The translations under genes and the position numbers were made by a program. Shown here piece after piece: positions 1-64,000 of a stretch of DNA of 64,000 bases (its first letter is position 1; every line of letters begins with the position of its first letter). The notes below the pieces were generated by a model. That model did no database searches. It was given only the letters and a program-made list of their open reading frames with translations, and had not been told where the DNA came from. The DNA is from Chlorobium sp. (GTDB taxonomy: Bacteria > Bacteroidota > Chlorobiia > Chlorobiales > Chlorobiaceae): NCBI GenBank assembly GCA_005862285.1, contig SZXW01000007.1:1-64000 (forward strand), given 5' to 3'.

Positions 1-52
1 TTTTATATTACGAGAGAGGTTGTCTGATTACATCATAAACGATATTCCACTA

Positions 53-440
53 TGCCGAGAGGAGCGAGACTTGGACGCGCCGGGAGCGCTGCATCAATTA
101 TGGTTCCGGGGAATCGAGCAGGGGAATATTGTCTGTGACGATACGGACAGGAAGATGTTCGTTGATTGCATGGACCTGCTGGTAAAAGGATCGGACACGG
201 AAATCTCTGCTTTTGCCCTGTTGCCGGTAACCGGGCGTTTGCGTTTGCTGGACAAGGATATCGAGGAGGGTATCGCATCTGCCGGAATAACCCTTTTTTT
301 TCTGTTGTCGGGGAGCAGGTTGGGTAAGCTGCCTTGCTGAGAAAGCAGTTTGCCAGGGAAGCGGTGTTCGAGTATGGGCGGAAGTGTAAGTTCGGCTGAA
401 AAAGTTCTCCGAAATATGTCGATGTTTGAGTTATTCAGCT
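53..440 (+). pseudogene. Remnant of a REP-associated (Y1/IS200-like, RAYT) transposase
   Basis: ATGCCGAGAGGAGCGAGACT start followed by a frame change; DAPGALHQLWFRGIEQGNIVCDDTDRKMFVDCMDLL...SAFALLP resembles the RAYT N-terminus, but the HFHLLL part is missing and the text jumps to FFLLSGSRLGKL and then (other frame) RKQFAREAVFEYGRK. Confidence 0.55.
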
Positions 441-533
441 ACGTCACGAAGACATGCGGCGTTATCGAATGCCGTCACTGGACTTGATAGGCAGTAAGGC
501 CGTCGGAAGGTGAGCCGGAAAGCGGAAATTTGC

Positions 534-842
534 TCAATGTCTGATTTTCATTTGTTCGCTTATCCATTCTGGATTTCTGCGCATGGGCAGTACTGCGGAT
601 ACAAGCGCCTTTCTTTCGGAGATGGTATAATAAATTGTGTAAGGGAAGCGTTTTGCGAACATCTGGTGAAACCCTGATACTTTCTTGTGTACGCCTGCGC
701 AAAGCGTCAGCGATTCGAAATCAGAGATGAGGCAATCCCAGAAATAATCGCCTGCCCCCTGTTCCTGTCGATTATAAAATTCGGTACCGTTATGCAGATC
801 ATTCAACGCATCTTCCGATAAGAAAACATCATAAGTTTTCAT
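534..842 (-). CDS. Type II toxin, RelE/ParE family
   Basis: MKTYDVFLSEDALNDLHNGTEFYNRQEQGAGDYF...RFPYTIYYTISERKALVSAVLPMRRNPEWI; ParE-like; ATG overlaps the stop of the upstream antitoxin. Confidence 0.8.
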   Translation of the reverse strand: MKTYDVFLSEDALNDLHNGTEFYNRQEQGAGDYFWDCLISDFESLTLCAGVHKKVSGFHQMFAKRFPYTIYYTISERKALVSAVLPMRRNPEWISEQMKIRH

Positions 843-1045
843 CAGGGTTGAGCCTTTTTCAGCTCCGACAGCGGAATGAATCTGACTTTCCCGGTTTTGA
901 TGCGCCGTTCTCTTTCCTGCAGAATCGGCTTGTGCCATTCGGGGATTTCGAGTTCCTCCGACTCATGTAGCAGGCTCTCCCAGATTACCTCCATGACCTC
1001 CAGTCGCTCTTTTGTGCTCAGTTTCTTAACTTCTGCAATATTCAT
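842..1045 (-). CDS. Addiction module antitoxin (putative addiction module component family)
   Basis: MNIAEVKKLSTKERLEVMEVIWESLLHESEELEIPEWHKPILQERERRIKTGK; typical of antitoxins paired with ParE-like toxins. Confidence 0.8.
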   Translation of the reverse strand: MNIAEVKKLSTKERLEVMEVIWESLLHESEELEIPEWHKPILQERERRIKTGKVRFIPLSELKKAQP

Positions 1046-1262
1046 TGTGTTTTCCCCAGTCAACGGTTTTCGTATAGGCATAATGCAAATTACAGAAGAA
1101 AACAAGACTCTCAAACTCCCCGCTCTGAAGGGTGCATAATCCGCTGAAGCTCGAACACAAAATCCGCAGGAGAAGCGTTCGTAACTACTTGAACTAACGA
1201 GAAACAGGGTACTCGTTCAGGTTGGGCAATGCAATTGAGCGACGGTAATCATATCATTCACT

Positions 1263-2801
1263 TCAGTCATCCTGAGAAAAAGCGTCTGCGACAATCTTTT
1301 CAATGGTCAGGACTTCAGCATCGGTTAACGATGCGAACTCTTTCTGGCGTCGGTGAAGAGGGAGTTTCATGCCGTTTTGGGTTATGAACATGATGAGGTC
1401 GCGTATCTGGTTTCCGGGCATGTCGATGTGCTCACCGATTGAGGTCAGCGCGAGGTCATAACATTTCAGGTAGTGCACCTCCTTCGGAAGCAGGGTTGTG
1501 ATGGTGTGCTCGACGCAGGTGCAGAGATATTCGGCAAGTGCCGTGTAGTCGCCGAACCGGTAGAGATCGGCGGTATCATTAAGCACTTCGACGTTACCCT
1601 TTGGCGTTGGCTGCCAGTCGATAGATGACATGAGCGGTGCGCTGAAGTCACGCAGGGCTTGCCGGTACTTCTCGATACGCTCAAGCATGACTGCGCTGAC
1701 CGGAAAAACCATGCCCGCAGGTGCAAATTTCCGTTCGGCAAGAATATGATGAACGATCGCCCTGTGCAAGCGCCCATTGCCGTCCTCGAAGGGGTGCATG
1801 AAAACAAATCCGAATGCGATCAGAGCGGCATGAATGACTGGATCAACTGAGCCACCGCTCATGATGCGGTGACTATCCAGAAGTCCCTGCATCAGAGAGG
1901 GGAGATCCTGTGGCCGTGCACCGATGAACTCTGGAACCGGCTCGCCATCACGATTGCGTTCACCCAGAAAGACTCCTTCAGAGCGAAGCCCCTTGGCAAC
2001 AAAACGGTTGTCCTGGATGAGTTTGCCATGCATCTCCATGATTTCGGTGAGAGAGAGCGGTTGGCGCCCTGCCTGCTGAATGACCAGTGCCCAGCGTTCA
2101 ATCCGGTTCCGGGCTGGCCGCTCTCCCTCGATTGCAAACGAAGCGCGGCTGTCGGCAAGAAGCAGAAAGCTGGCTGCACGACGCCAGACATCCTGACTGG
2201 TTCTGCCCATGACCTGCTCGACCTGAAGAGAGAGTGCTGCCTCGGTGAACGCTTGCAGCACCTCTGTTTTACGGACTATAGGGCAGAAGTCACGGTCGCC
2301 AAGAAGGTTGTTTGTGATTTTGTGTCGTGGTGATTGCCTCTGTGTCCCTGTGAAATAATTCTCAGGGTCAAGAAGCGGAAGGTAGCGGACTCCGGGTGAA
2401 ATATCTTCAATCGAAAGCCTGTTGTCAGTGAGCCATTCATAAAGAAACCAGAGTCTTCGAGCTTGCTGTTTGCCCTGGTAAGTTGCAATGACCGCTGTGA
2501 CCGTTTTTGCTCCCAGCTTGATGAGGATGCTTTTAAGAACAAGCAGGTCAAGCTTTTCATGCTTGAGAGCAAAAAAGATGTGCCCTGCAACATTGCCCTC
2601 CGGTCGGTATCGCTGGTCATAGACACGTATCCCGTTTTCCATCCGGACACTCCCTCTGACATGTCCGGTTGCAACCGCACAACGTTCCCTTAACGGCAGT
2701 TCTGTACCGAGTGAGTGCTGCAGTGCAGCATAACCGACCCATCGGCGGCTGGCATCAACGGTGATCTCGGTATCGGAAATGGTCGGGATCGTGCTCTGCA
2801 T
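1263..2801 (-). CDS. Fic family protein (putative AMP transferase)
   Basis: Fic motif HPFEDGNGRLHR; upstream SFAIEGE fits the (S/T)xxxE(G/N) inhibitory motif of class II Fic proteins. Confidence 0.92.
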   Translation of the reverse strand: MQSTIPTISDTEITVDASRRWVGYAALQHSLGTELPLRERCAVATGHVRGSVRMENGIRVYDQRYRPEGNVAGHIFFALKHEKLDLLVLKSILIKLGAKTVTAVIATYQGKQQARRLWFLYEWLTDNRLSIEDISPGVRYLPLLDPENYFTGTQRQSPRHKITNNLLGDRDFCPIVRKTEVLQAFTEAALSLQVEQVMGRTSQDVWRRAASFLLLADSRASFAIEGERPARNRIERWALVIQQAGRQPLSLTEIMEMHGKLIQDNRFVAKGLRSEGVFLGERNRDGEPVPEFIGARPQDLPSLMQGLLDSHRIMSGGSVDPVIHAALIAFGFVFMHPFEDGNGRLHRAIVHHILAERKFAPAGMVFPVSAVMLERIEKYRQALRDFSAPLMSSIDWQPTPKGNVEVLNDTADLYRFGDYTALAEYLCTCVEHTITTLLPKEVHYLKCYDLALTSIGEHIDMPGNQIRDLIMFITQNGMKLPLHRRQKEFASLTDAEVLTIEKIVADAFSQDD

Positions 2802-2953
2802 AATTGTCGAAAAATGAATGTTCGTGTCGAATTACTATGCATGATAACGCTTTTTGTCGAATTATGTGCATTTCCGGGTAAAGGGAAGCTGTTTCCGTTC
2901 TGTGATTTTCATTATGAAATAAAAATCGCTATTTTACCACAAATGTAGTAAAT

Positions 2954-3208
2954 GTGATACAGGAGAGTTTTATTATGGCAGCAAGTACTTCAATACGAAT
3001 CGATCAGAAACTGTACGAGCAGGCCAGGCAAGATGCGATAGCGGAGCATCGCACGATTGCCGGGCAAGTCGAGTTCTGGGCTCGGGTTGGCAGGGCAGCA
3101 CTCGATAATCCCGATCTTCCTGTCAGTTTCATAGCGGAATCTTTGGTTTCGATGGCCGAGCCGCGTGAACAGGCCATGCCTTTTGTTCCCAGGAGTGCCG
3201 GTCAGTGA
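2954..3208 (+). CDS. ParD-like antitoxin
   Basis: STSIRIDQKLYEQARQDAIAEHRTIAGQVEFWARVGRAALDNPDLP; overlaps the start of the toxin ORF (ATGA-type overlap). Confidence 0.75.
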   Translation: MIQESFIMAASTSIRIDQKLYEQARQDAIAEHRTIAGQVEFWARVGRAALDNPDLPVSFIAESLVSMAEPREQAMPFVPRSAGQ

Positions 3209-3483
3209 CGTGGTCGGTCATGCAAACACGCAGATTTGCCCGGCAGTATAAAAAACTTCACGACAAAACTGCGCTGGATGTGGATGCCGCCGTTGAAATG
3301 GTACGCCAGAATCCTGAGACAGGGGAGCGGAAGAAGGGGGATCTTGGAGCCCTGCATGTTTTCAAGTTTCACAGTAACAACCAGTTATATCTTCTGGGAT
3401 ATACACTTGAAGAAAGTGTCCGGTTGATTTATCTGGAAGCTGTCGGGCCGCACGAAAATTTTTACCGTGACATGAAACGGTAA
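3205..3483 (+). CDS. Type II toxin, RelE/ParE family
   Basis: TRRFARQYKKLHDKTALDVDAAVEMVRQNPETGERKKGDLGALHVFKFHSNNQLYLLGYTL. Confidence 0.8.
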   Translation: MTWSVMQTRRFARQYKKLHDKTALDVDAAVEMVRQNPETGERKKGDLGALHVFKFHSNNQLYLLGYTLEESVRLIYLEAVGPHENFYRDMKR

Positions 3484-3807
3484 TGTTTTATGTCGCAAGA
3501 CTTAACAACGTGTTGCGGGACATCCTGCGAAAACCGATGAACTGACAGAAGGCAGGTTTGCCAGCTTTTTGCAATATGATCCCCGACCATTAGATTTTCC
3601 CTCTCATTCTGCCGTATATAATCAAGCTGAAAAAATATCGGAAAAAATATATCCGGATATCAATGCTATGTTTTCCTGAAAAGAACGCATGATTTTGGCA
3701 AAAAAAATCTAAAGTAAGTGAGAATATTCAGGAAGAATGTTTATCGTTATTCAGAAAACAGTAACTCGTTTTAAAAAAAGAATGTTACAGCTGTAATTTC
3801 AACTGAG

Positions 3808-5037
3808 ATGCTGAAACGGGTGAAGCAGTTCCTTCAGCACCTTGCATCGGATTTGGTGAATATGAACATAACCAGGATGAAGAAGAGTTCGATAGATCGT
3901 TTTATCAGGTTTCATTTCCTGCTTGGTATCTGCCTGCCGTTATTTTTCTCAGGCTGCGGAGGCCAGGAGCCAATGCAGAAAGTGAGCCCCTCTCTGCCGG
4001 TCATTACTATGAAAGCTTCCGATGCGGCAGTGGAAATGAGTTATTCGTCCCTTCTGGAGGGGAAGGTAAATGTCGAAATTCGTCCGCAGATAGATGGTAC
4101 GATCCAGAATATCTACATAGACGAAGGTGCAAGGGTAAAGGAAGGTCAGCCACTTTTCAAAATCGATGACCGGGTTTACCGTGAGCAGTACAACAGCGCA
4201 CTTGCGGCCCAGCATGCAGCAGAGGCCAGGCTTGCAATCGCAAAACTCGATGTCGATAAACTGAAACCTCTCGTTGAAAACAAGGTGGTTTCCGAAATAC
4301 AGCTGAAAACCGCACAGGCCGGTTACCGGGCGGACCTTGCTGCAGTTGAACAGGCAAGGGCTTTAGCGGGTGCAGCAAAGGTCAATCTCGATTATACTGT
4401 CATCAAAGCTCCCGTTAGCGGCTATATCGGAAAAATTCCCCTCAGAATTGGCAGTCTCGTAACGAAAAATCAGGATGCATGGCTGACGCTTCTTTCCGAC
4501 ATCAGTGAAATCTATGCCTACTTCAGTATGAGCGAAAATGATTTCATGCGCTTCCGCCAGCAGTATCCCGGCGGGTCCATACAGGAAAAACTCAAGCAGA
4601 TCGCACCTGTATCCCTCTTCCTGTCGGACGGCAGCAGGTACGGGCAGAAAGGCTCGATCAGTTCGATCAGCGGACAGTTCGACCAGTCAACCGGTTCGGT
4701 GAGAGTGAGGGCGGTCTTTACCAATCCCGATGGCCTGCTGAGGTCCGGAAATTCAGGCAAGGTTGTTGTCGAATCGCTATATCCCAATGCGATTCTCGTG
4801 CCCCAGGCGGCGACCGTTGAATTGCAGGACAAGATTTTTGTATTTCTCGTTGACAAAGGCAACAAGGCGAGAAAGCAGGTTGTTACAACAGCTGGTTCAA
4901 GCGGTAAAAACTATATCGTCAGCTCCGGTCTGAAAGAAGGGGATACCATCATAACTGCCGGTATAGAGAAACTGCAGGATGGCACTGTCATCAAGCCGAT
5001 TGTCAATGGAACACCCGCAGGAGGCGCAGGCAAATGA
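3808..5037 (+). CDS. RND efflux periplasmic adaptor (MFP), lipoprotein
   Basis: Lipobox FFSGCGG; SLLEGKVNVEIRPQIDGTIQNIYIDEGARVKEGQPLFKIDD; true start may be an internal ATG. Confidence 0.9.
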   Translation: MLKRVKQFLQHLASDLVNMNITRMKKSSIDRFIRFHFLLGICLPLFFSGCGGQEPMQKVSPSLPVITMKASDAAVEMSYSSLLEGKVNVEIRPQIDGTIQNIYIDEGARVKEGQPLFKIDDRVYREQYNSALAAQHAAEARLAIAKLDVDKLKPLVENKVVSEIQLKTAQAGYRADLAAVEQARALAGAAKVNLDYTVIKAPVSGYIGKIPLRIGSLVTKNQDAWLTLLSDISEIYAYFSMSENDFMRFRQQYPGGSIQEKLKQIAPVSLFLSDGSRYGQKGSISSISGQFDQSTGSVRVRAVFTNPDGLLRSGNSGKVVVESLYPNAILVPQAATVELQDKIFVFLVDKGNKARKQVVTTAGSSGKNYIVSSGLKEGDTIITAGIEKLQDGTVIKPIVNGTPAGGAGK

Positions 5038-5073
5038 TCGGGAAAGAACCGTTTAAAATAGGCACAGCTTTTC

Positions 5074-8000
5074 ATGCTTGAACGTTTCATATCCAGACCT
5101 GTTCTGGCAACCGTGATTTCGGTGATCCTGGTCATTCTCGGCATTGTCGGTATGACGCAGCTTCCCATCACCCGTTTTCCCGATATCGCTCCGCCCAGCG
5201 TCAATGTCACGGCAAGCTATCCCGGCGCCAGTGCGGAAACCGTCGGACGTTCTGTCGCCCCACCCCTCGAGGAGGCGATAAACGGCGTTGAAAACATGAC
5301 CTACATGACCTCGACTTCCGCCAATGACGGCTCTCTTTCCATTACGGTTTTTTTCAAACAGGGCACCAATCCCGACCAGGCGGCGGTCAACGTTCAGAAC
5401 CGGGTCGCCCAGGCGACAAGCCGCCTTCCGGCCGAAGTGAACCAGATCGGCATTAATACGGTAAAACGCCAGAACAGCCAGATCATGCTGATCAACCTGT
5501 CGAGCGATTCAGAAGCGTTTGACCAGGTGTTTCTTCAGAACTATGCCAAAATCAATATCGTCGATGATCTTTCGAGGGTGCCGGGTGTCGGCCAGGTGTC
5601 GGTATACGGAAACATGGATTATGCAATGCGTATCTGGCTGAGGCCGCAGCAGATGGCGGCGTTCAAGGTAACCCCGCAGGAAGTTACCGCTGCGATACAG
5701 AGCCAGAACCTTGAGGCAGCTCCCGGTTCATTTGGCGAGAACAGCGCACAGCCCATGCAGTTTGTGATGAAGTACAAGGGGAAATATCCCTATCCCGGAG
5801 ATTATGAACAGGTCGTCATAAGGGCTAATTCCGACGGTTCGCTGCTGCGGCTTGGCGATATAGCCCGTATCGAGTTCGGTGCCTACCGATATACGGTCGA
5901 TACCAAGGCAAATGCGAAACCTGCGGTTGTCATGGCTGTCTTCCAGGCTCCCGGTTCGAATGCCAACGATGTTGAAATCGGATTGCGCAAGGTGCTTGAA
6001 AAAGCGTCAAAATCGTTTCCGGCAGGTATCAGCTATGCCATTCCCTACAGTTCCAAAAAAGTGGTGGACGAATCCATCACGCAGGTCCAGCACACCCTTG
6101 TAGAAGCATTTCTTCTGGTGTTTCTCGTTGTCTTTCTCTTTCTCCAGGACTTCCGTTCGACGATCATTCCGGCTATCGCTGTTCCGGTAGCGATCATCGG
6201 CACTTTTTTCTTCATGAACCTGTTCGGTTTCTCGGTCAACGTGCTCACACTCTTCGGGCTCGTGCTCGCCATAGGCATCGTTGTGGACGATGCTATCGTT
6301 GTTGTCGAAGCGGTTCATGCCAAAATGGAACAGAAACACTATCCGGCAAAGGTTGCCACGGTTTCTGCCATGCGCGAAATAACGATGGCTATCATAACCA
6401 TTACGATGGTGATGGCCTCGGTTTTTCTGCCGGTCGGTTTTCTTCAGGGCTCGACCGGTGTTTTCTACCGTCAGTTTGCATTCACCCTTGCCATCGCGAT
6501 CCTGATTTCCGCTGTAAATGCGCTGACCCTCAGTCCGGCCCTTTGTGCACTGTTTCTTACCAACCTTCATGATGCCGAAGGAAAAGTCAAGCACAAAAAG
6601 GTCAGGATTTTCGGTGATGCCGGACATCGCTTCTTTTCAGGTTTCAATAACGCATTCAATTTCCTGAAACAGAAATATCTCGGCAGTCTTGTATATCTTC
6701 TGCGCAACAAGGTGATCACATTCGGGTTACTCGGCCTGCTTGTTGCTGTGTCATTCTGGATATTCAAGGTTACCCCTACCGGTTTCATTCCTGAGGAGGA
6801 CAACGGATTCGTCATTGTTTCAGCGACCCTTCCTCCCGGCTCCTCTTTTGACAGAACTCAGGCCGCGATGGACAAAGCCACGGGAATTCTGCAATCCCTG
6901 CCTGCAGTCAGGAAGGTTATTGCCGTTGCCGGTATCAATATTCTCTCGAGAACCTCCTCCCCTTCGTCAGGACTTCTTTTCCTGCAGCTCAAAGATCATA
7001 ATGAACGGGGACCGGACGGGAATCTCAAAAAACTTCTGCCTTTGATTTCAAGGAAACTTTCCGGTGGGGACGGATCGTTTTTCGCTCTTGCCCAACCTAC
7101 CGTTCCTGGTTTCAGTACGGTGAGTGGTCTTGAATTTGTGCTCCAGGACAGGGGCGGAGGAGCTCTCGACAAATTCGGCAATGTCGCCCAGAACTTTATC
7201 GGCGAGTTGATGAAAAGACCTGAAATCGGTTTTGCCTTTACGACATTCAAGGCAACGAATCCGCAGTATGAAATTGTCGTTGACAATATCAAGGCAGGAC
7301 AGCTCGGTGTGAACGTCAAGGACCTGCTCACGGTCATGCAGGCCTACTATGGCAGCCTTCAGGCATCAGATTTCAACCGGTTCGGCAAATATTACCGGGT
7401 CATCATGCAGGCGGAACCCGGCGATCGAAAGGAACCGGTCTCCATGAACGGTATTTTCGTCAAGAATGCATCAGGGGAGATGGTGCCGGTCACTTCAGTG
7501 ATAACCCTGAAAAAAGTTTACGGAACGGAAGCGGTTGACCATTTCAACCTGTTCAATGCCATTTCCATCAATGCGACCGTGAAGCAGGGGTTCAGCACAG
7601 GCCAGGCGATCAAGGCGGTTGAAGATGTTGCGAAAACCAGTCTTCCTCTGGGGTATACCTATGACTGGAAAGGGCAGAGCAGGGAGGAAATCGAATCTAC
7701 AGGTGGACTGCTCTTCATTTTCCTGCTTTCCGTCGTGTTCGTTTATTTCCTGCTTTGTGCGCTTTATGAAAGCTATATACTGCCTTTTGCAGTCATGTTT
7801 TCCATTCCGACGGGACTGCTCGGTGTTTTTGCCGGTATCAGGCTGGCCGGTATCGAAAACAATATTTATGTACAGGTTGCCGTGATCATGCTGATAGGGC
7901 TGCTTGCGAAAAATGCGATCCTTATCGTCGAGTTCGCTTTGCAACGCAGAGTGGCCGGGAAGTCACTCGCTGCAGCGGCGATCGAAGGTGCAAGGGCAAG

Positions 8001-8286
8001 GCTGAGGCCGATTCTCATGACTTCAATGGCATTTGTCGCCGGATTGCTGCCCCTTCTTTTCGTTTCCGGTCCCGCGGCACAGGGGAACCATTCCATCGGT
8101 GCTGCAGCTATCGGGGGAATGTTCATCGGTATGGTGCTCGGTATTTTCGTAATTCCTGTTCTGTTCGTCACGTTCCAGTACCTTCAGGAACGTATTACCG
8201 GTCCGGCAACGGCTATTGTCGAAGCCGGTGAACTTCTCGAAGAGGTTATGAAACAGGAAAAAGGACGTTCCATTGGCAAATCGTGA
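5074..8286 (+). CDS. RND multidrug efflux permease (HAE-1, AcrB-like)
   Basis: 1070 aa; FISRPVLATVISVILVILGIVGMTQLPITRFPDIAPPSVNVTASYPGA; GIVVDDAIVVVEAV. Confidence 0.95.
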   Translation: MLERFISRPVLATVISVILVILGIVGMTQLPITRFPDIAPPSVNVTASYPGASAETVGRSVAPPLEEAINGVENMTYMTSTSANDGSLSITVFFKQGTNPDQAAVNVQNRVAQATSRLPAEVNQIGINTVKRQNSQIMLINLSSDSEAFDQVFLQNYAKINIVDDLSRVPGVGQVSVYGNMDYAMRIWLRPQQMAAFKVTPQEVTAAIQSQNLEAAPGSFGENSAQPMQFVMKYKGKYPYPGDYEQVVIRANSDGSLLRLGDIARIEFGAYRYTVDTKANAKPAVVMAVFQAPGSNANDVEIGLRKVLEKASKSFPAGISYAIPYSSKKVVDESITQVQHTLVEAFLLVFLVVFLFLQDFRSTIIPAIAVPVAIIGTFFFMNLFGFSVNVLTLFGLVLAIGIVVDDAIVVVEAVHAKMEQKHYPAKVATVSAMREITMAIITITMVMASVFLPVGFLQGSTGVFYRQFAFTLAIAILISAVNALTLSPALCALFLTNLHDAEGKVKHKKVRIFGDAGHRFFSGFNNAFNFLKQKYLGSLVYLLRNKVITFGLLGLLVAVSFWIFKVTPTGFIPEEDNGFVIVSATLPPGSSFDRTQAAMDKATGILQSLPAVRKVIAVAGINILSRTSSPSSGLLFLQLKDHNERGPDGNLKKLLPLISRKLSGGDGSFFALAQPTVPGFSTVSGLEFVLQDRGGGALDKFGNVAQNFIGELMKRPEIGFAFTTFKATNPQYEIVVDNIKAGQLGVNVKDLLTVMQAYYGSLQASDFNRFGKYYRVIMQAEPGDRKEPVSMNGIFVKNASGEMVPVTSVITLKKVYGTEAVDHFNLFNAISINATVKQGFSTGQAIKAVEDVAKTSLPLGYTYDWKGQSREEIESTGGLLFIFLLSVVFVYFLLCALYESYILPFAVMFSIPTGLLGVFAGIRLAGIENNIYVQVAVIMLIGLLAKNAILIVEFALQRRVAGKSLAAAAIEGARARLRPILMTSMAFVAGLLPLLFVSGPAAQGNHSIGAAAIGGMFIGMVLGIFVIPVLFVTFQYLQERITGPATAIVEAGELLEEVMKQEKGRSIGKS

Positions 8287-8313
8287 CGGTATGCAAGAGT
8301 TTGGGGAGAAAGT

Positions 8314-9741
8314 ATGGTGAAAAAATCAGGGAATATAGTTGCGGCGATAATCCTGCTGTTGACGGGAATCGCTCTTGCTGCGTGCAGTACTGTGGGTGAG
8401 TACAAGCAGCCGGATATCGCTTTTCCTGAAAATTACAGAGGAGCTCCGCCGTTATCTTCACCGGAAAAAGATGAAAAGGCTATTAGCACAATACCGTATA
8501 CAACCTTTTTTTCAGATCCTGAATTACGTGCGCTTATCGAGGGTGCAGTATCGAACAACATCGATCTGCAGATTGCGCTTAAAAATATAGATATCGCCCG
8601 TGAAACTCTCAATGCGGCACGTCTTGGCATTCTGCCGGAATTGAGCATCGGAGCATCAGGATCGCTTACCCATCCGTCGGATAACGGGCCGAATGCCATA
8701 GTGTCAGGGGACCAGAATGTTCAAAATTATACTGCATCAGCCGCTCTTTCATGGGAAGCGGACATCTGGGGAAAAATAAACAGCAGAAAAAAGTCGGCCC
8801 TCGCCTCCTATCTCAAAACCGAAGCGGCGGCAAAAGCGGTGAAGACAAGGCTGGTTGCCGATGTGGCACAAGGCTGGTACAATCTTCTCATGCTTGATAC
8901 GCAGCTTGATATGTCGAGGAAAAACCTTGCCCTGGCGGATACGACCCTTCAGATGATCAGACTTCAGCAAACAGCCGGGCTTGTCACTTCGCTTGCCGTC
9001 CAGCAGCAGGAAGCTGCAAGGGGAGCCGTCGCCCTTTCGATACCGGTTATCGAAAGGCAGATCGCAGCCCAGGAAAACGCCCTCAGTATCCTTTGCGGCA
9101 GAATGCCGGCCCCTGTGCAGAGAAAAGGGGATCTTTTTTCCATTGCAGTGACCGATAATCTTCCCGCCGGGATGCCTGCCGAACTGTTGCAGAACCGCCC
9201 CGATGTCCGTGCCGCTGAATTGGCAGTTCGCGCTGCCCATGCCGATATGGGGGAAGCAAAAGCGAGCCTTTATCCATCATTCACCATAACCGCCCAGGGT
9301 GGTGTGAACGCTTTGCGTTCAAGTGACTGGTTTACCTTTCCGGGCTCACTGTTCAGTTTTGTACAGGGAGCCGTGCTTCAACCTGTTTTTCAGCATGGAG
9401 AGCTGAAAGCGAAATATGAACAGTCCAGGATAAAACGTGACCAGTCGGAGCTGGCCTTCAGGCTGTCGGTCCTCAAGGCGGTCGGAGAGGTTTCGGATGC
9501 TCTGGTGCAGCTTGATAAAATCAGAACGCAGGAACAGATAGCTGCAGATCGTGCAGCAACACTACGCAAAGCGGTATCCAATTCAACGATGCTTTTCCGC
9601 AGCGGAATGGCCACCTATCTTGAAGTGATCGTTGCCCAGACCAATGCGCTTCAGGCTGAACTTGCCCTTGCCGATATCAGAAAACAGCATCTTGCCGCAA
9701 TGTCCGAGTTGTACAGGGCTCTCGGCGGAGGATGGAAGTAA
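8314..9741 (+). CDS. RND outer-membrane factor, NodT/TolC-like lipoprotein
   Basis: Lipobox LAACSTVG; LLQNRPDVRAAELAVRAAHADMGEAKASLYPSFTITAQGG. Confidence 0.93.
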   Translation: MVKKSGNIVAAIILLLTGIALAACSTVGEYKQPDIAFPENYRGAPPLSSPEKDEKAISTIPYTTFFSDPELRALIEGAVSNNIDLQIALKNIDIARETLNAARLGILPELSIGASGSLTHPSDNGPNAIVSGDQNVQNYTASAALSWEADIWGKINSRKKSALASYLKTEAAAKAVKTRLVADVAQGWYNLLMLDTQLDMSRKNLALADTTLQMIRLQQTAGLVTSLAVQQQEAARGAVALSIPVIERQIAAQENALSILCGRMPAPVQRKGDLFSIAVTDNLPAGMPAELLQNRPDVRAAELAVRAAHADMGEAKASLYPSFTITAQGGVNALRSSDWFTFPGSLFSFVQGAVLQPVFQHGELKAKYEQSRIKRDQSELAFRLSVLKAVGEVSDALVQLDKIRTQEQIAADRAATLRKAVSNSTMLFRSGMATYLEVIVAQTNALQAELALADIRKQHLAAMSELYRALGGGWK

Positions 9742-9869
9742 CGGTTAATTCTTCATCAATCTGATCAGATACACCCGTTAGAAAAAAGCAAAAACCGGTG
9801 AACGGCCTGACCATGCGGACTGTTCATATTGTAAAATGTTTTAAAGGAAGAAAAGCAGTTTTGGGCATT

Positions 9870-10670
9870 ATGGATACGTCATTGTATAACGCCACGGTTT
9901 CCGGCAAGGTCCTTGTAACACCTGACCTCATGATCCTGCAGGTGGACACCGATGAACCGCGCGGCAAGTTCGAAGCGGGACAATATCTTATACTTGGATT
10001 GTACGGATTTGAGAAGCGTTCTTTCAATTCCGAGCCGGAGTCGGTCCTTCCGGAAGAGGACTCGCTGATCAAGAGGCCATATGCGATAGCTTCAGCAAAG
10101 TCGGAGAAAAGCCAGCTCGAGTTTTACATATCCCAGGTCAAATCAGGTCAACTGACACCAAGACTTTTCAACCTCGATATTGGGGACAGGCTTTATGTCA
10201 GCGACAGAATCTCGGGAATTTTCAGGCTCGATGAAACTCCTGACGGCAGCGATATTATCATGATTGCCACAGGAACCGGTATAGCTCCCTATGTCAGTTT
10301 TCTGCGGTCCCATATCATCGAGAGGCCGGAGAGCAAGATGATCGTCATACAGGGGGCAAGGCATCGTTGGGACCTTGGCTATTTCAGCGAACTGAGCTTT
10401 CTGGAACAGACGTATGCAAACTTTTTTTATGTTCCAACGCTTACCGATGCGGACAATCATTGGGATGGCTACCGCTTGAGCGTCGAGGAGCTGCTGAAAA
10501 AGGATATTCTGCAGAACGATTTCAATATTACACCCGATCCGGAGTTTACCCATTTTTTTGTATGCGGTAATCCTGACATGGTCGCTCATATATCGGAATG
10601 GCTTGAGGGGTTCGGTTACAAAAGACATCATGCTGATGACCCTAATGCGTTATATATCGAAGAGTTCTGA
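9870..10670 (+). CDS. Ferredoxin/flavodoxin-NADP reductase-like flavoprotein
   Basis: FEAGQYLILGLYG, RPYAIASAKSE, IMIATGTGIAPYVSFLR, FFVCGNPDMV; FNR-family FAD and NAD(P) motifs. Confidence 0.85.
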   Translation: MDTSLYNATVSGKVLVTPDLMILQVDTDEPRGKFEAGQYLILGLYGFEKRSFNSEPESVLPEEDSLIKRPYAIASAKSEKSQLEFYISQVKSGQLTPRLFNLDIGDRLYVSDRISGIFRLDETPDGSDIIMIATGTGIAPYVSFLRSHIIERPESKMIVIQGARHRWDLGYFSELSFLEQTYANFFYVPTLTDADNHWDGYRLSVEELLKKDILQNDFNITPDPEFTHFFVCGNPDMVAHISEWLEGFGYKRHHADDPNALYIEEF

Positions 10671-10886
10671 TAAGGGGATATATTGTTCTGTCGATAAAGG
10701 CCTTGATTATTTTCCGAGTTCAGGTTTGTTCCTGAAGGGAGTTGAAGTTGTCAATCAGGGATATCAAGTTTCAATAGCTGTTTGTTGCACGGCAAGTTAA
10801 AGGAGGTATTCATGCCTCTTTTTATTTTTACCGTTTTTCGTGCGTATATTTAAAAAAATATTAATCAGAAATTACAAAAATACAGG

Positions 10887-11114
10887 ATGAGCATGCTAAA
10901 AGAAGCTGCCGGAATAGCAGGAGGGGCGTTACTGTTAACCCCCTTGGGGGTGCCGATATTCCTTTATGGCGTTGCAGGTATCTTAGTTGGTGGTGCTGGA
11001 CTGATTGTCGCCGATTCGCTTTTGAAGGAAGTTATGAGCCAGATGAATATTTCCGATCTGCCGAAGGCAGATGGTGGTGTTGTAAAGGAAATTTCCAGTG
11101 TTTCTGGTCAATGA
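10887..11114 (+). CDS. Small hypothetical membrane protein
   Basis: 75 aa with a Gly/Ala/Leu-rich hydrophobic hairpin. Confidence 0.45.
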   Translation: MSMLKEAAGIAGGALLLTPLGVPIFLYGVAGILVGGAGLIVADSLLKEVMSQMNISDLPKADGGVVKEISSVSGQ

Positions 11115-11150
11115 TGGCTGAAAATATTCGAAAGCCGCATTCGGTTTCCA

Positions 11151-11723
11151 TTGCTTGTTTTTCCATCAAGCAACGGTGACAGTGCGTTCGTATATACGCC
11201 GGCATATGTTCTGTCTTTATTTCAACACAATTTATCAGATTTTTTTATGAAGAAAGAAGGCCGTCCTGTCAGAGATGTTACAGCAATGAAAGTCATCAGG
11301 CATATACTCGCCAGATCGTTAAGCGTGACTATGCTCCCTTTCCTGGCAGTTGTACTGATCAGTGTTTCGCTGCCGGTACATGTGGCATCAGGCCAATGGC
11401 CGCCGCAATTTTCCGGCAGATCAACATCACCTTTCAGTGCAGTTTATGGACAAGTCCTTAATGTCACTGAAGTCGCCGGTGGCGCAGTCTACAACGGGAC
11501 ATGGACAAGACGGCCCGGAACTGATATCTTTGATGCGGTCTGGAACGGGACTATCCGGGATGTCATTGAAATTGAATCGGTAAACGGAAACACAATCGTT
11601 TTCTATCGTTATGGGAACAATGGCAGATACTACGGCTCGTGGTCAGAAGACGGATCCATATCAGGGACGGCAAGCTGGTATGCAGAGGGGTGGTACTGGG
11701 TAGCTTCCGGTTTGCAACTATGA
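11151..11723 (+). CDS. Hypothetical secreted protein
   Basis: Internal start MKVIRHILARSLSVTMLPFLAVVLISVSLPVHVASG looks like a signal peptide; Trp/Gly-rich C-terminus. Confidence 0.55.
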   Translation: MLVFPSSNGDSAFVYTPAYVLSLFQHNLSDFFMKKEGRPVRDVTAMKVIRHILARSLSVTMLPFLAVVLISVSLPVHVASGQWPPQFSGRSTSPFSAVYGQVLNVTEVAGGAVYNGTWTRRPGTDIFDAVWNGTIRDVIEIESVNGNTIVFYRYGNNGRYYGSWSEDGSISGTASWYAEGWYWVASGLQL

Positions 11724-11865
11724 AACGCCGGACTGAACATCTATATCCTTGAATGGATATTCAATGCCGAAAACCAGGACATCCACAAGGCTTGAACCCC
11801 TCGCTGCTTTTTTTACTCCGGCAATTAACACTATCAATCCTGGTTAGCAGCAACAGCTCCGATTT

Positions 11866-11952
11866 TGTCATTCTCAGCAAAGCGAACAATCCGGAAATTA
11901 TTGAATAATAAAATGGATTCTTCATTCCGCTATGCTTCATTCAAGTTGACAG
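11866..11952. repeat. Dispersed palindromic intergenic repeat, copy A
   Basis: GTCATTCTCAGCAAAGCGAACAATCC ... GGATTCTTCATTCCGCTATGCTTCATTCAAGTTGAC. Confidence 0.65.
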
Positions 11953-12035
11953 AGCCGTGTTATGTCTTGCCATGCGACTTATTTTTGCCGGAGCAATAAT
12001 CATCAGCTTTTGAAAAGGGGCTGCAGATCCCTTCG

Positions 12036-12560
12036 CTATTTGCCGTACAGATGCATGGTATTGACCGGTTTTCCCTGCAGTTTCAGGTAGTAAAAAAGCT
12101 GGGCCTTGTGCTGGTTTAAATGGTCTATCATCTGCAGGAGCCTGAGCCCGAGGATGACCGGTCTTCTGTCCCATGGTGCCGGAGACGGCTTGCCGGCGAG
12201 ATCTTCTTCACTGCAATATCCTACGGATTCTACAGCCAGTTTTTTGTCAGCATCGAGCAGTTTCAGTGCCTCATCAAGACTGTTGACGCTTTTGAGCTTT
12301 TCAGCGGGCGGAAGCGAACTTTCGGGTTTTGCTTCATTGATATCGCTGTGAGCAGGCATTGCCCACTCTCCCGTTGCAAAACCTTTCATGGGAATACCAC
12401 ATGAATTTCCGAGATGAAAGAGCAACTGACCTGTTGTCATCCAGTTATTGCCTTCTGAAGGTTTCCAGCTCAGGTCCTTTTCTTCAAGAAGCCTGATGAG
12501 ACGTTCCGATACATTGTAGGTATCTTCGATTTGCTGCAGTAACAGTTCATGCCAGTTCAT
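12036..12560 (-). CDS. DinB-like family protein
   Basis: NWHELLLQQIEDTYNVSERLIRLLEEKDLSWKPSEGNNWMTTGQLLFHLGN...LLQMIDHLNQHKAQLFYYLKLQGK. Confidence 0.7.
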   Translation of the reverse strand: MNWHELLLQQIEDTYNVSERLIRLLEEKDLSWKPSEGNNWMTTGQLLFHLGNSCGIPMKGFATGEWAMPAHSDINEAKPESSLPPAEKLKSVNSLDEALKLLDADKKLAVESVGYCSEEDLAGKPSPAPWDRRPVILGLRLLQMIDHLNQHKAQLFYYLKLQGKPVNTMHLYGK

Positions 12561-12604
12561 ATGCGGTTCCCTTGAAAGATTACGTAAAGATTACGTTAAA
12601 TGGT

Positions 12605-12907
12605 TTACTTGAATTTTGCCTTTGCTTTTCTGAAGGCTTTTTTGAGATCGCTCATGGCCTGTTGAGTCCCGCTTTTTACTTCCAGCCAGGCATCTTCACT
12701 GCTTTGCAGAAGATCGGATGTTTTCGATGCCGCATTCTCACGATGTTTTTTCAATTCCTCGATCCGCTGTTGAAGGGTGTGTGTGATTTTATCTGCTTTT
12801 TTCTCAAGTTTTGCGATCTCTTTGTCCCACGAGCGGAGTTTTCGATCGAATTTCTGAATGTAAACTGTTCTGTCCATGGCTATCTGTTTTTCCGGTTCTT
12901 TTCGCAT
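12605..12907 (-). CDS. Small coiled-coil hypothetical protein
   Basis: Charged heptad-like 100-aa ORF with codon usage like neighbours. Confidence 0.55.
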   Translation of the reverse strand: MRKEPEKQIAMDRTVYIQKFDRKLRSWDKEIAKLEKKADKITHTLQQRIEELKKHRENAASKTSDLLQSSEDAWLEVKSGTQQAMSDLKKAFRKAKAKFK

Positions 12908-13056
12908 TATTTCTTAAGTAATCCATATGAATAAAACGAAAGGTTATCCTTAATCGTTTTTCATATGTTGACTTTGATGGCATCGAATCGCGGAGCTGTA
13001 ATGGAGTTCAAGGATCCCCGGAAAAATTCGGCAAAAGTGACATAGCCATATCTTTT

Positions 13057-13575
13057 TTATAAATATTTCATGGCTATGGTCAGATCGAGCTCTTCGGTGT
13101 TGAGCATGAAAGAGCAGGGATCAAATTTCGGTCCCCCTATACCGATTTTCGGGTTGTTTGAGACTCCGACCCCTTCTTTCGGTATACCGATAAAGTTCGT
13201 GTCAAGCTTTCCGTTGCCGTTTTCATCATGGGCGACGCTGATCGCGTAGGTTCCATAGGGCACATTTTCAAATACGAACATCTCGGTGCTTCCGGAATAT
13301 TTTTTCTGCTGGGAAGTGAAAGCAAGGTCATGCTTGCCGGGAAAGCCTTTTTTCGAATTGTGGAGCGATATCCCTAAAAAACCCCCGGTATGAGTGATAT
13401 CCGTGATGGTGACAACGATGCGGCCGGTCTTGACCGAGGAAACCGAAGAGACCGATGAGACAGGGAGAGTTTCAGTTGTGGCCGCTTTGCATGCAGTTCC
13501 TGTGATAAGTACGATCATCGCGGTAACAGCTGTCTGTAGCGCAAGTTGTGATATCAGGTGTTGTTTCTTTATCAT
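13057..13575 (-). CDS. DUF2141-like secreted protein
   Basis: GRIVVTITDITHTGGFLGISLHNSKKGFPGK...YGTYAISVAHDENGNGKLDTNFIGIPKEGVGVSNN. Confidence 0.75.
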   Translation of the reverse strand: MIKKQHLISQLALQTAVTAMIVLITGTACKAATTETLPVSSVSSVSSVKTGRIVVTITDITHTGGFLGISLHNSKKGFPGKHDLAFTSQQKKYSGSTEMFVFENVPYGTYAISVAHDENGNGKLDTNFIGIPKEGVGVSNNPKIGIGGPKFDPCSFMLNTEELDLTIAMKYL

Positions 13576-13845
13576 AAGATGCTGTTTATTTGATTGTAAG
13601 GCAGTGCCTGCAAAACTGTGAACGACTTCATCATTCCATGAAGTTAAGGCAAACCATATGAAGGTTTCATGCAACATAGAAAACCCGTATGGATTTTCTG
13701 CATGCAGACTTGATGGTGAAAGATTCGGTCAGGTATACACTGCAGGGGCCTTCAATCTGATAGATAACAAAGAATTTTGTTCCAGCGTTTATTTGAACAT
13801 CTTTTCTATTTAACGAAAGAAATTTCAACCTGAAAAGGATTTATT

Positions 13846-14175
13846 ATGCACTGGTTTTATCTGATCATCGCCATTATATCTGAAGTGGCCGCAACGTCGG
13901 CGCTGAAAGCGACCGATGGTTTTACCCGCGTGATTCCTTCGATGATCGTTTTAGCAGGATATGCTGCGGCATTCTACTTCCTTTCGCTTACCCTGCGAAC
14001 CTTTCCGATCGGAATTGTCTATGCCTTATGGTCCGGCGTGGGCATCGTTCTTATCACGATCGTAGGCTGGATCGTGTATCAGCAGAAGCTTGACAATGCA
14101 GCTCTTGCAGGTATAGGGCTCATCATTGCCGGAGTGATCGTGATCAATGTGTTTTCAAAATCGGTTATGCATTGA
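13846..14175 (+). CDS. emrE: SMR-family multidrug efflux protein (EmrE-like)
   Basis: MHWFYLIIAIISEVAATSALKATDGF...PIGIVYALWSGVGIVLITIVGW. Confidence 0.9.
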   Translation: MHWFYLIIAIISEVAATSALKATDGFTRVIPSMIVLAGYAAAFYFLSLTLRTFPIGIVYALWSGVGIVLITIVGWIVYQQKLDNAALAGIGLIIAGVIVINVFSKSVMH

Positions 14176-14198
14176 CCGGTATTGATTGTGTTGCATAA

Positions 14199-14369
14199 AG
14201 TCATGTCGGCGTCGAAGAACTCGACCAGGCGAAACTCACACCGCTGCTGCGCCTGAAGTACCACGATTCGATTGCCGATGCAGTAGCCGACCTCGGACGT
14301 CCCGAAGAGATCGGCAAGGTTTTCAGCGGATTCCAGAAATATCTGTATCAGCGGACGGCTGCTGCCTGA
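14199..14369 (+). pseudogene. C-terminal remnant of a type I restriction enzyme R subunit (HsdR)
   Basis: Frame without a start: HVGVEELDQAKLTPLLRLKYHDSIADAVADLGRPEEIGKVFSGFQKYLYQRTAAA*. Confidence 0.6.
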
Positions 14370-14544
14370 ATATCCGTTGCTGCCGAGGATGGACGAGGTG
14401 GGGCTCAAAAGAAAGCCCAGGGTATCTTTTTGTGACAATTCTTTAGTACTCCGGTAATTCTGAGTCTCGCGAAGTCGGGAGAAGAATCCGGAAATTATCA
14501 TAAGATATTAAACGTTAATTAGATAATCAGGTTATCCGAATACT

Positions 14545-14572
14545 GGATTCTTCACTTCGTTCAGAATGACAA
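14545..14572. repeat. Dispersed palindromic intergenic repeat, half copy B
   Basis: GGATTCTTCACTTCGTTCAGAATGACAA. Confidence 0.55.
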
Positions 14573-14699
14573 TCAGAACGAGTCATAGATAACTCATGGG
14601 ATAAATCCTTATAAGACAGCCTCTATGATCTTTTCTATGGCGAATCGATTCGGGTTTTCATAACTTGAATCGTATACAAATCATATTGATACAAAAATT

Positions 14700-15227
14700 A
14701 TGAGATTTTTTTCATCGTTATCGGCCGGATTGCTGATGTCCACCATGATTTTTTCCGGGACAGTATCAGCTGATTCTCCCAAGGAACACGTCAAGCTTGG
14801 AGAATCCTTCTATGAAAAAGGAATGTTCAATGAATCACTTGCCGAGCTCGATCTTGCTGTTGCAGAAAACGGGGATTCATTTTACGGCTGGTTCGACCGG
14901 GGTAAGACCCTGATCGAGCTTGGCAGGTACCAGGATGCGATTGCAGATTTGACAAGATCCCTTGAAATCAGGAAGACCTGTGCGAGAGCACATTACCACC
15001 GGGGCAGGTGTTATGCGGCTCTGAAGGAATATGACAGGGCTCTCGATGATTTCAATCAGGCGATACATATCAATTCATCCTATGACAAGGCTTTCTTTGC
15101 CCGTGGAAAAACTGAGTTTGATATGAAAGATACGGAGAAAGCTTTCGACGACGTCCGGAAGGCGGTCAGGCTTGGAAATGCTGAAGCGGAAGTGTGGTTC
15201 GAGCAACATGGAAAAGGAAAGGAATAG
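14700..15227 (+). CDS. TPR-repeat protein, exported
   Basis: Signal peptide and TPRs: FYGWFDRGKTLIELGRYQDAIADLTRSLEI, ARAHYHRGRCYAALKEYDRALDDFNQAIHI. Confidence 0.88.
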   Translation: MRFFSSLSAGLLMSTMIFSGTVSADSPKEHVKLGESFYEKGMFNESLAELDLAVAENGDSFYGWFDRGKTLIELGRYQDAIADLTRSLEIRKTCARAHYHRGRCYAALKEYDRALDDFNQAIHINSSYDKAFFARGKTEFDMKDTEKAFDDVRKAVRLGNAEAEVWFEQHGKGKE

Positions 15228-15301
15228 CCCCGGTTTGAATTGCCATCTCTTTTTGATTACGTTTATTTGACAGTATTTTCAATACATAACTGGAGCAGAC
15301 C

Positions 15302-15610
15302 ATGACTACCCAAGTAATGAACTATCAGATTCTTTTTTACGGAGGCTCCGATGGTTACCTGAACAGCCGGGCCCAGATTGTGCTGTTTGGAGCTGACGGA
15401 TCAGTCGCAGGTTATATCAGGTTTCACGATCCGGGAATGGTATTCGACAGTGACTCTACTGCAGGAAATGCCATTTACATGAACCAGCCCTCAGCCATGC
15501 TGCCGAGTATTGTTGACATGCTGCGCAATGAAAGTCCGGTATATATTTATTTTGCCGTAGGGAAAGCATTTTTGTCCACATCGAAGGAACCGGCGGGAGA
15601 AGGGGAGTAG
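15302..15610 (+). CDS. Hypothetical protein upstream of P-type ATPase
   Basis: 102 aa, stop 4 nt before the ATPase ATG. Confidence 0.65.
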   Translation: MTTQVMNYQILFYGGSDGYLNSRAQIVLFGADGSVAGYIRFHDPGMVFDSDSTAGNAIYMNQPSAMLPSIVDMLRNESPVYIYFAVGKAFLSTSKEPAGEGE

Positions 15611-15614
15611 TTGA

Positions 15615-18227
15615 ATGTTCCTCATTCAAGGGCCACAGGAATCGGCAGCGTTACGCGGTAACGTTCACTCTATGGTACATGACGGGCACAATCTTTCCGG
15701 CCTTACTGAAAAAGAGGTTGGAGAACGTCTTGAGCGGGATGGTTACAATGAACTGCCCGCTTCTGCAAAAAACTCCTTTTTCAGGATTTTAGCCGATGTT
15801 CTCCTCGAGCCGATGTTCATAATGCTTCTGGTATGCGGCTTTCTCTACATTCTGCTCGGAAGCGTGGCCGATGCCTTTATGCTGCTCGGGTTCGTGGTTG
15901 TCGTCATCGTCATTACCCTCTATCAGGAAGAAAAGACGCAGAAAGCCCTCGATGCCCTGCGCGATCTTTCAAGCCCCCGAGCGCATGTGATCCGTGATGG
16001 ACGGCAGCAGAGAATAGCCGGAAGGGAGGTTGTCCGGGACGATATAGTGCTGCTTTCCGAAGGAGACCGTGTGCCTGCCGATGCCGTTCTTCTTTTCGGT
16101 GAGCATATTTCAGTCGATGAATCGCTTCTGACCGGAGAATCGGTGCCAGTGAGGAAAAAAGTTTCTGACGGCAACGATGCGGCTCTTCATCCAGGCGGGG
16201 ATGATCTGCCCTTTGTTTTTTCAGGAACCCTCGTTGTAAAAGGCCGTGGTATCGCAAAGGTAATCAGGACCGGTGCAGATACGGAGCTTGGATCGATCGG
16301 AAAGGCTCTCGGAAAACTTGTTCAGGGAGATACTTCCCTGCAGCGCGAAACGCGCGTTATCGTAAGGAATTTCAGCATTCTGAGCTTGATTCTCTGCACC
16401 CTCGTCGCGATTGTCTATTCTTTTACCCGACATGACTGGCTGAACGGTTTTTTGGCAGGCCTTACCCTTGCAATGGCTACCCTGCCGGAAGAATTTCCCA
16501 TTGTGCTGACTGTTTTCCTTGCGCTTGGGGCATGGCGCCTTTCGCGGTATCAGGTCCTGACCCGCCAAATACCTGCAATTGAAATGCTTGGTGCGGCTAC
16601 CGTGCTTTGTGTCGATAAAACCGGCACGCTGACCGAAAACCTCATGACCGTGAGAGGGATCGTAACCGATGGTGTTTATACTCCTCTTGACGGAGATCCC
16701 GCTTCTCTCGACGAGGAACTGCATGAAGTGATCGAATATGCCATTCTTGCGAGTCCGCCCGATCCTTTCGATCCGATGGAAAAGGCCATGAAACGGCTCG
16801 GTGAACGAACCCTTGGAGGGACGGACCATTTGCACCGGGACTGGCAGCTCGTGAAAGAGTACCCTCTGTCCGACAGTATCCTTGCCATTTCACACGTATG
16901 GAAGTCTGCCAGCGGAAGCAACTATGTGATCGCCTCGAAAGGCGCTCCCGAGGCGATCGCGGACCTGTGCCATTTCGATTCCGTGCGCTTTTCAGCACTT
17001 CAGGAGGAGATCAATCTGCTTGCGGACAGAGGTTTCCGTGTTTTAGGAGTTGCAAGGGCTGTTTTCCCTGAATCGGAGCTGCCTCTTCAGGTGCACGATT
17101 ACCAGTTTGAGTTTCTCGGCCTGCTCGGACTGGCTGATCCTGTACGCGACGGGGTGAAAGATGCGCTTCGGGAGTGCTACAGCGCCGGGATCAAGGTCAA
17201 GATGATTACCGGTGATTATCCCCAGACAGCCCGATGCATCGGGCAGGAAATAGGGCTTGATCATTTCGACAGCATTATTACCGGCGACGAGCTTGACCGT
17301 ATGGACGATGAATCGCTGCAGGATCGAATTGCGGAAACCGGTATTTTTGCGAGAGTTGTCCCTCATCAGAAACTGCGTATTGTCCAGGCGTTGAAAAAGC
17401 ATGGAGAAGTCGTGGCAATGACCGGGGACGGCGTGAACGACGCACCGGCATTGAAAGCATCGGATATCGGCATTGCGATGGGTGGCAGAGGGACCGATGT
17501 TGCCCGTGAGGCCGCTTCGATCGTGCTGCTCGACGATCATTTCGATTCAATCGTGCGTGCGGTCCGGATGGGGAGGAGAATTTACGACAATCTGAAAAAA
17601 GCCATGGCTTTCATTGTTTCAGTCCACCTTCCTATCGCCGGAATGTCCCTGATACCCGTTATTATGCATTGGCCTCTTGCTTTGCTGCCGGCCCATATAC
17701 TTTTTCTCGAACTTATTATCGATCCTTCCTGCACCATCGTATTCGAAATGGAAGCGGATGAAAAGGATATCATGAACCGGAAATCGCGCGGGCTCGATGA
17801 GCCTCTGTTCAGCCGGGCAGTGTTCAGTAGGGCTGTTATTCAGGGAACATGCATTTTTCTTGCCGTACTTGGTGTTTATGCCTTCATGCTTAATCATGGA
17901 TACAGCGAAAACGAAGCCCGTACCATTTGTTTCACTGGAATCGTTTCAGGTAATCTCGGACTGATTTTTGCCAACCGTTCCTGGACGAAAAGCATTTTCG
18001 GCATGCTCGGCGAACCAAACAGGGCGCTCTGGTGGGTGACCGGGGGAGCCGTGTTTTTTCTCGCCGCTGCGGCAGGCATACCTTTTCTTCAGGAACTTTT
18101 CCGGTTTGCACCACTTCAATGGCGTCACATGCCTTTGGTCCTCGGGCTCAGCATACTCTGTTTTGTCATAGCGGATGTCGTGAAAATGAAACACCCGAGA
18201 CTTCTCATCCAGAGCTTTTCAAAATGA
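15615..18227 (+). CDS. Cation-translocating P-type ATPase (P2-like)
   Basis: DKTGTLTE phosphorylation motif, TGES, GDGVNDAPALKASDIGIAMG, PEEFP in TM4. Confidence 0.95.
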   Translation: MFLIQGPQESAALRGNVHSMVHDGHNLSGLTEKEVGERLERDGYNELPASAKNSFFRILADVLLEPMFIMLLVCGFLYILLGSVADAFMLLGFVVVVIVITLYQEEKTQKALDALRDLSSPRAHVIRDGRQQRIAGREVVRDDIVLLSEGDRVPADAVLLFGEHISVDESLLTGESVPVRKKVSDGNDAALHPGGDDLPFVFSGTLVVKGRGIAKVIRTGADTELGSIGKALGKLVQGDTSLQRETRVIVRNFSILSLILCTLVAIVYSFTRHDWLNGFLAGLTLAMATLPEEFPIVLTVFLALGAWRLSRYQVLTRQIPAIEMLGAATVLCVDKTGTLTENLMTVRGIVTDGVYTPLDGDPASLDEELHEVIEYAILASPPDPFDPMEKAMKRLGERTLGGTDHLHRDWQLVKEYPLSDSILAISHVWKSASGSNYVIASKGAPEAIADLCHFDSVRFSALQEEINLLADRGFRVLGVARAVFPESELPLQVHDYQFEFLGLLGLADPVRDGVKDALRECYSAGIKVKMITGDYPQTARCIGQEIGLDHFDSIITGDELDRMDDESLQDRIAETGIFARVVPHQKLRIVQALKKHGEVVAMTGDGVNDAPALKASDIGIAMGGRGTDVAREAASIVLLDDHFDSIVRAVRMGRRIYDNLKKAMAFIVSVHLPIAGMSLIPVIMHWPLALLPAHILFLELIIDPSCTIVFEMEADEKDIMNRKSRGLDEPLFSRAVFSRAVIQGTCIFLAVLGVYAFMLNHGYSENEARTICFTGIVSGNLGLIFANRSWTKSIFGMLGEPNRALWWVTGGAVFFLAAAAGIPFLQELFRFAPLQWRHMPLVLGLSILCFVIADVVKMKHPRLLIQSFSK

Positions 18228-18260
18228 TGAGAAGTGCACATCTACCTGAGACGGCCGTCG

Positions 18261-18339
18261 TTTTCAGCTGCATCGCGCAATCATAGCCGGATGCCGGGCA
18301 TGGAAAGCCCGGCAAGGGTACGATTGTGCGCTGAAGAAA
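18261..18339. terminator. Large hairpin between convergent genes (possible bidirectional terminator)
   Basis: Nested arms TTTTCAG..GCGCAATC..GCCGGGC/GCCCGGC..GATTGTGCGC..CTGAAGAAA. Confidence 0.55.
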
Positions 18340-18349
18340 GGGAAGCTTA

Positions 18350-18805
18350 TCAGTTCTGTTGCGGTTCGAGAGGGAGGTTTACATCCTGCTGGATGATCTC
18401 CTCGATATTGTTGGCCGGAATGAAGAAACGGTTCATCGGGGTCTGGTCGGTTCTTTCATGAAGGATGCCGCGTGCCGTGCCGGCAGTGATCGAAGCAAGA
18501 TGGCCGGCAAAATGCTTGGGCAGCAGGATAAACCCGCTCTGCTGGCCTGTAAAGAAGTTCCATGATTCAGGATCGATTGCAAAGATGCAGCCTGCTTCGA
18601 TAGTGATGAAAGACCGTTCATCCTGAACGAAGTCATTTTTAAAAAGCACCTTCAGGAGCTTCTGTTTACTGTCCACACCGAAATTCAGGCCCACATTTAT
18701 TTTAACCGGCTTGTTTTCCTCGAAATAAGTCGGTTCAACAACAAGCTGTTCGGTAACAATTTTGACAAGGGCATAATTTACCCGGCGTTCGGCGTTTTCT
18801 GACAT
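18350..18805 (-). CDS. Hypothetical protein, possibly SecB-like
   Basis: YALVKIVTEQLVVEPTYFEENKPVKINVGLNFGVD...AGHLASITAGTARGILHERTDQTPMNRFFIPANN. Confidence 0.5.
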   Translation of the reverse strand: MSENAERRVNYALVKIVTEQLVVEPTYFEENKPVKINVGLNFGVDSKQKLLKVLFKNDFVQDERSFITIEAGCIFAIDPESWNFFTGQQSGFILLPKHFAGHLASITAGTARGILHERTDQTPMNRFFIPANNIEEIIQQDVNLPLEPQQN

Positions 18806-19034
18806 TATTGTAAAGAAATGGTTGAAAAAAAATAAGTTGTATTTAACAAAAAACTTTCAGCGCAAAAATAGGGAATTTATTTGAAACACACTTTTAATTA
18901 TTTTCTTTTCTTTTTCGCTTCTGATACCGGGCGCCTCCAGTTTCTCTGAAACTTGAAACATCTGGAGGATCATCTTGTTCCACTGGTTTCCCGGTCTTCA
19001 GTAACGGTTTATTGATATCAAACGATCACCAGCC

Positions 19035-20642
19035 ATGCCTGTATCATCCCTCCCTTGTTCTTTCGAATCTGATGTTCAACTTGCAAAAAGGGCCTATTAC
19101 GGTATTGGGGGTGAAACCCGCTTCATTGCTTATCCAGCGTCTCCTTCGGAGCTTGCGGACCTTCTGATCTGGAACAGGGAAAAATGCTATCCCCTCGCCC
19201 TGATGGGCTCTGGAAGCAACATACTTTTTTCCGATGCGCCGTTTCCGGGGATTGTCATTTCCCTGAAGAAGATGAACCGGATGTTCTGGATTTCCGGCAA
19301 TGAACTCTTCTGCGGGGCAGGTGTGGAAAACAGTGCAATAGCCGAAGAACTTCTGAGAAGCGGAAGGGCGGGGGGAGAATGGCTATACAGGCTGCCCGGT
19401 CAGATCGGCTCGACCGTGAGAATGAATGCCCGCTGTTTCGGAGGAGAAGTATCCGAACATACATCGGGTATTCTGTCGGTTTCAGTCGATGGCCGCATGC
19501 GCTGGCTTGCAGCTGACCAGGTTTTTCATGGATACAAGCAGACATCGCTGATGGGAAATCCTGAAATAGTCACTGCTGTGCTTCTTCGTTTCCCCGATAT
19601 CCGTCCAAGGCATGAGATAGAAAAGCTGATGAGGAAAAATGAACAGGAGCGTCTTGAAAAGCATCATTTCGATTACCCGAGCTGCGGGTCAACGTTCAAG
19701 AACAATTACAGCGCCGGGCGCTCAAGTGGTAAAATATTCGATGAGCTTGGTTTCAGGGGAGAGAGGGAAGGAGGTGCCGAGGTCAGCCATTATCATGCAA
19801 ATTTTATTTTCAACAAGGAAAACGCCACGGCGGATGATGTGCTCCGGCTTGCCGCCCGCATGAGAAGTGCCGCGTATGAAAAAGCCGGTGTCCGGCTCGA
19901 TCTTGAAGTTCAGTGCATTGGTTCGTTCGATCGCGCCTTGCTCGATAATTGCGGAGTGGCATATACTCCGGATCCTGACGATGCTTCCAGAGGATGGACA
20001 GGACTTTTATCGGGGAATGATGATCTCGTTCCGGCAGAACTCTATCCTCGCATGCTTTTTCAGGGTCCGATAACAGGTTATCACGGAATGGATCATGAAT
20101 ATCCTTCAGGGGTTTTTGCTGAGATCGAACAGCTTGCTTCCCTCGAAGATGCTGAAAGAAATCCGGGGCTGCCGTTACTTCGCTGGACAACCCGGCTTAA
20201 CAATAACGATGCATTTCTGGTCAATCCTCCTGAATCTGTCGGAAAGGGAGCGTTTCTCGACGGTCTCTGGCAGTTCAGCGTTTCAGAACTTTTTATCGCC
20301 TGTGGTGACCGTAAGAACGGTTACCTCGAATTTGAAATGACGCCGCAGGGCCAATGGGTCGCTTTACGTTTCGAGGGCCCGCGAAAAAAGGCATCGGGGT
20401 GTGAGTTTCTTTCTGCCGAACCCTGGATAGAACATATCAGGCTTCTGCAGGGTGACGCGGAATTCGGAATGGAACTGTCATATGAACTACTTCAGCCGTT
20501 CGTCAGCGAAGGAGCAATAGCCTTGCAGTGCTGTGCTTCCACGGGAAAAGGGGAGTACGGGCTGCTTCCCTGGTGGAAGGATCCGTCAAAACCGGCCGAT
20601 TTTCATCAGCCGGGATATTTTTTCCGGGTTCCTTTATCGTAG
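19035..20642 (+). CDS. MurB-like FAD-binding protein with extra C-terminal domain
   Basis: YGIGGETRFIAYPASPSEL, RLPGQIGSTVRMNARCFGGEVSE, PSCGSTFKN, GGAEVSHYHANFIFN; then ~230 aa not part of MurB. Confidence 0.8.
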   Translation: MPVSSLPCSFESDVQLAKRAYYGIGGETRFIAYPASPSELADLLIWNREKCYPLALMGSGSNILFSDAPFPGIVISLKKMNRMFWISGNELFCGAGVENSAIAEELLRSGRAGGEWLYRLPGQIGSTVRMNARCFGGEVSEHTSGILSVSVDGRMRWLAADQVFHGYKQTSLMGNPEIVTAVLLRFPDIRPRHEIEKLMRKNEQERLEKHHFDYPSCGSTFKNNYSAGRSSGKIFDELGFRGEREGGAEVSHYHANFIFNKENATADDVLRLAARMRSAAYEKAGVRLDLEVQCIGSFDRALLDNCGVAYTPDPDDASRGWTGLLSGNDDLVPAELYPRMLFQGPITGYHGMDHEYPSGVFAEIEQLASLEDAERNPGLPLLRWTTRLNNNDAFLVNPPESVGKGAFLDGLWQFSVSELFIACGDRKNGYLEFEMTPQGQWVALRFEGPRKKASGCEFLSAEPWIEHIRLLQGDAEFGMELSYELLQPFVSEGAIALQCCASTGKGEYGLLPWWKDPSKPADFHQPGYFFRVPLS

Positions 20643-20668
20643 CTGGAGCTTTGTTTTCGGGATCAGGA

Positions 20669-21535
20669 TTACAGATCGGCGGCAGGCATACGTGATACCT
20701 CTTCGGCAGTGAATACCGGTCCTTCCTTGCATACATAAACTGAACCTACATTGCAGCGTCCGCATTTGCCGACTCCGCACTTCATACGGTTTTCCAGGGT
20801 GGTATATACATTGCGCTCTTCGAAACCAAGTTTTTTAAGCGAGACAAGGGTGAACTTGATCATGATCGGCGGCCCGCAAAGCACAGCGACGCAGTTCTCC
20901 GGTGATGGAGCAGCCTGCTCGAGCACGGTCGGAACAAAACCTACCTTGTTTTTCCAGTCGGGTGTTTCTCCGCCCGGATCGACCGTAAGAACCAGATCGA
21001 CATCGTCCCGTTTTTCCCATTCTTCGAGTTCATGCTTGTAAACAAGATCGGCTACGGTCCTTGCACCGTAAACGATGGTGACTTTTCCGAACTTGTCCCG
21101 CTGATCGAGACATGACCAGATGACGCTGCGGGTTGGCGGAAGAGCGATGCCTCCGGCAATGAAGAGCAGGTTTTTTCCGTAAAAATCTTCTATGGGAAAG
21201 CGGTTGCCGTAAGGACCTCGGAAAGTGATGAGATCGCCGATGTCGGAATTCGCCAGTGCCGAAGTCACCCTTCCGGACTGCCGGAAGGTACACTCGATAT
21301 AATCTTTTCTGGTTTCAGGGCTCGCAACGCAGAAGGTGCTTTCTCCCTCACCGTAAATGCCGTAAAGACCGAACATGCCTGTACGGTAGTTTTCCCTGAA
21401 CAGTTCGTGGTCGGCCGGGTCCTGGAACTCGAGCCTCATGGTTTTGACGCCGGGCGCCTCGTCATGGCGAGCCACGATTTTCATTACGGCCGGTTTGTAG
21501 ATATTCTGGTGCGAGTGATGGTTGTGTTCTTTCAC
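20669..21535 (-). CDS. FAD/NAD(P)-binding oxidoreductase, FlxA/HydG-like
   Basis: FRGPYGNRFP, LLFIAGGIALPPTRSVI, CGPPIMIKF, CGVGKCGRCNVG; GTG start overlaps stop of upstream gene (CCGTGA). Confidence 0.85.
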   Translation of the reverse strand: MKEHNHHSHQNIYKPAVMKIVARHDEAPGVKTMRLEFQDPADHELFRENYRTGMFGLYGIYGEGESTFCVASPETRKDYIECTFRQSGRVTSALANSDIGDLITFRGPYGNRFPIEDFYGKNLLFIAGGIALPPTRSVIWSCLDQRDKFGKVTIVYGARTVADLVYKHELEEWEKRDDVDLVLTVDPGGETPDWKNKVGFVPTVLEQAAPSPENCVAVLCGPPIMIKFTLVSLKKLGFEERNVYTTLENRMKCGVGKCGRCNVGSVYVCKEGPVFTAEEVSRMPAADL

Positions 21536-22545
21536 GGAAGTAGTTTTGAAATCTCTTGTAATGTTTCGGTAATACCCATATCGACCGGACACTGGCGGGA
21601 GCACCTGCCGCAGCCGGAACATTTGTTCAGACTGAATTTTCCGGGGAAGTAGTTGAACTTGTGCATGATGCGCTGACGCCAGCGGGCGGATTGTGTCGAG
21701 CGGGGGTTGTGGCCTGAAGTATGCATGGTGAAAAGGGCGAAGGAGCAGCTGTCCCAGTTTTTTCTTCTGATGCCGCTGTAGGTATCGCCTTCGTCCTGGA
21801 TGTCAAAACAGTGGCAGGTGGGACAGAGATAGGTGCAGGATGCACATCCGATGCAGCGTACCGAGATTTCCTTCCAGAACCTGCTCTCGAAGTTTTCAGG
21901 ATTTTTGAGCCATTCGACACAGGCCTCCAGGTTGAACTTTTCGGGTACCGCAGCGGGAGGCACCGGGCTTTCCGTGCTCTCCTGCAGAAGGTCCGCGATT
22001 GAAGCGAATGCATCGCGGCCGCGGTCGGTAATTTCCTCGACCAGCCATCCCTTTCCGCCATTTATGGGGCGCAGCAGGATATCTGAACCCATCGTGCTGT
22101 CCGGGGCAAGGTTAAGGGATGTGCACATGCAGAAATCATCGGCTTTGACGCAGGCAATAGAAACAATGACCGTTTCGTTACGGCGCTGGAACCAGTATTC
22201 GTCCCTGTAGTCCCACCCGAAAAGCGGATCGTCGATGGCGACACCGGAAGCATCGCAGGGACGGGCGCCGAATACGATCCTTTTACCCGAAGGAGGCAGG
22301 AATTCGGTGGTATCGATTGCCTGCTTCCTGATGGCATATTTGAGTATCGGCTCGGTCTGCGGGAAAAACAGCTCCTTGATGGAAAGGTCAGGGAGTACGA
22401 TATCCAGCTCGAACTCCGATGCTTTCTCAACCGGCCGGTAAGCTGAAATATTCGATTTGCGGACAGGCCCTATGACTGTATTTCCTGATGACTTCCATCG
22501 TTCGATACAATTGTCGAGTTTATCGGCTGAAAGTATTTTTGGCAT
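21532..22545 (-). CDS. 4Fe-4S protein, hydrogenase/sulfur reductase beta subunit-like (FlxB/HydB-like)
   Basis: CIGCASCTYLCPTCHCFDI and CSGCGRCSRQCPVDMGI ferredoxin motifs; VFGARPCDASG. Confidence 0.85.
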   Translation of the reverse strand: MPKILSADKLDNCIERWKSSGNTVIGPVRKSNISAYRPVEKASEFELDIVLPDLSIKELFFPQTEPILKYAIRKQAIDTTEFLPPSGKRIVFGARPCDASGVAIDDPLFGWDYRDEYWFQRRNETVIVSIACVKADDFCMCTSLNLAPDSTMGSDILLRPINGGKGWLVEEITDRGRDAFASIADLLQESTESPVPPAAVPEKFNLEACVEWLKNPENFESRFWKEISVRCIGCASCTYLCPTCHCFDIQDEGDTYSGIRRKNWDSCSFALFTMHTSGHNPRSTQSARWRQRIMHKFNYFPGKFSLNKCSGCGRCSRQCPVDMGITETLQEISKLLP

Positions 22546-22558
22546 ACGAATAGGTTAC

Positions 22559-23389
22559 TTAAAGAATGAAAGTCTCGGAATCGTCTTTTTTGAAACTGGC
22601 AAGAACCGGTTCCTGAGTCATGCTCAGTCCTGCGAAATGATCGAATGACTCCCTGGCTTCTACTGCCATCCTGCGGTTGATGAGGCGCAGCGGAATGTTG
22701 ACCGGACAGGCCCTGTCGCAGTTGCCGCACTCGACACACCTTCCTGCGAGATGGAATGCCCTGATGATGTTCCATTCGAAATTTCCGAGTGTATGAGGGG
22801 AAGTATTGATCCATTGCGGTTGATTGCAGTCGACGATGCATCTGCGGCAGTAGCACATGGGACAGGCCTGTCTGCATGCATAGCATTTGATGCATTTCGA
22901 GAATTCATCCTGCCAGAAGGAAAAACGTTCCTGTGCGCTCATCTTCTCGAGCTTTTCTATGACAGGATCGGAATCAGAAACGGAGGGATTTTCGCTGAGA
23001 GAAACGACAAATTCGGAAAATTCGAGAGCGTTGGTGCCATCGAGAGCTTTTATGGTGTTTCCTGCCGGCTCGAACCCGAAAATGACTATCTGGTCAGGGT
23101 TGAGCTGGTTTTCTGCTGCAAGAATGTTGATCGAGCGGATTCCTTCGGGCCGCAGAAAGACTGCAACGCTTTTTTCATCGCTCAGCAGGCTTTCGGTGAC
23201 AAGATAACCGGAAAGATTTGCAATGCAGAGGTCGTCAAGCACCAGGCGGTCAACCTGTTCGGCAGAGCTGATGAACACCGGCCTCCGTCTTTCAGGGGTG
23301 GTTCCGCCTGTATATCCGACAACAAGTTTTACTTCGCCGTTCGAAAGAAGTTCCTTTGCCCTGTTTCTGTATTGTACCTCTATGCTCAT
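22559..23389 (-). CDS. 4Fe-4S protein, FlxC-like
   Basis: CIKCYACRQACPMCYCRRCIVDC and CVECGNCDRACPVNIP; within Flx/Hdr cluster. Confidence 0.8.
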   Translation of the reverse strand: MSIEVQYRNRAKELLSNGEVKLVVGYTGGTTPERRRPVFISSAEQVDRLVLDDLCIANLSGYLVTESLLSDEKSVAVFLRPEGIRSINILAAENQLNPDQIVIFGFEPAGNTIKALDGTNALEFSEFVVSLSENPSVSDSDPVIEKLEKMSAQERFSFWQDEFSKCIKCYACRQACPMCYCRRCIVDCNQPQWINTSPHTLGNFEWNIIRAFHLAGRCVECGNCDRACPVNIPLRLINRRMAVEARESFDHFAGLSMTQEPVLASFKKDDSETFIL

Positions 23390-23402
23390 GAAATGTAATG
23401 AG

Positions 23403-23852
23403 TTAAAGTGATGCCTGCGACTGCGTTTCCTCGATAAGCCCGTGGTACTGGGTAAATGGACCGAGAGCGCGGATATCTTCGGTTATGGTGTTGATGAGCT
23501 CTGCGAATTTCACGCCCTCAGCAGCACTGATCCAGGAATATTTGACCCTGTCTGTGGGTATACCGGTAAAATCGAGCAGGGCACGAAATACTGTCCATCT
23601 GCGTCGTGCATGATAGTTGCCGTGAGTGAAATGGCAATCCCCCGGATGGCATCCGCTTATAAGCACTCCATCAGCACCTTTCTGCAGGGCTTTGAGTATG
23701 AACATCGGACTGATCCTGCCGGTACAGGGGAGGCGCACAAGACGCACATTTGGAGCGTATTTCAGTCGGCTAGTGCCGGCAAGGTCAGCTCCTGCATAGG
23801 TGCAGTATGTACAGACAAAAGCAACTATTTTCGGTTCGAATTGTTCGCTCAT
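23403..23852 (-). CDS. MvhD/FlxD-like iron-sulfur subunit
   Basis: PKIVAFVCTYCTYAGADLAGTSRLKYAPNVRLVRLPCTGRISPMFILKALQKGADGVLISGCHPGDCHFTHGNYHARRR. Confidence 0.9.
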   Translation of the reverse strand: MSEQFEPKIVAFVCTYCTYAGADLAGTSRLKYAPNVRLVRLPCTGRISPMFILKALQKGADGVLISGCHPGDCHFTHGNYHARRRWTVFRALLDFTGIPTDRVKYSWISAAEGVKFAELINTITEDIRALGPFTQYHGLIEETQSQASL

Positions 23853-23904
23853 CAGTTTGTTAAGTGGCAAATTTTCTCATGATTGACCGGAATGCGGGAC
23901 TTTT

Positions 23905-25875
23905 TCAGAGCCCCATCACCTCGGCGAATATCTGTTTTTCGGTAAATCCGGCGAGATCGATGCTGTTCGACCGGCAGAACGTCACGCAGGTGCCGCAACC
24001 CTGGCACAGTCCGGGATTGACTGATGCAACCTGCTTGATGACCCTTCCTGAACGGTCGAGAATATCTTTTTTCTCGATAGCGTTATACGGACAGGCAAGG
24101 ACGCATCCCCAGCATCCGGCACAGGTAGCTTCATTGCAACTTGCTATTACGGGCTCGCGTTCAAGCCTGTCCTTGCTGAAGAGTGCAAGAACCTTGCTTG
24201 CCGAAGCCGATGCCTGGGCGACCGAATCGGGGATGTCTTTCGGTGACTGGCATGTCCCGGCCAGGAAAATACCTGCCGTAGACGATTCCACCGGGCGCAG
24301 CTTGAGGTGGGCCTCGTTATAGAAACCGTATTCGTCGTAGCCGATCCCGATGGTTTTAGCGAATTCCTTGGCGCCGGGCTGGGCAACCATGGCTGTAGCG
24401 AGCACTACCATATCCGCTGCAATTTCCACAGGTCGGCCCAGCAGCGTATCGACACCGCGTACCATCAGCTTTCCGTTTTCCTCCCAGACTTTGCTGACCC
24501 TTCCGCGCAGGTAGGATGCTTCATCTTCCTCGATGGCCCTGCGGGTGAATTCGTCATATCCTTTTCCGCCCGCACGGATGTCCATGTAGAAAATGCTGGT
24601 TTTGCCTCCTTGTACCTTGTGCGCATAGAGCATCGCATGTTTAGCGGTATACATGCAGCAGATTTTCGAGCAGTACCTGACCCCTTTCGACGGGTCGCGC
24701 GACCCTGCGCACTGAATGAAGACGATATGTTCCGGCTCCTTCTGGTCGGACGGCCGCAGGATTTTGCCTGCCGTGGGTCCGCTGGCAGATGCGAGGCGTT
24801 CGAACTGAAGGCCGGTAATGACATCCGCATATTTCCCATACCCGTATTCGCCGTACATGGCGGTGTTCTGGACCTGAAAACCGGTAGCAACGACAATTGC
24901 CCCGACTTCGAGTTCGAGAAATTCGTCCTGCATCTCGAAATCGATGGCATCCGCTGCACAGGCTTTCTGGCAGAGCTTACACTTGCCGTTTTTGAAATAG
25001 ATGCAATTTGTCTTGTCGATGACCGGGTTGTTCGGCACCGACTGTGCAAAGGGGGTATAGATCGCGGTGCGCTTTCCAAGGCCGCAGTCGAACTCGCTAG
25101 GAATTTTCTTGACAGGGCATTTGAGGTAACAGTCTCCGCAGCCTGTGCATTTATCCATGTGGACAAAGCGGGATTTCATGCGTACCCTGACTTTGAAATT
25201 TCCGATATAGCCATCGACATGTTCCACCTCTGCATAGGTGAGGAGACGGATATTGGGATGCTGTGCCGCCTCGACCATTCTCGGAGTCATGATGCACTGT
25301 GAGCAGTCGAGCGTGGGGAAAGTTTCTGACAATTGAGCCATGTGGCCGCCAAGAGATGGTTCACGCTCGACAAGCACGACCTCCTGTCCTGCACTGGCGA
25401 TATCGAGCGCGGCCTGTATGCCCGCAATGCCTCCGCCGATCACCATTGCGCGGCGGGTGACAGGTACCTCGATCGGCTGGAGCATGTTGTTGCGCTTGAC
25501 CTTTTCGACCATCGACCGGGTAATGTCAATGGCTTTATCGGTCGCCATATCACCATCGCTGTGCACCCATGAACAGTGCTCACGAATATTCGCTATTTCA
25601 CATAGGTAGGGGTTGAGGCCCGCTTCAGCGCATGCTTTCCGGAAAGTTGCCTCATGCATTCTCGGGGAGCAGGCCGCTACGACGACTCCTGTCAGATGGT
25701 TTTCACGAATGGCTTTCTTGACGGATTCCTGCCCCGGATCGGAACAGAAATATTTGTATTCCACCGAGACGGAAACTCCAGGGTGATCTCCCAGTGCGGC
25801 AGCAAGCCTGGAAGTATCAACCTTACCGGCGATATTCTCACCACAGTGACATATGAAAACTCCTATTTTAGCCAT
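23905..25875 (-). CDS. HdrA-like FAD / iron-sulfur flavoprotein
   Basis: MAKIGVFICHCGENIAGKVD; AMVIGGGIAGIQAALDIA; CTGCGDCYLKCP; CQGCGTCVTFCRSNSI. Confidence 0.92.
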   Translation of the reverse strand: MAKIGVFICHCGENIAGKVDTSRLAAALGDHPGVSVSVEYKYFCSDPGQESVKKAIRENHLTGVVVAACSPRMHEATFRKACAEAGLNPYLCEIANIREHCSWVHSDGDMATDKAIDITRSMVEKVKRNNMLQPIEVPVTRRAMVIGGGIAGIQAALDIASAGQEVVLVEREPSLGGHMAQLSETFPTLDCSQCIMTPRMVEAAQHPNIRLLTYAEVEHVDGYIGNFKVRVRMKSRFVHMDKCTGCGDCYLKCPVKKIPSEFDCGLGKRTAIYTPFAQSVPNNPVIDKTNCIYFKNGKCKLCQKACAADAIDFEMQDEFLELEVGAIVVATGFQVQNTAMYGEYGYGKYADVITGLQFERLASASGPTAGKILRPSDQKEPEHIVFIQCAGSRDPSKGVRYCSKICCMYTAKHAMLYAHKVQGGKTSIFYMDIRAGGKGYDEFTRRAIEEDEASYLRGRVSKVWEENGKLMVRGVDTLLGRPVEIAADMVVLATAMVAQPGAKEFAKTIGIGYDEYGFYNEAHLKLRPVESSTAGIFLAGTCQSPKDIPDSVAQASASASKVLALFSKDRLEREPVIASCNEATCAGCWGCVLACPYNAIEKKDILDRSGRVIKQVASVNPGLCQGCGTCVTFCRSNSIDLAGFTEKQIFAEVMGL

Positions 25876-26202
25876 AGCTCAATCATTTAATATGTATCTG
25901 CATGCGTTTACAGCATCAGCAGGAAGCAGGAGACAACAAGGTCTTCCCGTTTCAATATTTCCAAAAAGGCCTGAAATTCACCGGATGTCGTTTTGTTCAG
26001 CCGTTTTGATTGGCTTTATTCCGGTTACAGGGCGATTTCCCGCAAGTGATATGGAACCTGGGAACATGTATCGGATTGAACAACATAACTGCTTTGTTTT
26101 TAACTGATACCGTTAAAAAATTGTATTCAGAAATAGACAAGATATATTCAGGACCTCTTCCGGACTTTGTCGACAAAAACACGGTTGCTACCCGTGTTCG
26201 TA

Positions 26203-27777
26203 TTATTGTTTCGAGACCATGTCAAGAGCGGGAACGAAATGTTTTCCCACTGCGACTTCTGATGGATCGGCTCCGCAAGCTATAGCGACAAGTTCGGAAA
26301 TATAATAAACTGGCATCGGTTTAACATCACCAAAGCGTTTTCTCATGCTTTCCTGCCGCATATCGAGGTTTGCATGGCATAGAGGGCATGCGACGACGAA
26401 TGCGTCAGCGCCGTTTATCGATGCGTTTTTTGCAATGTTATGCGTCAGTTCTTCGACGAGCGGTTGCTGAGCGAGTGTAAGTCCTGCTCCGCAGCATTCG
26501 ACTTTGAACGCCCAGTTTACCGGTCTGGCCCCAAGTGAAGCTACAAGTGATTCCATCTTCACAGGGTTCTCCTGATCATCGAATCCCATGGCTTCCATGG
26601 GACGGACAAGAAGGCAACCGTAATAACAGGCGAGGTTCAGGTCCTCGAGAGGTTTTACAACCCTCTTTTTGATTTCTTCCGGATCGATCGCTTCGAGCAG
26701 CTGGGTCACACTGATGAATTCAGCAGTACAGGTCGGTTCGATGCCTGTGATGGAACGGACTTCCTTTCGAAGTTCCGGCGATTCGGCAAGAGTCTTGCGT
26801 GTTGTTACCTGGCGGTTCTGGCAGGCCGCACAAGGCGCAAGCACATAATCGAATCCCTGCGCGTCGGCCAAGGCCTGGTTTCTTGCAGGGAGAAGAAGAG
26901 CGAGCTTGTGATTGGTAGCATGGGCCGATGTTGCACCGCAGCAGTTCCAGTCCTCTATTTCCTGCAGGTTGATGCCGAGCAGCGAACACATTTTTTTAAC
27001 GGAAATATCATATTCCATAGCTGTTCCACTGAGAGAACAGCCGGGATAATAACCGATGGTCATGCCTGGTTTGATAGACACAGGCGCTGTAACCGCAGGC
27101 TCTTTCTTTACCGGTCGTCTTTTGGGTGCCGGAGCAGGAGCATGATGTTCAGAAGCTGCAAAAATTTTTTCAATCTGGTCCCTGCCTTTTACCGAGCTTT
27201 TTCCTCCGATATTATGCAATGGATTGATCTTGCCCTGCATGATCATTTTGACGCCTGATGAGACATCCTGGGTGAATGTCCTTGTACGCAACTTGTAGCT
27301 GTTGACCAGTGAAAGCTCCTGAAGACGGCCGTATTTACGGACATTGTTCAGAAAAGAGACATGAAATGCCGTGACCAGTTTTTTTGCCTTGTCGTCGGAA
27401 ACGATATCCTTTTCGAGAGCGAGTTCTCTCAGGGAATCCATTGTAGCGGCAATGTCCATGTTCTGCGGACAGCGGGCGGTACAAGTCTGGCAACCGACAC
27501 AGTACCAGAGGGCATCGCTCCTCATGGCTTCTTCTATAAGGCCGCCCTGGACAAGGCGCATGATCTTTGCGGGAGGATTATCCATGAATGATCCTGCGGG
27601 GCAGCCTGCGGTACATTTTCCGCACTGGTAGCAGCAGTTGTAGTTATTTCCCGTGGATTCCTCAAGTGAGTGCTTCAGGGTATCGAGTGAATTTATCTTG
27701 GTTTTTGACACGTGGTATAAATGTGTGGTATATGTTACTTGACGTGATGCGGGGAGCGAAACGGCAAAACATATCAT
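26203..27777 (-). CDS. HdrC-HdrB fusion protein
   Basis: N-term CYQCGKCTAGCP and CVGCQTCTARCP (HdrC-like); C-term two CCG motifs (YYPGCSLS...WNCCGAT...APCAACQ and CYYGCLL...VECCGAG...CPLCH, HdrB-like); alternative GTG start near 27711. Confidence 0.88.
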   Translation of the reverse strand: MICFAVSLPASRQVTYTTHLYHVSKTKINSLDTLKHSLEESTGNNYNCCYQCGKCTAGCPAGSFMDNPPAKIMRLVQGGLIEEAMRSDALWYCVGCQTCTARCPQNMDIAATMDSLRELALEKDIVSDDKAKKLVTAFHVSFLNNVRKYGRLQELSLVNSYKLRTRTFTQDVSSGVKMIMQGKINPLHNIGGKSSVKGRDQIEKIFAASEHHAPAPAPKRRPVKKEPAVTAPVSIKPGMTIGYYPGCSLSGTAMEYDISVKKMCSLLGINLQEIEDWNCCGATSAHATNHKLALLLPARNQALADAQGFDYVLAPCAACQNRQVTTRKTLAESPELRKEVRSITGIEPTCTAEFISVTQLLEAIDPEEIKKRVVKPLEDLNLACYYGCLLVRPMEAMGFDDQENPVKMESLVASLGARPVNWAFKVECCGAGLTLAQQPLVEELTHNIAKNASINGADAFVVACPLCHANLDMRQESMRKRFGDVKPMPVYYISELVAIACGADPSEVAVGKHFVPALDMVSKQ

Positions 27778-28166
27778 GTTAAATAAAAATACAATAATGT
27801 CAAATTATCCGTGGTAAATAATTTTTAATGATTGTTAAGTTTTTTAGGCCGGAAGCCTCATAATGTCTTTCTTTTCCAAGGTTCTGAACATCGATAAGGA
27901 TTCAGGAGTATAAATTAGAAACAGTATAAATTTGAAACATCCATTCCGGAGAAAGAGTTCAACGTTTTCTGTATGAAGGACCGAAAGCATGCGATACGGT
28001 GCGCGGCGTGTCTCATCTTAACCGGATATTCGTCAGCGGCATCTTGCTGTCAGCAGCAAATTCAAGGATGGAAAATACAGGGAAATTCATTGATATGATG
28101 CACTTTTTGCTTATGATAGCAGGGTATTTTGTTTTGTTTAACATGAATTATTTTTTGTAACAGATT

Positions 28167-29384
28167 ATGTTTGATGAAATAGAGTTTGACAAGATCAAGC
28201 GCCTTCCCAAGTATGTGTTTGCAGCGGTCAATGAGCTGAAAATGGCGGAGCGGCGTGCCGGCGAGGATGTGATAGACTTTTCGATGGGCAATCCTGACGG
28301 TCCGACACCTCAGCATATCGTCGATAAACTGGTCGAAAGCATCAACAAACCGCGTACCCATGGTTATTCGGTGTCAAAAGGTATTTACAAACTGAGGGGA
28401 GCTGTAGGAAACTGGTATAAACGTAAATACAATGTCGATCTCGATCTCGATCGGGAAGTAGTTGCCACCATGGGCTCCAAGGAAGGATATGTCCATCTGG
28501 TTCAGGCGATCACCAATCCCGGCGATCTTGCGATGGTCCCGGACCCATGTTATCCTATTCATTCCCAGGCGTTCATTCTTGCCGGAGGCAATGTCCATCG
28601 CCTGAAGCTTGAAATGAACGATGATTTCACCCTCGATGAAAAGGGATTTTTCCGTCATATCGAGCAGGCTTTACGTGAATCATCCCCGAAACCGAAATAC
28701 CTTGTGGTCAATTTCCCGAACAATCCGACCACTGCAACCGTTGATCTTTCGTTTTATGAAAAGCTTGTTGATATCGCCAGGCAGGAACGTTTCTATATTA
28801 TCAGCGATATCGCCTACGCTGAAATAACGTTCGACGGCTACCGGACACCTTCCATCCTTCAGGTTCCCGGAGCGAAGGATGTCGCGGTCGAGAGCTACAC
28901 CCTTTCAAAAACGTACAACATGGCTGGTTGGCGTGTCGGGTTCATGGTTGGTAACGCGAAACTTATCGGCGCCCTTGAGAAAATCAAAAGCTGGCTCGAC
29001 TACGGGACCTTCACTCCGATCCAGGTCGCTTCGACCATAGCGCTGAACGAAGACCAGGGCTGTATCGAACAGATCAAGGATGTTTATCAGAAGCGCCGCG
29101 ATGTCATGGTAAAAAGTTTTACAAATGCAGGCTGGCCGCTTGTTTCACCCCGTGCGAGCATGTTTGTCTGGGCACGGATTCCTGAACAGTTCAGGTATCT
29201 GGGAAGCCTCGAGTTCAGCAAAAGACTGCTTACGGAAGGCAAGGTGGCGGTAAGCCCGGGCATAGGGTTCGGTGCCTATGGCGATGAGTATGTAAGGATT
29301 GCCATGATCGAAAACGAAGAGAGGATCCGTCAGGCGGCGAGAAATATCAGAAAATTCCTGCGTGTTCCCGAAACGGAGTCCTGA
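28167..29384 (+). CDS. PLP-dependent class I/II aminotransferase
   Basis: DFSMGNPDGPTPQHIVD, VVNFPNNPTTATVD, YTLSKTYNMAGWRVGFMVG. Confidence 0.92.
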   Translation: MFDEIEFDKIKRLPKYVFAAVNELKMAERRAGEDVIDFSMGNPDGPTPQHIVDKLVESINKPRTHGYSVSKGIYKLRGAVGNWYKRKYNVDLDLDREVVATMGSKEGYVHLVQAITNPGDLAMVPDPCYPIHSQAFILAGGNVHRLKLEMNDDFTLDEKGFFRHIEQALRESSPKPKYLVVNFPNNPTTATVDLSFYEKLVDIARQERFYIISDIAYAEITFDGYRTPSILQVPGAKDVAVESYTLSKTYNMAGWRVGFMVGNAKLIGALEKIKSWLDYGTFTPIQVASTIALNEDQGCIEQIKDVYQKRRDVMVKSFTNAGWPLVSPRASMFVWARIPEQFRYLGSLEFSKRLLTEGKVAVSPGIGFGAYGDEYVRIAMIENEERIRQAARNIRKFLRVPETES

Positions 29385-29396
29385 ACACCGGATTTT

Positions 29397-30977
29397 CTAT
29401 TCATGCAACTCGAATATTTCGAGGATCGCTTCCTGAATGTGATCGAGCACCATCCCTGACGAAACCAGGCTTGATACATCGTTTGCAAGATCACCGGCCC
29501 GTCCGTGAAACCATGCCGCACATGCACCGGCGTTGAAAATATCCGCCCCTTTTGAAGCAATGGCCGCGATCATTCCGGCGAGCACATCTCCGGAGCCGGC
29601 TGTAGCGAGTGCCTCGGTTCCGGATGTATTCAGCAGAACAGGCCCGGCAGGTCCGGCAATAACCGTAGGATTTCCTTTCAGAAGAACATTGACATGGTGT
29701 CGCCTGGCGAAATTTTGTGCGTTTTCCAGCGGATCTGAACTGATTATATCTGTCGGGATGCCGCTCAGGCGGCTGAATTCACCATAATGAGGTGTAAGGA
29801 TCGTTTCACTGCAGTGCTTCAGTATTTCGGGCAGGTCCGGACAGGAAAGGGCATAGAGTGCATCTGCATCGAGAACAAGTTTTTTCTCAGTAATCCCCGG
29901 ACAGGCAAGAAGTTCCCTCAACAATTCTACCGTGCTTTCATCCCGTCCAATTCCGCACCCGATCATGATTGTATCGGCCCATCCGGCTTTTTCAAGGATT
30001 GCCGCTTTATCCCTGCCGATAACTATCGCTTCCGGTACGGCATCATGCATTGCCGCCGCCATGGATAACGGGAGGGAAACGCAGACATACCCGGCTCCGG
30101 TTTTAACGGCGGCTTTCACGGAGAGGATTGCCGCACCGAGCATCGAGGCATGTTTCGACCGTGAGCCGGCGACGATCAGCACTTTTCCGTTTGTATGTTT
30201 TGTGCTTTCAGGTTTTCTGAGATGAAAATGTTCGGCGGCGAACTCTTTGTCGGTCAGGTAACAGGAAGCAGGTTCTACAAGAAAGCGGGGAATCGAAATC
30301 TCGGCGATTTCCGTTTCTCCGCTGAGCGCCGGGCCGTCATTGAGAAAGAAACCGGTTTTCAGGAACGCCATGGTGACGGTTATATCGGCTTCCACCGAAG
30401 TCGAGGCCGAAAAGCCAGTTGTGGCGTCGAGACCGGAAGGGATGTCCACGGAAAATGTGACCGCACCGGTACGGTCACGTATGGTATTGACAAGCTCTAT
30501 GCCTTCTGAAAGAGGTGATGGGAGTTCATCCTTGTTTACCTGCAGTATCAGGCCGGTGCCGGTAACAGCGTCGATAACGGCGTCGTATGGCGTCTCGGCG
30601 GCATACGGCAATGCTTCATCATGACTTCTGAAAATACGCAAGGCAGTTGTGAAGCGGGCGTATGCTTCGAGCGTTGCGAATCCTTCCCTGTTGATGCCCT
30701 GTAGCATTTCTTCAGGGTAAAGAAGGACAAGGTCAACCGTGGCGCCGAGGTTCAGCAGATGCCGGGCGATCACGAACCCGTCCCCGCCGTTGTTGCCTTT
30801 TCCGCATACGACAAGAAAGGAGCTCTCTTCCAGGTCTTCTGTTTCCAATTTCCTGCAGATAATCCGGACACATTCCCGGCCGGCAAGCTCCATCAGTCTC
30901 GTTTCGCCGATAAGGAGATCGGAAATTGCCGCCTTGTCGGCTTTCTGCATTTCTTTTGCGGTAACAACAGGCAGCAT
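29397..30977 (-). CDS. nnr: Bifunctional NAD(P)HX epimerase / ADP-dependent NAD(P)HX dehydratase
   Basis: VVCGKGNNGGDGFVIARHL (epimerase); LTPHYGEFSRL, GTEALATAGSGDVLAGMIA (dehydratase). Confidence 0.92.
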   Translation of the reverse strand: MLPVVTAKEMQKADKAAISDLLIGETRLMELAGRECVRIICRKLETEDLEESSFLVVCGKGNNGGDGFVIARHLLNLGATVDLVLLYPEEMLQGINREGFATLEAYARFTTALRIFRSHDEALPYAAETPYDAVIDAVTGTGLILQVNKDELPSPLSEGIELVNTIRDRTGAVTFSVDIPSGLDATTGFSASTSVEADITVTMAFLKTGFFLNDGPALSGETEIAEISIPRFLVEPASCYLTDKEFAAEHFHLRKPESTKHTNGKVLIVAGSRSKHASMLGAAILSVKAAVKTGAGYVCVSLPLSMAAAMHDAVPEAIVIGRDKAAILEKAGWADTIMIGCGIGRDESTVELLRELLACPGITEKKLVLDADALYALSCPDLPEILKHCSETILTPHYGEFSRLSGIPTDIISSDPLENAQNFARRHHVNVLLKGNPTVIAGPAGPVLLNTSGTEALATAGSGDVLAGMIAAIASKGADIFNAGACAAWFHGRAGDLANDVSSLVSSGMVLDHIQEAILEIFELHE

Positions 30978-31005
30978 CCGGACTTCTCCTTTTCAGCTTG
31001 CGATT

Positions 31006-33291
31006 TTACATTTCATCGAGGTGAAGGGCATGTTCGAGAGAATGGTAATATGCGTCGGCAAGCTGTCCCGAAGGGATGTTCAGAACCTCCTGCCCGTTGA
31101 TGGCTATGGCGCCTGATCCCTTGACGACCCTGCCGATGACCCGGATCGGGACATTGTATTTCACCGCTTCCTCTATGACTTCCTTGGCTTTTTCCGGGGC
31201 TATGCTCAGGACTACCCGTCCCTGTGCTTCTGAAAAGAGCTGCTGCTGGACAATGTTAGGTCCGGTTCCTGTTATTTCAAGTTCGACGCTGAAACCGAGC
31301 AGCGGAGATTCACTGTCCATAACGGTCTTTTCGGCAAGCGCAACAAAGAGCCCTCCGTCGGAGATGTCATGTGCCGAATGCATGAGCTTTTTTCCGGCAA
31401 GTTCGATCAGAAGATCCTGCAGGTTTTTTTCGTGTCCGAGATCAACTGACGGAGCATCCTGACCGGGAGTTCCGTACTGCATGACAAGGTATTCGGAACC
31501 GTCGAGCGAAAGTTCCGGATCACCGAGCAGAATGATGGCATCTCCTTCATGACGGAATGTCGAACCTGTGAGGTTATCGATATCGTCAAGCAGTCCGATC
31601 ATACCGATTGTCGGAGTGGGGTAGATGGCTGTACGGACACCGCCGATGGATGATTCGTTGTAAAAGCTGACATTGCCGCCGGTAACCGGGGTATTGAAAG
31701 CTCTGCATGCATCACCCATTCCTTCGACCGCTGTCTTGAACTGGTAGTACACTTCAGGCTTGTATGGATTTCCGAAATTCAGGCAGTTGGTTATGGCAAG
31801 CGGTCTGGCTCCAGTACAGGCAATGTTTCTCGCACATTCAGCTACAGCGATTTTGCCTCCCGAAGATGGGTTGAGATAGACGTAACGTGCGTTGCAGTCG
31901 GTTTTCATGGCAAGGCCTTTCCTGGTTCCCTTGATCCGGATCACTGCGGCATCGGTCTGTCCGGTGGGTGTGACGGTATTGGTCTGGACCATGGAATCGT
32001 ATTGCCGGTATACCCACTGTTTACTTGCGATGTTGGGCCTTGAAAGAAGTTCTTTGCCGATATCGCTGAACGATATGGCTGAATCATCAAGCAGTTCAGC
32101 GACAGGAGTTTCGGGTTTTTTCTCGACAGCTTCGCGGATATAGACCGGGGCACCTCCTCCGAGCACGAGGGAGATCGCCGGGATTTCAGCCACAACCGCG
32201 CCGTGCTGCAGAACCCTGAGGTAGTTGTCGCTGGTTACACGACCTATGACGACAGCCTGGACATCCCATTTTCTGTAAATATCAATGATCCTGTCCTCTA
32301 ACCCATTCTCGGCTACGACAAGCATTCTTTCCTGTGATTCGGAGAGCATGATTTCGTAGGCGCTCATTCCTTTTTCGCGGATAGGTACAAGATCGAGGTT
32401 GATCTCGATACCTCCGGAGCCGGTTTTTTCAATACCCCGGGCGCTCATCTCGGATGTCGAGCTGGTGATCCCGGCAGCACCCATATCCTGCAGGCCGACG
32501 ACATAGCCGGAAGCAATCGCTTCAAGGGTCGCCTCGAGAAGCAGTTTTTCAGCGAAAGGATCGCCAACCTGGACACTGGGCCTTTTGTCTTCGGAGGCTT
32601 CGCTCAGATCTTCCGATGCAAAGGTCGCTCCGTGTATTCCGTCCCTTCCTGTCGATGAACCGACGATCAGAACGGGATTGCCTTCACCTTTGGCGGTAGC
32701 GCTGACAGTTCTGTCATGTTCGACAATACCGACGGACATGGCATTGACAAGCGGGTTTCCGGTGTAACCTTCTTCAAAATATATTTCGCCGCCAACCGTA
32801 GGAACGCCGAAGGAGTTGCCGTAGTCTCCTATTCCTCTTACGACGCCGTCGACAAGGTACCGTACGCGGGGATCTTTCGGAGAACCGAACCTGAGAGAGT
32901 TGAGAGATGCGACCGGTCTGGCGCCCATGGTGAAAATGTCGCGGTGAATGCCTCCAACTCCGGTTGCCGCGCCCTGATAGGGCTCGACGGCGGAAGGATG
33001 ATTGTGTGACTCGATCTTGAATGCAACGGCAAGATTGTCACCAATATCGACAAGACCCGCGTTTTCCTCGCCTGCCCCGGTCAGGACGGCTTTGCCTTCG
33101 CGGGGAAGTGTTTTCAGTACCGCTATGGAGTTTTTATAGCTGCAATGTTCTGACCACATGACGGAAAAAATGCCGAGTTCGGTAATCGAAGGTACCCTTC
33201 CGAGAATGGACTGGATTTTCGCATACTCTTCAGCATTAAGGCCATGTTCTTGTGCAATCGCGAGAGTTACTTCAATATCAGTATGTTTCAT
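31006..33291 (-). CDS. purL: Phosphoribosylformylglycinamidine synthase subunit PurL
   Basis: [46 protein letters not shown]. Confidence 0.96.
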
Positions 33292-33316
33292 TGGTACGGG
33301 TAGAGATTACGAAACA

Positions 33317-36300
33317 TCAGGGCTGCTGGCCGTGACAGTTTTTATATTTTTTTCCGCTTCCACAGTGGCACAGGTCATTCCGGCCCGGTTTTTTTTCAGC
33401 GATAACCGGCTGTTGTGCAACTTGTTCATCGACTTCACCATTTTCCTGCATTTCGGCCGCAACTGCGGCATAGACGCTTTCAGCGGCTTCATGCTGCGCA
33501 ACAAGTTTCTCCTGTTTTACGGCGGCTCTTCTCTGACGCTCTTCTATCTCCTGTGCCTCTTCCGGGTCGACGGGGAAGAGTTTGAAGGCCAGTGAAAGCG
33601 TTTCGAGCTCGATTTCCTGCAGCAGCGTGATAAAAAGGCGGTAGGCTTCCTGCTTGTACTCGAGCAGGGGATCCTTCTGTCCGTATGCACGCAGGTTGAT
33701 GCCTTCACGGAGTGAATCGATTTCACGGAGGTGTTCTCTCCACCGCATATCGATGACGCTCAGCACTGCATATTTTTCGATCTGCCGCATGATATCTTCA
33801 GGAACGGCAGCCTCTTTTCTCCTGTAAAACGCGAGGGCTGTCTCGTAAAGTTTGTCTGCGGCTGCATCAACTCCGTCATTTTCAAATGCTGTCCGGTCAA
33901 GTTTGAATTCAACGGAAATTTCGCGCAGGACCTGTTCCTCGATTCCCTCGACATCAAGCAGCTTGTGATGTTTTTTTACCACCAGCGAACAGTAATCTTT
34001 CAGAAGGTCGAGGATATCGCTGGTCAGGCGTTCGTGGAGCAGGCCGTTTCTGCGGCGGGTGTAAATAACCTCACGCTGCTGGTTCAGCACGTCGTCATAT
34101 TCAAGCAGCCTTTTGCGGATGGCAAAGTTCTGTTCCTCAACTTTTTTCTGTGCCCGTTCGATTGACTTCGTAATCATGGAGTGCTCGATGACATCACCTT
34201 CCTCATGTCCAAGGCGGTCCATAACCGCAATTACCCGGTCTGAACCGAAGAGGCGCATCAGTTCGTCTTCAAGCGAGACAAAAAATACCGATTCGCCCGG
34301 GTCGCCCTGACGTCCTGCACGGCCGCGCAGCTGACGGTCAATCCGGCGTGATTCATGGCGTTCCGAGCCGAGAATGAAGAGTCCGCCCAGTTCTCTCACG
34401 CCTTGTCCCAGCTTGATATCGGTACCGCGGCCTGCCATATTGGTGGCAATCGTGACCGCTGAGCGCTGTCCGGCTTCTGCGACAATTTCAGCCTCACGAT
34501 GGTTCTGTTTCGCATTGAGCACATTGTGAGGGATTTTTTTAGCCCGGAGCATTCTGGAAATGGTTTCGGAAACATCGACGCTTGTCGTTCCGACAAGTAC
34601 AGGCTGTCCTTTTTTCTGAAGTTCCTCGACTTTAAGGACGACGGCGTTGTATTTCTCCCGGCGGGTCTTGTAGACAAGATCGTCCACATCCTTGCGGATA
34701 ACCTTGGCATTGGTCGGGATGACAACGACATCGAGCTTGTATATTTCAAAAAACTCAGAAGCTTCGGTTTCCGCCGTTCCGGTCATACCCGCAAGCTTTT
34801 TGTACAGACGGAAAAAGTTCTGGATGGTGATGGTCGCCATTGTCTGGGTTTCACCTTCGATCTTGACATTTTCCTTGGCTTCGATCGCCTGGTGCAGGCC
34901 GTCGCTGTAGCGGCGTCCGGGAAGGATGCGGCCGGTGAATTCATCGACGATCATGACCATGCCGTTCTGGACCACATACTCGTCATCGCGCTCGAAAAGC
35001 GAGTATGCTCTCAGAAGCTGGCTGATATTGTGCAGTTTTTCCGAACGGTCGGCAAAAAGACGGTATACGGCATCTTTCTTCTGGATCTTTTCCGTGTCGG
35101 AAGCAGAAGCATCATTTTCAATGGCGGCAATTTCCGTGCCTACGTCCGGCAGCAGGAAAAGATCGGTGTCCTGGTGGCTGAGCTTGCTGAGAAACGCGCG
35201 TCCCTTGTCGGTCAGGTCGATGGTTCCGCCCTTTTCGTCAACGGCGAAATAGAGTTCATCATCGACTTCATGCATACGGCTCGAATTGTCCTTGAGAAAC
35301 TCGTTTTCCGTAGACTGGACCAGCTTCGCGATTCCCTGCTGGGAAAGTGTCTTGATGTAACGGCTGTTTTTGGGCTGGCCGCGTTTGACCCGAAGGAGTT
35401 GCAGGCCCGCATCAAAATCACCCGGTTTTGTCTTCAGTATTTTTTCAGCTTCGGTAAGGTATGATGCCACAAGCTGCTGCTGAGCACGAACAATCTGTTC
35501 GATCCAGGGTTTTATTTCCTGATATTTGCTGTTATCGGCATTGGGCACCGGTCCTGAAATAATGAGCGGAGTTCTGGCTTCATCAATAAGCACACTGTCA
35601 ACTTCGTCGACGATGGCAAAATAGAAATCACGCTGAACCATATCTTCATGAGTTCCCGCCATGTTGTCGCGCAGATAATCAAAACCGAACTCGTTGTTTG
35701 TGCCGTAGGTGACGTCGCAGAGGTACTGTTCCTTGCGTTCATCCGAAGACATGAAATTGAGGATGACCCCGACTGAAATATCATGAAATTCGAAAATAGG
35801 GTTCATCCACTCTTTGTCCCTCTGGGCCAGGTAGTCGTTTACCGTAACGACATGGACGCCTCGGCCGGTAAGTGAGTTGAGGAAAACCGGAAGGGTCGAT
35901 ACAAGCGTTTTACCTTCACCGGTAGCCATTTCGGCTATTTTGCCGGAATGAAGCACCATGCCGCCGATGAGCTGGACGTCGTAGGGCACCATGTCCCAGG
36001 TCATTTCACGGTCCATCACCAGATATTTGTGTCCTTTCAGCCTTCTGCAGGTATCTTTTACGATGGCATAGGTTTCCGGAAGGACCTCTTCGAGTATGGA
36101 AAAAGTGGCTTTATCATATTCCTCTGAAAGAGCCTCGAGTTTTGTATTGACACTGTCGGCCTCTTCCAGGCTTATATCGGGATTGTCGAGTTTATGGCCA
36201 AGGTTTTTCCTCTCAAGCTCTATGGGTTCAAGTGCCTTGCGGACTTTCTGTTTCAATTCCCGGCTCTTCTGTTTCAGCTGCTCATCGCTGAGCGATGCCA

Positions 36301-36400
36301 TGGACGCCTGCAGTTCGTTGATATGGTTTATGACCGGCTGGATTTTCTTGATGTCCTTCTCGTGTTTTGAGCCAAATATCTTTTCAATAATTTTCAACAT
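33317..36400 (-). CDS. secA: Preprotein translocase SecA
   Basis: [59 protein letters not shown]-terminal [14 protein letters not shown]. Confidence 0.98.
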
Positions 36401-36627
36401 GTAAGGGCCTTTCTGCTCTCTAATTAATTTCAGTGATGTTCTGCAAGGGACGGCTGAAGCGTTTACCCGTGCATTTCGTTATTTCCTATCGAACTGTAAA
36501 GTATTGAATTAGGTGATGAGATAAAAGAGGGATCACGGGAAAAAACGACCATGAAAGACCGGCTGCATAATTAGTTGGTAACCATATTCAGGCGAAATCG
36601 CCGAAGACGGCTTGAAAATCTGCACAA

Positions 36628-37566
36628 TCAGCAGGTTCGAAGCCTTTTTTCTTCACAGCGCCAGCAGTGAAAGAGGATGTGCCCGGCATATCCCGCAAAA
36701 CAGGGATTCAGGATTTTTCGTGCTTCGGCATCGAGCTTGAGATAGGCTGCCGGTGTCAGTGACTGAATATCGGCACCGATTCCGAACCATTTTCCAAGGT
36801 ATTGTTTAACATGGGTGTCTATAGGAAAGGCATCCATTCGTCCCAGTCCGAACAACGCTATACAGTCTGCAATTTTAAATCCGATCCCTCCCAGTTTGCA
36901 GAGCTCGTTGCGTAATTCTTCCAGCGGCATGCTTTTATCCCGAAGCTTTTCGAAATCGAGTTTCCCCTGAGCCAGAGAACGTGCGGCCGTAATGATATTG
37001 CGTGCCCTGGTACGGTTGTTGTTCGTGCATCTGCTTAGCTTTTCAGGGTCGGCATCAGCCAGGGAGATGGCAGCGGGGAAGCTGAAAAGGGTTACCTCTC
37101 TGCCGTTGAAAAAAACGGAGCGCTCTTTTCCGTAAACCCGGGAAATCATTTCGATCTGCCTGCGGATAATCTGCATGCCGATGCCTTGTGCGCACATGAA
37201 AGTGATCAGGGTTTCAAAAGGGTCCTGTCTCAGCACTCTCAGCGGCAGATAGTTTTCCAATTTTTGGCATACCTCCGGATAACGCCTTGAAAATTCTTCC
37301 GGGAACAGGTTTTCAGGTGATAAATCAAGTTGAAAATAAGCAATTAACAGCTCCGATAATCCTGAATCGGTTGTCGTTTCTGTTTCATAATATGCTTCAA
37401 AAATATCCGGTTTTAATTGGCGAATAATTATCGGAATACTATTAATGCTGTTGATGAAGTATTCAGGCATTTCTTCAATTATTCTCCATCTGAATGTCTG
37501 CCCACTGAACAAAGAACCCTCTATTGAAATATCGGAAGAAGTATTGATTACAATTCTGTTAAACAA
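36628..37566 (-). CDS. 8-oxoguanine DNA glycosylase, OGG1-like HhH-GPD
   Basis: SLFSGQTFRWR N-domain and LGGIGFKIADCIALFGLGRMDAFPIDTHV HhH-GPD with catalytic Lys/Asp. Confidence 0.85.
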   Translation of the reverse strand: MFNRIVINTSSDISIEGSLFSGQTFRWRIIEEMPEYFINSINSIPIIIRQLKPDIFEAYYETETTTDSGLSELLIAYFQLDLSPENLFPEEFSRRYPEVCQKLENYLPLRVLRQDPFETLITFMCAQGIGMQIIRRQIEMISRVYGKERSVFFNGREVTLFSFPAAISLADADPEKLSRCTNNNRTRARNIITAARSLAQGKLDFEKLRDKSMPLEELRNELCKLGGIGFKIADCIALFGLGRMDAFPIDTHVKQYLGKWFGIGADIQSLTPAAYLKLDAEARKILNPCFAGYAGHILFHCWRCEEKRLRTC

Positions 37567-38011
37567 TTTTATTTTTATCCGTTTATTGTTGTCTTAATAA
37601 GCCTACAGTTTCTTAATAAAATATATGTGACAGATGACTATAAGTATTTATAATGAAATAATATAAATTGAATTACCTGAAATTTTTATAATTATAGTTT
37701 TTCTTTATTTATCTGTCTTAAAAACTCTTTTAATATATTTTAAATTGTCAATATTAATCTTATTGATAAATTTAATGATTGCACTTTTAAAATTCCATAA
37801 TCAGTTTATTGTTTATTTTATTAATTTTTATTTGTAGTTATAAAGTGCTTTTTGTTGAAATTATATTTTAATTTTAAATTTTTTAAAATACAGCTTAATG
37901 TTGTTATTTCTGATTTATTTAAACCGTAACAAGAGCGGTATTGATACCTTTTTAACAGGGTAAGTTGTCTTTGTTTCTAATTATACGGGAGTGATCTGAT
38001 AAAGAGGTTAT

Positions 38012-38713
38012 TCAGGCTGTAATCTGTGAAAAAAAGTGAGAAAGAGACTCCTGTGGAGCCTCATGTTCCTGAACAAGTTCAAAGGTGAGATTGTGTGCCT
38101 GGGGAGTGAACAGGGCAAGAACCGCCAGTTCGGCGACATCGCTGCGCTGTATGGCGCCGGTAATGATTTTGTCGCCCGTATCAAAACGTAATGCATGCAT
38201 CATGGGCGGGCCGTCGAGCAGTCCCCCGGGCCGGAGAATGGTATAGGAATATCCGGGTTCGGAAAAAAGTTTTCGAACGACGTTTTCTGATTCGAGTTTC
38301 ATGGTCAGTACCTGTCCATACCTGTTCAACGGGTGATCGGGCCTTGTTACGGCCATGGAACTGACAAGGATGAATTTTTTTATCTCCATCTCCTTTGCAA
38401 TGGTTGCAAGCCTGATTATCCCGTCCCGGTCTATGGCGGACGGAGGGGGTGCTGCGGGGTCCCGGACATTGCCCCCGACGGCACAGATAACTGCATCTAT
38501 AACATTGAGCGCAGCACGTATTTCGTCTGCATGTTCAAGCGAGCCCGTGGCAAGGCTGTCAGCAATTTCGGGACCGAACAGTTCGAGGGCTTTCGGGGTT
38601 GAACGGACAAAAAGCCTTGTTCTGATGCCATGCTTGCGCAGGCGTTCAACTATCCATATTCCGGTTCTTCCCGTGGCTCCGGCAACGAGGACGGTACCAT
38701 TGAACTTTGTCAT
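38012..38713 (-). CDS. NAD(P)H-binding SDR (atypical, NmrA-like)
   Basis: TVLVAGATGRTGIWIVERLRKHGIRTRLFVR. Confidence 0.88.
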   Translation of the reverse strand: MTKFNGTVLVAGATGRTGIWIVERLRKHGIRTRLFVRSTPKALELFGPEIADSLATGSLEHADEIRAALNVIDAVICAVGGNVRDPAAPPPSAIDRDGIIRLATIAKEMEIKKFILVSSMAVTRPDHPLNRYGQVLTMKLESENVVRKLFSEPGYSYTILRPGGLLDGPPMMHALRFDTGDKIITGAIQRSDVAELAVLALFTPQAHNLTFELVQEHEAPQESLSHFFSQITA

Positions 38714-38728
38714 GATGCCTTGAATACT

Positions 38729-38767
38729 CCCTTGATGATCAGTTTATCACTACATAATCATCAAGGG
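38729..38767. repeat. Perfect 11-bp inverted repeat
   Basis: CCCTTGATGAT - 17 nt - ATCATCAAGGG. Confidence 0.75.
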
Positions 38768-38788
38768 TTCGAAATCGTTCTCGAAATT

Positions 38789-39367
38789 TCAGTTGAACAA
38801 GGAAAAACGGACATTCCAGGCCATGGTGAGGTCAACGAGCGCATGCAGGAAAATGACGGTTCTGATGTCCTTGTACCAGAAAAAATTCAGAGCCCAGCTT
38901 CCGGCAATGAGCAGCTGGACAGGCATGAAAAAGGGTTTGTAGGGGCTTGTCTGTACGACATGCTCCGGCAGGATCGGGAGCCAGAAAAGCCCATGAATGA
39001 TGCCGCTGTAAATCATGAAGCAGACGAAACCGGCGATGAAGAGCGCCCAGGGGTTTTCCGTGACTTTTGAAGTAAGCCATATTCCCAGCTGAAAGCATGC
39101 ATAGAACATGAATGTTTCTGCAACGCCGTTTCCTATGCTGAAAACGATGACGGTCGGGATGTTCAGCGGGCGTCCGCCGTCCGAAGTGGAATGGGAATAG
39201 ACCCATGCATTGATCGCAAGGATGACAAGCGAACAGATCAGGAGGATTTTTCTGCGGTTATCGAACTCCTTGCTGAATGAAAAAATGTCCTGCCTGAAAA
39301 AAACAAAGCCGATGACAATGGCAATCGCCCAGTAGGCATAAATCATCAGGGGTACCGATAGTTCCAT
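38789..39367 (-). CDS. Integral membrane protein, possible divergent CPBP-type protein
   Basis: Multiple TM segments; GNGVAETFMFY, YSGIIHGLFWLPI and FLHALVDLTMAWNV loosely resemble CPBP motifs. Confidence 0.5.
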   Translation of the reverse strand: MELSVPLMIYAYWAIAIVIGFVFFRQDIFSFSKEFDNRRKILLICSLVILAINAWVYSHSTSDGGRPLNIPTVIVFSIGNGVAETFMFYACFQLGIWLTSKVTENPWALFIAGFVCFMIYSGIIHGLFWLPILPEHVVQTSPYKPFFMPVQLLIAGSWALNFFWYKDIRTVIFLHALVDLTMAWNVRFSLFN

Positions 39368-39384
39368 GGCTGAATAGTTATTGT

Positions 39385-40260
39385 TTAGGGTAAAAAATTC
39401 TGTTTCGCTTCGAATGCCTCTGCATGATAGGAGCTTCTTACAAAAGGTCCGGACTGCACATATATAAAGCCTTCATTTTCAGCGACCTTCCTGAAATGTT
39501 CGAATTCGTCGGGAGTGACATATCGCTCCACCGGGAGATGTGCCGGAGATGGCTGCAGGTACTGGCCGATAGTGATCATATCGCAGCCATGACGGAAAAG
39601 GTCGCCGATCACCGTTTCAACTTCAGCCGCTGTTTCGCCCATTCCCAGCATGAGTCCGGATTTTGTTGATAGTCCGTGAACCTTTTTTGCACGCTCGAGT
39701 ATCTTCAGTGAATTGCTGTAGTTCGCCTGCGGACGTACCCGGGCATAAAGGGATGGAACGGTTTCGATATTGTGGTTCAGGACGTCGGGAGCTTCGTTCA
39801 TGACGAGGTCGAGCGCAGTGGTATTGTGCCTGAAGTCGGGAATCAGGCATTCGATGGTAACCCTGGGTGTGCTTGCACGTATTGCCTGTATTGTTTTTAC
39901 CCAGTGGGCCGAACCGCCGTCTTCGAGATCGTCGCGTGTAACGCTGGTCAGCACAGCGTGTTTCAGTTTCATCGAGCGGACCGCGAGGGCGATGTTTTCT
40001 GGTTCGTCCGAGTCGGGAGCCGGAGGTTCCGGTGTTTTTCCGACGGCGCAGAACACGCAGCTTCTCGTACAGGCATTTCCGAGCAGGAGAAAGGTCGCGG
40101 TACCGCGTGACCAGCATTCCTGCAGGTTAGGGCACAATGCCGAACGGCATACTGTGTTGAGACTGTGGCGGTTGAGCAGCTGCCTTGTCGCCGCGAATGA
40201 AGCCCCGGAAGCCATTCTTATTTTCAGCCATTCTGGTTTTTTTCGGGACCGGAGTTCCAT
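39385..40260 (-). CDS. lipA: Lipoyl synthase
   Basis: [50 protein letters not shown]. Confidence 0.97.
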
Positions 40261-40655
40261 ATCGGGTAAAACGGCAAGGTTTATAATCGTAAAGCTGTAA
40301 TATAAAGCATGTTCTGAAATATCTTCCTAACATCCGGAGCTGTGACAATATCCCTTCCGTTGTTTCCCGTCTGACATGTTCTGAACGATAGCCATCAATG
40401 CCGGTTCCGATGCAGACCTGCTGTTTTTACAATGGTATCAGCCAGAGATTGCCGGGATGGTTATCAATTCTGAAAAAACTGTGGAAGCATTAATTGTAAA
40501 ACACGTTATCTGGTATATACATTACAATCGGGCAGCCTTGTTCAATTAATAGAGGTGCCCTGAAAACGGATTGGATTATATTTATAACATCCTGACGACC
40601 GGTTGATACCGTTTACTTTGTTTGTCTTTCAAAATCACTGATACCTTTTTCAATC

Positions 40656-41117
40656 ATGAAAAACGCCATAAAACAATCGTTCCTTGTTGCCGCCGTATGC
40701 TTTTTCCTTTTCCCTGGTATCGCACAAGCAGCGGAATACAGCAACCTGGAAGTACGGAAAATCCTCGTTTCGACGAAAACAAGCAGCGGTGAGCCGATAA
40801 AGTATCTGAAGACCTCCCGTCCGGAAGTCACTGTGCTCGATATCATTTTGCCGCCCGGGGGATCGACCGGTTGGCATAAACACCCAGTACCTGTCTATGC
40901 CTACGTTCAGGAAGGCACAATTACGGTAAGTCTGAGTAAAGGGAAGACTATCACCTTCAGCAAGGGAGATGCTTTTGTCGAGGTCATGAATACGGTGCAC
41001 AACGGTATCAACATGGGTGATGTTCCCGTGAGGCTTATAGTTTTCTATACCGGAGAAGAAAAGGGCCCGAATGTGATCCGTGAAGAACCTGTCAAAGCAG
41101 CTGACAACGAAAAGTAA
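40656..41117 (+). CDS. Exported cupin-domain protein
   Basis: Signal peptide; PPGGSTGWHKHPVPVYAYVQEGTITVSLSKGKTITFSKGDAFVEVMNTVHNG. Confidence 0.88.
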   Translation: MKNAIKQSFLVAAVCFFLFPGIAQAAEYSNLEVRKILVSTKTSSGEPIKYLKTSRPEVTVLDIILPPGGSTGWHKHPVPVYAYVQEGTITVSLSKGKTITFSKGDAFVEVMNTVHNGINMGDVPVRLIVFYTGEEKGPNVIREEPVKAADNEK

Positions 41118-41127
41118 TCTATACTAT

Positions 41128-42387
41128 ATGTTCAGTTTTCTCCATGCCGCCGATATTCACCTCGACAGCCCGCTGAAGGGGCTCGAGAATTACCCGGACG
41201 CCCCTGTGGACCAGATCCGGCTTGCGGCACGCCGTGCTTTCGACAATCTTGTCGATACGGCTATCGAGGAGAACGTCGCATTTGTCCTGCTGGCCGGGGA
41301 TCTTTATGACGGTGACTGGAAAGACTTCAATACGGGCATATATTTCATAAGCCGCATGGGTCGCCTGCGTGATGCGGGCATTGCAGTTTTCATGGTCTCC
41401 GGTAACCATGATGCGGCAAGCCAGATCACCCGGTCGCTGAAACTGCCTGACAATGTCTCCCTTTTCGGGCACCGGAGAGCCGGAACCGCTCATATCGAGC
41501 ATCTCGGCGTCGCCGTGCACGGCCAGAGCTTCTCATCCCGGTCGGTAATGGTAGACATGGTGAGCAACTATCCACAGGGAGATCCCGCGCTTTTCAATAT
41601 CGGGCTCCTCCATACCAGCCTGAACGGCCGTCCGGGCCATGAGCCATATGCGCCCTGCACGCTCGACACTCTCCGCTCGAAAGGCTACCAGTACTGGGCG
41701 CTCGGCCATGTTCATCAGCTCGAAGTGATCTGCAGTGACCCGTGGGTTGTATTTTCCGGCAATATCCAGGGCCGCCATATACGGGAAACAGGCAGCAAAG
41801 GGTGCACGCTGGTAACGGTGGACGAAGGGCGGGTCACAGCAGTCGAAGATCGCGAGCTCGATGTGCTCCGCTGGTCCATCTGCCGGGTCGATCCAGCAGG
41901 CTGCGACACTTCCGATGCGCTCTGCGACCATGTCCGTGAGGCGTTCGAGGAAGAGAGATCAAAGGCGGATGGTCGTCCTCTTGCCATAAGGCTGATTGTG
42001 GAGGGGAGAACGCCGCTGCATAACCGGCTTCACGAAGGTCAGCTTCAATTAAGCGAGGAGTTCCGGGCGATTGCGGCGAACCTTGGCGATGTCTGGCTTG
42101 AAAAGGTCGTGCTGAAAACCCGCAGCATCGCAGAGCGGCGGGAGAGTCTTTCCGGCGACTCGCCGCTGCACTCCCTCTTGCAATCCGTCGAAGAGTTCCG
42201 GTTCGAACAATCAGATCTCGCCGGACTTGTACCGGAATTCGAGAAACTGCGCAGCAAGCTTCCGCCGGAGCTGCTCGGCGAAAACGATCCGTTCCGGCCA
42301 GGTGAAAAAGAGCTGGCCGCCCTGCGTGAAGAGGTGAAGGAGCTGCTTGCGGCAAAGATAGCCGAAGGAGGGCGCCATGAGAATTAA
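41128..42387 (+). CDS. DNA repair exonuclease, SbcD-like (YhaO family)
   Basis: FLHAADIHLDSPLKG, LLAGDLYDGDW, VSGNHDA, YWALGHVHQ. Confidence 0.9.
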   Translation: MFSFLHAADIHLDSPLKGLENYPDAPVDQIRLAARRAFDNLVDTAIEENVAFVLLAGDLYDGDWKDFNTGIYFISRMGRLRDAGIAVFMVSGNHDAASQITRSLKLPDNVSLFGHRRAGTAHIEHLGVAVHGQSFSSRSVMVDMVSNYPQGDPALFNIGLLHTSLNGRPGHEPYAPCTLDTLRSKGYQYWALGHVHQLEVICSDPWVVFSGNIQGRHIRETGSKGCTLVTVDEGRVTAVEDRELDVLRWSICRVDPAGCDTSDALCDHVREAFEEERSKADGRPLAIRLIVEGRTPLHNRLHEGQLQLSEEFRAIAANLGDVWLEKVVLKTRSIAERRESLSGDSPLHSLLQSVEEFRFEQSDLAGLVPEFEKLRSKLPPELLGENDPFRPGEKELAALREEVKELLAAKIAEGGRHEN

Positions 42388-45300
42388 ACGCCTCGATTTG
42401 AAAGCGTTCGGCCCTTTTTCCGGCCGGGTTCTGGATTTTTCATCGCCTCTTCCCGGCCTTCATATCGTCTACGGACAGAACGAAGCCGGTAAAAGCAGCG
42501 CAATGAGGGCGCTTCAGGCCCTCTTTTTCGGTTTTCCATTGCGAACCGCGGATAATTACCTCCACCACAACCAGCAGCTTCTCGTCGGGGGATGCCTGCT
42601 TGGCGAGGATCGCAGTGAATTCGCCTTTTTCCGTCGGAAACGCAACCAGAAAGATCTGTTCGATAAGGACGACAACCCTCTTGAACCATCGGTCCTGGTG
42701 CCCTGGCTGCACGGCATCGAAAAAGAGCTGTTTCTCGCGCTTTACGGCATCGATCATGAAACGCTTGTGCTTGGAGGGCAGGGCATTCTCGACCAGCAGG
42801 GCGAGGTTGGCAAGGCGCTCTTCGCCGCCGCGACCGGGCTTGCCTCGCTGAAACCCCTGATCGATGAGCTCGAAGAGGAAGCCGACGGTCTTTTCACCCT
42901 CAGAAGCTCTGTCCGCTCGATCAACGAGGCCCTGGCACAGCACAGGGAACTGCAGAAGCAAGCGAAGGAGGCCACGCTTTCGGGCCGTGATTGGGAGGAG
43001 CAGCGGCAAGCCCTCGACGAGGCGTTGAAGCGGCTGAATGAGCGGCAGGAGGAAAAGCGGCGGCACGAGACCGAAAAACACCGGCTCGAACGCCTGCACC
43101 AGGCCCTGCCCGATCTTTCGCTTCGTAAAATCCTGATGCGTGAGCTTGCTGAACTGGGAGATGTCACACCTCTTCCGGAGGGTTTCGGTGAGCGACGCAC
43201 CATCCTCGAACAGCGGTTGCGGGAAGCCCGCATCAGACATGAACAGGTAATGGCAAGGATTAGGGCCCTCCGGGAAAAAACAGGGGGACTTTCGCTGAAC
43301 AGCACCATTCTCGAGGAGGCGACAGCGATAGACGAGCTCTTGCAGCGTCTCGGCGAATATCGGAAAGCGAAGAGCGACCGCCCGCAGCGCGAGGGTCAGC
43401 GCGTCGGTATTAAAACCGCAGCGGCGGACCTGCTCCGGCAGATCAAACCGGAGCTTTCCATCAACGATGTTGAAAGCCTTCGCTCAGGTCTCTCGAAGCG
43501 CAGGAGAATTCAGGAACTCGCCTCCCGCTTCGAAGCGGTTCGGAAGGGAACCCTGATTGCGCAGGAAGAGATGCAGAAGATCGAAAAAGCTCTTGAAAGG
43601 CTCCAGAACGAGCGACGGCTGCTGCCGGCCGTTGCCGGTACCGGTGAGCTTTCGAAGGTATTGGCCGCCGCTGAAAAGAGCGGGGACCTCGATTCTGCGA
43701 TCCATCTCCTCGGCTTGGAGCGGAGCCGTGCCGAACAAGAATGCTGTACTGCGCTGGAGCGTCTCGGTCTGTGGAAGGGTCCGCTGGAGCTTGCGCTCCG
43801 TCTTCCGCTCCCGTTGCCCCAAACCGTGCAGCATTTCGAAGAAGAGTTCCATGAGCTCAGCGACCGGAAAAGGCAGATCCGCATAGAGAGGGAAGATCTT
43901 GAGAAAAAGCTGCTCGAAGCGGATGAGCAGTTGCGCAGGCTTGCATTCAGTACCGACGTACCGAGTGAAGAGGAACTGGCCAGACAGCGGAGCCGCAGGG
44001 AAGAGGGATGGCAGCTGCTGCGCCGCAAGTGGATCGTAGATGAGGATGTCACGGAAGAGAGCCGCAGCTACGATCCGGAGCATACGCTCCCTGAAGCTTA
44101 TGAAATCATGGTGGTCAGGGCAGACCGGACGGCAGACCGTCTTTACCGGGAAGCGGAGCTTGTCGAGAAGCATGCGTCATTCAAAGCTGTAGCGGAAAAA
44201 ATCGGAAAAAGGCTGGAAGTGCTCCAGGAACAGGATCACGGTCTTGAAGGATACCTTGCAGAACTGCAGCAGCGCTGGCTGGAGCAATGGGCGCCATGCG
44301 GCATCGTTCCCCTTTCCCCGCGCGAGATGGGAGGATGGCTCGCATCTTTCGAACATCTTCGGCTTCAGGTGAGGGAATTTGAAAAGGTCCGGAATGAGCT
44401 GGAGGAGAAGGGTGCGCTGCGCCGGGAGCTGCGGAAAAACCTCGTGAAGGAAATTGCCTCCGCAGCCGAAGGGAATAGTTTCCCGGGTGAAGAGCTTCAG
44501 GGGCCGCTCGACTTCACCCGATCGCTTCTGGAAAGTATTGAAAAGTTCCGGAAGGATAGCGAAATGCTTGACCAAAGGCTTCGTGACGGCCGGAATGCGC
44601 TGGAAATTGCCCGGGAGAGAAGAACCTTGGCGGATGAGGAACTGAAGACATGGCGGAAGGATTGGAGCGAAGCTCTGATGCCCCTCGGACTTGACGGCGG
44701 TGTTCTTCCCTACGAAGCGCTCGATTTTATCGATACCCTCCAGTCCTGCTTCGAGAAGCTTAAGGAGGCTGACGAATTCCGCAAGCGCATCGAAGGGATC
44801 GATCGGGATACGAACGAGTTTGAACGGGATACCGGGATGCTTTTGAAAAAGATTGCACCTGATCTTGCCTCTGCCGATATTCATCAGGCCGTCCCGGAGC
44901 TCAAGCGCCGTCTCGGAAGTGCCAGTGAGGAACATGCAATACTGCAGCGGGAGACCGAAGAGCTGGAGACGCTCGCAAACGCGCTCATAGGGACCGAAAA
45001 GGATGTGCATGGATGTGAAGAGGAGCTTGCTGAAATGCGCCACTCCGCCCGGTGCGAAACTCACGAGGAGCTTATTGCGGCAGAGCAGCGCTCGGCGGCA
45101 TATTTGAGGATCAAAGAGAGACTGCAGGAATCGGAGCGGAACCTTTACCGCATTGCCGGAGGGGTAGCTATCGACGAGCTTGCGCTTGAGGCCGAAGCGG
45201 CCGATCCCGATGAGCTTCCCGCCCGGATAGAAGCCCTCAACGCAGAGATACGCAACCTGCTCGATCCGGAAATAGAGCAACTTATGGAAAGTATCGGCCG

Positions 45301-45907
45301 GAGACGGAACGAACTGGAACGGATGGATGGCAGCGGAAAGGCGGCGGAACTGTCCGAAGCCTTGCAGCACTCCCTCACGAAAATCCGCCGTCTGACCGAG
45401 CGTTATATTCGCATCAAGCTTGCCGCAAAACTGCTGCGCGACGAAGCCGAGCGGTACCGTGCTGAAAACGAGGCCCCGTTGCTGAAAATCGCCTCCCGGT
45501 ATTTCAGTGAGCTTACCATCGGTTCGTTCGAAGGCCTGCGCACCGACAGCGACGACCACGGCAGACTTATCCTTGCCGGAGTGCGGCCGAACGGAAGCTG
45601 GCTGCAAACCGATGCGATGAGCTCCGGTACCCGCGACCAGCTCTACCTCGCCCTCAGGCTCGCAACGCTGGAATGGCGCACCGAGACGGGAGAACCGATG
45701 CCCTTCATCGTGGACGACATCCTGATCAACTTCGACGATGAACGTTCAAAGGCAACCATCAAAGCACTGAGCGAACTGGGAAAAAAGAACCAGGTGATCC
45801 TTTTCACGCACCACCGGAAGATCGTGGAAACGGCAGGGGAAAAGGCCTTCGCGGGCCAGGTGTTCATCCATGAACTGGGGGAGAGGCAGGGCCGTCTGTC
45901 GATGTGA
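42377..45907 (+). CDS. SbcC/YhaN-like ATPase (AAA, coiled-coil)
   Basis: Walker A YGQNEAGKSSAMRAL; long coiled coil; SSGTRDQLYLALRLA signature; PFIVDDILINFDDER Walker B. Confidence 0.92.
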   Translation: MRIKRLDLKAFGPFSGRVLDFSSPLPGLHIVYGQNEAGKSSAMRALQALFFGFPLRTADNYLHHNQQLLVGGCLLGEDRSEFAFFRRKRNQKDLFDKDDNPLEPSVLVPWLHGIEKELFLALYGIDHETLVLGGQGILDQQGEVGKALFAAATGLASLKPLIDELEEEADGLFTLRSSVRSINEALAQHRELQKQAKEATLSGRDWEEQRQALDEALKRLNERQEEKRRHETEKHRLERLHQALPDLSLRKILMRELAELGDVTPLPEGFGERRTILEQRLREARIRHEQVMARIRALREKTGGLSLNSTILEEATAIDELLQRLGEYRKAKSDRPQREGQRVGIKTAAADLLRQIKPELSINDVESLRSGLSKRRRIQELASRFEAVRKGTLIAQEEMQKIEKALERLQNERRLLPAVAGTGELSKVLAAAEKSGDLDSAIHLLGLERSRAEQECCTALERLGLWKGPLELALRLPLPLPQTVQHFEEEFHELSDRKRQIRIEREDLEKKLLEADEQLRRLAFSTDVPSEEELARQRSRREEGWQLLRRKWIVDEDVTEESRSYDPEHTLPEAYEIMVVRADRTADRLYREAELVEKHASFKAVAEKIGKRLEVLQEQDHGLEGYLAELQQRWLEQWAPCGIVPLSPREMGGWLASFEHLRLQVREFEKVRNELEEKGALRRELRKNLVKEIASAAEGNSFPGEELQGPLDFTRSLLESIEKFRKDSEMLDQRLRDGRNALEIARERRTLADEELKTWRKDWSEALMPLGLDGGVLPYEALDFIDTLQSCFEKLKEADEFRKRIEGIDRDTNEFERDTGMLLKKIAPDLASADIHQAVPELKRRLGSASEEHAILQRETEELETLANALIGTEKDVHGCEEELAEMRHSARCETHEELIAAEQRSAAYLRIKERLQESERNLYRIAGGVAIDELALEAEAADPDELPARIEALNAEIRNLLDPEIEQLMESIGRRRNELERMDGSGKAAELSEALQHSLTKIRRLTERYIRIKLAAKLLRDEAERYRAENEAPLLKIASRYFSELTIGSFEGLRTDSDDHGRLILAGVRPNGSWLQTDAMSSGTRDQLYLALRLATLEWRTETGEPMPFIVDDILINFDDERSKATIKALSELGKKNQVILFTHHRKIVETAGEKAFAGQVFIHELGERQGRLSM

Positions 45908-45965
45908 GAAATGAAAAATGCTTTTTTTATGAACCATAGATCCTGAAAAAGCAAAAGACCAGGGA

Positions 45966-46064
45966 GTGTCATCCTGAATGAAACGCAGTGTAATGAAAGA
46001 TCCATTATCGATGTAAACAGGATAAGGATCCTTCAACCGGCTTCGCCAGCTTCAGAATGACACC
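45966..46064. repeat. Dispersed palindromic intergenic repeat, copy C
   Basis: GTGTCATCCTGAATGAAACG...GATCC ... GGATCCTTC...CTTCAGAATGACACC. Confidence 0.65.
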
Positions 46065-46107
46065 AGGCGCATGCGTATTATTACTTTCATTGATGGGTTA
46101 ATGAACA

Positions 46108-46596
46108 ATGCCTGATAGCACAAGAACGAAACAAATCCTGGTCGCCGCGGCTATCCTGCTTGGGGGGTATGGATATTCCTGGTTCGGCACACAGCATGCC
46201 GCTCTGCCCGTCAAGCCGACGACTGCCGTTCAAAGCCGGATTCAGGTCCAGAACGCGGAGAATTCCGATGCGGTCATTGCAAAGGCATTTGCAAACAGGC
46301 AGAGCAACCTGCAGCTTTCGGGAGAAGGGGTTGTGATCAAGATGCTGCCCGACGATACCCACGGCAGCCGTCATCAGAAGTTCCTCCTGAAACTGTCGAA
46401 CGGGCAGACCCTGCTGGTGGCGCACAATATCGATCTCGCACCGAGGGTGAGCGGCCTCAGGGAAGGCGATACGGTCATGTTCAGCGGCGAGTACGAATGG
46501 AGCCCGAAAGGTGGAACTCTGCACTGGACTCACCACGATTCCGCCGGATCGCACCCTTACGGATGGATAGAGCTGCGAGGCCGAAGGTATCAGTGA
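46108..46596 (+). CDS. DUF3465-like exported protein
   Basis: VIAKAFANRQSNLQLSGEGVVIKMLPDDTHGSRHQKFLLKLSNGQTLLVAHNIDLAPRV. Confidence 0.75.
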   Translation: MPDSTRTKQILVAAAILLGGYGYSWFGTQHAALPVKPTTAVQSRIQVQNAENSDAVIAKAFANRQSNLQLSGEGVVIKMLPDDTHGSRHQKFLLKLSNGQTLLVAHNIDLAPRVSGLREGDTVMFSGEYEWSPKGGTLHWTHHDSAGSHPYGWIELRGRRYQ

Positions 46597-46642
46597 AAGG
46601 CACCACTCCGCATAATTGAAGACATCATCAAGGAGCATATCA

Positions 46643-46924
46643 ATGAAATCACAAGCGCTTGGCATCGACACTTCTCCGCTTGAGGTCACTAACATTTCAC
46701 CTCAAGGGATCTGGCTGCTTGCCGCTGAGGAAGAGTTGTTTTTACCATTTGAGGAATTTCCATGGTTCAAAGAGGCAAGTGTATCGGCTGTTTTGCATGT
46801 TGAAAGTCCTCTGCCAGGACATTTCTACTGGACGGATATGGATGTTGACCTTACTCTTGAATCCATAAGACACCCCGAAATGTATTCCTTGGTATCAAAA
46901 CAAAGCGGCGCACAAACGCATTGA
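46643..46924 (+). CDS. DUF2442-like protein
   Basis: VTNISPQGIWLLAAEEELFLPFEEFPWFKEASVSAVLHVE. Confidence 0.7.
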   Translation: MKSQALGIDTSPLEVTNISPQGIWLLAAEEELFLPFEEFPWFKEASVSAVLHVESPLPGHFYWTDMDVDLTLESIRHPEMYSLVSKQSGAQTH

Positions 46925-47039
46925 TTCGGTCGGTACAGATATGAAAGCAAGTATACTGACCGTTAAGAACTGATTCCTGATTTTCTCCTGTACCGCACTT
47001 AGATTTTTGTGAACGTTAGCCTTAAAGGAAAACGCTACA

Positions 47040-47597
47040 ATGAAAAACATCAATACCCAAGTATGTCCGGTTGCATTGTCAGGCTCACTTGACAACCGAA
47101 TCCGCAGATGGCTGCAGAACCCCCGGAAGATCCTGGGCCCGTATGTCAAGGAAGGCATGACGGTTCTGGATGTAGGGTGCGGCCCGGGATTTTTCACGAT
47201 CGAAATGGCAATGATGGTCAGCAAATCCGGACGTGTCATCGTTGCCGATATGCAGGAAGGAATGCTGCGGAAAGTGAAAGAGAAAATTGCAGGAACAGAG
47301 CTCGAAAAGCGGGTTCTGCTGCACAAGTGCGAAGAAGACAAAATTGGCGTGACGCTGCCTGTCGATTTCGTGCTTTTGTTCTACATGGTTCACGAAGTCC
47401 CCGACAAGCAACATTTCTTCAAAGAGTTACAATCAATACTGAAACCGAAAGGACAAATTCTGATCGTTGAACCACCGGTTCATGTCTCGAAATCAGCGTT
47501 TGAAGAAACAGTCAGAATAGCCGAAGATGCCGGATTTACCGTTGTTGAAAGGCCGAAGGTGTTTTTCAGCAGGGGAGTGGTGTTGAAGAAGGGGTGA
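47040..47597 (+). CDS. Class I SAM-dependent methyltransferase
   Basis: GMTVLDVGCGPGFFTIEMA motif I. Confidence 0.88.
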   Translation: MKNINTQVCPVALSGSLDNRIRRWLQNPRKILGPYVKEGMTVLDVGCGPGFFTIEMAMMVSKSGRVIVADMQEGMLRKVKEKIAGTELEKRVLLHKCEEDKIGVTLPVDFVLLFYMVHEVPDKQHFFKELQSILKPKGQILIVEPPVHVSKSAFEETVRIAEDAGFTVVERPKVFFSRGVVLKKG

Positions 47598-47888
47598 TGT
47601 CATACGGTCACCTACTTTGTGCTGCATTTAAGATCTGTTTCTTCGAAAGAGGACCGATAATCCGCTCGATAAAAAGTAACAAAAGTTATTAAGAGATTGA
47701 TGTTCATAAGAGATCCGGGACGTTGTTCAATAGCGTCAACAGGGAGAGGAGACGTACCTCAGCAAGTCAAACAGATCGGTAACATGCATTAATAGAAAGG
47801 TTTGCGATTATTATCCTGCTCTGCATGATGAGTTTCGACTGTTCCAGAGTTTTCAATCAAATGCGAAATCAAGAGAATTGACTGACAA

Positions 47889-48030
47889 TCAGGCTGGAAA
47901 GAATTTCCCGGGAAAGTTGTCGGGATTGTATACCGGAATGCCATTCCATTCGGCAAGATCAAGCAGATGAGCATCACCGGAGATGATAGCCTCTGCCTGG
48001 GCGGTGCTGGCGGTTTCAAGTGACAAGTAT
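47889..48030 (-). pseudogene. C-terminal remnant of a PIN-domain protein
   Basis: Minus-strand frame QYLSLETASTAQAEAIISGDAHLLDLAEWNGIPVYNPDNFPGKFFPA*. Confidence 0.6.
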
Positions 48031-48032
48031 TG

Positions 48033-48112
48033 AACGCAAATATCCGGGACGCAGGTGACTATGTCAACTTATATGATTATAACCTCAGAAACACGTCCCG
48101 GACCTTTGCGTT
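48033..48112. repeat. 19-bp imperfect inverted repeat (17/19)
   Basis: AACGCAAATATCCGGGACG - 42 nt - CGTCCCGGACCTTTGCGTT. Confidence 0.75.
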
Positions 48113-48123
48113 GCCTCTCATTC

Positions 48124-48690
48124 TCAGGGTTTAACATCTTTGGCAACCTTCATATGCACTATTCTGGTAGGGTTGGAAACAACGCCATTGTTGAATGGTG
48201 AGCCTGCCTTGATCTTGTCGACATATTCCATTCCGGACACTACTCGCCCCCAAACTGTGTATTTACCGTCGAGGTATGACGCGGGTGCCAGACAGATGAA
48301 AAACTGGCTGTCGGCACTGTCGGGGTCAGAGGTGCGCGCCATGGAGACGGTGCCCCGGATATGCTGCTCGCTCGAAAATTCAGATTTCAGCTTCTGACCG
48401 GAACCGCCGGAACCGTCGCCGCGCGGATCGCCAGTCTGGGCCATAAAACCTGGTATGACACGGTGGAAGGTGAGTCCGTCATAAAAACCTTTACGGGTCA
48501 GTTCCTTGATACGGGACACATGGCGGGGTGCGAGGTCCGGAAGCATCTGGATGACGACGCGTCCTGCCGGAAGGTCGAGATAAATCGTATTTTCGGAATC
48601 GAGTGCCGGTGCGGCCGAAACGGACAAGGGAAGTAATCCGGCCACAAGCCCCAGAATGACGACAAGAATTCGAAATGGCTTTTTCAGCAT
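48124..48690 (-). CDS. Peptidyl-prolyl cis-trans isomerase, cyclophilin type, exported
   Basis: GFYDGLTFHRVIPGFMAQTGDPRGDGSGGSG; AGSPFNNGVV. Confidence 0.95.
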   Translation of the reverse strand: MLKKPFRILVVILGLVAGLLPLSVSAAPALDSENTIYLDLPAGRVVIQMLPDLAPRHVSRIKELTRKGFYDGLTFHRVIPGFMAQTGDPRGDGSGGSGQKLKSEFSSEQHIRGTVSMARTSDPDSADSQFFICLAPASYLDGKYTVWGRVVSGMEYVDKIKAGSPFNNGVVSNPTRIVHMKVAKDVKP

Positions 48691-48782
48691 GGTTTACCGG
48701 TTTTGATTGGATGAATATGCTTTTGTATTATAGCAAGAATGAAGAAAGACGCAATGGGAAACTGAAAAACATCCTTAGCACC

Positions 48783-49139
48783 ATGTACGAACCTCGCAAT
48801 ATCCGCCCGATTCCTGCAGGAAGCTTTATCCTGCGAATGGCCGGACATGCCGGACTCGCCGTTCTTCTGATCGGTGTTTCGCTGATGATCGGTATGGCCG
48901 GATACATGCACACCGAAAAGATGTCGCTGCTCGATGCGTTTCTGAACGCGGCTATGCTGCTTGGAGGTATGGGGCCGGTAAAAACCGAAGGATTGAGCGA
49001 CAGCGGCAAACTTTTTGCCGGCTTTTATGCGCTCTACGCAGGACTGGTCTTCATTGCGGTCATGAGTATCATGCTTTCCCCGGTGGTGCATCGGATCATG
49101 CACCGGCTTCACTGGGATGAGGAGCGCGAAGCGACATAG
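48783..49139 (+). CDS. Two-TM membrane protein resembling the potassium-channel pore module
   Basis: TM1, then LLDAFLNAAMLLGGMGPVKTEGLSDSGKLFAGFYALYAGLVFIAVMSIMLSP. Confidence 0.6.
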   Translation: MYEPRNIRPIPAGSFILRMAGHAGLAVLLIGVSLMIGMAGYMHTEKMSLLDAFLNAAMLLGGMGPVKTEGLSDSGKLFAGFYALYAGLVFIAVMSIMLSPVVHRIMHRLHWDEEREAT

Positions 49140-49210
49140 CCACGGTTAAAAGGGCGGACTTGACTGAATACTGATTTTCCGGATTTTTTACCCTTTCAGA
49201 TGTGTGGTTG

Positions 49211-49513
49211 TCACTTAGCTTCGATGAAACTTTCAATAGCCGACACTATGCTGTCAACATCATCCGGAGATACCCCGGAAAACCATACCTTCTGAGGATA
49301 AATGATCACGTTAGGTCCCGTGGCGCAAAGTCCCATGCAGCCGGATGTCGAAACCCTCACTTTTCCTTTCCACCCTTTCTCGTCAACAACCTTTTTGATT
49401 GTGGCTTTTACGAGCAGACTGTTGTCATCTGCACATGATTTTCGATCTCCGGCCCTATCATTGGTACAAACGAAAACATGAACGGCAAATGGAGATTCTT
49501 TTTGAACAGCCAT
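49211..49513 (-). CDS. Thioredoxin-like [2Fe-2S] ferredoxin
   Basis: HVFVCTNDRAGDRKSCADDN...VRVSTSGCMGLCATGPNVIIYPQKVWFSGV. Confidence 0.88.
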   Translation of the reverse strand: MAVQKESPFAVHVFVCTNDRAGDRKSCADDNSLLVKATIKKVVDEKGWKGKVRVSTSGCMGLCATGPNVIIYPQKVWFSGVSPDDVDSIVSAIESFIEAK

Positions 49514-49868
49514 GTCGAACTATCTTTATAATTGATCATTTTTCCGAACGAATGGCCTGATTGCAGGCATAAAGCTCATACTCGATTACGCTCAAATGAA
49601 TGCTCATGAGCGTATTACGATATATCTGAGAAACGAAGGACCCCACTTGGCAAGGAACTGGCGTTTAACTCTCTATGGATATAATTTCACGAAGCCCCAT
49701 TAGTGAAAAATATAAAGGAATTCCAAATACCTCGCAGCTTTCTGTGAGGATGTTTTATTTTTTACCTGGAGCCTTCTTACTATAGAGTTGACATGAAAAT
49801 GTCTGGGCGAAGCAAGCCTGTTTCAGGCATGCTGTCGGCCGAATTGCGATAAAAGATGTCCATCGACT

Positions 49869-51077
49869 ATGAAATCTTATGATGCGGTGATTTCTGGAGC
49901 CGGGCCTGCGGGATGTTCGGCGGCTTTGTCACTTGCCCGGAAGGGGCACCGTGTTTTGCTATTGGACAAGGCGCGATTTCCGAGGGAGAAGATTTGCGGG
50001 GATGGCGTTACCGCCTCTTCGGTTTTATTGCTTGAAGAGATGGGTGTAATGGAGCTTCTCCGTCAGCGGCCGGAAAGCCTGAACGCATTCAGAGGCGCAA
50101 CGTTCGTCTCTCCCGGGGGCATGGTAGTGCAGGGGAGAATCATGCAGAATGGCAATATGAAAGGAAGTTCCTACATCATTCCGAGAACAGCGCTTGACGA
50201 TTGCCTCGTATCCCGGGTCAAAGATCATGCATCCATAACTTTTCTCGACAATACGAACGTCACTGGTCTCATCTTGGAGGGAGACTGTGCGCGAAGCGTT
50301 ACCACTTCCGCCGGGGATTTTTCAGGAAGAGTTGTCATCGCCGCAGATGGCGCCTATTCTCCGATAGCAAGACAGCTGAATCTCTTGAACCGCAATAAAA
50401 ACCAGCAGGGATTCGCCATGCGCGCATGGTTTTCGGATGTCGATGGGCTGACCGATTCGATAGAGCTTTGTTACGATAAAGTCATGCTGCCGGGATATGG
50501 CTGGATCTTTCCCGCTGGAAAACAGCGTGCAAATGTAGGGGTATTTCTTCTGTCCCGTTTTACAGACCAGCGAACTCTCAAGAGGTTGTTCGAGCGCTTT
50601 GTCAACGAATACGACTATGCTTCAGCAAAGCTGAAAAACGCCGTCATGGAGCCTGGGACGCTGAAAAGCTGGCCTCTGCCGTTCGGTTCCTTTCCGGGAA
50701 GACGAGGCCATGGCAATATACTGCTTGCGGGTGATGCAGGTAGCTTTGTCGATCCGATAACCGGCGAAGGCATTTACTATGCCCTGAAAAGCGGTCAATA
50801 TGCTGCCGAAGCGATCGCACAGGTGCTGAAACGCAATGACGAAGCCGCGGTTCTGACCCGTTATGAGGAACTCTGGAGAGGGGAGTTTTCGACCAGGGTG
50901 TATTTGCCTGGATACGCTTTTCAGCATTTCATGAACAACTCCTGGTTCGTGGAAACATTCATGCGCTATACAGCAAAAAAACAAAGCCGCGCAGACCTGC
51001 TGGCCGATGTCGTCGCCCACAACCGCAAAAGACGCGATCTGTTCAAATTGCTGAACCCGTTTCATAAGGTTTATTAA
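49869..51077 (+). CDS. Geranylgeranyl reductase-family FAD oxidoreductase
   Basis: YDAVISGAGPAGCSAALSLARKGHRVLLLDKARFPREKICGDGVT; LLAGDAGSFVDPITGEGIYYALKSG. Confidence 0.9.
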   Translation: MKSYDAVISGAGPAGCSAALSLARKGHRVLLLDKARFPREKICGDGVTASSVLLLEEMGVMELLRQRPESLNAFRGATFVSPGGMVVQGRIMQNGNMKGSSYIIPRTALDDCLVSRVKDHASITFLDNTNVTGLILEGDCARSVTTSAGDFSGRVVIAADGAYSPIARQLNLLNRNKNQQGFAMRAWFSDVDGLTDSIELCYDKVMLPGYGWIFPAGKQRANVGVFLLSRFTDQRTLKRLFERFVNEYDYASAKLKNAVMEPGTLKSWPLPFGSFPGRRGHGNILLAGDAGSFVDPITGEGIYYALKSGQYAAEAIAQVLKRNDEAAVLTRYEELWRGEFSTRVYLPGYAFQHFMNNSWFVETFMRYTAKKQSRADLLADVVAHNRKRRDLFKLLNPFHKVY

Positions 51078-51195
51078 GAAAAATAGTTAATGTGAAATAA
51101 TTCTTCGAAAAAACGTTCAATACGATCTTTTACAACCTTTAGAAAAACATAGAAAAAAGGATATGAAACGATGTGACTGAGCTGAATCAAGCCAG

Positions 51196-51414
51196 ATGGA
51201 AATTGCCTGTAACGATGAAGAATGGGGCGTGCCTGTGCACGACGACCGGAAACATATTGAAATGCTGATACAGGAAGGATCCCTGGCAGGTTTGAGCTGG
51301 AAAACGGTGCTGCAGAAAAGGGAAGCGTATCGAAAGGCATTTCACCAGTTCGATCCCGGAAAAGTCGCCTGCACATCTTTTTTCGACTTCGAGATCTGCC
51401 GGATTGAAGATTGA
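51196..51414 (+). pseudogene. N-terminal remnant of DNA-3-methyladenine glycosylase I (Tag)
   Basis: IACNDEEWGVPVHDDRKHIEMLIQEGSLAGLSWKTVLQKREAYRKAFHQFDPGKVA then unrelated CTSFFDFEICRIED*. Confidence 0.8.
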
Positions 51415-51485
51415 AACTGCCAATCGTATATTTTAACAAGTTGAAGATTCAGCAGGATCGATCGTTAACCAGAATCCCTAAAACC

Positions 51486-52052
51486 ATGAACGAGACTATA
51501 GCCACCATACTCAGGAGGAGAAGTGTACGCAGCTTCCTGCCTGAACCGGTCGGGCAGGCCGAAGTCGAAGCGATGCTCGAAGCCGGACGTTATGCCCCCA
51601 GCGCAATGAACCAGCAGCCGTGGCACTTCACGGTCATCAGGAACCCTGAACTGCTCCGTAAGCTCGAAGAAAACTGTAAATCAACTTTCCTCGAGTCGAA
51701 CGTGGAATCTCTTCGTGAAATCGCTCAACAGGAGGGATTCAGTGTTTTCTACCATGCTCCGCTGATGGTGATCATTTCCGGCGATCCCGGCGCTATTGCC
51801 GCGCAATACGACTGCACGCTCGCCATGGAGAACATGATGCTTGCCGCCACTTCGCTCGGTCTTGGCAGCTGCTGGACGCATGCCGTGATGATGTTCCTGG
51901 CAACTGAAAAAGGCAAGGCCATTTTCCGCGAACTTGGTGTTATATTTCCGCAAGGCCACCAGCCTTACGCAGCTGCCGTCTTCGGCTGGCCGGCAGAACC
52001 TTATCCGGAAACTCCGCTGAAAAATGCGGATTGCATCACCTTCATCGACTGA
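51486..52052 (+). CDS. Nitroreductase-family protein
   Basis: ILRRRSVRSFLPEPVGQAEVEAMLEAGRYAPSAMNQQPWHFTVI. Confidence 0.92.
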   Translation: MNETIATILRRRSVRSFLPEPVGQAEVEAMLEAGRYAPSAMNQQPWHFTVIRNPELLRKLEENCKSTFLESNVESLREIAQQEGFSVFYHAPLMVIISGDPGAIAAQYDCTLAMENMMLAATSLGLGSCWTHAVMMFLATEKGKAIFRELGVIFPQGHQPYAAAVFGWPAEPYPETPLKNADCITFID

Positions 52053-52245
52053 AGGACGTGTCGCTTGAAGTCCGGCATGTGCATGGCTTCAGTCCGGGAT
52101 GTACTGCCGGCTTCAAGGTTTTGGTTGTCAATCTGACAGGCGACAAGGATGAACATGCGGATTTCAGCTTTTCGGGCTCCATGTTCTGAGATATAGCGAG
52201 ATATCTGTATTTTTGAGTATTTTACAGATAAAAAAGTGATGCATC

Positions 52246-53121
52246 ATGCTGCTTGACAATGAAGAAATGCTGCAAAAACTGAAGCACGCGACAGCCTGTT
52301 CCGATACAGCGAAGGCTGCCGGGAAGGATTTTATCACAACCTTCAGCGGACTTGGAGTAGAGCAGGAAGAGTCCGCCAAACTGGCCCTTTTTGTGCTTCA
52401 GCAGATCCAGTCGGCGAAACGCGCCATTAAGCTGGAAAACGATATTTTTGCACGCTATCAGGAGATAAAGATCAAGAAGGATGGAAAATATCTCTCGTTG
52501 CCGCAAGCGCTTACCGAGAATTTTTCAGGCCGTGCCGAGACGATTTTCAATCAGGTCTCCAAGTGTTTCACCAGCATTAAGGGCCCGGTTATCGACTACG
52601 GGGCGGGTGACTGCCAGGTAACACAATTGCTTAAAGACCGGCTTCACCTGGATATCGAGGCGGCTGACGTTGTTGATTACCGGACACCCCATACAACGGT
52701 GCAATTTACCGCTATTCGGAACGGAAAGCTTGACAGGCCGGATGGTTGTTATGCTGCAGCACTTCTGACAAACGTTCTTCATCATGAGAAAGACAACGCC
52801 GTCATTCTTGCGGATATCGATCGTCTTGTTACTGGCAGGATCGTGATTATCGAGACGGTTCCCGAAGGAAAGACCGATGCCGATCAGGAAGCGGATCTTG
52901 GGCGGACCTTTCTCAACGACTGGTTTTACAACCGAACCTTTCATCCCAATGCAGGTATTCCCGTACCCGGCAGTTACGAAACGATCGATGGATGGAAATC
53001 CCGTTTTGCCCGTACAGGCTGGAAGATTGAGAAAGTTACCGACCTGGGACGCGACCAGCCTCTCATCGCGGACAGACATGTGCTGTATGTGCTCATGAAA
53101 CCGGCGCAGACGAGCATATGA
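52246..53121 (+). CDS. Methyltransferase-like protein
   Basis: GPVIDYGAGDCQVTQLLKDRL; ALLTNVLHHEKDNAVILADIDRLV. Confidence 0.7.
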   Translation: MLLDNEEMLQKLKHATACSDTAKAAGKDFITTFSGLGVEQEESAKLALFVLQQIQSAKRAIKLENDIFARYQEIKIKKDGKYLSLPQALTENFSGRAETIFNQVSKCFTSIKGPVIDYGAGDCQVTQLLKDRLHLDIEAADVVDYRTPHTTVQFTAIRNGKLDRPDGCYAAALLTNVLHHEKDNAVILADIDRLVTGRIVIIETVPEGKTDADQEADLGRTFLNDWFYNRTFHPNAGIPVPGSYETIDGWKSRFARTGWKIEKVTDLGRDQPLIADRHVLYVLMKPAQTSI

Positions 53122-53174
53122 GAAGCCGGTAATTAACGGGAATCATCCAGCGTTTCAGGCCCTGTAAAAAAGCA

Positions 53175-53414
53175 TTACAGTCTTTTCTTTGCAAAAGGTT
53201 TTGTTCCCGTAAAACCTTCTCCCTGTGCCGCTCCCGAACCCCCGGCAGGTGCTCTGTCGGTTCGAGTGTATGCTTCAAACGGAGCAAGTCTCAGGCTGTT
53301 GACAGAAAGCGCCTTGTTCACATTTTCTGTTTTGGCGGGTTTCGGTTTCGGGCTGCTGGCAAGAGGTGTGCCGGGTTTTTTGTCTGTTTTGACGGGCTCC
53401 GTTGGTTGAGTCAT
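53175..53414 (-). CDS. Small Pro/Lys/Thr-rich hypothetical protein
   Basis: MTQPTEPVKTDKKPGTPLASSPKPKPAKTENVNKALSVNSLRLAPFEAYTR...; low complexity. Confidence 0.5.
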   Translation of the reverse strand: MTQPTEPVKTDKKPGTPLASSPKPKPAKTENVNKALSVNSLRLAPFEAYTRTDRAPAGGSGAAQGEGFTGTKPFAKKRL

Positions 53415-53749
53415 GATAATCTTGTTGATTAATGGTTCTGGTCAGAAAATCAAGGCGCAATGTGGCCGGAATTCAAGGAAAAAAGCAAGGAAGAATCAGT
53501 AAGGATATGAAAAAAATTGGAAACTTGTGACTATCAAATGGATACGTCATGAAGGCAATGCCATTTGTCTGTAATAATTATGCTGGAAAACCGTAAAGAT
53601 CAGTGGCCCCTTTCCCTTTCCCTTTACCCATCCGATCGGTCTCCTTCAGATTTCCTCACTACAGATTCAATCAGCAACATCATTTTGATTGTCCATGTTG
53701 TATAAACCTGTTATTCAGTGACTCCATACCATAGCTCCATATTGATGCT

Positions 53750-54235
53750 TCAGCCATGAACGGTTTTTACCAGCCTGCCTGTATCGATTCCCTTCAGTTT
53801 CAATTTATCGAGCAACTGTCTGTAAAGGGCTTCGTCGGGATAAGGTGTTCTCGACAGTATCCAGCAGCGTGTTCCCGAAGGATTGGAAACCATTGCCCAC
53901 GAATAATCATCGGCAAGTCCGATGACCCAGTAATCAGCCTTCAGAAATCCAAAAAAGGTGACGATGAGCCGGGCGTTACCGCTTCCCTCCACAGGTACGG
54001 CGGTCGCTTTGATAGAAACCTCTCTTCCTTTTCTCCGGCAGGAGTTGCGCACCAGTACCCGTCCTCCTCCGGCCTCGAGCGTATATTCGGCTTTTGTACT
54101 GGTGCACCGGCGTTGCTGCCTGCCGGGTATGGCGGCGATTTCATACCAGGTGCCGCAGTATCTCCCCACATCTACTTGCGCTACGGTGACAGGTTTGCCG
54201 ATATGAAGGCACTTTTTTAAAAAGTTTCTGAACAT
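53750..54235 (-). CDS. Lipocalin-family (Blc-like) protein
   Basis: VDVGRYCGTWYEIAAIPGRQQRRCTSTKAEYTLE...DYWVIGLADDYSWAMVSNPSGTRCWILSRTP. Confidence 0.92.
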   Translation of the reverse strand: MFRNFLKKCLHIGKPVTVAQVDVGRYCGTWYEIAAIPGRQQRRCTSTKAEYTLEAGGGRVLVRNSCRRKGREVSIKATAVPVEGSGNARLIVTFFGFLKADYWVIGLADDYSWAMVSNPSGTRCWILSRTPYPDEALYRQLLDKLKLKGIDTGRLVKTVHG

Positions 54236-54497
54236 GGCTGAATCGGTTTTACGTTTATAAACATTGTATATCTCAATAACAGTTACAGGCAACGGTTAAG
54301 TTTCATTTTCACCATTTTACAGAAATCATGAAGTCTTGACGTTATTTGTATTTTCAATGTTTTTCAATACCATTCAGGCGTAAGCGAAGATCCGTATGTC
54401 AGGTTATCGGTGAAAAATCAATCCTGACAGATGCCTGAAAAACATAAATTGAAATTGAGGATTACTCTGATTTAATCGTGCAACCTAAACAGTTGAT

Positions 54498-55130
54498 TTG
54501 TCAATGCAGCGGATATCGGCGGATACAGTTGTAGTGCTGGATTTCGAGACAACGGGATTGTCTCCGCAATATGGCGACCGGGCCATCGAGATCGGCGCAG
54601 TGTTACTGGAGCAGGGGGTGATTGCCGGTAGATTTCAGCGTCTCATGAATCCCGGTTTCAGGATCAGTTCTTTTATCGAGAGGTATACCGGGATCACCAA
54701 TGCGATGCTGAAAGGTCAGCCGCGCTGTGAAGAGGTGATGGCCGAGTTTTCAGAGTTTATCGCTGGTCATAACATGGTCGCGCACAATGCGTCATTCGAC
54801 AGGCATTTTCTCGATTCAGAGCTGAAGAGGGTGAACAGGGCATATGAAGGCGACTACTGCTGCTCGCTGCTCGTGTCGAGAAGGATTTATCAGGATTCTC
54901 CCAATCATAAACTGCAGACACTGGTTTCACACGCGGGTATTCCCGAAAGCGGATCGTTTCACCGTGCGCTGTCAGATGCCGAGATGACAGCACATTTGTG
55001 GATGTCGATGATCGAGAGGATCCGTCGGCAATACAGAATAACGGAGATTTTCTTCGACCATCTGAGCGAACTGTCGAAAATCGACAAACTCTATACCCAT
55101 CGTTATCTGACTTCCCTGGCGAAGTGTTGA
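54498..55130 (+). CDS. DnaQ-like 3'-5' exonuclease
   Basis: [51 protein letters not shown]. Confidence 0.92.
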
Positions 55131-55238
55131 GAGATTCCGTAATGCTTGACAGCATGAGCAGGCAGGAACATCATTCAACGGCTTTTACCATATGCTTTTA
55201 CAGGCTGAAACGCACTCGTTAACGTTAAATATCCGTCC

Positions 55239-56567
55239 TTACAACGTTTCAGGTTGAATAAACGCTCCTTTGTGATAAATGCCTTTCGCTTTTCCTCTGA
55301 GGGTCCTGCCGAGGAAAGGGGAGTTGGCCGATTTCGAGTGCATTGAACCGGTTGTGACGGCCCACTCCTCCTGCGGGTCGATAATCGTGAAATTGGCCTG
55401 TTCGCCTTCCCTGAACAGGATCGGTTTCAATCCCATAATGGTTCTCGGATTGACCGACAGCAGTTCAATGGCCCGGTAGATGGAAATAACGTTTTTATCG
55501 ACCAGCTCACTGATTGTAAGGCCGAGGGAGGTTTCGAGCCCAATGATGCCGAAAGCAGCCTGATCGGGCGGGCACTCTTTTTCATGGGAAGCATGAGGCG
55601 CATGATCGGTTGCGATTACATCGATGGTACCGTCTGCAAGACCTTCCAGCATGGCATCCAGGTTTTCCTGCGAAGAAAGGGGAGGTTTCATGATGTAATT
55701 GCCCTTGCTTTCTGCATGGAAAAGGTCTTCGTCACAAAGGGTGAAATGATGAGGGGTTATTTCACAGGTTATCCGCAATCCGTCACTTTTCGCTTTACGT
55801 ACCAGGTCGAGGGCCGCTTTCGTGCTGATATGCGCCACATGGTATCGGGGGCGCCTGACAGGATCATGCAGCTTGTGTTTTTCGAGATAATGCATGAGCA
55901 GGATGTCCCTTGCCAGGGTGATCGCTTCCGAAACGCCGGGAATCCCTTTCAGGCCGAGTTTCGTTGAAAAGAGTCCTTCATTCATGACGCCCCCCTTGGT
56001 CATCGACTTGTCCTCGCAGTGCTGAATGACAAGCAGGTCGAAGTTTGAAGCGTATTCAAAGGCGAGCCTCATGATCTGGCTGCTCTGGATCGCTGTTCCG
56101 TCGTCGGACACAGCCTTTACGCCGTACGAATGATATTTGCCGTAAGGGGCGAGGTTTTCGCCCCGGCTTTCAACCGTCATGGCTCCGATAACTTCGAGAT
56201 CGACAGGAAGAGACGCGGCATGGTGCCGGATATAGGCAACGCCGAGAGGACTGTCGATGACCGGTCTGGTGTTCGGCATAAGAGCAACCCCGGTAAACCC
56301 CCCGGCAGCAGCAGCCTTCGAGCCGCTTTCAAGATTTTCCTTGTATTCCTGACCAGGGTCACGGAAATGGCAATGCATATCGAAAAGTCCGGGCACAAGG
56401 AGTTTTCCCTGAAGATCGATGACCTGGTCATCCGGTGATGATGCCGGAAGTTCCGGCCCTTGAATTACCTTTTCTATGGTTCCGTTCTGTGAAACCTTTA
56501 TTGATCCGGTTAGATCGAGATTTTCAAAAGGGTTGATCAGTCGTGCCCGATGAAAAACAATGCTCAT
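55239..56567 (-). CDS. pyrC: Dihydroorotase
   Basis: LVPGLFDMHCHFRDPGQEYKENLESGSKAAAAGGFTGVALMPNT; DVIATDHAPHA. Confidence 0.95.
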   Translation of the reverse strand: MSIVFHRARLINPFENLDLTGSIKVSQNGTIEKVIQGPELPASSPDDQVIDLQGKLLVPGLFDMHCHFRDPGQEYKENLESGSKAAAAGGFTGVALMPNTRPVIDSPLGVAYIRHHAASLPVDLEVIGAMTVESRGENLAPYGKYHSYGVKAVSDDGTAIQSSQIMRLAFEYASNFDLLVIQHCEDKSMTKGGVMNEGLFSTKLGLKGIPGVSEAITLARDILLMHYLEKHKLHDPVRRPRYHVAHISTKAALDLVRKAKSDGLRITCEITPHHFTLCDEDLFHAESKGNYIMKPPLSSQENLDAMLEGLADGTIDVIATDHAPHASHEKECPPDQAAFGIIGLETSLGLTISELVDKNVISIYRAIELLSVNPRTIMGLKPILFREGEQANFTIIDPQEEWAVTTGSMHSKSANSPFLGRTLRGKAKGIYHKGAFIQPETL

Positions 56568-56957
56568 GATTCTCCAGAGAATTAGTCGATTAAAAGACCA
56601 GCAGCTGCATGACGACCGTAATATTTTAATACCGGTTTAGTTCAGGCCGGACAGAGAACAGTAAGCATCCGGTCGTCGTGTATATGAACGTCAATATACG
56701 ATAATATTTTCCTTCAAGTCGTTACCATTCCTGTTCCTTACAGCCTATTCCTGTTCCGGATCAGTGATCACTTTTTTCTGACATCGGGCATCATGAACAT
56801 GAGCTGCAATATTTTTGATTTGTAATTAACAATTGTTATAATCCTGTTAAAACCCCTTTGTGCCATATTCCAATTTTATCCCTGTTCTGCAGGATTTGAA
56901 AAATTCTTCAGTTCAGGCTGGAAGTGTCCTTGTCATCGAAAAAAAACAGGAGGAAAG

Positions 56958-57197
56958 GTGAAGAAGAAATTGTCTTTTATTATCCCTGCGGCTGCAGCAA
57001 TGTTTTTTTTCAGTGTAAATAGTTCATTTGCTTCGGTCAATCTGCTTGAGTTCATATCTGTTGTCAAGTCGGTTGATGAATCGATAAAAACAATCAAGGA
57101 AAAAAAACCATTATCAGGAGAGGCTCAGTCGTATAAGCTGACGCAAACGAATATCAAGAACAAAAAAGAAGACCTGTCACATGATGAAAAAGGATGA
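56958..57197 (+). CDS. Small exported hypothetical protein (GTG start)
   Basis: KKKLSFIIPAAAAMFFFSVNSSFASV signal peptide; preceded by AGGAGG-like RBS (caggaggaaaggtg). Confidence 0.6.
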   Translation: MKKKLSFIIPAAAAMFFFSVNSSFASVNLLEFISVVKSVDESIKTIKEKKPLSGEAQSYKLTQTNIKNKKEDLSHDEKG

Positions 57198-57381
57198 TTA
57201 TCACGCCGATTCCGCTTTCCCGGAATGATGATGGAATCCGGGCTGTTGCAAATCATTTTTGGCGTCTGATGCATTCTCCACCGAGACGCAAATCTCATTA
57301 TTATGTTATATTAAAAGTCATAAGACATTGCCGGTCTGGTTTCTGCAATGGTCGGAATATGGTGACGGTACAATATCCTTC

Positions 57382-57990
57382 ATGGTGATGCTCATGGGCA
57401 GGTACGGGAATATTCCGGAAGAGAAGTCAAGCATGAGAGCGGTGATGAAAAAACGGAGGCATGCACTTCCTTTACCTGCGAGGCTGGAAATGAGCGACTT
57501 TATTGCCGGTCATGCCGTTTTAATGCAGGAGATTCACGATGCCCGGCAAATTCATCTCTATCTTTCAATAGAGGATCATGCAGAAGTATTGACAGCTCCC
57601 GTAATCGAGAGGCTTGAGGCATTGGGGAAATCACTTTGTGTTCCTGTAGTCAGCGAAGGTGATCTGATGACTGCCGCTTACCGGAAGGGTGAAGTACTAA
57701 AGCCGGCTGATTACGGTCAGCCCGAGCCTGAATCTGTCACCGTAATCGATGAAACGCAGATCGATGTCATCCTGATGCCTCTGCTTGCATTCGACAGAAG
57801 AGGTTATCGCCTTGGATACGGCAAAGGGTTTTATGACCGGTTTCTGCAGAGGCTGTCTTCACGCGGTATTTTTCCTCTCCGTCTGGGACTCGCTTTCAGC
57901 ATGCAGATGGTTGAACAGGTTCCTATCGATACCTGGGACGAACCGATGCACGGGGTTATACATGAACATGGTTTTGTTCGATTTACCTAA
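57382..57990 (+). CDS. 5-formyltetrahydrofolate cyclo-ligase
   Basis: MRAVMKKRRHALPLPARLEMS...DVILMPLLAFDRRGYRLGYGKGFYDRFL. Confidence 0.9.
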   Translation: MVMLMGRYGNIPEEKSSMRAVMKKRRHALPLPARLEMSDFIAGHAVLMQEIHDARQIHLYLSIEDHAEVLTAPVIERLEALGKSLCVPVVSEGDLMTAAYRKGEVLKPADYGQPEPESVTVIDETQIDVILMPLLAFDRRGYRLGYGKGFYDRFLQRLSSRGIFPLRLGLAFSMQMVEQVPIDTWDEPMHGVIHEHGFVRFT

Positions 57991-58002
57991 TGCTTTTGTT
58001 AT

Positions 58003-60129
58003 ATGCAGGATGCAGTTAAAAAAAATGGAAAGGTCCGGACGATCCCTGATTTTTTAAATATCGACTTTTATGTCAACAGGGAGCTGAGCTGGATTTATTT
58101 CAACCAGAGGGTACTCGAGGAGGCTCTCGATCCGGATGCTCATCCGCTGCTTGAACGGGTGAAATTCATCTCGATTTTCAGTTCAAACCTCGATGAATAT
58201 TTCATGATCCGTGTAGCCGGTATCGAGGACCAGTATGAAGCCGGCATCCATGAGCGGACTATTGACGGTCTGACACCTGCTGAACAGCTCGAGAAAATCA
58301 GGATTATGGTTCTGCAGCAGCTGAAACAGAGGAACGATTGTTTTTATAAAGACCTTCAGCCGGCATTGAAGCTTGAAGGTATCGAATTTCTTCATTTTTC
58401 CTCGCTTCCTCCTGAACAGCAGGAATCGTTGAGGCATTATTTCCGCCAGGAGATTTATCCGGTTCTTACTCCGCTCGCTTTCGATACCGGACACCCTTTT
58501 CCTTTCATGTCCAATCTTTCGCTCAATCTTGCGATCGAACTCGAGGATGAACAGACAAAAGTTCTGAAGTTCGCCCGCGTGAAAGTGCCGAGCATTTTGC
58601 CGCGATTGCTGCAGCTCAACGATATCGAGGGATTGAACGATGATGGCGGCGGCATTAAATTATTATGGCTTGAAGACCTGATCGAAAACAATCTCGGCCA
58701 GCTGTTTCCCAGGATGCGAATCATCAGGTCGCATCTTTTCAGACTGATTCGCGATGCCGATATTGAAATCGAGGAAGACGAGGCAGGCGATCTGCTTGAA
58801 ACCATTGAACAGGGGCTCAGGTCGAGGCGCTATGGGAAGGTTGTCAGGCTGGATGTCAGTCCTGCCATGCCTCTTTCGATCAGAAAGCTCCTCATGAAAA
58901 ACCTCGAGGTGACCAGCCGGAATGTTTATGAAATCGACGGTCAGCTCGGGCTCAGCTGTCTTATCGATCTGCTCAGGCTTGATCGCCCCGATCTCAAGGA
59001 TGAACCCTTTGTTCCGGGGAATCCTCTCGAGGAGCAGTTCGGGACAGATATATTCAGTGCCATCCGTTCAAAAGATCAGCTCCTTTACCATCCTTACGAA
59101 TCGTTTCAGCCTGTTGTCGATTTTATCAACAAGGCGGCGCTGGATCCTGACGTGCTGTCGATAAAACAGACACTTTACCGCGTCGGCAGCAATTCTCCGG
59201 TTGTCCAGGCACTGATAAAAGCGGCAGAAGCAGGGAAGCAGGTTGCGGTCCTTGTCGAGCTGAAAGCGAGGTTCGATGAGGAAAACAATATCGTGTGGGC
59301 GCGTTCACTGGAAGACGTCGGTGCCCATGTCGTTTATGGTCTGCCCGGATTGAAAACCCATGCAAAGCTCTCTATGGTTGTACGCAGGGAACATCTGAAG
59401 CTCAAGCGGTACCTACATCTCGGAACCGGCAATTATAACCCCGTAACCGGAAAAGTATATACGGATTACAGTCTGTTTACCACGAATGAACAGCTTGCGA
59501 ATGATGTTTCAGAACTCTTCAATGCTCTGACGGGTTATTCGAAACATACCGCATACAAAAGACTCCTTGTCTCTCCGATCAATACGAGGACAAAGATTAT
59601 CGAAATGATAGAGCGGGAAATAACATGGAACCGTAAGGAAGGGTGCGGCAGAATCGTCATGAAAATGAATGCGCTTGTCGATGTCCAGACGATCCGAGCG
59701 TTATATACCGCTTCTCATGAAGGTGTCAAGATCGACCTGATTGTTCGTGGTATCTGCTGTCTGAAGCCGGGTATTCCGGGAGTAAGTGAAAATATAAGGG
59801 TAATCAGTATCATCGGAAGATTTCTTGAACACAGCCGGGCTTATTTTTTTTACAATGGAGGAAAAGAGGAGTTGTATCTTGGAAGTGCGGACCTCATGCC
59901 GAGGAACCTCGATCATCGTGTTGAAACAATTTTTCCTGTCTTTGACAGGGAACTTGTCAATAGGGTCAAATCCGATCTCGATCTTATGCTGAGCGACAAT
60001 GTCAAGGCCTGGAACATGAATCCCGACGGTCTGTTTTCAAAGATCGTCAATGACGCTCCTGAAATTAACAGCCAGGCAATATTTCTGGCGCAGTCTGTTT
60101 TGAAAAAAAGTCATCTCAATATAAAGTAG
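58003..60129 (+). CDS. ppk1: Polyphosphate kinase 1
   Basis: [76 protein letters not shown]. Confidence 0.97.
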
Positions 60130-60136
60130 TATCATT

Positions 60137-60571
60137 ATGAAAATTGCAGTTGGAAGCGACCATGCAGGTGTCGAACTAAAAAAAACCGTTGTCGCCTGGC
60201 TTGAAAGAAATGGATATGAATATGACGATATGGGACCATATTCGGAGGAGTCGGTCGATTATCCCGATTATGCACATAAAGTAGCCTTTGCTGTAGCTGA
60301 GGGTAAATGCGACCAGGGAGTGCTGTTATGCGGAACCGGCATCGGTGTTTCGATAGCGGCCAACAAAGTGAAAGGCATTCGGGCTGCGCTTGCCTGCAAC
60401 CCTGAATTTGCAACGCTTGCCCGTCAGCATAACAATGCGAATATTATCTGTTTCTCAGCACGATTTTCCGATGCTGTTACCATAGAAAAAAGCCTTCAGA
60501 ACTGGTTTTCTTCCGGGTTTGAAGGCGGCCGGCATGAAAGAAGAGTGAAAAAAATCGAGCAATGTTCCTGA
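60137..60571 (+). CDS. rpiB: Ribose 5-phosphate isomerase B
   Basis: MKIAVGSDHAGVELKKTVVAWLERNGYEYDDMGPYSEESVDYPDYAHKVA; LCGTGIGVSIAANKVKGIRAA. Confidence 0.97.
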   Translation: MKIAVGSDHAGVELKKTVVAWLERNGYEYDDMGPYSEESVDYPDYAHKVAFAVAEGKCDQGVLLCGTGIGVSIAANKVKGIRAALACNPEFATLARQHNNANIICFSARFSDAVTIEKSLQNWFSSGFEGGRHERRVKKIEQCS

Positions 60572-61239
60572 ATGAATGCATAGAAAACAGCATCGATATC
60601 GATTATCCTGCTTTTGAGGATGATGCCCTTGCTGTAGAGGTTCTTTCCCTGATGCAGGAAGGGCATCTTGAATCTCTTCCTGTCCTGCATGAAGGAAAAA
60701 TCACCGCAATCGTTACGCTGCAGGACCTTTTGTCGGCTAAGGAAGAGCGAAGCATCGAAACATTGCCGCTCGTAGAGATGCGTCTTGCAAAAGCTGATAG
60801 CATTGGACTGCATGAGCATCTTTTCGATGCCTTTTCCCGGATCAGAACATTTCCCGGATCGGTTGTGCCTGTATCGGAAAAAGATGGCAGTTATCTTGGG
60901 TGTATTCGAAAAATGATCTTTTATGAAAAGACCGCCGAGGTTTTTCATCTTGGCGAAGAGGGTATGACCCTCGAGCTCGACATTCCTTCGGCAGGACTTA
61001 AGCTTTCAGAGATCATTTCAATTCTGGAAAAAAATGATGCTACCGTGCTCAGCTTCGGGACTTATCACGCTCCAGGAATGGTTGTGACATTCAGGGTCCA
61101 GACGCATGATTTTTACCGTCTGGTCAATAACCTGGAAAAGTATGGATACTCGATCCGCTATTCCTCGAAATTTATCCAGGAAAAAGACGAGGACCTGAGG
61201 GAGAAGGCCCTTGAATTCATCCGGTTGATGGATATGTAG
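60562..61239 (+). CDS. CBS-pair protein with C-terminal ACT-like region (AcuB-like)
   Basis: ALAVEVLSLMQEGHLESLPVLHEGKITAIVTLQDLLSA; SVVPVSEKDGSYLGCIRK; C-terminal SEIISILEKNDATVLSFGTYH. Confidence 0.75.
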   Translation: MFLNECIENSIDIDYPAFEDDALAVEVLSLMQEGHLESLPVLHEGKITAIVTLQDLLSAKEERSIETLPLVEMRLAKADSIGLHEHLFDAFSRIRTFPGSVVPVSEKDGSYLGCIRKMIFYEKTAEVFHLGEEGMTLELDIPSAGLKLSEIISILEKNDATVLSFGTYHAPGMVVTFRVQTHDFYRLVNNLEKYGYSIRYSSKFIQEKDEDLREKALEFIRLMDM

Positions 61240-61301
61240 AAAGGTCGAACGGAACAGAAAACGATTCAGGTTACTATGTTTTCCAGTTCGGTAATAGAAA
61301 A

Positions 61302-61337
61302 AGAGGCTGTCCCGGTTTTGCTTCCGGGACAGCCTCT
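61302..61337. terminator. Strong bidirectional hairpin terminator
   Basis: AGAGGCTGTCCCGG - TTTTGCTT - CCGGGACAGCCTCT, perfect 14-bp stem between convergent genes. Confidence 0.88.
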
Positions 61338-61350
61338 CTGATTTCAGCGG

Positions 61351-62325
61351 TCATGCTTTTCCGTCAGATCCGAGCACATTGATGATCTTGTGGATATACA
61401 GTTTTTTGAGGGCATCGCGGGCAGGACCGAGATATTTCCTCGGATCGAACTCTTCAGGTTTCTCATCGAACACTTTACGGATTGCAGCAGTCATGGCAAG
61501 TCTTCCATCGGAATCGATGTTGATTTTACATACGGCCGATTTCGCGGCGAGACGCAGCTGTTCTTCGCTGATGCCGATTGCGTCTTTCAGTTTGCCGCCA
61601 TGTTCGTTGATGGTTTTAACGAGGTCCTGGGGAACCGAAGAGGCCCCGTGAAGTACGATCGGGAACCCGGGAATACGTTGTTCGATTTCATGAAGGATAT
61701 CGAGCCGGATTTTAGGGTCTTCCCCGGGCTTGAATTTGAATGCGCCATGTGACGTGCCGATCGCGATGGCAAGACTGTCGACACCGGTCTTTGATACAAA
61801 ATCCTCTACCTCATCCGGTTGGGTATAGGTATGGTGTGCAGCGACGACATCATCTTCGATGCCGGCAAGAACACCCAGTTCGCCTTCAACGGTAACATCG
61901 TGCTCATGTGCATATTCAACAACTTTTCTGGTAAGCGCAACGTTATCTTCATAGGAAGAGTGTGAGCCGTCGATCATCACGGAAGAGAATCCGGAATCGA
62001 TACAATCCTTGCAAAGTTCGAAACTGTCGCCATGGTCGAGGTGGAGAACGATAGGAATCGACTTGCCGAGTTCTTCCGCAAAAGCGACGGCACCTTGTGC
62101 AAGATAGCGGAGAAGCGTTTCATTTGCATAACTTCTCGCTCCTTTTGAAACCTGAAGAATAACTGGAGAAGAGGTTTCAACACAGGCCATGATGATTGCC
62201 TGCATCTGTTCGAGATTATTGAAGTTGTAGGCAGGAATGGCATAGCCTCCAGAGACGGCTTTACTGAAAAGCACTCTGCTGTTGCATAGTCCAAGTTCTT
62301 TATAGGTGATTTTTTTCTTTTGCAT
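61351..62325 (-). CDS. fba: Fructose-bisphosphate aldolase class II
   Basis: GGYAIPAYNFNNLEQMQAIIMAC; IVLHLDHGDSFELCKDCIDSGFSSVMIDGSH; FPIVLHGASSVP. Confidence 0.96.
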   Translation of the reverse strand: MQKKKITYKELGLCNSRVLFSKAVSGGYAIPAYNFNNLEQMQAIIMACVETSSPVILQVSKGARSYANETLLRYLAQGAVAFAEELGKSIPIVLHLDHGDSFELCKDCIDSGFSSVMIDGSHSSYEDNVALTRKVVEYAHEHDVTVEGELGVLAGIEDDVVAAHHTYTQPDEVEDFVSKTGVDSLAIAIGTSHGAFKFKPGEDPKIRLDILHEIEQRIPGFPIVLHGASSVPQDLVKTINEHGGKLKDAIGISEEQLRLAAKSAVCKINIDSDGRLAMTAAIRKVFDEKPEEFDPRKYLGPARDALKKLYIHKIINVLGSDGKA

Positions 62326-62482
62326 TGAAAGCTCTCCTTTTATTATTATTATGTCCGGTGATTTATTACTTCATACTGCATACCGGATACGGTGTATTCA
62401 AGCGTTGAGCAACAAAATACAATTTTCTTTTTCAATTTCTGCCTGGATACCGTCTCAAAACCCTCGATCATCATTCTTTGCA

Positions 62483-64000
62483 ATGTTTAATAGAAGCCTG
62501 CTTCTCATTATTGTTCTTTTGGGAAGTGTGTCACCGATATACGGAGCAAATACCACAACATCTACCGCTTCCGCTGCAACGGTGATCCTCAGGCCGACAT
62601 CCCCGGAAGAAGAAGCCGGAAAATATATCAGCCAGTACCTCCTCCAGAAGCATTACAGAAGGGTCGCGGTCACAGACTCTCTTTCCCTGCAGATATTCAA
62701 TCGTTATATCGAGAACCTTGACGCAGGAAAAAATTATTTTACTGCTGTAGAAGTCGAAAACATTAGAAGATTGTATGGCAACCGTTTTGATGACGAATTT
62801 CTTGCCGGGAAATCCGATGCCGGTTTTGCCATCTACAATTTTTTCGTGAAAAGGGCCAGGGACAAAATACGCTTCATGAAAGCTGTTGCAGATACTGTCA
62901 ACTTCAATTTCTCTGTTCCCGAAACCCTTGAACTCGACCGGAAAGGAAGCAAATGGCCGGCTGACATGCAGCAGCTTGTCGAGCTCTGGAAAAAAGAACT
63001 GAAATATCAGTGGCTCAATCTGAAGTATACAGGAGAGAACAGTTCAAACATCCGCGCTGCTCTTTCAAAAAGCCTGACGAGCCGACTGAGCACGCTGAAC
63101 AAGCAGCGGCCCGATGATGCCTTCCAGGCTTACATCAATGCGGTAACAACCTCTTTTGATCCGCACACCAATTATTTTTCGCCTGACGAGTATGAAAACT
63201 TTCAGATTGATATGAGTCGATCTCTTGAAGGGATCGGCGCAAAACTGCAGAGTGAAAACGAATTCACCATTGTCAACGAAGTTATCCCCGGCGGTCCTGC
63301 ATTCAGGGGTAACCTGCTGAAAAAAGGTGACAAGATCATCGGTGTGGGACAGGGACCAACAGACGAACTGGTTGATGTAACCGGATGGCGGATCAATGAT
63401 GTCGTGAAATTGATCCGCGGCAGGAAAGGGACATTGGTCCGGCTGAAAGTGCTGCCCGCAAGCCAGGGAGGCCGGGGACCGGCGAAGCTGGTTCAGATCG
63501 TACGTGACAAGATAAATCTCGAGGAACAGGCAGCCCGCAAAAGTGTGATCATGCTGGGAGGAAAGAAGATCGGTGTCATTACCATTCCCTCGTTTTACCT
63601 CGATTTTGATGGACAGGAAAAAAACACGGTTGAATATAACAGCACAACTCACGATGTGACGCGTATCATAGGAGAGCTGGCATCGGATCATGTCGACGGT
63701 ATTGTCGTCGATCTCAGGGACAACGGGGGAGGGTCGCTGGAAGAAGCAGTAAGTGTTACGGGACTCTTTATTCCTTCTGGTCCTGTCGTCCAGATCAGCA
63801 ATGTCAATGGCGGTAAAACCATACTGAGGGATGAAGACCGGCGGGCTCTCTACACTGGTCCGCTAGCCGTACTGGTAAACCGCTACAGTGCATCGGCATC
63901 GGAAATATTTGCTGCCGCTGTTCAGGATTACGGCAGGGGAGTGATTATCGGTGAGAGGACATTCGGCAAGGGCACAGTACAGAGCCTGATCAAACTTGCC
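62483..64000 (+). CDS. C-terminal processing (tail-specific) S41 protease, truncated by window end
   Basis: Open frame from ATG 62483 to end: FDPHTNYFSPDEYENFQIDMSRSLEGIGA, PDZ region, VDLRDNGGGSLEEAV, NRYSASASEIFAAA, GERTFGKGTVQ. Confidence 0.95.
   Translation, partial: MFNRSLLLIIVLLGSVSPIYGANTTTSTASAATVILRPTSPEEEAGKYISQYLLQKHYRRVAVTDSLSLQIFNRYIENLDAGKNYFTAVEVENIRRLYGNRFDDEFLAGKSDAGFAIYNFFVKRARDKIRFMKAVADTVNFNFSVPETLELDRKGSKWPADMQQLVELWKKELKYQWLNLKYTGENSSNIRAALSKSLTSRLSTLNKQRPDDAFQAYINAVTTSFDPHTNYFSPDEYENFQIDMSRSLEGIGAKLQSENEFTIVNEVIPGGPAFRGNLLKKGDKIIGVGQGPTDELVDVTGWRINDVVKLIRGRKGTLVRLKVLPASQGGRGPAKLVQIVRDKINLEEQAARKSVIMLGGKKIGVITIPSFYLDFDGQEKNTVEYNSTTHDVTRIIGELASDHVDGIVVDLRDNGGGSLEEAVSVTGLFIPSGPVVQISNVNGGKTILRDEDRRALYTGPLAVLVNRYSASASEIFAAAVQDYGRGVIIGERTFGKGTVQSLIKLA

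Follow-up and report, generated by a model that had tools for sequence, protein, structure and literature searches.

The six-gene operon at positions 20669-27777 on the minus strand of the window, the 64,000-nucleotide stretch of DNA that we analysed, matches the FlxABCD-HdrABC type by its gene order, its subunit folds and its cofactor ligands. We think it likely that this operon encodes a cytoplasmic bifurcating or confurcating NAD(P)H:ferredoxin:disulfide oxidoreductase, whose subunits would assemble into one complex and whose flavin would split the electrons. The initial annotation had called the FlxABCD-HdrA-HdrCB set complete, and all seven functional subunits are indeed encoded together with HdrC and HdrB fused. 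It had also reasoned from the supposition that the host is a green sulfur bacterium. The window is contig C11 of a 2.61 Mb, 15-contig assembly of the Chlorobium lineage, and the nearest named relatives in a scan with FlxC are metagenome-assembled genomes (MAGs) of Chlorobiaceae with 91% FlxC identity, which agrees with that supposition.

The six adjacent ORFs lie in the transcription order hdrCB, hdrA, flxD, flxC, flxB and flxA, as had been claimed for this strand and interval, and each of them has Pfam, NCBIfam and PDB support. The same six-gene order recurs in every Chlorobiaceae member with a long enough contig, and among loci fetched with wide flanks the genes for MurB, an aminotransferase, NnrDE, PurL and SecA are recurrent neighbors across the family. 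The conserved order together with the flanking synteny rules out chance ORFs, and the synteny of operon and flanks across Chlorobiaceae points to vertical inheritance. A gap of 327 bp separates hdrCB from hdrA. A scan gave nine promoter-like and seven terminator-like sites versus 7.7 and 8.4 in shuffled sequences, which is no excess, and an Rfam search of 18000-30000 gave no match. There is also no partner gene within the operon that would name the disulfide acceptor.

The hdrA gene (23905..25875, minus strand) codes for the FAD subunit and candidate site of bifurcation. Residues 3-655 of its product align with the solved HdrA 5odc_A (E 5e-207), and the chain contains an N-terminal Fe-S domain, an inserted ferredoxin domain and a C-terminal ferredoxin domain. 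The best HdrA model is HdrA2 with 781 bits; the score stays short of the cut-off set for this model, since the MvhD domain is encoded here by a gene of its own. The Fe-S cysteine motifs that could be matched are all retained, and E359 and K412 align with E356 and K409 of 5ODC and are conserved in 36/36 of the Chlorobiaceae HdrA sequences that were checked. Note that E356 and K409 have been proposed as marks of a bifurcating HdrA and occur in most HdrA (PMC12054007), so these residues indicate competence and not use. Thus the assignment of HdrA as the bifurcating-FAD subunit holds at the level of competence, with the FAD site, both proposed residues and the Fe-S ligands kept, and HdrA would be bifurcation-competent as judged by its residues.

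The hdrCB fusion (26203..27711, minus strand) more likely starts at the GTG at 27711, giving 502 amino acids, than at the start of the mechanical ORF (26203-27777), as indicated by orthologue comparison. Its Pfam content, PF02754 twice plus a Fer4 dicluster, joins domains of the HdrC and HdrB types in a single polypeptide. The HdrC half has two [4Fe-4S] motifs and a PDB match to 5odc_C. The HdrB half has HdrB chains such as 5odc_B as its best PDB matches and, for its non-cubane clusters, two complete CCG motifs in which all CCG cysteines are invariant. Modeled by AlphaFold (mean pLDDT 73), this half aligns with 5odc_B at a TM-score of 0.86 on the target.

The remaining four minus-strand genes encode the predicted electron-input module. 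FlxD (23403..23870), the MvhD-like [2Fe-2S] subunit through which electrons would enter HdrA, scores 172 bits against PF02662 (FlpD/MvhD; cut-off 22.3 bits) and is the only copy in the genome. FlxC (22559..23389) is a short FdhB/FrhB-like Fe-S subunit whose C-terminal half matches FdhB of the Hdr-Fdh complex (7bkb_E, E 2e-22). A Foldseek search with its AlphaFold model (pLDDT 84) gave only two matches below 1e-3, 7bkb_E and 8rvu_E, with TM-scores of 0.70 and 0.68 on the query, and both are FdhB-type electron-input subunits of Hdr complexes. The modeled fold identifies FlxC as a shortened FdhB-type adaptor of the kind that feeds Hdr in methanogen complexes. FlxB (21532..22545), a sulfhydrogenase-beta/AsrA-like Fe-S subunit, matches PF17179 and the sulfhydrogenase beta chain 9nez_B (E 2e-36). 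FlxA (20669..21535) is the NAD(P)H- and FAD-binding [2Fe-2S] subunit, with matches to PF00175 and PF10418 (NAD-binding flavoprotein with a DHODB-type [2Fe-2S] cluster) and to the gamma chain 9nez_C (E 1e-51). The GTGA overlap described earlier for the last two genes is seen at 21535, where the end of FlxB, CTTCCG-TGA, overlaps a GTG that could start FlxA. Orthologue alignments make this GTG the likelier start (288 amino acids) and place the mechanical start at 21622 too early.

The homology of FlxA and FlxB to sulfhydrogenase gamma and beta subunits allows another reading, in which the genes are accessory parts of a cytoplasmic NiFe sulfhydrogenase of Group 3b (9NEZ) and not of an Hdr complex. 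However, there is no NiFe catalytic subunit in or beside the operon, and the two NiFe large subunits of the genome are both on contigs other than that carrying Flx-Hdr. One of these contigs, C2, has a complete four-gene sulfhydrogenase that includes small, beta and gamma subunits of its own, the only sulfhydrogenase in the genome. There is no Mvh-type, HdrA-linked hydrogenase next to the operon, and no neighboring hydrogenase was found that could claim these genes for a different complex. In comparisons that covered the Flx proteins of Planctomycetota and Ilyobacter, FlxA, FlxB and FlxC are nearer to Flx of these other bacteria than to hydrogenase subunits. Specifically, FlxA is 52-74% identical to these Flx proteins versus 35% to the genome's own HydG, and FlxB is 31-56% identical versus 24% to its own HydB. 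FlxA and FlxB also group with Flx proteins and not with their own sulfhydrogenase in small trees, a grouping that rests more on the identities since the HydG and HydB branches are very long. The separate intact locus and the FlxA and FlxB identities rule out a hydrogenase-accessory role, a reading to which we attach next to no probability.

Comparison with known systems favors the assignment to the FlxABCD-HdrABC type. Ramos and colleagues in 2015 reportedly described FlxABCD-HdrABC as an NADH dehydrogenase/heterodisulfide reductase. The order hdrCBA-flxDCBA is described for N. vulgaris and B. wadsworthia (PMC12125255). The Chlorobiaceae operon shares this order and all seven functional subunits with the system of Nitratidesulfovibrio vulgaris and Bilophila, but HdrC and HdrB form one chain, there is no alcohol dehydrogenase neighbor, the host is phototrophic and dsr is dispensable for retention of the operon. 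The Ilyobacter operon has the same order except for a B/C swap. Methanogen Hdr complexes with Mvh, Fdh or Elp (5ODC, 7BKB, 8RVU) share the HdrABC core, the MvhD entry and an FdhB-like adaptor equivalent to FlxC, whereas their donor is H2, formate or F420H2 instead of NAD(P)H and their acceptor is CoM-S-S-CoB.

Among 98 genomes of the class that we examined, every one of the 65 high-quality Chlorobiaceae genomes (completeness of 90% or more, contamination of 5% or less) carries HdrA, a count that omits two weak partial matches in the next family, and a full-length HdrA orthologue was found in 0/12 sister-family genomes. A search with FlxC also reached 15 other Bacteroidota genomes, whose homologues are more distant (35-45%). 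The best match outside the phylum is the Phycisphaerae MAG L145 (JAAZAW010000080.1), which carries all six genes in this order with the HdrCB fusion and identities of 74% for HdrA, 77% for FlxD and about 66-74% for FlxA, but belongs to another phylum, has unrelated flanking genes and gave no DsrC or BshC match. Other Planctomycetota carriers have hdrC and hdrB split where this was readable, and in the HdrA tree the Phycisphaerae sequence is joined to Chlorobiaceae with support of 100/99. With thin sampling, the simplest reading of these sequences would be a single hdrCB fusion event followed by transfer in either direction, and the fusion is probably common to Chlorobiaceae and this Phycisphaerae lineage via gene transfer.

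We then consider the disulfide partner, for which the initial annotation had offered the DsrC trisulfide as an example. Part of this proposal stands. The host genome does contain dsrC, located beside dsrAB and dsrL at G000:C10, and its product keeps both C-terminal cysteines (...ACKIAGLPKPTGCV). Furthermore, D. vulgaris DsrC interacts with FlxABCD-HdrABC according to work cited in PMC10504309. If a DsrC disulfide or trisulfide were the dedicated partner, the complex would tie reverse-Dsr sulfur oxidation to NAD(P)H and ferredoxin. However, 15 of the 65 high-quality Chlorobiaceae genomes, including Chlorobium ferrooxidans, lack both dsrC and dsrA and yet have HdrA. Sixteen high-quality genomes have no DsrC match; G017, with a dsrA fragment, and G071 were excluded from the dsr-less set since their dsr fragments suggest assembly gaps. 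Absence of dsrA here means no match above the family cut-off, the weak matches resembling other sulfite reductases. In agreement with this, the literature reports dsr to be missing from C. ferrooxidans, C. phaeoferrooxidans and Ca. C. masyuteum (PMC5498476, PMC8302410), and just 71% of Chlorobium mOTUs yielded DsrA (PMC8125076).

The six-gene operon is complete in those dsr-less genomes that were fetched with enough sequence at the locus. On the HdrA tree the dsr-less label is scattered over branches with seven changes, of which at least five are forced by well-supported branches and some may be assembly gaps. Median pairwise dN/dS for five genes is 0.04-0.13 in the dsr-less group and does not exceed that of the dsr-bearing group, with pairs restricted to dS of 0.2-1.5 and single values rough where dS exceeds 1. 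The operon is therefore under purifying selection in dsr-less Chlorobiaceae, and the low dN/dS together with the intact operon indicates that the complex is maintained without DsrC. In addition, the Phycisphaerae carriers gave no DsrC match, and the Chloroherpeton-like genome G086 has DsrC but lacks Flx-Hdr. DsrC as the sole partner is thus contradicted by the dsr-less genomes, and a dedicated DsrC link is quite improbable in our view. DsrC may be one partner in the species that have dsrC, the host included, but since dsr-less genomes retain the operon, whatever disulfide partner is conserved must be a different one, or more than one.

One such candidate is the family's low-molecular-weight thiol, in the form of N-methyl-bacillithiol disulfide or persulfide. 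N-Me-BSH is the major thiol in Chlorobiaceae (PMC6282198), and the synthesis gene bshC is found in nearly all Chlorobiaceae, the dsr-less ones among them. However, bshC occurs in nearly all Chlorobia whether Flx-Hdr is present or absent, with sister families carrying it without Flx-Hdr, and a search of seven non-Chlorobi carriers did not find it, a negative limited by uncertain MAG completeness and, for one of the seven, by a search of a plasmid only. The two therefore do not travel together, and this distribution rules out bacillithiol as a partner common to all Flx-Hdr carriers. The bsh mutants of Cba. tepidum also grow only about 20% slower (PMC6282198). We consider bacillithiol an unlikely acceptor overall, and one that is possible within Chlorobiaceae but not as a general partner.

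Alternatively, electrons at the HdrCB end could serve to reduce fumarate as part of the reductive TCA cycle, either directly or via a thiol. This is suggested by tubeworm symbionts in which korABCD and tfrAB lie among the flx-hdr genes (PMC6315080), and by Ilyobacter where a gene for aspartase precedes the operon and one for a TfrA-like flavoprotein follows it. The Chlorobiaceae operon, however, has no frd or kor neighbor, and the host genome has a separate and complete SdhAB with its own CCG-type anchor, which leaves the fumarate route doubtful.

Returning to the NAD(P)H:ferredoxin:disulfide oxidoreductase, the order of the predicted cofactors suggests a path for the electrons. Those from NADH or NADPH would enter at FlxA, and FlxB and then the FdhB-like adaptor FlxC would carry them on to the [2Fe-2S] cluster of FlxD, and from there they would reach the FAD of HdrA and be split. 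One branch would run through the HdrA ferredoxin domains to low-potential ferredoxin. Along the other, electrons would cross the HdrC half and arrive at the two non-cubane clusters in the HdrB half, which would be the site of disulfide reduction. In Chlorobiaceae this would be a core enzyme connecting the thiol pool with those of NAD(P)H and photoreduced ferredoxin, with DsrC possibly one acceptor where it is present and the family-wide acceptor being something else. In green sulfur bacteria light reduces ferredoxin directly via the reaction centre, so NADH-driven ferredoxin reduction is less obviously needed in the light and the reverse direction may be favored. Photoreduced ferredoxin could thus drive the complex in the confurcating direction under illumination, and the forward direction could supply ferredoxin in the dark.

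This type of enzyme is already known and is described as widespread in anaerobes, and the primary description of FlxABCD-HdrABC may already list Chlorobi. The available portions of the literature on FlxABCD with Chlorobi hold no description of the Chlorobiaceae operon. What may be new is the universal, dsr-independent nature of the trait in Chlorobiaceae and the hdrCB fusion common to Phycisphaerae. A universal enzyme that would exchange electrons among NAD(P)H, ferredoxin and a disulfide in bacteria that photoreduce ferredoxin poses the question of its role and direction. The dsr-less iron-oxidizing species are natural gene-removal controls for this question, and they show that DsrC, the usual answer, is not enough. 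Chlorobaculum tepidum is a genetically tractable relative, and its tractability makes the question of role testable. Gene deletions have been made in this species (PMC6282198). We tentatively propose that Chlorobiaceae have a core, dsr-independent bifurcating or confurcating enzyme acting on a disulfide partner, which would balance thiols with NAD(P)H and photoreduced ferredoxin in sulfur- and iron-oxidizing species alike, and whose hdrCB fusion is held in common with Phycisphaerae, probably by transfer.

The flx-hdr operon is adjoined on the plus strand by a gene coding for a 535-aa MurB (window positions 19035-20642), which carries an additional C-terminal region of ~235 aa that has no match in a Pfam search. 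Comparison of this locus within the family shows that the entire 535-aa MurB is 49-61% conserved across the Chlorobiaceae, where it is located beside the flx operon. Also near the operon is a minus-strand gene (18350-18805) coding for a 151-aa protein that gave no Pfam hit above the cut-off; this protein is 56-64% conserved in Chlorobium relatives and there, too, lies alongside the operon.

Within the operon, hdrCB and hdrA are separated by a gap of 327 bp (25876-26202) for which an Rfam search returned no match, with the length of this gap among relatives ranging from almost nothing up to ~350 bp. One Chlorobiaceae MAG (G064) contains two full-length copies of HdrA and FlxC, on contigs C10 and C99 (the latter being locus L015), which perhaps reflects a strain mixture or a duplication.

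Regarding other carriers, the flx-hdr operon of Ilyobacter polytropus is of the canonical type and is borne on a plasmid of 0.96 Mb (locus L165, positions 5307-14209). Aspartase is encoded just before it, and after it comes a gene for a fumarate reductase flavoprotein resembling TfrA. The anammox-type bacterium Candidatus Anammoxibacter also has a flx-hdr operon (locus L152, 5221-12832) in which hdrC and hdrB are separate genes.
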